From positions 1 to 32,306 of the IMG/VR virus record IMGVR_UViG_3300025098_002309: 32,306 nt of DNA. One strand, 5' to 3'. The notes beneath the pieces are model-generated. The model did no database searches. It was not told where the DNA came from and saw only the letters and a list, made by a program, of their open reading frames with translations. Positions 1 through 32,306 of the stretch are shown one piece after another. A program made the translations under genes and the position numbers. Numbering within the stretch: the stretch's first letter is position 1; each line of letters opens with the position of its first letter. This DNA comes from a virus.

Positions 1-3
1 TAT

Positions 4-93
4 ATGATTAACCAAAAAAATATTTTAAAAATAATTCAAAATAAATTAGGATATATCAAATATTTTTCGTATCTTCCAGGTATAAACAATTAA
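4..93 (+). CDS. Possible 29-aa micro-ORF across promoter P1
   Basis: An open frame of 29 codons from ATG at 4 to TAA at 91-93 runs through the promoter-bearing repeat. Its start context, seen fully in the right copy, is TTTAAATTATATG, close to the TTTAAATTATG contexts of the genes at 356 and 594. The right copy lies just downstream of another early promoter. Chance is quite possible in such AT-rich DNA, and no function can be assigned. Confidence 0.25.
   Translation: MINQKNILKIIQNKLGYIKYFSYLPGINN
46..75 (+). promoter_or_regulatory. Early promoter copy P1
   Basis: The core CAAATATTTTTCGTATCTT is shared exactly by four copies in the window. A TTAGG element in the -33 region (TTTGG in two other copies) lies about 20 bases before TATCTTCC. 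This approximates the Bacteroidota sigma-ABfr layout, TTG at -33 and TAnnTTTG at -7. It lies 38 bases before the ATG at 113, so it probably drives the small early genes and the glycosyltransferase/bS21 run to 2382. Confidence 0.7.
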
Positions 94-112
94 AACAATT
101 AAAATTACAATT

Positions 113-352
113 ATGGTAAACACAATCAGTAAAACGGAAAAACAATTAGTAGATTATTTAGAGAACCAAATCACTCACACTATTGGTTTCATTAAAGGAT
201 TAGAGAGAGGGATTGATGTACTTAACGAATCTGCAGATTATTCTCTACCCAATGATGTTATTGATACTAAAATGGAAGAGGTAAAAGATTTAAGATTTAG
301 ATTAAGTTGGTTACAGGGCCAAAAGATGATTATCACAAACCAATCATTTTAA
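113..352 (+). CDS. Small early protein, unknown (79 aa)
   Basis: I do not recognise a family. The 79-residue product is mixed-charge and probably mostly helical, with an N-terminal stretch rich in Lys, Glu and Gln and a helical-looking segment around residues 35-70. There is no signal peptide and no membrane segment. The start has no Shine-Dalgarno motif; it is preceded by the A/T leader ACAATTAAAATTACAATT, typical of flavobacterial starts. It is the first gene after promoter P1 and lies three bases before the next gene. At the right end of the window the same leader is fused to a different coding start, so this gene may be an optional cassette. Small early phage proteins often modify host functions, but that is general knowledge, not evidence here. 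Confidence 0.7.
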   Translation: MVNTISKTEKQLVDYLENQITHTIGFIKGLERGIDVLNESADYSLPNDVIDTKMEEVKDLRFRLSWLQGQKMIITNQSF

Positions 353-355
353 ATT

Positions 356-601
356 ATGAGTAAAACAATTAAAATTATGAGTAAAGAACAAAAAAAGAGT
401 GTAGAAATATTTGAAAGGTTTTCAATATTAGATAGAGGGGAGTTGGTTCAAATGATTCTAAATTTTGAAAATGGTATTAAACACCTTATTCACAAGTATG
501 AACATGAGGGTGATTATTATATGGATAAAAACGATGACCCTCAATTAAGAACTTCCAAAGATGTAGTTGAAGATTTAAGAAAAATTTTAAATTATGAGTA
601 A
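356..601 (+). CDS. Small early protein, unknown (81 aa)
   Basis: I do not recognise a family. The 81-residue product is charged and looks helical, with no membrane segment. Two starts are possible: ATG at 356 and ATG at 377. The second is preceded by AAAACAATTAAAATT, nearly the same leader as in the 115-bp repeat, so the shorter protein starting M-S-K-E-Q is a real alternative. The first 15 bases are also the last 15 bases of the window (32292-32306), where they follow the repeat leader directly. The stop overlaps the next gene start by eight bases (ATGAGTAA), implying translational coupling to the glycosyltransferase. Confidence 0.75.
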   Translation: MSKTIKIMSKEQKKSVEIFERFSILDRGELVQMILNFENGIKHLIHKYEHEGDYYMDKNDDPQLRTSKDVVEDLRKILNYE

Positions 602-1715
602 TCAGTTTTGGGATTCACCCAAGTACACTAAAACAGTTCTTATCATTCCTAACTATACACACTTTGGGAGTGATAAGAATATCAATGCCGATTCGTTTGT
701 ATTAGTAATGAGAGAGTTTATATCTAACTCTATGTTATATGATGTTAGATTTATAATACCTTATCCAAGTGGTAACATACCAACATCCTTAGCTTCTCTA
801 CCAAATGTAGATTTAAGAGATATGGGTCCTTTATCTACATTCCCACAAACAATGAGAACACAATTCCCACAGAAGTTCTTTAAAAGAATATTAGGTGAGG
901 AAACTATAAACTTAATATGGTCTCATCTACCCGAATGGACTAATCAAGTTTTAATCAATAGAAGATATACACCATTTCAGCCTGTGATAGGTTACTCACA
1001 TTGGTGGGAGATTAAAGATAATGGTGGTTATCAGTTTAATTCTTTTGTTGATAATATCAATGGTATTCTACAAATGGAAGTTTGTGGTGTTAACTCTCAA
1101 TGGGTAAAGAATAAGGTGTTAGAGAGAGCCGGAGAGATATTCAATAAGGATATAATAGATAAGTTAAAGAAGATTATACAACCTTGGTATCTTGGTATGA
1201 ATGGATTTGAGGATTACAAAGAAAAGAATGATATACCTACGTTCTTATTTAACCATAGAATAAACGAATACACAGGCGGAGAATACTTCTTTAAGTTTAT
1301 GGATACTATGTGGGATAAAGGATATAAGTTTCAAGTATATACATCCAACTCACAGATAGATAAACCTTATGTAGTATCTGCTAAAGCAGTAGATAGAGAT
1401 GAGTATTTACAAAACATTAGTAAAGCTCACTTTGGTATAGGAACATTCAAGAAATACTCTGCTTGGAGTATGAGTGCAACTGATGGGTTATCTGTAAACG
1501 TTCCTTATCTTTTACCGAAAGGATTATGTTATGAAGAAATGGTTGGTGAGAATTATCCTTACCTATATGATGATAGAAATCAATTTGAACAATGGATAGA
1601 AGAAATTCTAAAAGGTTCATTTGAAGAAAAGAAAACAGACTTAGAAGGAATATCAGTAAACTTATCTTGGGATAGAGTATTACAAAATTGGGATGTTAAA
1701 AAATACTTGATATAA
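594..1715 (+). CDS. GT-B fold glycosyltransferase (GT4-like)
   Basis: This 373-residue protein looks like a two-domain GT-B glycosyltransferase. The N-terminal half opens with a Rossmann-like strand (TVLIIPNYTH, residues 14-23). It contains VNSQWVKNKVL (residues 167-177), which resembles the inter-domain region of GT4 enzymes. The C-terminal half starts at PTFLFNHR (215-222) and carries a nucleotide-sugar-site-like segment at about 288-316, around ATDGLSVNVPYLLP, where GT4 enzymes have their EAxAxGxP region. The canonical E-x7-E pair is not obvious, so the donor and the exact family are uncertain. It could modify phage DNA, virion proteins or host envelope. It is the only glycosyltransferase on the early strand, coupled to its neighbours by an 8-base overlap upstream and a TAATG overlap downstream. 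Confidence 0.75.
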   Translation: MSNQFWDSPKYTKTVLIIPNYTHFGSDKNINADSFVLVMREFISNSMLYDVRFIIPYPSGNIPTSLASLPNVDLRDMGPLSTFPQTMRTQFPQKFFKRILGEETINLIWSHLPEWTNQVLINRRYTPFQPVIGYSHWWEIKDNGGYQFNSFVDNINGILQMEVCGVNSQWVKNKVLERAGEIFNKDIIDKLKKIIQPWYLGMNGFEDYKEKNDIPTFLFNHRINEYTGGEYFFKFMDTMWDKGYKFQVYTSNSQIDKPYVVSAKAVDRDEYLQNISKAHFGIGTFKKYSAWSMSATDGLSVNVPYLLPKGLCYEEMVGENYPYLYDDRNQFEQWIEEILKGSFEEKKTDLEGISVNLSWDRVLQNWDVKKYLI

Positions 1716-1873
1716 TGTGGCATTACCTTAGTACAGATGATATGAAGTGGTTTAAACAACACTTATCACAAGAACAGTATTGGAAGTTATCTCATCAATG
1801 TAGAGCTAGGATACCGATGTTAAAATCAGTATATAATAAACTAAAGAAACGTTATGATAAACTTCCGAATTAA
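1715..1873 (+). CDS. Small unknown protein (52 aa)
   Basis: A 52-codon frame starts at the ATG of a TAATG stop/start overlap with the glycosyltransferase and ends at TAA 1871-1873, inside the bS21 gene (20-base overlap). The product starts M-W-H-Y-L and is rich in Lys, Arg, Trp and Tyr. Its basic C-terminal half (KLKKRYDKLP) suggests RNA or nucleic-acid contact, but no family is recognised. Its tight fit between two real genes, with overlaps at both ends, is the main reason to believe it. Without it there would be a gap of about 140 bases in an otherwise gapless run. Confidence 0.6.
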   Translation: MWHYLSTDDMKWFKQHLSQEQYWKLSHQCRARIPMLKSVYNKLKKRYDKLPN

Positions 1874-2069
1874 AGTTGGTAAGAAACCAATAGAAAAAGC
1901 CCTCAAACAATTTAAGCGTAAGTTCTCAGAGTATGAGATAAGAGAACAACTTATCGAAAGAAGAGAATATACAAAACCTACTACTAAACGTAGAAAACAG
2001 AAGATGGATGCTATCCGTCTAAATCAAATAGAAGTAATAAAACAAAAAGAAGAAGATGGGCGTAGCTAG
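1854..2069 (+). CDS. rpsU: Phage-encoded ribosomal protein bS21 homologue
   Basis: The 71-residue product matches bacterial bS21 along its length. It has an N-terminal strand (FRIKVGKKPIEKALKQFKRK, residues 4-23), the helix with KRKF, an RERREYTKP-type region (residues 35-42, ERREYTKP) and a basic tail (TKRRKQK). bS21 binds the 30S platform near the 3' end of 16S rRNA and helps initiation. Phage-borne bS21 is known from other phages. In flavobacteria bS21 helps bS18 and bS6 hide the anti-Shine-Dalgarno tail. This copy has no Tyr after residue 39, whereas a C-terminal Tyr of Flavobacterium bS21 is reported to touch that tail. No SD precedes its start. It overlaps the 52-aa gene by 20 bases and the next gene by 14. 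Confidence 0.88.
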   Translation: MINFRIKVGKKPIEKALKQFKRKFSEYEIREQLIERREYTKPTTKRRKQKMDAIRLNQIEVIKQKEEDGRS

Positions 2070-2382
2070 TGTTATTGAATTATCAGAATTATTAACTGAT
2101 GATAATTACAAAATATATAATGAAAGAAAACAAAAGATAAAAAGTAAATATCCAAAAGAATGTTTTCCAAATCATATACCAGATGGAAGTAAAGTTCCTG
2201 TTAAAAATATAACTTCATTACAAAGAAAGCAGTATCAAAGATATCTTAAAGAAATTGCTGATTTACTTTTTAAACCTAATGGGCCTTATCAAAAGTTTTC
2301 TTGGGATTATTTAACTCCACCTGCAGAAAAGATAATACGAGCTAGAAAAGCTAGAGGTAAATTAAAAACTGTAAAGTATTAG
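2056..2382 (+). CDS. Unknown basic early protein (108 aa)
   Basis: No family is recognised. The 108-residue product is Lys/Arg-rich, with a helical middle (SLQRKQYQRYLKEIADLL, about residues 54-71) and a strongly basic C-terminus (RARKARGKLK, about 95-104), consistent with nucleic-acid or ribosome binding. Its start lies inside the bS21 gene (14-base overlap), so it is probably translated with bS21 and could work with it; that is inference from position only. A weak purine stretch (AAGAAGAAG) precedes the ATG. It ends by overlapping the convergent sulfotransferase gene by four bases, leaving no room for a terminator between the two transcription directions. Confidence 0.7.
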   Translation: MGVASVIELSELLTDDNYKIYNERKQKIKSKYPKECFPNHIPDGSKVPVKNITSLQRKQYQRYLKEIADLLFKPNGPYQKFSWDYLTPPAEKIIRARKARGKLKTVKY

Positions 2383-2942
2383 TACCCAAACAACTTAAAA
2401 TCCCTATCGTAGTACTTATATAATATTTCTAATGATTGATTATCATAACTAAAAGTATAATCCTTACTCTTGTTCATCTTGGGTAAGGGTTTATAATGCT
2501 GATTCAGTTTCATTAGAATTTCCTTCCACCCTTTTTCCAACTCTTCATACTTGTAGATATCTACAATAGGCTCATTAGCATCACAAACAAAATCAGTTTG
2601 TCTCCACATATGTAGTACATTGTCCTTTAAAAAATAATTCTGAATGTAATCGTTAATATCTTTTGATAGTAGTATCTTATCATTAGCCAACACCTTGCTT
2701 AATCCTCTTTCTTTCATATAATAATAAGCAGAACCAAATCTCGTTAGTGGGTCTCTAACAATTCCAAACTTATAATATCTTTTCCATTCTTTAGGAAACT
2801 TATCTCTTATACTTCTTCCAAAAGAATGTCCACCATATTGAGAACCACCAAGAGTTTTTTCAATAGATGTTCCTGCGCATTTAGGTACATGAATAAAGAT
2901 AGAACGAGATTCATGAAATATCTGTGGAGTGCCATGTATCAT
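2379..2942 (-). CDS. Sulfotransferase (Sulfotransfer_2-like)
   Basis: The 187-residue product has both PAPS-binding signatures of carbohydrate sulfotransferases. The 5'-phosphosulfate loop is HVPKCAGTS (residues 18-26). The 3'-phosphate-binding segment is VRDPLTRFGSAY (62-73), with the Arg and Ser expected to contact PAPS. The family transfers sulfate from PAPS to a sugar hydroxyl. It has no signal peptide or membrane anchor, so it should act in the host cytoplasm. It is the last leftward gene and overlaps the upstream GT32 gene by four bases, so it forms a unit with the two glycosyltransferases. Its acceptor may be a glycan built by those enzymes on a virion protein, or a host glycan. Confidence 0.85.
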   Translation of the reverse strand: MIHGTPQIFHESRSIFIHVPKCAGTSIEKTLGGSQYGGHSFGRSIRDKFPKEWKRYYKFGIVRDPLTRFGSAYYYMKERGLSKVLANDKILLSKDINDYIQNYFLKDNVLHMWRQTDFVCDANEPIVDIYKYEELEKGWKEILMKLNQHYKPLPKMNKSKDYTFSYDNQSLEILYKYYDRDFKLFGY

Positions 2943-3568
2943 TTTTCAGAACCTTTACCTTGCCAAGTAGCTGTTCTGTGATGTACTCCATACTCTCCTT
3001 TACCAATGCCATCACCACATTGTGAGTTATCAAATATATGATGCGAGAATATACAAGTATTGTATTGAGGTTTGTTTACTAAGAACTTACCTATACCCAT
3101 AGGGCCTGTATGTTGTAGTACTCCATCTGAGTTAGGTTGTTCATATATCCATTGAATTAAATCTAACCAAAAATCTTCTTCTTTCTCACTTGCCATAAAA
3201 GCATTACCGAAGAAATCCCAACCTTTTACAACTGCTTGGTATGATTTATAAGAAAATATCTTTGCGCCTGTTAAAAGGTATCCTATATCCTTTCTAAGAT
3301 GGAAATCCATATCTAAATAAACTCCACCGAAATGATGTAGTAAATAATATCTACTTACATCTATTCTTTTTATCTTTGGAGTTAAAGTCAGCCACATCTC
3401 ATAAGAATCAGGATAAGTTTCTTTTATAAACAAATCTAAATCTTCATCAGACCAGAACTTATATTCCCAATCAGGCATTAACTCTTTTATCAACTCAGGT
3501 GATTTGTTAAAGAAGTGGGGCTTAGAATCCCAATCTTTATAACTTTGGTGTATTATCTTTGGTATCAT
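2939..3568 (-). CDS. Glycosyltransferase, GT32/OCH1-like
   Basis: The product has 209 residues. It shows the GT32 sugar-binding pattern: IPKIIHQSY at the N-terminus (residues 2-10), then KRIDVSRYYLLHHFGGVYLD (67-86) running into DMD (86-88), the DxD motif that holds the metal and nucleotide sugar. A later block around LQHTGPMGIGKF (about 151-162) also fits the family. The enzyme would use a retaining GT-A mechanism; donor and acceptor are unknown. It has no membrane segment. It overlaps by four bases both the upstream GlcNAc-transferase-like gene and the downstream sulfotransferase gene, so the three are probably translated as a coupled set at the end of the tail-fibre operon. Confidence 0.85.
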   Translation of the reverse strand: MIPKIIHQSYKDWDSKPHFFNKSPELIKELMPDWEYKFWSDEDLDLFIKETYPDSYEMWLTLTPKIKRIDVSRYYLLHHFGGVYLDMDFHLRKDIGYLLTGAKIFSYKSYQAVVKGWDFFGNAFMASEKEEDFWLDLIQWIYEQPNSDGVLQHTGPMGIGKFLVNKPQYNTCIFSHHIFDNSQCGDGIGKGEYGVHHRTATWQGKGSEK

Positions 3569-4824
3569 AACTTTATTTCTACTTTATTTTTCCAACCATC
3601 TTCTTCGTGATGAGCCCATATGATTACTACATCAGCTTCTTTCTTTGCCATAAACTTAAATCCTTTTTTCTGAGCTAGACCATTGGTAATATCTTTATCG
3701 TGTATATCTTCTCTATAAAGAACTTCACCATCTTTACTCTCAAAACCAAACATTATAAAATCAAACTTACAAGCACAAGCTACAGCTTCTCTCAATTCTT
3801 TCCATCTACTACTCCAATCTACATGATACTCATACTCTTTATCTGATATCCATTCTGAAGAAGGTTTAGATGTTGTTGGAGGTTCTATACCCTTTATAGT
3901 ATCTTCGTGTAGTAAACGGTTCTTAAAATCAATACCTGCCCATTGTTCGTACTCTTCATGAGTTCTAACTTCACCTAAATCATAGCCAGTAACATCTGCA
4001 TCATTATCTTCTTCTCTCAACATCTTTCTTAATCTCTTTTTAGAAACCTTATCCATCTCATGCCATTTACTTTCTATCTTATCTTGATTCTTATTTACAA
4101 AATCATCCCAATGTTTAACTCTACCTTCTCTCGTGTACTCATGCCATACTAAGGTTCTGTGTGGATGAAATATATCGTAACCTAATGTCCAACTACGAAT
4201 AGATAAAGAAATCTCATCACCAGCAAAGTATAAGTTAGGGTCATACTTGTATTCTTCACAATGCTTACCAATTGTAAAAAAGAAATGGCCAGATACAAAT
4301 CTAGCAGGTAAAGGTTCTGTAAGTTCTTTGTAATTGTGTATATACTCAGGATAAAATAGAATAGTACCTGATGGTGTAAACTTCTTACCAACCATTCTAA
4401 AAGGCTCTTGATTTATTTTTCTATTATCTTTAGGAGAATACATACCAGCGTAAGAAGTAAGAATAGGTTTCTCAATTCTTTTATCTTGTAGATTCTCTGC
4501 CATCTCTATAAGTTGTGTATCCCAACCTTCTGCGAATCTGTGATGTGAATCTATTTGTAAAGTCCATTCTTCACCTTTCCACATCTTTTGTATTTCACTT
4601 CTTGCCCAACACAAACCTTTAGATTCATTCCAAGGTATATCTTGTATTGTAAATCTTTCATCATCTCTCCACTCATCTAAACTCCATTCATCATCATCGT
4701 GGTATTGATTGCAAATACCAAAGGTTAAGTTCTCTGGCTTATCTGCTTGTTCTAATATATCTTTGATTGTTGGTACTACCTCTGGATCGCGGTAGTTTGC
4801 TATTTGTACAAATATTTTACTCAT
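3565..4824 (-). CDS. GlcNAc-transferase-like glycosyltransferase (GT60-like) with extra C-terminal region
   Basis: This 419-residue protein begins KIFVQIANYRDPEVVPTI (residues 3-20), with a metal-site-like IDSHHRFAEGWD (91-102) and a later FAGDEISLSIRSWTLGYD block (about 205-222). This pattern fits the Pfam GlcNAc glycosyltransferase family PF11397, whose eukaryotic relatives add GlcNAc to Skp1 hydroxyproline or to Thr in mucin-type segments. The last 90 or so residues look like a separate small domain with Trp, Cys and His residues that I cannot name. It follows the 269-aa Pro/Thr-rich virion protein and overlaps the GT32 gene by four bases. A protein acceptor, perhaps the phage's own Pro/Thr linkers, is a plausible but unproven target. 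Confidence 0.8.
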   Translation of the reverse strand: MSKIFVQIANYRDPEVVPTIKDILEQADKPENLTFGICNQYHDDDEWSLDEWRDDERFTIQDIPWNESKGLCWARSEIQKMWKGEEWTLQIDSHHRFAEGWDTQLIEMAENLQDKRIEKPILTSYAGMYSPKDNRKINQEPFRMVGKKFTPSGTILFYPEYIHNYKELTEPLPARFVSGHFFFTIGKHCEEYKYDPNLYFAGDEISLSIRSWTLGYDIFHPHRTLVWHEYTREGRVKHWDDFVNKNQDKIESKWHEMDKVSKKRLRKMLREEDNDADVTGYDLGEVRTHEEYEQWAGIDFKNRLLHEDTIKGIEPPTTSKPSSEWISDKEYEYHVDWSSRWKELREAVACACKFDFIMFGFESKDGEVLYREDIHDKDITNGLAQKKGFKFMAKKEADVVIIWAHHEEDGWKNKVEIKL

Positions 4825-4868
4825 ATACTACTGTTTAGTATATTATATATGTTTATATATTGTGGTAA

Positions 4869-5678
4869 TTACGGACAACCTGGACAACCTGTAGGTCCAA
4901 CTAAGGAAGCACCAGTCCAAAAATAGTAATCACTTAGATTCTGTGTATAATACGTTTGTGTAGTTCTTAACGCAGTACAAGTAGCGTTATCATAAACAGT
5001 AGTTGCAGTAGCAAGTGATGAAGCATCTAAGAATACAGGCTTCGTTTGGAACTGATTACAACAAGCATCTGTTGCTGATAAAGTAGAACTATAAATTGTA
5101 TAGAACGTAAAACAGTTAGGTGCCGGTGTTGGCGTTGGACCAGGCGTAGGAGATGGGGTTGGTGTAGGGCCTGGTGTAGGTGAAGGTGAAGGAGTGGGTG
5201 TAGGAGTAGGAGCTACTGATGAACTAATAATAATATCTTGTGTAGTTGTACATACACCATTAGAACGTAATCTAATTGCAAGTGCTTCTGGCGAAGGATT
5301 AACTATTGCAGTTGAACCTTGCGCTGGTAATTCAATTGTATCAAACGTATTATATAATCCACTACCTGTATTCTCTGATACAATAAACTCAGGTCCTGCA
5401 CCATTCTTTTGTGTTAACGTTAACTCATAAGTGTTATAAGCATCTGCTGATGGTGATGAACCACTAACAACTCCATTTTGACAACCACCACGAGATACCA
5501 ATCTTATACAAGTAGAAGTTTCTTCTATATCAAGATACTCTATTGAAGAAGTATTAGGTAAATCAGCAATACCAGCGAATGTATAACCTACACAATCAGT
5601 AGAATAAAAGACATTATATTCTGGTCCGGCATTTGCCGATGTTGATGTAAGTTGTATTCCGTATGATATTAAAGCCAT
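4869..5678 (-). CDS. Distal tail/virion protein with Pro/Thr-rich linker (269 aa)
   Basis: The N-terminal part holds two related segments, one around AGPEYNVFYSTDCVGYTF (residues 17-34) and one around AGPEFIVSENTGSGLYNTF, each ending in an IRL-S/R-N/G-C-like strand. A Pro/Thr/Ser linker of about 30 residues (about 155-187) follows. A Cys-rich C-terminal domain (about 188-269) ends GPTGCPGCP. There is no signal peptide. Similar C-terminal motifs (Y-x-C, CCNQF, CPGCP) occur in the 1703-aa protein immediately upstream, so both are probably tail-tip or fibre components. It is five bases downstream of that gene and upstream of the glycosyltransferase cassette. Its exact role, receptor binding or decoration, is inferred. 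Confidence 0.7.
   Translation of the reverse strand: MALISYGIQLTSTSANAGPEYNVFYSTDCVGYTFAGIADLPNTSSIEYLDIEETSTCIRLVSRGGCQNGVVSGSSPSADAYNTYELTLTQKNGAGPEFIVSENTGSGLYNTFDTIELPAQGSTAIVNPSPEALAIRLRSNGVCTTTQDIIISSSVAPTPTPTPSPSPTPGPTPTPSPTPGPTPTPAPNCFTFYTIYSSTLSATDACCNQFQTKPVFLDASSLATATTVYDNATCTALRTTQTYYTQNLSDYYFWTGASLVGPTGCPGCP
5119..5215 (-). repeat. Pro/Thr linker-coding repeat in the 269-aa protein
   Basis: The minus strand encodes alternating Pro-Thr/Ser/Gly (PTPTPSPTPGPT-like). The plus strand is a GG-every-six-bases tract (GGTGTTGG, GGAGTAGG types). The same kind of tract occurs five more times in the neighbouring 1703-aa gene, giving dispersed homology for recombination. Confidence 0.85.
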
Positions 5679-5682
5679 ATTA

Positions 5683-8600
5683 TTATGTATTTGCTAAACA
5701 GGTTGAACAATTAGGATATATATCACCTAAAGGTAACAGAGGATAAGATGAATTATATGTTATTAAATTAAATGGTTCCCAACAAGTATCTGTACTTGAT
5801 TCGTAATAAGAACAATATCCACAGAAATTATTTATATCACCGAACCAGTTTCTATAAGTTATAGTACCATAAGAAGGACAAGAACGAACTTCAATAGTGT
5901 ACCATTGGCCTGGCGATGGTGTAGGTGATGGTGTTGGAGTAGGCGTTGGCGTTGGAGTAGGAGATGGTGTAGGAGTTGGGGTAGCACATATACCTGTTCC
6001 TAACACATCAATTACCTCACCAGTCAGAGTACTTGATTCATATACTATATCTGTATTGATATCTCTGTAATACTCATAGAAATCAACGTTATTAGTTAGA
6101 GCAGAAGAATCATACATTATAGAACCAGTCGTTATAGGTCCGTTCGTATAAACAGTCTGTTGTCCAAAATTAGTACCACAAGTTTGTGTTGCTGCATCAT
6201 ATCCTCTCTGCATCGTGTACGATTGTACATTCGGTGTAGGTGTTGGTGTAGTAGGTGGTGTACATACTGATGATGTAATTTCACCGATAACCCAGCCACT
6301 TCCATCTCCGCCAGTACTACCACTCATGTGATATAGTTCATCTGCAGAATCATTATAAACCCAATTGTTTCCTGTAAAGATTGGATTAGTAAACGCTGCA
6401 TCTTCATAAATTACAGAACCAATCTGAGGTGCGTTCTGAGTATAGAATATTTCTGAATCATCACCACAAGTAATTGGTAGTGGAGAAGAAGTAGATGTAT
6501 AATCTTCACCTCTAAAGAATGATGATGTATAACAATCTACGCCTGTATCAACAAGAACTCCACCACTATATTCGTAGATACTTCTATCTAATGAAGATGT
6601 AGAAACAAATTCATTTGCTAATGGTGAGAATACTTGTGTTCTATCAAAGTTATCATAAAGAACAACACCACTATCACCCCAATTCTTGCCTGGATCCATG
6701 AACTTAGTAGTTGTAAGTGTTCCTGCACAAGCCTGATACTCATTGAATGAGTAGTGAATTGTTGCTGTGTTAGGATTACAAACTTGTGATTGAGTTGCGA
6801 ATATCTTACCTGTTGTATTCGGGTCATCCATTTCATAACCAAGACCTGTTGTTGTATCTACAACATAAATGTAGAAATCAAAGATATTAGTTAACGATGC
6901 ATCTTCGTAAATAAATTCTTCATATCCTGCTGGTGCTGTACCATTCCAAATCTGTGCGTGGTATAATGAACCTGTACCATCAGGGTTGTTACAAGCGTTA
7001 TCCCAAGAACTATATGCGTAAGATGCTGTGAATAGAGTTACAATAGGAGCTGGTGTTGGAGATGGTGTAGGTGTTGCTGGTGTACAGTAAGAAGAAGTAA
7101 TCTCTCCAATTACCCATCCACTACCATCACCACCAGTAGAACCACTCATTACATATAATTCATTTGCATCATCGTTGTAAACAAACTTCTCGCCTGTGAA
7201 GATTGGGTCAGTTAAATCAGCATCTGTAAAGATATTATCTCCAATTGATGCAGTATCTTGTAAGAAGAATGTTTCATCAGTATCACCACAGTAAGCTGGA
7301 GGTGGAGTAGTTGCCGTAGAATCCCATCCATCGAATGAGTTAACTGTGAAACATACATCAGTACCACTAGCAGATACACCTGTTGCTGTGTTGTAATAAA
7401 TTTGTCTTGGGTCTGAACCACTCTCAATAAATTTAATTTCAGTTGATGTTTGTCCATACCAAGAATATTCTAAGTTGATATCTTCGTAAAGAATAGTACC
7501 ATTAGATAAAGTAGAACCTGGCTCTGCATAAACAATATTAGTTACTGATTCTGCACAAGCATCATATTCGTTAAAGTCAATGTATAAGTTAAATACTTCT
7601 ACGTTACAAGCATCATCTAATAAATCTATTATCTGACCTGTTGTGTTAGGGTCTACAAACTCATATCCAATACCTGTTGCTTCATCAATAAAGAATTTGT
7701 AGAAATCAAATACATTTGTTGCAGCTGAATCTTCATATGCAATTGATGCAGATGTTATTTCTCCTCTTGTGTAAATCGTTACTTCATTAGAACTACTACA
7801 AGCACCTTGGTAATTAGAGTAATCAGCTAAACCAGTATAAGAGAATATTGGTAGAGGTGTTGCTGTTGGTACAGGTGTAGGAGTAGGTGTTACTGGTCCT
7901 GCTGTAGCCGTTGGCGTTGGAGTAGGAGATGGTACTGGTGTAGGTGTAGGTCCTAAATCACAACTATGAGAGAATGAATTAACTACTCTAAATTTTGTGA
8001 GTTCTTGAGTTCCACCATTATCAGTAAACATCTTAATTGAACCAGACATTGCAGTAATTGGAAATTCAGTTTCAATACCTGTATCTAATATAAACTCACC
8101 ACATGTCCAATCACAAGAACCAGTATCAATATATGAATAATAGAATTTACTATTAGGAGCTGGATTTGAACCGCTTACTATTAAATCTTGTGCTATAGTC
8201 TGACTCACATCATTTACACCCATAGTTACGGTATCTAATATATCAACTATATATCTATCTGTTGGACCAGTAGTACTTCCTGTAATACTTGGATACGCTC
8301 TACTTGAGAATAACATACCATTACCAGTACCACCACCTGATTGAGTCATTGTATTTGTTTGTTCACCACCTTCACAACAATTCCAATTAACTATAACAGT
8401 ACCATCAGAATTATTTCGAATTGAATATTGAACACATGGGTCAAGTATAGGTGTAGGAGAAGGAGTAGGTGTTGGTGTAGCTCCTGCAATTGCTTCAAAT
8501 GTAAAATCACAATCTAATTGAGTAGCATTAACAGAGAAATCACAATCAGGGTTATTCTGATAATAAGCTGGGAATAAACGAATAAGTTCTACTGTTACTA

Positions 8601-10794
8601 CATCATCTTTTACTACGTTTAATCCACTAATTTTATTTATTCTATATTGTTGGTCTTTAATAAAGATAATATCATTTAACTTTATATCCTTATACTCATC
8701 AGCTGAGAATAAGATATCGAGTGTTACTTTTCTGTTACCATCCCAATATAAAGAATCTATGTAAGTTTTCCAATAAACATCAAAGTTAGATTCAGTATTA
8801 CCCAAGTTTAGACCAGGTCCTACAAACTTAAAGTAGGTATTGTTAAAATGTAAATCAGCATCACCATCTCTTGCTGCTAAACCATTTACATTAGCAATAG
8901 TTCCAACTCTATCAAATCCACTAAGAATAGTTTTATCAGATGCATCATTACCAATTACTATTTGAGAGCCAGAAGGTAAACTATTATTTACTTTATATCC
9001 TAATCTTGGTTTAAACTTATAAGATTTTAATCCGTTATTATCAAACTTATATAAGTGTGGGAAACCAAATGATGAACCTAAATCAATATTGTATGTAGGA
9101 GTACCATCTGCTTTTTCAGAATCATAAATAAAAGGCCCACCTAATACTACGGGAGCAAATGAGTTTTTTATTTCTTGTTTACCTTGTGATACGTTATTAT
9201 CTGCAAGAACTCTTAAAGTACCATATTGGTAGTAAGGTTCACTTTCTTTTGCTTCTACTGAGAATCTATCATTATCATCTGCGTTACTAAACAACAATTC
9301 CGCAGGTTCTTCATCTACGGTGTGGTTTATTGCTACTCTCTCTGCTGTATCCCATTTATCAGTCCAATCTTTTTTCTCACCTTCTCTAATCCATTTATCA
9401 AACTGTTCAAACACAATTGTTCTATCTTCTGTTTCGTGAGGATAAACAATTAAGTTAAATTGTTTTATTAAACCAGTCAAGATATCAATAGATTTTAAAT
9501 CAGAAGGAAATTGTAATGACATATCAACGGTAGCTCCAACAAAGTTTGCAGGCGCTACTGTTACTTCTAATTTAGAATTAAATCCGATTAAATTTAAATT
9601 ATTGTATAGTGATGGAGTACCAGATAGTTGATAATAATCTACATACACCCATACATCTTCACTTGTAGAAGAATTCCAAGAACCACCTACATTCATTGTA
9701 AATGTTTGGAAACCATCTGTTGATTTGAATGAATTAGTTTGTGTTGCAATTACTGTTGAGGAAAAGGGGAAACTACCTCTTACTAATTTTAAATCTACTT
9801 GTACTTCACCTTGTGAGAATGACATTGGGTTAAAGAATCCAATCTGTGCAGCTGCTTCATAAGTTCCAACACCATCTGCTTCATAATACACATATCCTTG
9901 AGAACCACTTACATTAAATTTACCAACAGGATCTACTACAATAGTATTAGCAGCTAACTTCTCTCCAATTGCAGGACCTGATTGTGCTGATAGAACTTGA
10001 TTATAATCATTGATTGCATAACCAGTAGGTTGTTCTGAACCACTAACAACAATACCCATTTCTTCTTGCCCTTTAGGTAAAATCATTAAGTTAGAAAAAT
10101 TACCACTATTGATAAAATCACCAGAAGTTGAAAATCCTGCTTGAGCAGCAATTAAATCTAATACTGCTTTAGCTCTAACTGCAGGTAAGAATTGTTGAGG
10201 TTTAATCGGTGTTAAGGGATTATCAAAGTAAGTACCCGAACCACCATTTGAGAAACCATAAATAGGAAAGTTTCCTTGGTTCTCTGGATCATCTATTCCA
10301 TAATCTGCTAAAGGATAAAAAACATCACCATTTAATAAATTATTAGACCAAGAATCTATAATAGAGCCTGTATCTAAGGTGTGAGTATATTGAGACCAAT
10401 CAGCATCTTTGATAAGTTTGTTTTGGATAGCATCTTTAAACTGTACTACCTCATCAGTCATTGTACACTTATAGTTTACATATCCCTTCTCATCTTTGAT
10501 AACCTCTATAAGTTGTAATTGCCCTTTTAAGATAGTTTGAGAGTTAGATACTATCATACCATCAATCGTATTAGAAAAGGCTGGTACATCATCTGCTCCA
10601 ACGTTATAAGCGTGTTTAAAGAATGAGTTGTTAGTTTTAGTGCCAGGCAATGTAAAGTTTTGAGAACCAACACCGAAGAACTCTCCGATTTCAGTATTCT
10701 CAATAGCAGATACATCTAAACGAATAGGAGATTGGGATTCAATATCTAAATCGTAAGTTATATCTTCGTATATTACCCTTATTATAACACTCAT
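5683..10794 (-). CDS. Giant modular tail-tip/receptor-binding protein (1703 aa)
   Basis: The largest protein in the window. Residues 1 to about 765 form a non-repetitive region starting VIIRVIYEDITYDLDIES, likely the part that docks to the tail or baseplate. The rest is a chain of Cys-bearing domains joined by Pro/Thr/Ser linkers at about 770-780, 948-983, 1238-1249, 1510-1522 and 1603-1628. Two modules of about 275 residues (about 984-1238 and 1250-1512) are clear duplicates; both end with SGSTGGDGSGWVIGEITSS. A third partial copy follows before a C-terminal Cys-rich domain. The layout suggests a flexible, multi-domain adhesin that binds host surface. It sits four bases from the upstream 434-aa gene and five from the 269-aa gene. 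No protease, lyase or lysin motif is visible. Confidence 0.75.
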   Translation of the reverse strand: MSVIIRVIYEDITYDLDIESQSPIRLDVSAIENTEIGEFFGVGSQNFTLPGTKTNNSFFKHAYNVGADDVPAFSNTIDGMIVSNSQTILKGQLQLIEVIKDEKGYVNYKCTMTDEVVQFKDAIQNKLIKDADWSQYTHTLDTGSIIDSWSNNLLNGDVFYPLADYGIDDPENQGNFPIYGFSNGGSGTYFDNPLTPIKPQQFLPAVRAKAVLDLIAAQAGFSTSGDFINSGNFSNLMILPKGQEEMGIVVSGSEQPTGYAINDYNQVLSAQSGPAIGEKLAANTIVVDPVGKFNVSGSQGYVYYEADGVGTYEAAAQIGFFNPMSFSQGEVQVDLKLVRGSFPFSSTVIATQTNSFKSTDGFQTFTMNVGGSWNSSTSEDVWVYVDYYQLSGTPSLYNNLNLIGFNSKLEVTVAPANFVGATVDMSLQFPSDLKSIDILTGLIKQFNLIVYPHETEDRTIVFEQFDKWIREGEKKDWTDKWDTAERVAINHTVDEEPAELLFSNADDNDRFSVEAKESEPYYQYGTLRVLADNNVSQGKQEIKNSFAPVVLGGPFIYDSEKADGTPTYNIDLGSSFGFPHLYKFDNNGLKSYKFKPRLGYKVNNSLPSGSQIVIGNDASDKTILSGFDRVGTIANVNGLAARDGDADLHFNNTYFKFVGPGLNLGNTESNFDVYWKTYIDSLYWDGNRKVTLDILFSADEYKDIKLNDIIFIKDQQYRINKISGLNVVKDDVVTVELIRLFPAYYQNNPDCDFSVNATQLDCDFTFEAIAGATPTPTPSPTPILDPCVQYSIRNNSDGTVIVNWNCCEGGEQTNTMTQSGGGTGNGMLFSSRAYPSITGSTTGPTDRYIVDILDTVTMGVNDVSQTIAQDLIVSGSNPAPNSKFYYSYIDTGSCDWTCGEFILDTGIETEFPITAMSGSIKMFTDNGGTQELTKFRVVNSFSHSCDLGPTPTPVPSPTPTPTATAGPVTPTPTPVPTATPLPIFSYTGLADYSNYQGACSSSNEVTIYTRGEITSASIAYEDSAATNVFDFYKFFIDEATGIGYEFVDPNTTGQIIDLLDDACNVEVFNLYIDFNEYDACAESVTNIVYAEPGSTLSNGTILYEDINLEYSWYGQTSTEIKFIESGSDPRQIYYNTATGVSASGTDVCFTVNSFDGWDSTATTPPPAYCGDTDETFFLQDTASIGDNIFTDADLTDPIFTGEKFVYNDDANELYVMSGSTGGDGSGWVIGEITSSYCTPATPTPSPTPAPIVTLFTASYAYSSWDNACNNPDGTGSLYHAQIWNGTAPAGYEEFIYEDASLTNIFDFYIYVVDTTTGLGYEMDDPNTTGKIFATQSQVCNPNTATIHYSFNEYQACAGTLTTTKFMDPGKNWGDSGVVLYDNFDRTQVFSPLANEFVSTSSLDRSIYEYSGGVLVDTGVDCYTSSFFRGEDYTSTSSPLPITCGDDSEIFYTQNAPQIGSVIYEDAAFTNPIFTGNNWVYNDSADELYHMSGSTGGDGSGWVIGEITSSVCTPPTTPTPTPNVQSYTMQRGYDAATQTCGTNFGQQTVYTNGPITTGSIMYDSSALTNNVDFYEYYRDINTDIVYESSTLTGEVIDVLGTGICATPTPTPSPTPTPTPTPTPSPTPSPGQWYTIEVRSCPSYGTITYRNWFGDINNFCGYCSYYESSTDTCWEPFNLITYNSSYPLLPLGDIYPNCSTCLANT
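5911..5985 (-). repeat. Pro/Thr linker-coding repeat 5 of the 1703-aa protein
   Basis: This is the longest uninterrupted TPTP-type run in the protein, about 25 residues (1603-1628). It separates the last partial repeat module from the C-terminal Cys-rich domain. The plus strand carries many closely spaced GG pairs. Confidence 0.85.
6228..6265 (-). repeat. Pro/Thr linker-coding repeat 4
   Basis: A short linker (about residues 1510-1522, PPTTPTPTPN) closes the second 275-residue module of the 1703-aa protein. Confidence 0.75.
7047..7083 (-). repeat. Pro/Thr linker-coding repeat 3
   Basis: A short linker (about residues 1238-1249, ATPTPSPTPAP) sits exactly between the two duplicated 275-residue modules of the 1703-aa protein. 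Confidence 0.75.
7845..7953 (-). repeat. Pro/Thr linker-coding repeat 2
   Basis: A double linker of about 36 residues (about 948-983), with two TPTPTP runs separated by TATAGPV, precedes the first duplicated module of the 1703-aa protein. Confidence 0.8.
8454..8486 (-). repeat. Pro/Thr linker-coding repeat 1
   Basis: The first linker (about residues 770-780, TPTPTPSPTP) marks the boundary between the non-repetitive N-terminal part and the modular part of the 1703-aa protein. Confidence 0.75.
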
Positions 10795-10797
10795 ATC

Positions 10798-12102
10798 TTA
10801 ATTGTTAGGTCTATCGTTAGATAATTTGTATTCTATATTGTATTGAAATGCTTTCTGTAAGTTATTTGTTTTAGCAGTATATGATGAGTTCATAATGTTA
10901 ACAGGTATAAATGTTTTAGAAAGTTCAACTCCTAATCCCATATCTAAAGTATTATATTGTAAAAACACTTGTGGTGATTCAATTAGTTCTGTTACCAACT
11001 GAGCTTCATCGCCTGTTATAAAAGGTGTAGTGATTTGGTATCTATCATCAAACGATTGGTTGTAAGCTTCCTTACCTCTTCTATCATATGAGTTCGTGCC
11101 TGTTAGAGATGACCAAGGAATGTTTGTTTTCGTTATCTCATCTCTTGTAATGTTTGTATTTCTTCTTATTGGCAAGTTCATACCATAGTTTTCCCACAAT
11201 CCCCATTTGTTAACAAACAAAAAGTTTCTTCTTTCGTAATTGTTTGTACAAGGTTCTATTGTATAACACTTATCTATTGCAGTAGTTGCAGTATTCCTAA
11301 CTCTCATCCATGCTGCTTGATTTACTTGTGCTTGTGTAAAGAACCCACCATCAATCATATTTTGTGTACCAACAGGTAAGTAATTTAGATATCTTCCTGC
11401 AGAACTTCTTCCTAATGTTGTAGATGCTATTATAGAATTACTTGAATTATATAATTGTACAACTGTATTGTTATTTGATATATCTGTCTGTGCATCAAAG
11501 ACTGGTAAGAGTGCGTAATCATTTCTACCCATCTTATGATTTAAGGCTGATGCTTTATAAGTAGATGAAGGTAAAGAGGTCATCATATACTGACCAGAAT
11601 TGATATCAAAGTAATCACCAAAGTTCCAACCTCCACCAGCGCCAGTTGATATGCCTGGTGTAATATCTAATGCTCCTGCGAAAGCAGTATAAACTCCATT
11701 GATTACATTTGAGCCAGTAACGTTAGGTACTCCTATACCACCACTCCCATCATAAAGAGTTACTGATGAAGAAGGAGATGTACCATACTCCTCTCCTGCT
11801 GTTATTCTAAATTGTTGATACTCACCATCAGCTAATAAATTATCAATCTCAGTAATAGTTAGATAATCTGTTTGTGGAGTTATATACTCATCTACTACAT
11901 GAGCTACATCAAATACTGCTACGCCTGATGGATTAGCAAATTGTTTTATTCTTGTTCTTAATGTGTTATCAGGAAAAGTTCTTACATCTAACACATACTG
12001 ATATTGAAATTCATCTATGTTAGAACCACTAACCACAAATACCATTGGGTTCTTGGATACACTAACATAGGTTGGGTCTAAGGTTATATTTACTGAATTC
12101 AT
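10798..12102 (-). CDS. Structural tail protein (434 aa)
   Basis: No named family is recognised. The protein is rich in Ser, Thr, Asn and aromatic residues and in beta-strand-like segments, with Gly-rich loops (DGSGGIG, TGAGGGWNFG), as in distal tail or baseplate proteins. It has no signal peptide or membrane helix. A short sequence with two Cys (DKCYTIEPC, about 277-285) stands out. Its start overlaps the stop of the 150-aa gene by one base (TAATG) and its stop lies three bases before the 1703-aa gene, so it is translated with both. The position between tail-completion genes and the giant adhesin suggests a distal-tail or hub role, which is inference. Confidence 0.65.
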   Translation of the reverse strand: MNSVNITLDPTYVSVSKNPMVFVVSGSNIDEFQYQYVLDVRTFPDNTLRTRIKQFANPSGVAVFDVAHVVDEYITPQTDYLTITEIDNLLADGEYQQFRITAGEEYGTSPSSSVTLYDGSGGIGVPNVTGSNVINGVYTAFAGALDITPGISTGAGGGWNFGDYFDINSGQYMMTSLPSSTYKASALNHKMGRNDYALLPVFDAQTDISNNNTVVQLYNSSNSIIASTTLGRSSAGRYLNYLPVGTQNMIDGGFFTQAQVNQAAWMRVRNTATTAIDKCYTIEPCTNNYERRNFLFVNKWGLWENYGMNLPIRRNTNITRDEITKTNIPWSSLTGTNSYDRRGKEAYNQSFDDRYQITTPFITGDEAQLVTELIESPQVFLQYNTLDMGLGVELSKTFIPVNIMNSSYTAKTNNLQKAFQYNIEYKLSNDRPNN

Positions 12103-12554
12103 TATACTATTGCTCCGTTGGTTCTAAATATATCTAATATTAAGTTATCTATATCTTCTGCACCTGCTTCTAAAAGGGGTTGTTCTAAATTAGCAGAAGT
12201 TCTTACTACTGCTGTATTAATAAATGGTCTTGGTCTAAATCCTTTCTTTGCTATTGATTTTCTGACAGGGAATGGAAGAGGACCTCCAATAACAGATGAA
12301 CGAAATTGGCCAGGGTTAAAAAGAGATTCAGGGTTCTTTGGTTGTCTTACCTCTGTACCACTTACACCACTATCTTGGTAATATCCGTAATCTTCCATAC
12401 GAATAGTAAAGATTTCTTTTTGCTCATCATAATTTACACGAACGCTTCTACCTAACTCGCCTGTTTGAACTAAATCATTTTCGATGATACCATCTACCAA
12501 TGCTTCTTCCAAGACTCTTGCGTATTCCTTAAGTACTCCGTTTATTTTTTCCAT
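12102..12554 (-). CDS. Tail-completion protein, HK97 gp10-like
   Basis: The 150-residue product fits the HK97 gp10/neck family. It has an N-terminal helix, the VQTGELGRSVRV segment (about residues 29-40) that resembles the family's TG-LR-S signature, a YGYYQDSGVSG stretch (about 56-66), and near the C-terminus the RPRPFINTAV motif (about 107-116), which matches the usual RPF-P/I-ending. These proteins sit at the head-tail junction or tail end. It is linked to the downstream 434-aa gene by a TAATG overlap and overlaps the upstream 148-aa gene by one base. Its occurrence after the tail chaperone, rather than before it, departs from the usual siphophage order. Confidence 0.7.
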   Translation of the reverse strand: MEKINGVLKEYARVLEEALVDGIIENDLVQTGELGRSVRVNYDEQKEIFTIRMEDYGYYQDSGVSGTEVRQPKNPESLFNPGQFRSSVIGGPLPFPVRKSIAKKGFRPRPFINTAVVRTSANLEQPLLEAGAEDIDNLILDIFRTNGAIV

Positions 12555-13000
12555 TATGTTGGTATATCACAGTAAGTTATTCCACTTGCTGTTGATTCTA
12601 AATTAATTGTTGCTACCCATCCTGCTGCTTTATCACCAAAGGCTTCTATTAAAGGTACGATGTTTATAAATGACATATCGAAATCATACTGAACAGGCCC
12701 ATCTAATATGTAACCATAAACATCGTATATACCTTGTTCTGTATTTGAAAGAGATATTCTTCTATCGTTATCTGCTAGTTTAGGAACATCTAACGAATAA
12801 AACTCAAACGTTAAAGTTCTTACTCTACCATCTTGGCCTGTTAGACCAGGTGATGATAAGGGCCTCATAAAGAAAAGAGGATACCCTCTGTTAACTGCTG
12901 AATCTAAGTTATCTATTGAACCATGTCCGAACCCTTTGTAGAACTTATTCTCTCCTACCGCTAATTCAAATAAATTTACTATTTCTTGATAATTTATCAT
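12554..13000 (-). CDS. Probable tail terminator-like protein (148 aa)
   Basis: The family is not certain. The 148-residue product is a small mixed alpha/beta protein beginning INYQEIVNLFELAVGENKFY. It has a central LTFEFYSLDVPKLADND segment and a C-terminal strand pair, as in tail terminators and similar ring proteins. Neighbours support a tail role: it starts three bases after the stop of the frameshifted chaperone frame and ends overlapping the HK97 gp10-like gene. It has no SD motif at its start; translation is probably coupled to the frameshifted chaperone reading frame. Confidence 0.55.
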   Translation of the reverse strand: MINYQEIVNLFELAVGENKFYKGFGHGSIDNLDSAVNRGYPLFFMRPLSSPGLTGQDGRVRTLTFEFYSLDVPKLADNDRRISLSNTEQGIYDVYGYILDGPVQYDFDMSFINIVPLIEAFGDKAAGWVATINLESTASGITYCDIPT

Positions 13001-13003
13001 TTT

Positions 13004-13306
13004 TTATTTCCAACTATTTTGTTGTTGTACCCTTTTTTGTTCTCTTCTTTCTTCTTTGTTTATCTCTTCTTCCAATGATAAATAGTTTAACATCGTAACG
13101 AAGTTAACATCACTTACTCTTTTTTCTCCTGTAAGATTGAGGATTCCTCCATCTTTTGCGAGGTGGTAGAGTGTAAAGAACCATTGGTAGTGCTCAGCAA
13201 TTGATTTAGCTTCTTCTTCTCCTCCTCCGTCATCGTCTCGTATATTTTCTGGAAAGAGATTTCTAAATCTTTTGAGTATCTCAGACCTACGAACAAAAAA
13301 AAATTG
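13004..13306 (-). CDS. Frameshift extension of the tail assembly chaperone (-1 frame)
   Basis: This frame is open from upstream of the T9 run to TAA at 13004-13006. It has an ATG only by chance, inside the preceding gene (13360). It should be entered by a -1 shift at the T9 run, giving a fusion of residues 1-187 of the 247-aa protein plus 97 residues from this frame (284 aa). The extension contains AEHYQWFFTLYHLAKDGG and ends in a charged helix (EEEINKEERREQKRV). In lambda and many other phages such a fusion (gpGT) recruits the tape measure and tail tube during tail assembly. The 148-aa gene starts three bases after its stop, filling a gap that would otherwise be about 110 bases. Confidence 0.75.
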   Translation of the reverse strand, partial: QFFFVRRSEILKRFRNLFPENIRDDDGGGEEEAKSIAEHYQWFFTLYHLAKDGGILNLTGEKRVSDVNFVTMLNYLSLEEEINKEERREQKRVQQQNSWK

Positions 13307-13857
13307 TAAGCACCTAATGCTAGATTGATTGGAAGTGATTTGAATTGTTCTTTTCTCCACTCTCGTTTTTCTACATCGTAATCTTCTAATTTATAATACT
13401 TGAACAAAGATTCTGTCTTACCTAATGCGTATTTGTAATTAGATTTTATTTTCCACTCTAACCCATCGAACTTATGTTCTGTTATCGGTCTGTATAAGAT
13501 AGCTAACACTTCATTGATTTTATCTACACCATCTTTCATCCTTGCTTCTAAATCAATATACTCACCAGCAGACATCTTGTGTAAAGGTTGGAAACCCCAA
13601 GTTACTCCTTCCCATTCAAAGATTGGTAAGAACACAGGCTCTAACTCTGCTATTCTACTTTGTAAATCTTTGTATATCTGAAAAAGATAGTTAACTTTCC
13701 ATTTACCCACTTGTTCTTCTTTATAGCCTGAGATAGCAGATACTATTCTGATTATTCTTTGTGTTTGGGTTAAATGGTCTAACGTTCCAAAGTTTTGGTA
13801 TTGCTCTACCGTTATAACCTCTGGAATCTTTACCGTTACTAATTTTTTCTTGCTCAT
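13114..13857 (-). CDS. Tail assembly chaperone, unshifted form (247 aa)
   Basis: The 247-residue product is acidic to neutral and soluble, starting KKKLVTVKIPEVITVEQYQ, with motifs such as EWEGVTWGFQPLHKMSAGEY (residues about 84-103) and a helical C-terminal half. It overlaps the second frame by about 190 codable bases after a T9 run at codons 185-188, the arrangement of gpG-type tail chaperones. The unshifted form continues 60 residues past the slip site to TCTGLEKKE-like charged sequence before stopping at 13114. No SD precedes the start; a 14-base palindrome lies seven bases upstream. Unlike the usual order, the tape measure gene is not next door but about 17 kb away at the head end of the leftward region. 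Confidence 0.75.
   Translation of the reverse strand: MSKKKLVTVKIPEVITVEQYQNFGTLDHLTQTQRIIRIVSAISGYKEEQVGKWKVNYLFQIYKDLQSRIAELEPVFLPIFEWEGVTWGFQPLHKMSAGEYIDLEARMKDGVDKINEVLAILYRPITEHKFDGLEWKIKSNYKYALGKTESLFKYYKLEDYDVEKREWRKEQFKSLPINLALGAYNFFLFVGLRYSKDLEISFQKIYETMTEEEKKKLNQLLSTTNGSLHSTTSQKMEESSILQEKKE
13294..13305 (-). other. Predicted -1 frameshift slippery site (T9 run)
   Basis: Read on the minus strand, the site is AATTTTTTTTTG. In the 247-aa frame the codons are AAT TTT TTT TTG (185-188). Both T TTT TTT and T TTT TTG fit the X XXY YYZ rule for -1 slippage. Shifting here enters the long second frame at its Phe 22. Confidence 0.75.
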
Positions 13858-13863
13858 ATTGTT

Positions 13864-13877
13864 TATCTTATAAGATA
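13864..13877. promoter_or_regulatory. 14-base palindrome before the tail chaperone gene
   Basis: TATCTTATAAGATA is a perfect palindrome seven bases upstream of the chaperone start, in the 47-base gap after the terminase gene. It might be an operator or chance in AT-rich DNA. Confidence 0.25.
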
Positions 13878-13904
13878 TTATATTTTGTAATTAAATTTGG
13901 TATA

Positions 13905-15122
13905 TTACCTCAATCCACCTATGTGAATCTTTTTACTTGTAGGGTTTTCTATTCTATTCCAATTGCAGATAGCTAAAGACATTACACAATCATCATGCGC
14001 TCCACTCATTGCTTCGTAAGATACCTTACCGCTTGGTAGATACTTGTACTGAAACATTTGTAGTTCTTTGTATAAGTGTTGGAATAAATTAGGAGAAGGT
14101 AGCTCTAATACAGAATCTTGTATATCAGATATCAATCTTCTTATTATATTTTCTTTAGATGTGTTAGTAGTAATGAAAGGTTTTACATTTCTATATTTCT
14201 TTCTTATCATCTCATATACAACATCTCCCATAGAGTTAGCTTCTATAAGTAATTCTGTTTTGTATTGATTGCATAGATAGACCACCTTATCAACGATTTG
14301 CGTGTATTCTAAGCCTCTTTCTCGCCAGATATGTAATGTTCTACCATTCCTATCTAAAATCGTTAATACAGAATAATCTTGTTTTGTTCCAATATCTAAA
14401 CCACCATAGGTTCTATCTCTTGTAGATATCCAATCATCTAAAATACAAACGCCATCTATGTTAGAGAATACCTCACCATCACCACTCTGCCATTTAGCTT
14501 CAAACTCTTGTTCGTATATAGAAGGTGGAAGAGATTGCTTTTGTTCTTCTAAAAATTGTTCTGATACAAATGGTGATATAGAAGAAGGGGCTGTATAAGA
14601 ATTGTAGTTAGGTTCTTCTCCTCTTTGGAAGTATTGATAAAACCAATTCTTTGATTTAGGTGTACCTGCTATCAAACATTTCTTTCCTTTAGCAGTTAAA
14701 GTAGGTAAGATAGCTTTGTTAAAGGCATCATCACTAATATCTTGTGCTTCATCTAAGAAAGCATAATCAATACTTAATCCTCGTATAGTTTCAGGCTTCT
14801 CTGCTGAACGAAAGTATATTCTTGTACCATTTACCAAAGATATAATCTTCTCACTCTTATTTGCTTCTTTTACTATTGGTGTAAATTCAATGGCATCTAT
14901 TATCTGAGATAGAACCTTTACACCCATTGAGTAAAAAGGAGATACCCACAATAAGGTAGTACGAGGCTTATTAATACCATAATATAGTAGCATATTAATA
15001 AGAAGTAAAGTTTTACCAATCTGGCGCCCACATACCATAGTGTAGAACATATCATCTTTAGTAAGGATATCATCTATTATTTGTTTTTGAAATTCATAAG
15101 GTTTAAATCCTTTATACTTCAT
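13905..15122 (-). CDS. terL: Terminase large subunit
   Basis: The 405-residue protein has both terminase activities. The ATPase shows a Walker A-like loop in MVCGRQIGKT (about residues 29-38) and Walker B with catalytic acid in YAFLDEAQD (about 121-129), followed by a coupling-type motif (LIAGTPKSKNWF). The nuclease domain shows an acidic pair in GGLDIGTKQDYSV (about 241-253) and a late acidic site in GAHDDCVMSLAI (about 377-388). It packages DNA into proheads and cuts concatemers. At 405 aa it is at the short end for TerL. Its start overlaps the methyltransferase gene by 11 bases, and it lies downstream of the small subunit, separated only by that methyltransferase. Confidence 0.95.
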   Translation of the reverse strand: MKYKGFKPYEFQKQIIDDILTKDDMFYTMVCGRQIGKTLLLINMLLYYGINKPRTTLLWVSPFYSMGVKVLSQIIDAIEFTPIVKEANKSEKIISLVNGTRIYFRSAEKPETIRGLSIDYAFLDEAQDISDDAFNKAILPTLTAKGKKCLIAGTPKSKNWFYQYFQRGEEPNYNSYTAPSSISPFVSEQFLEEQKQSLPPSIYEQEFEAKWQSGDGEVFSNIDGVCILDDWISTRDRTYGGLDIGTKQDYSVLTILDRNGRTLHIWRERGLEYTQIVDKVVYLCNQYKTELLIEANSMGDVVYEMIRKKYRNVKPFITTNTSKENIIRRLISDIQDSVLELPSPNLFQHLYKELQMFQYKYLPSGKVSYEAMSGAHDDCVMSLAICNWNRIENPTSKKIHIGGLR

Positions 15123-15945
15123 ACCATTTTAACTTACTCTCTACTTCTTTGATTATATCTAAACTAGCATTATAGTATTCTGTATTTATTTCACTACCAA
15201 TATAATCTCTACCCATTTCTATTGCAACTTTACTTGTTGTTCCACTACCACTAAATGGGTCATAAACCAAATCACCTTTCTTACTCCAACTCTGTATATG
15301 TCTTTTAACCATTTCTTCTGGCATTATTGCTGGGTGGTTCTCTATTCTTTTTCTATCACCTCTTTTAAAATGATTAGATATTTTCCATACATTATCATCT
15401 ATACCCCATTCTTTAATCTTAATTTCTCTTTGTTGCATTACCAATTCACCATTGTGGTTTCTTTCTCTTCTTCTTTTTCTAGTATCACCACCGGTTTTGT
15501 TTTTCCTTAAGACTGGGTCAAAGTGTTTTGGTTTTCCTTTTGAGAAGATAAACATATTTTCCCATACATTTCTATAACGATAAGGAGAAGGAAAGGGAGT
15601 TCCTGTCTTATACCATATCAAATGGTCATGCATGAATAACCCACATTCTTCCATAAAGTAAAGTGCTTGTCTCATACTATTTCCTGTCCTTGAACCTTTT
15701 ATTGTTTGGTCTTGAACATTCCACATAATAACTCCACCTTCTTTTATAGTTCTTGTAAGTTCTTTTGCTATATTCTCAAAATCAAAAGAATAGCCTGTAT
15801 CTTTTAATCTTTGATGATAGTTCTTACCATCACCATATTTTCTCATATTATCATATGGTGGAGATGTTATTACTAAATCAATTGTATTATCTTCTAATCG
15901 TTGCATTGTAGTTAAGCAACTTTCATTGTATATTTTATTACTCAT
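15112..15945 (-). CDS. DNA methyltransferase, N4-cytosine or N6-adenine type (TSPPY)
   Basis: The product is 277 aa. Motif IV, TSPPY (residues 27-31), comes first and the SAM-binding motif I, DPFSGSGTT (about 234-242), near the C-terminus, the order of beta-class amino-methyltransferases (PF01555). SPPY is often found in N4-cytosine enzymes, whereas DPPY favours N6-adenine, so N4mC is somewhat more likely. A basic middle stretch (RKRRRERNHNG) may contact DNA. No restriction endonuclease accompanies it, so it is an orphan that probably protects phage DNA or marks it for packaging. It sits between the small and large terminase genes, two bases from the former and overlapping the latter. Confidence 0.88.
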   Translation of the reverse strand: MSNKIYNESCLTTMQRLEDNTIDLVITSPPYDNMRKYGDGKNYHQRLKDTGYSFDFENIAKELTRTIKEGGVIMWNVQDQTIKGSRTGNSMRQALYFMEECGLFMHDHLIWYKTGTPFPSPYRYRNVWENMFIFSKGKPKHFDPVLRKNKTGGDTRKRRRERNHNGELVMQQREIKIKEWGIDDNVWKISNHFKRGDRKRIENHPAIMPEEMVKRHIQSWSKKGDLVYDPFSGSGTTSKVAIEMGRDYIGSEINTEYYNASLDIIKEVESKLKWYEV

Positions 15946-15947
15946 CT

Positions 15948-16271
15948 TTAGTTAAAATCAAATGTTATACTTCCTGTTGTTTCTTGTTGTATCTGTGTTT
16001 TCTCAATGTATCCTCTATTCTTACCTTTGGTCTTTAAATAAAAGATTTGGCCTGTGATGTTACCATCTTTGATTTGTTTAAACAATTGCGATTCTACAAA
16101 ATCAACTGCTTGTTCTTGTATATCATCACATTCTTTTCTAAACTTATCATCTTCATTCCACCAACGATAATAATGAGCACGAGATATATTAGCTTTCCTA
16201 CACGCTTGTGTAACTACTCCATGTGAATCTTCTAATGCCTTTAGAAGTTTTTGCTTTTTAGTTTGTCTCAT
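15948..16271 (-). CDS. terS: Probable terminase small subunit
   Basis: This 107-residue protein begins with an HTH-type segment (KLLKALEDSHGVVTQACRKA, then NISRAHYYRWWNED, residues 8-41), as in phage small terminase subunits of the homeodomain-like type. It continues with a helical stretch ending in GNITGQIFYLKTKGKNRGY (about 71-89), a pattern common to this group. It should recognise the packaging site and load the large subunit. It has a strong SD (AAGGAG) five bases before its start, overlapping the stop codon of the upstream methyltransferase. Two orphan methyltransferases flank it, so they might affect pac/cos recognition. A plain HTH regulator is the alternative. Confidence 0.75.
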   Translation of the reverse strand: MRQTKKQKLLKALEDSHGVVTQACRKANISRAHYYRWWNEDDKFRKECDDIQEQAVDFVESQLFKQIKDGNITGQIFYLKTKGKNRGYIEKTQIQQETTGSITFDFN

Positions 16272-16276
16272 TTGTA

Positions 16277-16282
16277 CTCCTT
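16277..16282 (-). promoter_or_regulatory. Shine-Dalgarno site of the terminase small subunit
   Basis: AAGGAG lies five bases before the ATG at 16271 and overlaps the TAA stop of the 380-aa methyltransferase gene, giving a stop/SD/start relay. Confidence 0.75.
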
Positions 16283-17423
16283 ATTCGAAAAACTCTCTAT
16301 GTTTATGTTTCCCTTCTTCGTGTTCTATTCTTGTCTTTGCTATCTTCATATACTCTTTCTCTCTTTCTATACCGATAAAATCCATTCCTTCTCTTACAGA
16401 TGCTTTACCAGTTGAACCACTACCCATAAATGGGTCAAGGACTGTTCCTCCTTTGGGTGTTACTAATCTTACCAAGTATGCCATCAAATCAGTTGGTTTG
16501 ACTGTTGGGTGAAAGTTATTTACTTTCTGGTCAAATAAATTATCATCTTTTGTAAATGCAGTTCCTATTGGTCTGTTATTCTTTTGTTCTACTATATCTA
16601 ATCCATCATTCCTATCTTTCTTTGATGCTTTAGGACAGTAGAAGAAACGAGAAGCTGATTCACTCTGTTCATCAAGTATCTTACCTGCTTCTTCATCAAA
16701 GATTATGTTGGCTGGAAATCTACCTACTGAACTCTCCTTTTCTCCTTCCCATTTACTACCTTCCTTATACCAATCCTTTCCTTCGTATTGTAATTTGTTT
16801 ATTTGTATAGTTTCATTTCCTACTCTACACTCATCTATGTTAATACCACCTGTCCCATACTCTAATACATTCTTTGCAACTGTTCCCTTAAAGGGTTTCC
16901 TTGCCATTACTATTGGTTCGTGTGCAGGTTTAAGAGCAGTTCCCCATCCTTCCCAACCTTTACCTTGTTCGGTTCTGGCTTCGTATTTATCTAACTTTTC
17001 ACCATTTGGTCTTGGTTCTCCAGTTGTTGGGTGAAATCTATTACCACTACTGATTGCATGTCCTCTATTACCTGCACCATTTAGTTTATCAATAGAATTA
17101 CCCACATTATGTGATTTAGGAAACCCACTTCCATATACCCACATGATTTGGTCTCTTATCTCAAACCCTGCATCTTCTACTGCTACTGCTTGTCTATGAT
17201 ATGTTCTACTATGTGAAAAGGAAAGGAGATGACCACCTGGTTTAAGAACTCGTAGAACTTCTTTCCATAGTTTAGGATTGTTTGCTATACCACTATCATC
17301 CCAACCTTTACCCATAAAACCAATTTCATATGGTGGGTCTGTAACTACTGAATCTATTGAATTATCTTGTAGTTCTTTTAATTTCTTTATACAATCTCCT
17401 TTTAATAATTTTATATTACTCAT
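16281..17423 (-). CDS. DNA methyltransferase, N6-adenine-like (DPPY)
   Basis: The product is 380 aa. Motif IV DPPY (residues 29-32) is followed by a PGGHLLSFSHSRTYH block. The SAM motif is DPFMGSGSTG (about 342-351), giving the beta-class order. A long central insertion (about 100-300), including FFYCPKASKKDRND, probably carries target recognition. DPPY favours adenine-N6 methylation. This type of single-gene enzyme is common in phages and plasmids and is usually not paired with a nuclease; none is seen here. It is two bases downstream of the 133-aa gene, and its stop overlaps the SD of the terminase small subunit gene, so it belongs to the packaging operon. Confidence 0.88.
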   Translation of the reverse strand: MSNIKLLKGDCIKKLKELQDNSIDSVVTDPPYEIGFMGKGWDDSGIANNPKLWKEVLRVLKPGGHLLSFSHSRTYHRQAVAVEDAGFEIRDQIMWVYGSGFPKSHNVGNSIDKLNGAGNRGHAISSGNRFHPTTGEPRPNGEKLDKYEARTEQGKGWEGWGTALKPAHEPIVMARKPFKGTVAKNVLEYGTGGINIDECRVGNETIQINKLQYEGKDWYKEGSKWEGEKESSVGRFPANIIFDEEAGKILDEQSESASRFFYCPKASKKDRNDGLDIVEQKNNRPIGTAFTKDDNLFDQKVNNFHPTVKPTDLMAYLVRLVTPKGGTVLDPFMGSGSTGKASVREGMDFIGIEREKEYMKIAKTRIEHEEGKHKHREFFE

Positions 17424-17425
17424 TC

Positions 17426-17827
17426 TTATTTCTTTTTAGTTCTTGTTTTTTTCTTTCTTGGTTTTACAGGCACAGATTTAGCTTTTACAAACTTATCCAT
17501 ACCATCTGATAAATCAGTATTAGATTTTTCTTCTAATGGTTTCTTTGCTTCTTCTTTGATTAGAGCTAGATTAGGAAGTAACTTATGAAACCTTTCTGTA
17601 AATCTTATCTCATCTGAGAATGTATAAGATGTTATAAAGTTATCTACCTTCTTTGCTGTATCGTTATCTAAACAAGTACATACACCACTATTCCTACCAT
17701 CGTTCTTAAACATTTGGTATATTTCGTACATATCTAATCTACAATCACCTCTATGCGAAGCTCCTTGACAGTATTCTATAAATGCAAGTATTTTTACTTC
17801 TTGTACATATTCTAATTTCTTTTTCAT
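17426..17827 (-). CDS. Unknown small protein with four Cys and a basic tail (133 aa)
   Basis: No family is recognised. Residues 1-95 are mixed helical with Cys at 20, 29, 50 and 52 (IEYCQGASHRGDC, then GVCTC), spaced as in possible metal-binding proteins. The last 25 residues are strongly basic (KPRKKKTRTKKK), suggesting DNA or RNA contact. It is coupled by a four-base ATGA overlap to the upstream 58-aa gene and lies two bases before the methyltransferase. A role in packaging or transcription control is conceivable, but nothing specific is shown. Confidence 0.65.
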   Translation of the reverse strand: MKKKLEYVQEVKILAFIEYCQGASHRGDCRLDMYEIYQMFKNDGRNSGVCTCLDNDTAKKVDNFITSYTFSDEIRFTERFHKLLPNLALIKEEAKKPLEEKSNTDLSDGMDKFVKAKSVPVKPRKKKTRTKKK

Positions 17828-18000
17828 TTTTTACAAGTTAAGTTATCTAGCCAATCTCTTCTTTCATCGCAACCACATGATTCGTAACCAAACCATTTAA
17901 CTGCTACAATGTATGCGTAGTATTTACCATTGCCAAAGGTTATCCAATCTATAAATTGTTCTAACCAAGTTCCTAATTTTATTTTACAACCCCATTTCAT
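17824..18000 (-). CDS. Small unknown protein with four Cys (58 aa)
   Basis: A 58-codon frame begins at ATG 18000-17998 and ends at TGA 17826-17824. Both ends use four-base ATGA overlaps: its start overlaps the stop of the HNH gene and its stop overlaps the start of the 133-aa gene. The product is rich in Trp, Tyr and Lys and has Cys at 5, 42, 44 and 56, including SCGCDERRDW (41-50). The CxC plus a distant Cys could bind metal. The double ATGA overlap in an otherwise 170-base gap makes it very likely real. No family is recognised. Confidence 0.75.
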   Translation of the reverse strand: MKWGCKIKLGTWLEQFIDWITFGNGKYYAYIVAVKWFGYESCGCDERRDWLDNLTCKK

Positions 18001-18572
18001 ATTACTTTATCTTTATTTTTTCTTAAATCATACATAGTGTATTTATCATCATACGAACCATCAAATCTTCGTGTCAGATACTTACCTGTTTCGAAATCTT
18101 TGTAATGTATAATATCTTTGATTACTCTATATACTCTTTGATATGTTATACCTACTTCATCAGCTACCGCATAATAACTACCTAACTTTTCGTATAATTT
18201 TACAAACTCATCTCTTCTGTTTCTAATAGAAGGTCCAAATTTCTTTTTATTAAACTTATCCATATTCTCTCTTGGAGTTAAAATTTGTAAGTTTTCTATT
18301 CTGTTATTAGTTGTATCAGAATCAATATGGTCTATCTGCTTACCTTCTGGTATATCACCTATAAACGCTTGATAGACTAATCTATGAACATATTGCAATC
18401 TTCCTCTTTTATCACCTTGTGGTGCAAACAATCTTACTTGATAATAACCTTTAGGTGATTGAGTTGCTTTCTGTTGTTTTAATTTTCTTTTCTTTTTGTT
18501 TTTGTATGAATATACATCACCTTCTTTTGTAATTGTGTACATTCCATCGTAGCCAACAATATCTATTTCCAT
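17997..18572 (-). CDS. HNH endonuclease with N-terminal NUMOD4-like domain
   Basis: The 191-residue protein starts with a NUMOD4-like segment (GYDGMYTITKEGDVYSYK, residues 7-24). An HNH_3-type core follows, with VHRLVYQAF (about 62-70), IDHIDSDTTNNRIENLQIL (about 80-98) and TPRENM; the His-Asp and Asn-Asn residues fit the nuclease site. The C-terminal third has an HTH-like stretch (YYAVADEVGITYQRVYRVIK). This is the build of phage homing endonucleases, so it is probably a selfish nuclease. HNH proteins next to terminases can also assist packaging in some phages. No interrupted host gene is visible nearby. It is three bases downstream of the sigma-like gene and coupled to the 58-aa gene. Confidence 0.85.
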   Translation of the reverse strand: MEIDIVGYDGMYTITKEGDVYSYKNKKKRKLKQQKATQSPKGYYQVRLFAPQGDKRGRLQYVHRLVYQAFIGDIPEGKQIDHIDSDTTNNRIENLQILTPRENMDKFNKKKFGPSIRNRRDEFVKLYEKLGSYYAVADEVGITYQRVYRVIKDIIHYKDFETGKYLTRRFDGSYDDKYTMYDLRKNKDKVI

Positions 18573-18575
18573 AAT

Positions 18576-19097
18576 TTACTTTGTTTTATAATCGTTTTTG
18601 TTAAAATTTAATTTTATGTTACTTGTTACATTATTTATTCCTTTAGCAATATGAATACGATTAATTCCATATTCTTTACTCATACTTCTTTGAGATGTAT
18701 TATCAAAATAAAATCTCTGTGAAATAGTTTTCTCATATAAAGGAAGTTTGCCGATGTAGATTTTTATATCATCAACAAGTTTACCAGCATCCAACTTCTT
18801 TTCTTCTACTTCCATTGCTACATCGTAATTATCAATATCTTGAGTTTTACGAGAGGCTTTTCTATACTGAGTATAGAATGGAGATGATTTAGAATTAAAT
18901 TGAATATAGACCATTCTAACGAGGTAATGCTGTACCCTATCATCGTTTAAGACCTTAGTAGTAACATCAGGTCCTTTTTCTAAGAACGCTAAGATACAAT
19001 CTTGCAATAAATCTTCTGTTAGATGGTGATTTCGAGTTACTCCTTTAACTTTTCTTAAAATCTCAGGATAGTTCTCTTGTATATACTTGTTTATCAT
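18576..19097 (-). CDS. Sigma-70-like transcription factor (ECF-size)
   Basis: The product has 173 residues. Region 2-like sequence is seen at TEDLLQDCILAFLEK (about 27-41), followed by YLVRMVYIQFN. A region 4-like HTH appears near the C-terminus: LPLYEKTISQRFYF, then SQRSMSKEYGINRIHIAKGI (about 135-154). The size and build match ECF-like sigma factors common in Bacteroidota phages. It may redirect host polymerase to leftward late promoters. It follows a terminator and two dyads, so it probably heads its own transcription unit and carries a good SD (AAAGG, five bases from the start). Region 2 is divergent; a non-sigma HTH protein is the main alternative. Confidence 0.7.
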   Translation of the reverse strand: MINKYIQENYPEILRKVKGVTRNHHLTEDLLQDCILAFLEKGPDVTTKVLNDDRVQHYLVRMVYIQFNSKSSPFYTQYRKASRKTQDIDNYDVAMEVEEKKLDAGKLVDDIKIYIGKLPLYEKTISQRFYFDNTSQRSMSKEYGINRIHIAKGINNVTSNIKLNFNKNDYKTK

Positions 19098-19102
19098 AAA
19101 TA

Positions 19103-19107
19103 CCTTT
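19103..19107 (-). promoter_or_regulatory. Shine-Dalgarno site of the sigma-like gene
   Basis: AAAGG on the minus strand, five bases before the ATG at 19097. Confidence 0.6.
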
Positions 19108-19120
19108 CATCGTTTAAGTA

Positions 19121-19138
19121 TAAGTATAACAATACTTA
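19121..19138. promoter_or_regulatory. Dyad with TAAGTAT half-sites, candidate operator
   Basis: TAAGTAT-AACA-ATACTTA is a perfect 7-base inverted repeat about 24 bases before the sigma-like start. A direct copy of AAGTATA lies next to it. The same half-site recurs in the dyad at 19212-19227 across the terminator, which suggests a regulator binding site. Confidence 0.4.
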
Positions 19139-19140
19139 CA

Positions 19141-19176
19141 AAAACGAAAAAACCCATTATATTTCTATAACGGGTT
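19141..19176 (-). terminator. Intrinsic terminator between fibre and sigma units
   Basis: On the minus strand an 11-base stem (AACCCGTTATA, loop GAAA, TATAATGGGTT, one mismatch) is followed by a T-rich run TTTTTTCGTTTT. It lies downstream of the 448-aa virion gene stop and upstream of the sigma-like gene, separating two leftward units. Confidence 0.8.
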
Positions 19177-19211
19177 CTTGTGAGTAATAAAATTTGTTGG
19201 CACAAATTGTT

Positions 19212-19227
19212 TATACTAATAAGTATA
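19212..19227. promoter_or_regulatory. Dyad with TATACT half-sites, candidate operator
   Basis: TATACT-AATA-AGTATA is a 6-base inverted repeat just past the stop of the 448-aa gene; its AAGTATA arm matches the dyad at 19121-19138. Confidence 0.3.
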
Positions 19228-19229
19228 GG

Positions 19230-20576
19230 TTAACCTAAAAATACCGTACCATTGTAGACTGGATTAGTACCTGTTGAATCTTTTATTCCATCTCCAATAT
19301 CCCAATCAGCTGGATGGTTAAATGAATAAACATCTATTGCTCCCATAGAGAAAGCGTTATCAGTATCATTATTTCTATCTGTGTTTGACTCTCCTCTATA
19401 CAACCAATAAAGAATATCATCATTAATAACTCCAATAGTTGCAGTTTCATTCGGTGTTTGATTTAAGGATATTTGTGGGAAACCTGTACTAGCTTGTGCA
19501 GCCATTACTCTTTCCCAACCACTATTACCACCTTTTGCAGTAAATCCTCCTAATATAAGAAGGTAGTTAGATTGAAATGATGGATTTAATTTTAAATCAT
19601 ATACATCTGAGTTTAAGTTATTACCTGGAGTATTCTCTTGGAAGTTAGTAGTCCAAGAAGTATTAATACTACCATCTTCATTAAATGCCATTATTCTTTT
19701 GTAATTACTATTACCAGCAAATGTTTCAAACTTACCACCAACTATCCATATTCCTGCTGAGCCTGAAGGAGCCCATGTTACAGCCAATACTGCTCCGTTA
19801 GGAATAGGGTCTGAGTATTGGTTTCCAAATATTGATGAACCGAAATCAAAGTTAGTATCTACTGTTCCATCTTGATTTAGTATTACAAGGTTATTATATT
19901 TGTTGTTAGTATTATTCCAACCAGTACCACTATGAGCTACACCAATCTTACCATTTGGATTTACATGAACATCGAGTATATTTTTGTTTGATATAGCTCC
20001 ACCTGGGTGTGTTGGTCCATCTCCTACTTGTGCTTCAAATGCTATATCAGGATTTAATGTACCTTGTTCGAATCTTGCAATTCCACCAGAGGTTGCATCA
20101 GAACCTGTTATTTGCATATTATACTCACCAAAACAATATACATATTCTTCTTGAGTATCAGTAACCATACCTCTTATATCTCCACCTGATGCTGGATGTA
20201 TGATTGATTGAGAGGTTGCTCCGGTTGCTTTATCTATCAAACGAGTTTCTCTAAATGTAGAAGATCCTGATAAAATTCTATTATCCATCATGATTGTACC
20301 TCTAGCTCCTTGAGAATAACGAACTAGTTGTAATACATAATTCGTATTTGGTGGTGGTTGATTTACTGTGTTATTCCAAGTAGTATCTAAAGAACCACTA
20401 AAATCCATTTTACCAAGACCACTAATTGTTACACTACCTAAATGAGAACCACTTATTTGATATGAACTATCACCACAAACATAAATAGAATCATAAGTTG
20501 GTATGTATGGTGGGGGTGGTTGTTGACCTACACCACCTGCAAAATTTGCTATTGGGTTTAAAACTATTCCTGGCAT
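19230..20576 (-). CDS. Beta-propeller-like virion protein with delta-60-type repeats (448 aa)
   Basis: Repeats of the delta-60 kind are visible: VILNQDGTVDTNFDFG, IMAFNEDGSINTSW, and more diverged GKMDFSGSLDTTW and GIARFEQGTLNPDIAF. They recur at intervals of about 50-90 residues, each after a strand with YNN-LV or KR. Such repeats form beta-propellers, mainly in secreted bacterial proteins. The N-terminus is short and Gly/Pro-rich (GGVGQQPPPPYIPTY), resembling a flexible attachment stalk. There is no signal peptide. It sits four bases downstream of the long fibre gene and before a terminator, so it is most likely the terminal receptor-binding part of that fibre; this is inference. Its start has no SD and may depend on coupling with the fibre gene. 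Confidence 0.65.
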   Translation of the reverse strand: MPGIVLNPIANFAGGVGQQPPPPYIPTYDSIYVCGDSSYQISGSHLGSVTISGLGKMDFSGSLDTTWNNTVNQPPPNTNYVLQLVRYSQGARGTIMMDNRILSGSSTFRETRLIDKATGATSQSIIHPASGGDIRGMVTDTQEEYVYCFGEYNMQITGSDATSGGIARFEQGTLNPDIAFEAQVGDGPTHPGGAISNKNILDVHVNPNGKIGVAHSGTGWNNTNNKYNNLVILNQDGTVDTNFDFGSSIFGNQYSDPIPNGAVLAVTWAPSGSAGIWIVGGKFETFAGNSNYKRIMAFNEDGSINTSWTTNFQENTPGNNLNSDVYDLKLNPSFQSNYLLILGGFTAKGGNSGWERVMAAQASTGFPQISLNQTPNETATIGVINDDILYWLYRGESNTDRNNDTDNAFSMGAIDVYSFNHPADWDIGDGIKDSTGTNPVYNGTVFLG

Positions 20577-20580
20577 AATG

Positions 20581-23175
20581 TTATACTAAGTTAACTACGT
20601 TTATTAAATAAACTTCTGATGTTGTTGAATTATCAAAAGTTGTAAATGTTAAAATATCTCTACCACCATTTACAGGGGTTGCTTGATAACTACTTCCTGA
20701 TGGTTGTAATATGTTACTACCAAATGATACTGTACCTACTCCTGTTGCTTTTACTAATAGATTTGTAACTCTTCCATCACTTGCGTTTGAAAACTCTAAA
20801 CGAGTATCTCCTGATGATGGTAAAGTTAACGTTTGCATTGTTGTATCATTAAAATCAATTGAAGCTGTACTGTTACTAATACCTATTGTACCTACATCTG
20901 TTCTGATACCATTTTTGAAGTGAGTTTCACTAAGAAGATTTATTGTACCAGTTCCAGATTCTATTTCTTCTATCACAGCAATGTTAGCTACAAGTTCATT
21001 TGAATTAACTGTTCCGTTAGGAATATCAATCACTTGTCCTGCAGAACTCATTACTATCTCTCCACTAATTCCAATGTTACCTTGTACGGTAACATTTGTT
21101 CCTACTATTCCTGCTAAAGCTGAATTAACTACTGTTAGTCTATCACTACTACCATCATTAACTATGAATGTATTAGCAGGACCTGCTTGTGTATCTTTGA
21201 AAGTACTAGTACCATTAGATGAACTAACGATTAGTGGAAGTTTAGATTCTACTTTAGATGATGAACCACCATCGAATAGAGTATCACCATTTTGTGTGTT
21301 TATTACAACCTCTGTACCTGTTATACCTGCAAGAGCTGGATTAGATACACCAATTATAGTATTGGTTGAATTGTTAACATCAAATATATTTAGTGGTCCT
21401 GCACCTGATGCATCTTTTACAATAAATGAACCACTTAATAATCCAGCTCCATTTTGTGTTGTATTACCATTAATTAAACCATTACCATTTAATACATAAT
21501 CAGTACCTGTTATAGTTCCTAATGCGCTATTGTTAATGTCTAAAACTGGCGATGCTCCACCTGCTCTAACTGAGAATGTTGCGCCTGGTGCTGGATTAAC
21601 ATCTTGGAATGTAGTTGAACCACTAATAACAGTATCCTTTTGTATCGTTACTTGAGCTGCTCCATTTGATTGTATATTATCAAAGAATGCATTACTAGCT
21701 GCAACTTCTGCAGCTTCTACTGCTCCGTTAGGAGCTACAACGTTTCCACCTGCTTCTATACTATCTTGTAATATTAATGAACCACTAATAGTTTGGTCAC
21801 CTACAAATACATTAGAACCTGTTGTTGCAAATGAACCTGTATCTATTGTACCTCCTCCACCAGCGAATGATGAAGTTGCTACTGCTTGTGGTACACCACT
21901 ACCATCTCCTACCCATGCGTATCCTTCTTGTATGTTTGGTAAATCATTACTTCTTTGTATAGCAGATACTACTATCTCTCCATTGTTTTGTTGTACTCTA
22001 CCAATTACACCTATGTTCTGTATAAGGTTTGTACCTGTTGGTTTAACGTTTGTGTATCCACCTCCACTAGCAACATATAAAGTATCTCCTACTGATGGTG
22101 ATGTTAAACCAGTATCAGTATCTACATCTGCAAAGTTTCCAGCTACTGCGATAAAGATATGGTCATTGTTACTTGCATTTACCATAGCTAAACCAACTAC
22201 TGGCATCTTAGAAGAATCACTAGCATCTGCTTTTAAAACTTCTGGTTTTGATTCACCACTATTGTATCCACTAACATATACAGGATCACCTTTAGTTAAG
22301 GTTTCTTTTGCAATTACAGGAAACTGTACTGCATCTGCGTGTTCTGCATTCTCTGCTTCTTCCGAGAATAATGCGTAAGATGCGGTTGCTGATGGATTGA
22401 AGTTAAGTGCGAATGAAGATGTTGTTGCAAAATCAGCATGAGATGCAGATAGTGCTGATGATACTTGACCATCTATTCTACTACCACTTAAATCACCTGT
22501 TGTTGATTGTAAGATTATCTGTGATGAACCACTTACTACTCCTGAAGGTAAACCTGCTTCACTACCACTTAGTTGATATCTTGTATCGTAAGATGATGTA
22601 AGTTGTGATGAACCACTAACTATTCCAACTGGTTTGTTTGTAAGGTTATTCCAATCTGCACTAGCAGTTGTTGTAGAACTTATTGTTACATCACCAGTTG
22701 ATTGGTCAATGTTAATATTGTTTCCTGCAATGATAGAAGTTACACCACCATTACTTGCAGTTACGTTTGTTAAACCACTAGCATCTCCACTAAATGAACC
22801 TGTGAAATTTGAAGTTCCATTATCAAAACCATGTTGAACACCTTGTATTCTTCCACCGAAGTTATTTATATTAGAACTAAAAGTTTCTAAAGTAGAATTT
22901 AATGATACATAATCATTTAATATAACTTGAGCATCAAATGTATTAATTCCTGTAAAGGTATTAGAACCAGTAGTTGCGAATGAACCAGTATCTATTTGTT
23001 GTGCATTCTCAGCATAAGATGCAGTAAGTGCGTGTGTTGCTTCTGAAGAAGTTACTGATAAGTTTTCAATTAAAGAACCTGTTCCATCATATATCAAACC
23101 AGTGGGTTTGTCATGCTGCATCACTTGCTGAAATGATGAACTTATTTCTTGATTTGTTAAATTATAATTTGACAT
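20581..23175 (-). CDS. Long tail fibre / virion fibre protein (864 aa)
   Basis: This is a low-Cys protein rich in Gly, Ser, Thr, Asn and Ala, with short repeats typical of marine phage fibres. SGSSQLTSSYDTRYQLSGS and VSGSSQI recur, and TGSFATTGSN-F-G appears twice (about residues 63 and 445). Three longer repeats of about 60-70 residues in the second half share FxDxxxGPxxxFxVxxxxS, then V-N-S/P-AL-G-I-x-GT-x-V. These suggest a trimeric beta-fibre with repeating shaft elements. A compact middle region (about 280-400, including TKGDPVYVSGYN and SVGDTLYVASGGGYTN) is a phage-fibre insert domain. No chaperone or enzymatic end domain is seen. It has an SD (AGAGGAT) nine bases before its start. Confidence 0.8.
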   Translation of the reverse strand: MSNYNLTNQEISSSFQQVMQHDKPTGLIYDGTGSLIENLSVTSSEATHALTASYAENAQQIDTGSFATTGSNTFTGINTFDAQVILNDYVSLNSTLETFSSNINNFGGRIQGVQHGFDNGTSNFTGSFSGDASGLTNVTASNGGVTSIIAGNNINIDQSTGDVTISSTTTASADWNNLTNKPVGIVSGSSQLTSSYDTRYQLSGSEAGLPSGVVSGSSQIILQSTTGDLSGSRIDGQVSSALSASHADFATTSSFALNFNPSATASYALFSEEAENAEHADAVQFPVIAKETLTKGDPVYVSGYNSGESKPEVLKADASDSSKMPVVGLAMVNASNNDHIFIAVAGNFADVDTDTGLTSPSVGDTLYVASGGGYTNVKPTGTNLIQNIGVIGRVQQNNGEIVVSAIQRSNDLPNIQEGYAWVGDGSGVPQAVATSSFAGGGGTIDTGSFATTGSNVFVGDQTISGSLILQDSIEAGGNVVAPNGAVEAAEVAASNAFFDNIQSNGAAQVTIQKDTVISGSTTFQDVNPAPGATFSVRAGGASPVLDINNSALGTITGTDYVLNGNGLINGNTTQNGAGLLSGSFIVKDASGAGPLNIFDVNNSTNTIIGVSNPALAGITGTEVVINTQNGDTLFDGGSSSKVESKLPLIVSSSNGTSTFKDTQAGPANTFIVNDGSSDRLTVVNSALAGIVGTNVTVQGNIGISGEIVMSSAGQVIDIPNGTVNSNELVANIAVIEEIESGTGTINLLSETHFKNGIRTDVGTIGISNSTASIDFNDTTMQTLTLPSSGDTRLEFSNASDGRVTNLLVKATGVGTVSFGSNILQPSGSSYQATPVNGGRDILTFTTFDNSTTSEVYLINVVNLV

Positions 23176-23183
23176 ATTGTTTT

Positions 23184-23190
23184 ATCCTCT
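23184..23190 (-). promoter_or_regulatory. Shine-Dalgarno site of the fibre gene
   Basis: AGAGGAT on the minus strand, about eight to nine bases before the ATG at 23175; overlaps the end of the connector gene. Confidence 0.6.
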
Positions 23191-23771
23191 TATTGTGGTA
23201 AATAGTTGTATCGTGAGTTAGTAACCTTTATACCTAATCCTTCAATCCCATCTCTCACACCATTTCTAAAAACGATTGGTGATTTGAATTGAGTGTTTGT
23301 ATCAGGCCAAATATCATCATTTGTTTCAGTTCCATATTCTGGAAATAAATTATTATTGAAACATAGATAGTCTACTAATCTTTCACTAAAATATTCTGCT
23401 TTGTTTTTTGTTGATTGTCTTTTCTTATCGTATAATGCTAAATCTGCATCTATATTATTTTCACCACCTGTTGGTTTTACTAAACCAGCATTTCTTGGTC
23501 TTAAATAAATTGATTCTAATGATTCGTAGTATGCCCAATAAATTAAAGCATCTTGTACATATTCATCTACTAATGATTTGTAGTTGCCTGTTAGCGTACC
23601 ACTATCTACATCAGATAGTATCTTATCGTATAATTTAGAACCTAAGAGACGAGTAATGTGAATTATCTGTGCTTCTCTAATTACTGATGAAAGTAAATCA
23701 GGATCTAATACATTGTTTATGTCTGTGAATCTTTTTAATTTAGCTTCACTCACTAATAGGGTATTCTCCAT
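23190..23771 (-). CDS. Head-tail connector-like protein (193 aa)
   Basis: The N-terminal half is helical and resembles head-tail connectors of Bacteroidota phages: LLVSEAKLKRFTDINNVLDP (residues 5-24), SVIREAQIIHITRLLGSKLY (about 29-48), then VDEYVQDALIYWAYYESL. The position supports this, as it directly follows and overlaps the portal gene by 26 bases. It would bridge portal and tail. The C-terminal part (about 130-193) is polar and may form loops exposed to the tail. A strong SD (AAAAAAGGAG) sits seven bases before the start, inside the portal gene. The family is inferred from pattern and position. Confidence 0.7.
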   Translation of the reverse strand: MENTLLVSEAKLKRFTDINNVLDPDLLSSVIREAQIIHITRLLGSKLYDKILSDVDSGTLTGNYKSLVDEYVQDALIYWAYYESLESIYLRPRNAGLVKPTGGENNIDADLALYDKKRQSTKNKAEYFSERLVDYLCFNNNLFPEYGTETNDDIWPDTNTQFKSPIVFRNGVRDGIEGLGIKVTNSRYNYLPQ

Positions 23772-24975
23772 TTTGGTTCTCCTTTTTTTCTATTTCGTTT
23801 TCTAATTCTGAATCATCTCCACTCTCTGCTTCGATTGATGTTGTAACATCTACTTCTTCCCCATCTTCAAATATTCTTATTGATTCTATACCAATTGGTT
23901 CTTCATATCCGTTTATCTTAAATATCTCTTCAAATGTAGTTAGAATATCAGATTGTTTTGGTTGAATTACATTTGCTACAAATAAAGCTTGTGATTCTAA
24001 TAACTCTGTTCTTCCTCCTAATTGTCCTTCGGTTCTAATACCTAACAACATAGGTGAAACGATTCTATGTGCTGTAAGTATCTTTTGTAATACCATATCA
24101 TTGACAGTAGTATAATAACCATCAGCACCATTTTGTGGGATTGGGGTAATGACTGGGGCTTCATCTTTATTCGCCACATCCATATAGATAAGAGAACCAG
24201 CATTATCACTTCCTGCATATGCATCTCTTAATTGTCTTTCTATTACATCTCTATCTTCGTTATCTGCATTAGTAAATGTTGTAATAGATAAAGAAGGTGC
24301 TAAACCATTCTTTATATTATTCTTATGGAAATTATCTATTTCCGCATCTAATGCTATAATGTTTAATCCTGCGTTATAATCAGGTAGTGGATAGTATCTC
24401 ATACCTGGTCTGTAAGGATTAAAGTAATACATCTGTGATGGTGATTCTCTATCTACCTTACTAAACTTTGGTATATAAACAACATCATCATCAGATATTC
24501 TTAATCTTCCTTTGTTCTCAAATTGTGATGAAACAAAATAGCCAGGTATAATACCTCTTTCATTCATTCTATGAGCTCTAATATAAGAAAAATCTATATG
24601 ATAAACATCAGTAATTTTAGTTCTATCGTTAGACCAGATAACTTCAAGAGCGTATCCTCCAAAGAGTGCTCTATCTAAAGCTACTTTCTTAAAGATATCA
24701 TTCCATGATTCACCATCTCGGTTTGCTCTTTCTAATACAGTTTCATCTTCGGTAGTTAAACCACCACCTACTATACCATCTGTAATTGCGTTAATTGCAG
24801 TAGCATTGATTGAGGATTTATTGTATAGTTCTGTAATATAATGTGGAAAATCATTTCGTTCTCCGTAATATACTATCTTTCCTTTATCATCTTCAAATAC
24901 CTTTGATGTAGGATACATTTCTTCCCTATACTTTGGTATTATCATTAATTTATGTTTATTTAATTCTTTTTTCAT
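23746..24975 (-). CDS. Portal protein
   Basis: The 409-residue protein has the build of HK97/SPP1-type portals of Bacteroidota phages: an early SINATAINAITDGIVGGGL segment (about 55-73), a wing with FFGGYAL-like RALFGGYALEVIW (about 102-114), the central IIALDAEIDNFHKNNIKNG helix (about 206-224), and a typical HRIVSPMLLGIRTEGQLG (about 305-322). The C-terminus is acidic (SGDDSELENEIEKKE). It forms the dodecameric ring through which DNA passes. At 409 aa it is on the short side. It follows the 172-aa gene by three bases, overlaps the connector gene by 26 bases, and has an SD (AAGGAT) before its start. Confidence 0.88.
   Translation of the reverse strand: MKKELNKHKLMIIPKYREEMYPTSKVFEDDKGKIVYYGERNDFPHYITELYNKSSINATAINAITDGIVGGGLTTEDETVLERANRDGESWNDIFKKVALDRALFGGYALEVIWSNDRTKITDVYHIDFSYIRAHRMNERGIIPGYFVSSQFENKGRLRISDDDVVYIPKFSKVDRESPSQMYYFNPYRPGMRYYPLPDYNAGLNIIALDAEIDNFHKNNIKNGLAPSLSITTFTNADNEDRDVIERQLRDAYAGSDNAGSLIYMDVANKDEAPVITPIPQNGADGYYTTVNDMVLQKILTAHRIVSPMLLGIRTEGQLGGRTELLESQALFVANVIQPKQSDILTTFEEIFKINGYEEPIGIESIRIFEDGEEVDVTTSIEAESGDDSELENEIEKKENQNGEYPISE
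23779..23789 (-). promoter_or_regulatory. Strong Shine-Dalgarno site of the connector gene
   Basis: AAAAAAAGGAG, seven bases before the ATG at 23771, lies inside the end of the portal gene, where it is read as codons for Lys/Glu. Confidence 0.75.
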
Positions 24976-24978
24976 CTG

Positions 24979-25497
24979 TTATCCTTGATATACTGTATAT
25001 ACTGCGTTCTCATTAGATGATATATATTTCTTCTCAATGGGTGAGACTGAACCTGAAATAAATACTCTATCTGTGTATTTTAGTTCACCACTCGTTACAT
25101 CGTTGTAAGTTGGTATTGATGTATCTGGAGTTGCCCAAATTGCTGAGGTAGCTCCAAATGTACTTGTTGTTGTTCCCCACACAATTGCGGCAGAACCTGT
25201 AAAGGGATAACCATAATATATTTCTAAATTATAAGTTGTTCCGTTTTCTGCTCCTAATTTTTCACTAAAGTAATCAGAAGAAGAAGATATATCAAAATTT
25301 AAAACTTCCCAACGAGGGTTATCCTCGCTAGTAGTTGGTACTTTTGTAATAGAGGCTGAGCCTGTATTATTAGATAAGGTAGGATAGATTACTATATTGA
25401 AAACTTTACCATCTTCATAAGAACTCGTTACAAGAGGTGTATCGGTTTCTTTTTGGTAAGTTATAGTATTCTGTTGATTTGCTTTTAAAGTTATCAT
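24979..25497 (-). CDS. Structural protein, unknown (172 aa)
   Basis: No family is recognised. The product is Thr/Ser/Tyr-rich with many predicted beta strands (FNIVIYPTLS, TYNLEIYYGYP, DRVFISGSVS) and no signal or membrane segment. It lies between the probable tail tube gene and the portal gene in the head-module run, so it is most likely a minor head or tail component such as a decoration protein. An AGGAG precedes its start by four bases, immediately after a strong RNA hairpin. Confidence 0.6.
   Translation of the reverse strand: MITLKANQQNTITYQKETDTPLVTSSYEDGKVFNIVIYPTLSNNTGSASITKVPTTSEDNPRWEVLNFDISSSSDYFSEKLGAENGTTYNLEIYYGYPFTGSAAIVWGTTTSTFGATSAIWATPDTSIPTYNDVTSGELKYTDRVFISGSVSPIEKKYISSNENAVYTVYQG
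24981..24986 (-). promoter_or_regulatory. Shine-Dalgarno site of the portal gene
   Basis: AAGGAT, about five to six bases before the ATG at 24975. Confidence 0.6.
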
Positions 25498-25501
25498 ATA
25501 T

Positions 25502-25506
25502 CTCCT
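25502..25506 (-). promoter_or_regulatory. Shine-Dalgarno site of the 172-aa gene
   Basis: AGGAG, four bases before the ATG at 25497; it lies between a strong hairpin and the start, so it would be at the 5' end of any processed transcript. Confidence 0.6.
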
Positions 25507-25513
25507 ATATAAA

Positions 25514-25547
25514 AGGAATAAGGGGGTATTACTACCCCCATGTTCCT
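25514..25547 (-). terminator. Strong hairpin downstream of the tail tube gene
   Basis: On the minus strand GGGGGTA-GTAA-TACCCCC is a perfect seven-pair stem, with an outer AGGAA/TTCCT stem. It follows the stop of the 181-aa gene by nine bases. The trailing sequence TTATTCCTTTTATAT is only moderately T-rich, so it is more likely a partial terminator or an mRNA 3'-stabilising hairpin than a complete stop. Confidence 0.65.
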
Positions 25548-25555
25548 AATAATTG

Positions 25556-26101
25556 TTATTGGTCAATGGTAATACCTGTCAATACTGCATTCAAATCAGA
25601 ACCCGATACTGGTATCGCTGGTTCTGGCTCTTGTGCCGTAAAGGTTAATGTATATCCATTTGCATCTCCAATTGCAGTTCCTGTTTGACCCTGTCCTCCG
25701 TTAAGTTGAGCTCCATAAGTTTTACCAAGATAAAAGAATTTATCACCCTCCGTACCCGCGTTGTTTGTTTCAACAATCATCTTTAGGTCTGGATTTTGTG
25801 CTAATACTTTCATTTGGTTTCTTAATGCAGACTGCATCTTAAGAAAAACAGCATTTACTGTTGACTCGTAGAAAACTGTTCCATTCTCAGTTGAACCATT
25901 AATGGTTTCTGTAAAATCGGAAGTTCCTCTTGTCAAGTCAAACTGATAAAATATTCCACTACCATTTAAATCTGTAACTTGACCTGAAGTCTCTGTTACA
26001 CCTGATTCAGGTAATGAGCCAGACAAGATATACAATGTTTTGATTCCACCTGCGTTGTCTCTACATCCGAGAGAAAATCCTGCTGTAATATCACATGACA
26101 T
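25556..26101 (-). CDS. Probable major tail tube protein (181 aa)
   Basis: The 181-residue product starts CDITAGFSLGCRDNAGGIKT, a pattern I associate with tail tube-like proteins of Bacteroidota phages. It continues with beta-rich segments (FYQFDLTRGTSDF, VIVETNN-like KMIVETNN, KFFYLGKTYGAQL) and a final NGYTLTFTAQEPEPA strand. It has no signal sequence. It directly follows the major capsid gene and is followed by a strong hairpin, consistent with a highly expressed structural protein. A head decoration protein is the main alternative, since position after the capsid gene is usual for decoration proteins. Confidence 0.6.
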   Translation of the reverse strand: MSCDITAGFSLGCRDNAGGIKTLYILSGSLPESGVTETSGQVTDLNGSGIFYQFDLTRGTSDFTETINGSTENGTVFYESTVNAVFLKMQSALRNQMKVLAQNPDLKMIVETNNAGTEGDKFFYLGKTYGAQLNGGQGQTGTAIGDANGYTLTFTAQEPEPAIPVSGSDLNAVLTGITIDQ

Positions 26102-26109
26102 AATTTATA

Positions 26110-26115
26110 TCCTTT
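26110..26115 (-). promoter_or_regulatory. Shine-Dalgarno site of the tail tube-like gene
   Basis: AAAGGA, about eight to nine bases before the ATG at 26101. Confidence 0.6.
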
Positions 26116-26136
26116 CTTTAGTTATTTAATCAGTTA

Positions 26137-27060
26137 TTATAAGTTGTTAGTCACCCAAAATTCTGGATATGCTACTTGTACACCTAACTTAGTTACAATT
26201 CTGTGCTTAAGTTGGTCACCATTGATATCATACCACATTTGGAAGTTATCCAAATCAGATACCAAGTCAGTTCCAATTACGATTTGTCTCGCTGGACCTG
26301 TTACGATTCTATCAGAACCTGCTAATCCTACTGTACCAACTATTGTTAAGTTAGCGAATGGGTGTTTAGCTGACATTAGTGAACCTCTGTTCTCTACTGT
26401 GTTAGGGTCATAGAAATAGTTGTTAGCTTTTCTTAAAGCAACGATGTATTTTCTAAAGTTAGCGATTGACATAAATACTGTTAAGTCATCTCTATCTTGT
26501 ACATCTACTGAAAGATTTTCTAATTGCTCATCGATTTGTTCAAGTAGATTATCAGATGTTGGTGCTGATTGTGAAACAAATGTTGCACTATCTGCAGATG
26601 AACCTGATGCTAGTAGTGTGTTAAGACCATCTGTACAATCTCCAGCTGCAGTAGTTGCAGTCCAGATAAATTGGTCATTTTTCTTTTGGAAGTTAGCTAC
26701 AAGTTGTGAAGCATATTCTTCAGCAAAAGCATAAGTCTCAGGGTAAGAACCTGCTGGTCCTAATAGTCCGATATACTTGCTATCTAAATCTCTTAAACAT
26801 AGTCCATCAAATGAACTTCTCTGACACACTTCGATATCTCTTTGTGTGTAAGTTACAGAACCAGATGGTGTTGTTACACATCCTGCTCCGTCTTGGATTA
26901 CCAAGTCAATTTCTTGAAGGTTTAAAGGCTCTTTGTACTTTATTCCTTCTTTTACAGTTACATACTCTGCCGTTGAACCAGCAATAACCGACTTTACAAG
27001 GAATTCCCCTGCAAGTTCGTTATTGAAAGCATCAAGTGCAGATACATTAAATCCTGCCAT
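26137..27060 (-). CDS. Major capsid protein, HK97-fold-like
   Basis: The 307-residue product follows the scaffold gene and shows capsid features. An N-terminal arm-like region is seen (AGFNVSALDAFNNELAGEFL, residues 2-21), as are a middle helical stretch (YAFAEEYASQLVANFQKKND, about 110-129), a LLEQIDEQLENL spine helix, and a C-terminal A-domain-like VGTVGLAGSDRIV ending in TKLGVQVAYPEFWVTNNL. There are several Cys, including CVTT, CQRS, CLRD and DCTD. It assembles around the acidic scaffold and is probably matured by the 613-aa protease. A strong SD (AAAAAGGAG, seven bases away) indicates high expression. Confidence 0.85.
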   Translation of the reverse strand: MAGFNVSALDAFNNELAGEFLVKSVIAGSTAEYVTVKEGIKYKEPLNLQEIDLVIQDGAGCVTTPSGSVTYTQRDIEVCQRSSFDGLCLRDLDSKYIGLLGPAGSYPETYAFAEEYASQLVANFQKKNDQFIWTATTAAGDCTDGLNTLLASGSSADSATFVSQSAPTSDNLLEQIDEQLENLSVDVQDRDDLTVFMSIANFRKYIVALRKANNYFYDPNTVENRGSLMSAKHPFANLTIVGTVGLAGSDRIVTGPARQIVIGTDLVSDLDNFQMWYDINGDQLKHRIVTKLGVQVAYPEFWVTNNL

Positions 27061-27067
27061 AATAATT

Positions 27068-27076
27068 CTCCTTTTT
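27068..27076 (-). promoter_or_regulatory. Strong Shine-Dalgarno site of the major capsid gene
   Basis: AAAAAGGAG, seven bases before the ATG at 27060. Such motifs are unusual in flavobacterial genes. Confidence 0.85.
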
Positions 27077-27764
27077 AGTTTTTCTTACGTCCTTTAACCA
27101 ATCTTTCGAATTGAGCTTTTTTGTTAGAATCGCTTGGATTATAGCTCACATCTACTGAATTGTTTCTTCCGTAAGATTTTTTGTTGTTAGTAATAGTTTT
27201 TTCAGTTGCAGGTGCAGCGTTAAATGCCTCTTTAACTGTGTTGATTTCACCTAATAATTCTTCTTTAAGAGCGGTGAATTGCTCTTTAAACTCTCCTCCA
27301 ATCATTTGGATGATAGCTTCGTGTAGTTCAGAAATATCAGATTTTTCTTCTTCTGATAATTCAGCTTCTTCACTCATTTCTTCTTCGCTTTCTGCTTCAA
27401 CTTCTGCATCAACGATAGAGGTAATTACACCTCCTTCCGTTGAGATTGATATATCACCCTCTAATGCGTGAGTACCATCTGGTGCAGGGATGTCTCCATC
27501 CTCTGTAATAACGAATATCGCAAGTGCTTCAGCTAACTCATCCCCTTCATATTTGAGGGTAAGCTCGCCATCAGCAGTTTTGATTTCGCCAAAAGTTTCT
27601 TCAGTAGTTTCTTCTGATAAAGTTTCTTCAACAACTTCTTCAGTTGTAGCTTCCACTACTTCCTCTGAAAGTTTTTCTTCAACTTTAACATCTTCTACTA
27701 CTTCGGGAGAAGCTTCAACTAGGTTGAAATGCTTTTTCACTAATTCTTTTAGTGCGTTTTTCAT
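27075..27764 (-). CDS. Head scaffolding protein (acidic, 229 aa)
   Basis: The product is strongly acidic for most of its length (long Glu/Thr/Val-rich stretches, EEVVEATTEEVVEETL at about 34-49). Helical segments follow at about 115-175 and the C-terminus is basic (KKAQFERLVKGRKKN). An acidic coiled body plus a basic tail that binds capsid is the usual build of phage scaffold proteins. It sits between the prohead protease and the major capsid gene, the standard place for scaffold. It would be removed by the protease during maturation. A strong SD (AAAAAGGAG, six bases from the start) supports high expression. Confidence 0.8.
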   Translation of the reverse strand: MKNALKELVKKHFNLVEASPEVVEDVKVEEKLSEEVVEATTEEVVEETLSEETTEETFGEIKTADGELTLKYEGDELAEALAIFVITEDGDIPAPDGTHALEGDISISTEGGVITSIVDAEVEAESEEEMSEEAELSEEEKSDISELHEAIIQMIGGEFKEQFTALKEELLGEINTVKEAFNAAPATEKTITNNKKSYGRNNSVDVSYNPSDSNKKAQFERLVKGRKKN

Positions 27765-27770
27765 AATAAA

Positions 27771-27779
27771 CTCCTTTTT
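27771..27779 (-). promoter_or_regulatory. Strong Shine-Dalgarno site of the scaffold gene
   Basis: AAAAAGGAG, six bases before the ATG at 27764; the same motif precedes the capsid gene. Confidence 0.85.
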
Positions 27780-27781
27780 GG

Positions 27782-29623
27782 TTAGTTAATCTGTGATTCG
27801 AACGAACCTATCTTAGCCTTTGAGTCAACAACTACCAACGTATTACCATTAGTTAACTTATATTCTCCGTCAGGTATAATAGCCTTTCGTTCTCCATCTT
27901 CTAAAATGTGAACAACATAGGATTTCTCATCGATAACAATCTCTGTTCCACCATCCGTTGTTCGGTAAAAGAACCTTTGTTTAGATGCGTTAATCATATA
28001 ATCAGCAAAAAAGCCCTCTACTGAGAACCCCTTTACTTTTCCACTCTTAACATAATCTTCCCAAACTTCTTTATTTCTTACTTTCATTATACCGAACCAA
28101 GTACCTTTATCGTACTTTTCTCCAGTCAATGAATATGATTTATCTTTATCTGAATCATTCACAATCCAAGATTCTACTAAAGTTATATCTTTTAGCTTCT
28201 CTTCTTCTGAATGGTCATAGTTTACTTCTCCTTGGTATCCGTTTTCTAAATACTTGTACGCAATCTTTTCGATTGTATCTTCTGAAAAGTACACATAGTA
28301 CTCACCATTTGTATCATCGTATCTGTATATTAGTTTATTAGGAACCATAAGAGGTCCTGCAAGCAATTGTTTTTCTTTACTTGCTTCTGCAAAGTTTGAT
28401 GTAATGGTGTTTGATGTTTGAGCCACATCTTCACCATTAGGGTTTCTGTTCATTGTAGGTTTGGCATTTACAGAGGTTGCTGCATCTTCTGATTGTTCAG
28501 TCTGTACTACATCCTTACCATCATCTTTAAACATTCTCAATCGTTGCCAATGGTGTCTACAACCATACGAACCCTTATATGTGAATATATCGTATATACC
28601 GAACTCTTCGTTCTCGCCTGTTACAGTTAATCTGTTTATATCTTCTTTTCTAAAGATAAGATTTGCTCTTAACATCTGGCCACAGAACTTTCTGTTCTTA
28701 GAATCTTGTGGGCCTTTATACTGATATCTTATTTGAAATTTACCATAATCTTCAAGTGAAGAGAGGTTGGGTCTTGATGTGATGGCAAACTCCTCTTGTC
28801 CATCTTCGCTCATCTCTTCAATTACCCAGCCTTGTTTCTCTAAACTTTCCCTAGATTCTCCTACCTCTAGTAATTTATCAATAATCTTCTGTTGTCTATC
28901 TTCTGGAAGATTCTGTATATAATTCTTTTTCTTCTTACGAGATTTGTAAATATCTTCTACATCTTCTAACAAATTATCAATTGCTTCATCGTGTCCTTCA
29001 CAAGGCATGTATAAGATGATACCATCTTCCATCTCGTGTTCGTGGTATCCTTCACATCCTATCTCACTTGCAACTGCTTCTGCTTCTTCTATTGTAGTAT
29101 ATACAGGTAAACCATCAATATATTCTACCAAATCCATGATAGCTTCTATTCTAAGTTCTGTTTCTTCTTTTGATAACTCTTTTGTAGATTGTTTTTCTTT
29201 TCTGATTTGTTCTAACTTACGTTGTGCCCATTCAACTCCTTCATCACCACCCCAAGCTAACCACATCAATCTACCACATCCATCACCTAATTTCTTATTA
29301 GAGTTCTTTCTATGTCTTTCAAATGCTGCCATTCTTGCAATAGTTTCTTCAGAGATTGCTTCTCCTTTAGCTAATTGATTGGCACGCTGCTTGCCCACCG
29401 GGGTACCACAAGAACCCCAACCATTTTCATCTGCGTAGTTAAGAGCTGCTTGTGCATTCTTTTGAGCTTGTTTGGGATAGTCCGAATACGATTCGAATTG
29501 TTGCTTGAAGTACATGAACGGAAGTTCGATAGCTGGTGCTTCAACAAGGGATATCATATCCACACCTGATTCTAAATCAAATTCCTCAATGTCTAGCTTA
29601 ATAATCTTAGGGGATTTGTTCAT
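27782..29623 (-). CDS. XkdF-like prohead protease fused to upstream head domains (613 aa)
   Basis: The C-terminal region (about 417-550) fits the XkdF-like phage serine protease family: KQLLAGPLMVPNKLIYRYD, then a His in NYDHS (about 468), FGIMKVRNKEVWEDY and a Ser in VKGFSVEGFF (about 531). The N-terminus has the ESGVDMISLVEAPAIE signature (about 18-33) often seen at the start of such proteases. Residues 50-142 form a conserved phage segment (YADENGWGS, VGKQRANQLAKGEAISEET, GDGCGRLMWLAWGGDEG). A middle region (about 280-368) contains YQYKGPQDSKNRKFC and a CRHHWQRLR block, like parts of head morphogenesis proteins. Long for this family because of the fused domains. It probably cleaves scaffold and capsid. 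AGGAT precedes the start. Confidence 0.8.
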   Translation of the reverse strand: MNKSPKIIKLDIEEFDLESGVDMISLVEAPAIELPFMYFKQQFESYSDYPKQAQKNAQAALNYADENGWGSCGTPVGKQRANQLAKGEAISEETIARMAAFERHRKNSNKKLGDGCGRLMWLAWGGDEGVEWAQRKLEQIRKEKQSTKELSKEETELRIEAIMDLVEYIDGLPVYTTIEEAEAVASEIGCEGYHEHEMEDGIILYMPCEGHDEAIDNLLEDVEDIYKSRKKKKNYIQNLPEDRQQKIIDKLLEVGESRESLEKQGWVIEEMSEDGQEEFAITSRPNLSSLEDYGKFQIRYQYKGPQDSKNRKFCGQMLRANLIFRKEDINRLTVTGENEEFGIYDIFTYKGSYGCRHHWQRLRMFKDDGKDVVQTEQSEDAATSVNAKPTMNRNPNGEDVAQTSNTITSNFAEASKEKQLLAGPLMVPNKLIYRYDDTNGEYYVYFSEDTIEKIAYKYLENGYQGEVNYDHSEEEKLKDITLVESWIVNDSDKDKSYSLTGEKYDKGTWFGIMKVRNKEVWEDYVKSGKVKGFSVEGFFADYMINASKQRFFYRTTDGGTEIVIDEKSYVVHILEDGERKAIIPDGEYKLTNGNTLVVVDSKAKIGSFESQIN

Positions 29624-29628
29624 AAGTA

Positions 29629-29633
29629 ATCCT
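29629..29633 (-). promoter_or_regulatory. Weak Shine-Dalgarno site of the protease gene
   Basis: AGGAT, about five bases before the ATG at 29623. Confidence 0.4.
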
Positions 29634-29673
29634 ATTGTATATACAATAGTTTATATATGAATGTATGTGTTGG

Positions 29674-31362
29674 TTAACCTGCTATACTTCTTCTGTTACG
29701 AATTCTAGCATCTGCTTCCTCAGCACTTCTTACAGTACCACTTACAACGTAAGCTTCAATACAAGGTTGTGCATCTATTTGTTGTATTGAATCTGCATTC
29801 TGTACATTAGCAGTTGATGGTGGTGCTCCTGCTCCACCTGCTGATGGTGCTGATGGCATATCTGCTGAACCTCCTACACCTTTACTAGCTTTCTTAGCTC
29901 CTCTTACTGCCGATACTACCGCTGCGATTATACCAGCCGCTTGTACTGCGTATGCTATTAATAAAGGTATGTTAGCAGGAAAACCAATTGCTGCTGTTTT
30001 TGCAGCACCTGTTGCCGTAGCTACTGTTGCTTCTGATGCTTTAAGTGAAGCAAAGGTAATTGTTTTCTTAGCTTCCATTATCAGTTCTTTAGCAGCAAGA
30101 ACTTGTTTAGTAATTAAGAGAGCTCTACCTACTTTTGATTCTGCTCCTGCAAGTGCAATCATATTATCTAATGAATTAGAACGAGCTGCATCTAATTTCA
30201 TTTGGTTATCTATAACTGCTTGAGAATATGCATCATCAGATTTTCTTTTCTGAATGTTAAGTAATTCTGTGAAATCTGCATCTGATTTTAGTTTTTCCAT
30301 TTGGAAATCTTGTAAACCAACAGGAGTTAACTCAGATGCGAGTGTTTGGGTTTCTCTTGTTTGGAAAGCTTGTAAATCTTTTTCCTTGGTAATATCTTGT
30401 TCGATTAACAATAACTGCTTATCTAATGCTAATGCTCTTTTCTTAGATTCGTTTATTTGATTTTGTAATGCATCTGTTTCTTCAGATTCTTCATTTGTTG
30501 CAGATATAATTTGTTTGATTTGCATTGAATTACCCAATACTCCTGCAAATCCAATCTTAATCTTTTCCCAAGTACTTACACTAGCGTTTTCTTCTTTAGT
30601 TCTTTCTAACTCTAACTGTAATGCTTCTAATAATAAAGTGTTTTGTTCTTGTTGTAGTAATAACTGTTTCTTTATCTCTTCTGTTACAACTACTCCTGCT
30701 TCTCCTCTTAACTGAACATTTTCATATTCCATTCTTAAAAGTTCAACAGCAAGTTCTGAATCACTTATCTGAGCGTTAACTGCTTTTGTCTGGTCCTCTA
30801 TCGAATCAGTAGTACCTTGAACTAAAGCAATGATATCATCCCAATATGCAATAACAGTACCTAATGCAACTATAAGTGCACCAATACCTGTGGCAATGAG
30901 AGCTTTCTTGGTAACTGAACCGAATAGTTTAGCAGCAATACCTGATTTCTTAAATGCAGTAGCTACTTGACCTAAACCTTCTGATAAATCTTTTAATCCA
31001 ATAGCGAATGCAATTGCATTAGTTGCTTGAGTTTCTAAGAATTGTAAACGTTCTGATTCTATACCAAGTAAACCAAACGAACCAACTACTGTTGCTACTG
31101 AACCTGCAAGTATCTTTGTAGCTCCATCCCACGCCTGTATCTTATCTTCAAACTTAATTCCTTCAATTGAGTTACCAATTGATTCAACTTCAGCATCTAC
31201 TTGTTGCGCAGCTTTAGCCAACTTCTTAAAATCATCTGAACGAGGGTCTAATTCTTTTAACTCTGCGTTCAGTTGTTCTGCGCTCTGTTCTAACTCAGCT
31301 AGGGTTTGTGCTGATTTAGCATCATCTATCAGTATCTTATACTCAATTGTTTTTTCAGCCAT
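29674..31362 (-). CDS. Tape measure protein (562 aa)
   Basis: The N-terminal 70 residues are a coiled-coil with heptad-like Leu (AELEQSAEQLNAELKEL). Hydrophobic segments occur at about 80-101, 153-181 (IATGIGALIVALGTVIAYW) and about 458-490 (PLLIAYAVQAAGIIAAVVSA), separated by long charged coiled-coil (LLLQQEQNTLLLEALQLELE and others). A Ser/Ala/Gly/Pro-rich linker precedes a short conserved-looking tail with SGTVRSAEEADARIRNR. This is the build of a phage tape measure, which sets tail length and helps DNA delivery. At 562 aa it would correspond to a fairly short to medium tail. Unusually it heads the leftward region, next to the head protease, far from the tail chaperone. Confidence 0.82.
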   Translation of the reverse strand: MAEKTIEYKILIDDAKSAQTLAELEQSAEQLNAELKELDPRSDDFKKLAKAAQQVDAEVESIGNSIEGIKFEDKIQAWDGATKILAGSVATVVGSFGLLGIESERLQFLETQATNAIAFAIGLKDLSEGLGQVATAFKKSGIAAKLFGSVTKKALIATGIGALIVALGTVIAYWDDIIALVQGTTDSIEDQTKAVNAQISDSELAVELLRMEYENVQLRGEAGVVVTEEIKKQLLLQQEQNTLLLEALQLELERTKEENASVSTWEKIKIGFAGVLGNSMQIKQIISATNEESEETDALQNQINESKKRALALDKQLLLIEQDITKEKDLQAFQTRETQTLASELTPVGLQDFQMEKLKSDADFTELLNIQKRKSDDAYSQAVIDNQMKLDAARSNSLDNMIALAGAESKVGRALLITKQVLAAKELIMEAKKTITFASLKASEATVATATGAAKTAAIGFPANIPLLIAYAVQAAGIIAAVVSAVRGAKKASKGVGGSADMPSAPSAGGAGAPPSTANVQNADSIQQIDAQPCIEAYVVSGTVRSAEEADARIRNRRSIAG

Positions 31363-31477
31363 ATACTCTCTTATATTCTCCTACTTTATTTGGTATAATC
31401 CTAACCACTACCTAAAATATATATAAATTTATAGAGGGAAGATACCTTTCATATTATTACCTCTAACCTTGTTTTTA

Positions 31478-31536
31478 AAAAAGGGGTTGCACGCCATACT
31501 GACTGTTTACAAACTTATACGGCTCTTCCCCTTTTT
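31478..31536. terminator. Long nested dyad, bidirectional terminator-like or origin-like
   Basis: AAAAAGGGG (31478-31486) pairs with CCCCTTTTT (31528-31536). Inside, GCCATA (31493-31498) pairs with TACGGC (31518-31523, one mismatch), and GTTT with AAAC (31505-31514). A-rich on the left and T-rich on the right, it would look like an intrinsic terminator in either direction, but it lies between divergent units, so a leader attenuator, insulator or replication structure is also possible. Confidence 0.5.
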
Positions 31537-31764
31537 ATATGCCATAAACTTTCTTATTTAGAATCATTATAAATTACTCTAATACTTAACGTTTTTATTT
31601 ATTCTGTATATTTATATTCGTAAGCGGTCAGTAATATGCACAATTAAACTACATTAAGAACACTCTGAGATTGGAACTATGAGTATAATATCCCAAACTT
31701 TAGGTTAAACTCCTATTGGTTCAGGTAAATCTTCTATTTTTAAAATTTGACACTAGGCCCAGGG

Positions 31765-31803
31765 CAGCACTAAAGCAGTGACAGCAGACAGCACTAAAGC
31801 AGT
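31765..31803 (+). repeat. Iteron-like direct repeat (2 x 15 bases, 24-base period)
   Basis: CAGCACTAAAGCAGT occurs at 31765-31779 and 31789-31803, separated by GACAGCAGA. It sits in a locally G+C-richer patch about 45 bases before promoter P3, so it may bind an initiator or early-gene regulator. Confidence 0.7.
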
Positions 31804-31848
31804 TTCTTCTGAGGTTTATAACTTTTCTTTAAAATATATCTTAAATAA

Positions 31849-31878
31849 TTTGGATAATTCAAATATTTTTCGTATCTT
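31849..31878 (+). promoter_or_regulatory. Early promoter copy P3 (lipoprotein gene)
   Basis: TTTGG, then the invariant CAAATATTTTTCGTATCTT core, 22 bases before the lipoprotein ATG. The -33 TTTG and the -7-like TATCTT are spaced by 20 bases, as in Bacteroidota promoters. Confidence 0.75.
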
Positions 31879-31900
31879 CCAGATATAAATTACTTAAAAT

Positions 31901-32113
31901 ATGAAAAACTTAATAAAAATAGTATTAACCTCAGCATTATTGCTGACTGCTTGTAGCAAAGATGACCTTATCTGTGGAGAAATTACAGGTGGAGGTGTAG
32001 ATAGATTTACAGGCTTATTATATCTTACAGTAGATGATACTAAGATATGGGTAGATGATAAAACTTATACCAGCTATTATGTTGGAGATTACGAATGTTT
32101 TGAAGATTATTAA
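31901..32113 (+). CDS. Small surface-type lipoprotein (70 aa)
   Basis: The first 18 residues are a lipoprotein signal: Lys at 4 and 6 region, a hydrophobic core (IVLTSALLLTAC) and lipobox L-T-A-C at about 15-18. Cleavage would leave C-S-K-D-D, which matches the flavobacterial lipoprotein export signal (K followed by acidic residues at +3 to +5) that moves lipoproteins to the cell surface. The mature part is about 53 residues with a Cys pair (C at about 25 and 66) and an acidic end; no family is recognised. It has its own early promoter (P3). Phage lipoproteins often block receptors or stop superinfection, which is the likeliest role here. Confidence 0.85.
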   Translation: MKNLIKIVLTSALLLTACSKDDLICGEITGGGVDRFTGLLYLTVDDTKIWVDDKTYTSYYVGDYECFEDY

Positions 32114-32130
32114 AAATAAATCAAAATAAA

Positions 32131-32160
32131 TTTGGATATATCAAATATTTTTCGTATCTT
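32131..32160 (+). promoter_or_regulatory. Early promoter copy P4
   Basis: TTTGGATATAT precedes the same invariant core as P1-P3, 18 bases after the lipoprotein stop; the element continues TATCTTGCGTC. Its transcript would begin around 32165-32170 and first meet the 29-aa micro-ORF at 32183. Confidence 0.75.
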
Positions 32161-32182
32161 GCGTCAGTAAGATTTAAATTAT

Positions 32183-32272
32183 ATGATTAACCAAAAAAAT
32201 ATTTTAAAAATAATTCAAAATAAATTAGGATATATCAAATATTTTTCGTATCTTCCAGGTATAAACAATTAA
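32183..32272 (+). CDS. Possible 29-aa micro-ORF, right copy
   Basis: The same 29-codon frame as at 4-93, here with its upstream context: promoter P4 ends 23 bases before, and TTTAAATTATATG resembles other early starts. It contains promoter P2. Coding status is unproven. Confidence 0.3.
   Translation: MINQKNILKIIQNKLGYIKYFSYLPGINN
32225..32254 (+). promoter_or_regulatory. Early promoter copy P2
   Basis: Identical to P1 (TTAGG and the invariant core), 37 bases before the partial gene at 32292. Together with P4 it forms a closely spaced tandem pair of early promoters. Confidence 0.7.
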
Positions 32273-32291
32273 AACAATTAAAATTACAATT

Positions 32292-32306
32292 ATGAGTAAA
32301 ACAATT
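32292..32306 (+). CDS. Start of a gene cut by the window end
   Basis: ATG followed by codons for S-K-T-I, identical to the first five codons of the gene at 356. It sits directly behind the 115-bp repeat leader, so it may be the same gene in a variant lacking the 79-aa gene, or a paralogue. Confidence 0.5.

Follow-up and report, generated by a model that had tools for sequence, protein, structure and literature searches.

Flavobacteriales ribosomes have been reported to ignore Shine-Dalgarno (SD) sequences, with the tail of the 16S rRNA held by bS21, bS18, and bS6 (PMC9976891). In Flavobacterium johnsoniae, an obvious SD is found on rpsU alone; the translation of strong-SD reporters increased when bS21 was depleted, truncated at its C-terminus, or given the Y54A substitution, and a weak AGGA site was without effect (PMC9976891). 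A recognizable SD was reported in five genes only of Flavobacterium phage FL-1 (PMC5465603). Lake phages with predicted Bacteroidetes hosts encode their own bS21, proposed to favor late phage mRNAs (PMC9723584).

The present study concerns IMGVR_UViG_3300025098_002309, a 32,306-base IMG/VR virus record that is classed as linear and was analyzed at its full length (the window). Like the lake phages, it has its own bS21 and a predicted host in this phylum. However, the lake phages are large myoviruses with bS21s that keep an aromatic residue 54 and are proposed to block the anti-SD in the manner of host bS21, and SDs on phage genes go unmentioned in the passages considered (PMC9723584); the window genome is about 32 kb, its bS21 has Arg, and its head genes carry SDs. 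The mechanism we propose shares with the bS21-lacking specialized ribosomes and rpsU autoregulation of F. johnsoniae the gating of the anti-SD by bS21 and the gain of strong-SD mRNAs upon loss of bS21 or of the Tyr54 contact. There, a single host gene is served through its extended SD; here, moderate SDs extend across an entire head operon of the phage, and the proposed agent is a phage bS21, the gene for which lacks an SD, unlike rpsU (PMC9976891).

Gene organization of the window

The main features are as follows; the names capsid, scaffold, and connector are based mainly on gene position.

61-112, plus strand: Bacteroidota-like early promoter region with the TTCGTATCTT element, and A/T leader of rightward genes
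113-2382 and 31901, plus strand: rightward genes, facing a long leftward block
1854-2069, plus strand: phage bS21 gene (PF01165, E=5e-11, 42.6 bits against a cut-off of 27), SD-less leader
2056-2382, plus strand: basic 108-aa protein, no Pfam match
Leftward block, first part, minus strand: tape measure 29674, protease 27782, scaffold-like 27075, capsid-like 26137, 25556, 24979
Leftward block, middle, minus strand: portal 23746, connector-like 23190, 20581, 19230, sigma-like 18576, HNH 17997
Leftward block, last part, minus strand: methyltransferases, TerS 15948, TerL 13905, tail genes, glycosyltransferases

The record ends are alike over ~115 bases (1-115 and 32181-32295) and then diverge. The shared bases lie in a repeated promoter-leader region. 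From these shared ends, the record probably covers nearly the whole genome and lacks some early genes. Three near-copies of the early promoter-leader unit lie at the contig ends (1-115 and 31850-32295), which is probably why the assembly stopped. Downstream of TerL, the frames 13114-13857 and 13004-13360 overlap, an arrangement that suggests a tail-chaperone frameshift.

SD sites in the window

Each leader was scored for pairing, without gaps, to the tail of the Bacteroidota 16S rRNA (CACCUCCUUUCU) within the spacing range of an SD, with energies given without an initiation penalty. The following sites were identified.

27771-27777, minus strand: AAAGGAG of scaffold-like gene 27075-27764, helix -11.2
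27068-27074, minus strand: AAAGGAG of major-capsid-like gene 26137-27060, helix -11.2
26110-26117, minus strand: AGAAAGGA of gene 25556-26101, helix -13.1
25502-25506, minus strand: AGGAG of gene 24979-25497, helix -9.3
24982-24986, minus strand: weaker AAGGA of portal gene 23746-24975, helix -7.7, adjoining the stop of the upstream gene
23779-23785, minus strand: AAAGGAG of connector-like gene 23190-23771, helix -11.2, within the portal coding region
23185-23190, minus strand: AGAGGA of gene 20581-23175, helix -8.6
19102-19107, minus strand: weak site (AAAGG/AGGU) of sigma-like gene 18576-19097, helix -6.7
16277-16282, minus strand: AAGGAG of TerS 15948-16271, helix -10.2, overlapping the stop codon of 16281-17423

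An earlier note on this DNA described a split between early and late genes, with A/T leaders on rightward genes and AAGGAG-type sites on leftward head and packaging genes, even inside the portal gene (connector) and across a stop codon (TerS). Both embedded sites were read directly, and the leaders of all six listed rightward genes (113, 356, 594, 1854, 2056, and 31901; for example, TTTTAAATT-ATG) score zero. A well-spaced AGGAG-type site, with a helix energy of -7.5 or below, was present in 8 of 10 head/packaging genes, 1 of 16 other leftward genes, and none of the 6 rightward genes. Head genes differed from other leftward genes (Fisher p=0.0002), whereas strand alone gave no significant difference in SD sites between left and right (p=0.15), in agreement with the note's view that the pattern follows function rather than strand. 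However, the early/late wording was incorrect because the late-strand TerL, tail, protease (27782, AGGA only), tape-measure (29674), and methyltransferase genes lack strong sites. The tail gene 10798 has GGAG at a longer spacing. The split is real, and it is between the head module and the remaining genes.

The note named, as a result that would refute it, an SD frequency among leftward genes no higher than A/G-rich leaders would give; its claim survived this test. Leader purine content was similar across gene classes (0.66 in head, 0.64 in other leftward, and 0.63 in rightward genes). The helix energies of the ten head leaders summed to -89 kcal/mol, beyond every one of 1000 composition-preserving shuffles (mean -17.8, minimum -47.5). 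Per-leader dinucleotide shuffles are a weak control because they retain the dinucleotides of the site itself; mock windows, mononucleotide shuffles, and relatives were used in their place.

Conservation in viral relatives

Among 80 viral loci from a portal search, a site was found in 53.7% of 754 called genes, against 5.6% in mock windows. In the closer clade (portal identity of about 71% or more), every unique leader of the connector (25/25), 25556 (26/26), major capsid (25/25), and scaffold (17/17) genes had the site, while about 5% of mock windows reached the threshold. The site was also present in 82% of 17 unique leaders of gene 20581 and in three of five unique relative leaders of TerS. 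Gene 24979 keeps AAGGAG in nearer relatives and has a site in 58% of all unique leaders; 55% of unique closer-clade portal leaders were at -7.5 or below. For the sigma-like gene, the site of which is stronger in several relatives, the proportion was 65%. No closer-clade leader of HNH, 17426, or the tape measure had a site, and 17824 (1/10) and TerL (2/9) rarely did. Longer relatives of the opposite orientation repeated this gene-specific pattern, and SDs were present in a cousin clade.

A chance origin in A/G-rich leftward transcripts was considered because skews in the window make these transcripts purine-rich and 13 to 20% of internal ATGs score -7 or below. The relatives, mock windows, and shuffles refute this explanation, leaving it a negligible probability. 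It is also very improbable that rRNA does not read the AGGAG element and that the element serves instead as the operator of an RNA-binding protein from the phage or as a purine enhancer of a general kind. Host initiation does favor upstream adenines (PMC9976891); however, purine content is similar between gene classes, and the motif varies (AAGGAG, GAGGAG, AAGGGA, and AGGAGG) yet retains both its complementarity to the anti-SD and the spacing of an SD. We read the conserved head-gene sites as the result of selection rather than composition. A conserved complement to the anti-SD, SD spacing, and a frequency above composition, as in SD-directed initiation, coincide in head genes only.

Promoters and start types

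The early promoters have the form TTTG-N20-TATCTTT, and the TTCGTATCTT element also occurs at 31850-31900 and in two relatives (G008 and G003). Bacteroidota-type promoters were slightly more frequent than expected upstream of genes, both in the clade and in related phages. In relatives, the ATG of the tape-measure, 13114-like, and some protease genes mostly lies 5-9, typically 7, bases after a TATAAT box with ACCA upstream (G004, G009, G011, G014, and G015), and TATAATTTA occurs 41 times in the clade against 18.8 expected. Judging from these sequences, the TATAAT/ACCA element is likely a phage late promoter that yields leaderless late mRNAs. This suggests three start types: leaderless starts, head cistrons with SDs, and remaining genes with neither. 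These start types would partly account for a split that is not simply early/late. The sigma-factor-like gene 18576-19097 (phrog_1740, E 1e-7), preceded by a hairpin with a T-run and a conserved ATACTTATACTTAAA element, may serve this late promoter and is a candidate late sigma factor.

Flavobacteriia baseline

In 80 Flavobacterium rpsU neighborhoods, the 1461 genes (80 rpsU included) showed no SD excess (8.2% vs 7.2% in mock windows). Eight cultured Flavobacteriia phages also had none (5.4% vs 6.5% mock), with 1 of 29 head starts bearing a site, and the stretches read, 30 kb for most of these phages, yielded no bS21. Nonlabens phage P12024L (NC_018272), a cultured Flavobacteriia phage, has a related portal (28% identity); however, it showed no SD excess, and bS21 was not found. 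Based on these controls, the clade of the window is exceptional in its SD use if its host is of the Flavobacteriia type.

Phage bS21

The bS21 gene was missed in the earlier note and offers a possible cause of the SD pattern. Among related records, 13 of 32 carry bS21. Aligned to its best PDB match, the window protein places Arg55 opposite the tyrosine of the cellular protein (the Tyr54 position). The F. johnsoniae reference sequence has 64 residues, as does the 7jil chain, and matches genome records at 98% identity. Tyr54 is kept in all 80 Flavobacterium-type host loci. In place of the aromatic residue 54 of Bacteroidia-type, anti-SD-sequestering bS21, Arg occupies this position in the window and in all 10 distinct bS21s of the closer clade; the only bS21 of the cousin clade (G023) has Tyr. 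The loss of Tyr54 as a phage-only trait was rejected: Arg-54 lineages exist within the Bacteroidota phylum, and Arg is common in other Bacteroidota. In a bS21 tree built on few columns, the phage Arg-54 proteins clustered apart from host Arg-54 proteins, which argues against recent copying from the sampled hosts.

The extended SD of rpsU-type autoregulation was absent from the phage gene: the window bS21 leader scores 0 and host rpsU about -21.6. Phage bS21 genes almost never have an SD and would, therefore, be readable by ordinary host ribosomes. The basic 108-aa protein also lies beside bS21 in five relatives (G011, L194, L197, L202, and L228) and is a possible partner in bS21 exchange. Separately, Cellulophaga phage phi14:2 has an annotated ribosomal protein S6 glutaminyl transferase (L447, 22510-23379). 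Since bS6 helps to form the pocket for the anti-SD, this enzyme could conceivably give phages a further way of acting on the anti-SD.

Residue 54 and SD use in hosts and viruses

In a phylogenetically unbalanced sample of 40 Bacteroidota-phylum genomes, the 13 with aromatic-54 bS21 (217 genes) showed no SD excess (4.1% vs 4.6% mock), whereas the 27 with Arg-54 (454 genes) did (19.8% vs 7.3%, p=0.001); the excess persisted in Arg-54 genomes below 46% GC. In these host loci (L391-L434), Arg for Tyr at position 54 accompanies SD use. Of the viral bS21 clusters, which are not fully independent, 11 of 21 with Arg were in SD-bearing loci against 2 of 16 with an aromatic residue (p=0.017). SD-bearing Arg-54 phages tested had an excess of Bacteroidota-type promoters, in small counts. 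One SD-bearing phage with a Tyr-54 bS21 (G051) lacks such promoters and may have a host of another kind. Four Arg-54 phages (G036, G040, G053, and G035, the last with a homologous head module) have no SDs. Arg-54 is associated with SD use and is insufficient alone.

These four phages, and the cousin clade with its SDs and the Tyr-type bS21 of G023, weaken the case for anti-SD release by phage bS21. The same observations favor another explanation, namely, that the SDs pair with the anti-SD of an SD-blind host after release by a fall in bS21 of the host, by a different phage factor, or by unfolding confined to busy operons. We consider this improbable because phage and host statistics link residue 54 to SD use, and the cultured Flavobacteriia phages, for which bS21 was not found in the stretches read, lack an SD excess.

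Host

The host is probably a member of Bacteroidota, as the type of the early promoters would fit. Among phage records, portal relatives were found only in Nonlabens and Bacteroides phages. Gene 31901 encodes a lipoprotein with a CSKDD sequence, which we take to be typical of Bacteroidota export signals. A scan of genome contigs based on the portal alignment gave no relative, and portal profiles over 395 genomes of the phylum and 300 of one family gave three distant matches and no clade provirus. The G142 prophage showed no SD excess. A search of 345 genomes for spacer-like DNA gave short, low-complexity, or methyltransferase matches and, judged from coordinates, no convincing spacer. Tetranucleotide comparison did not clearly separate host types.

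The main rival to a switch by phage bS21 is that an Arg-54 Bacteroidota host with SD-competent ribosomes already uses SDs, the phage placing strong ordinary sites on its most abundant proteins and carrying bS21 as a host-like spare part. The SD excess of Arg-54 lineages in the phylum fits this explanation, as does the lack of a provirus or spacer linking the phage to a Tyr-54 host in these searches. However, the phage has ~34% GC against 41-68% in most Arg-54 genomes sampled (1 of 27 at 32%), its non-head genes lack SDs, and its bS21 belongs to the separate phage group. We regard an Arg-54 host of this kind as rather unlikely, though a serious contender.

Proposed mechanism

We tentatively propose, at somewhat short of an even chance, that phage bS21 frees the anti-SD so that head genes are translated via their SDs. 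The fuller form, held a little more cautiously, is that, during infection, an Arg-54 phage bS21 makes Bacteroidota ribosomes that are blind to SDs able to read them, with matching SDs on the head operon only. Here we infer a Tyr-54 host, incorporation of the phage protein, anti-SD release, and preferential translation. One phage would then have two translation regimes. The SD-less A/T leaders of early and accessory genes, including bS21, would suit ribosomes with the anti-SD folded in the bS21-bS18-bS6 pocket. Phage bS21, without the tyrosine that helps to hold the 16S tail, would enter host 30S subunits and leave the anti-SD free. The altered ribosomes would prefer the head operon (scaffold, capsid, portal, connector, and neighbors) with its selected AGGAG-type sites.

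Support for this model comes from the head-specific, conserved SDs; the Flavobacterium loci and eight cultured phages without an SD excess; the uniform Arg-54 of closer-clade bS21s; the relationship between residue 54 and SD use in host genomes and viral clusters; the Bacteroidota type of the early promoters; and the increase in strong-SD translation upon Y54A, truncation, or depletion (PMC9976891). The model is weakened by the strength of the phage SDs (-8 to -13), which is far below that of rpsU, and by the ineffectiveness of a weak AGGA in F. johnsoniae (PMC9976891). Moreover, bS21 and late genes share a strand in some relatives.

Implications

Ribosomal proteins, and bS21 in particular, are commonly encoded by phages. 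In the literature searched, which included few subscription papers or preprints, we found no report of SDs on the head genes of such phages or of a link to bS21. The mRNA side is visible here as a conserved, operon-specific initiation signal that normal Flavobacteriia ribosomes reportedly ignore, and the genome that carries it also encodes a bS21 without the anti-SD-holding residue. Since operon-specific SDs and an altered bS21 occur together, phage re-programming of host ribosomes is directly testable with F. johnsoniae reporters. The association of SD use with residue 54 of bS21 in host genomes is of value independently of the phage. If the proposed mechanism is true, it would represent ribosome specialization made by a virus with its own mRNA code, and this phage may re-tune host ribosomes toward the production of virus particles.
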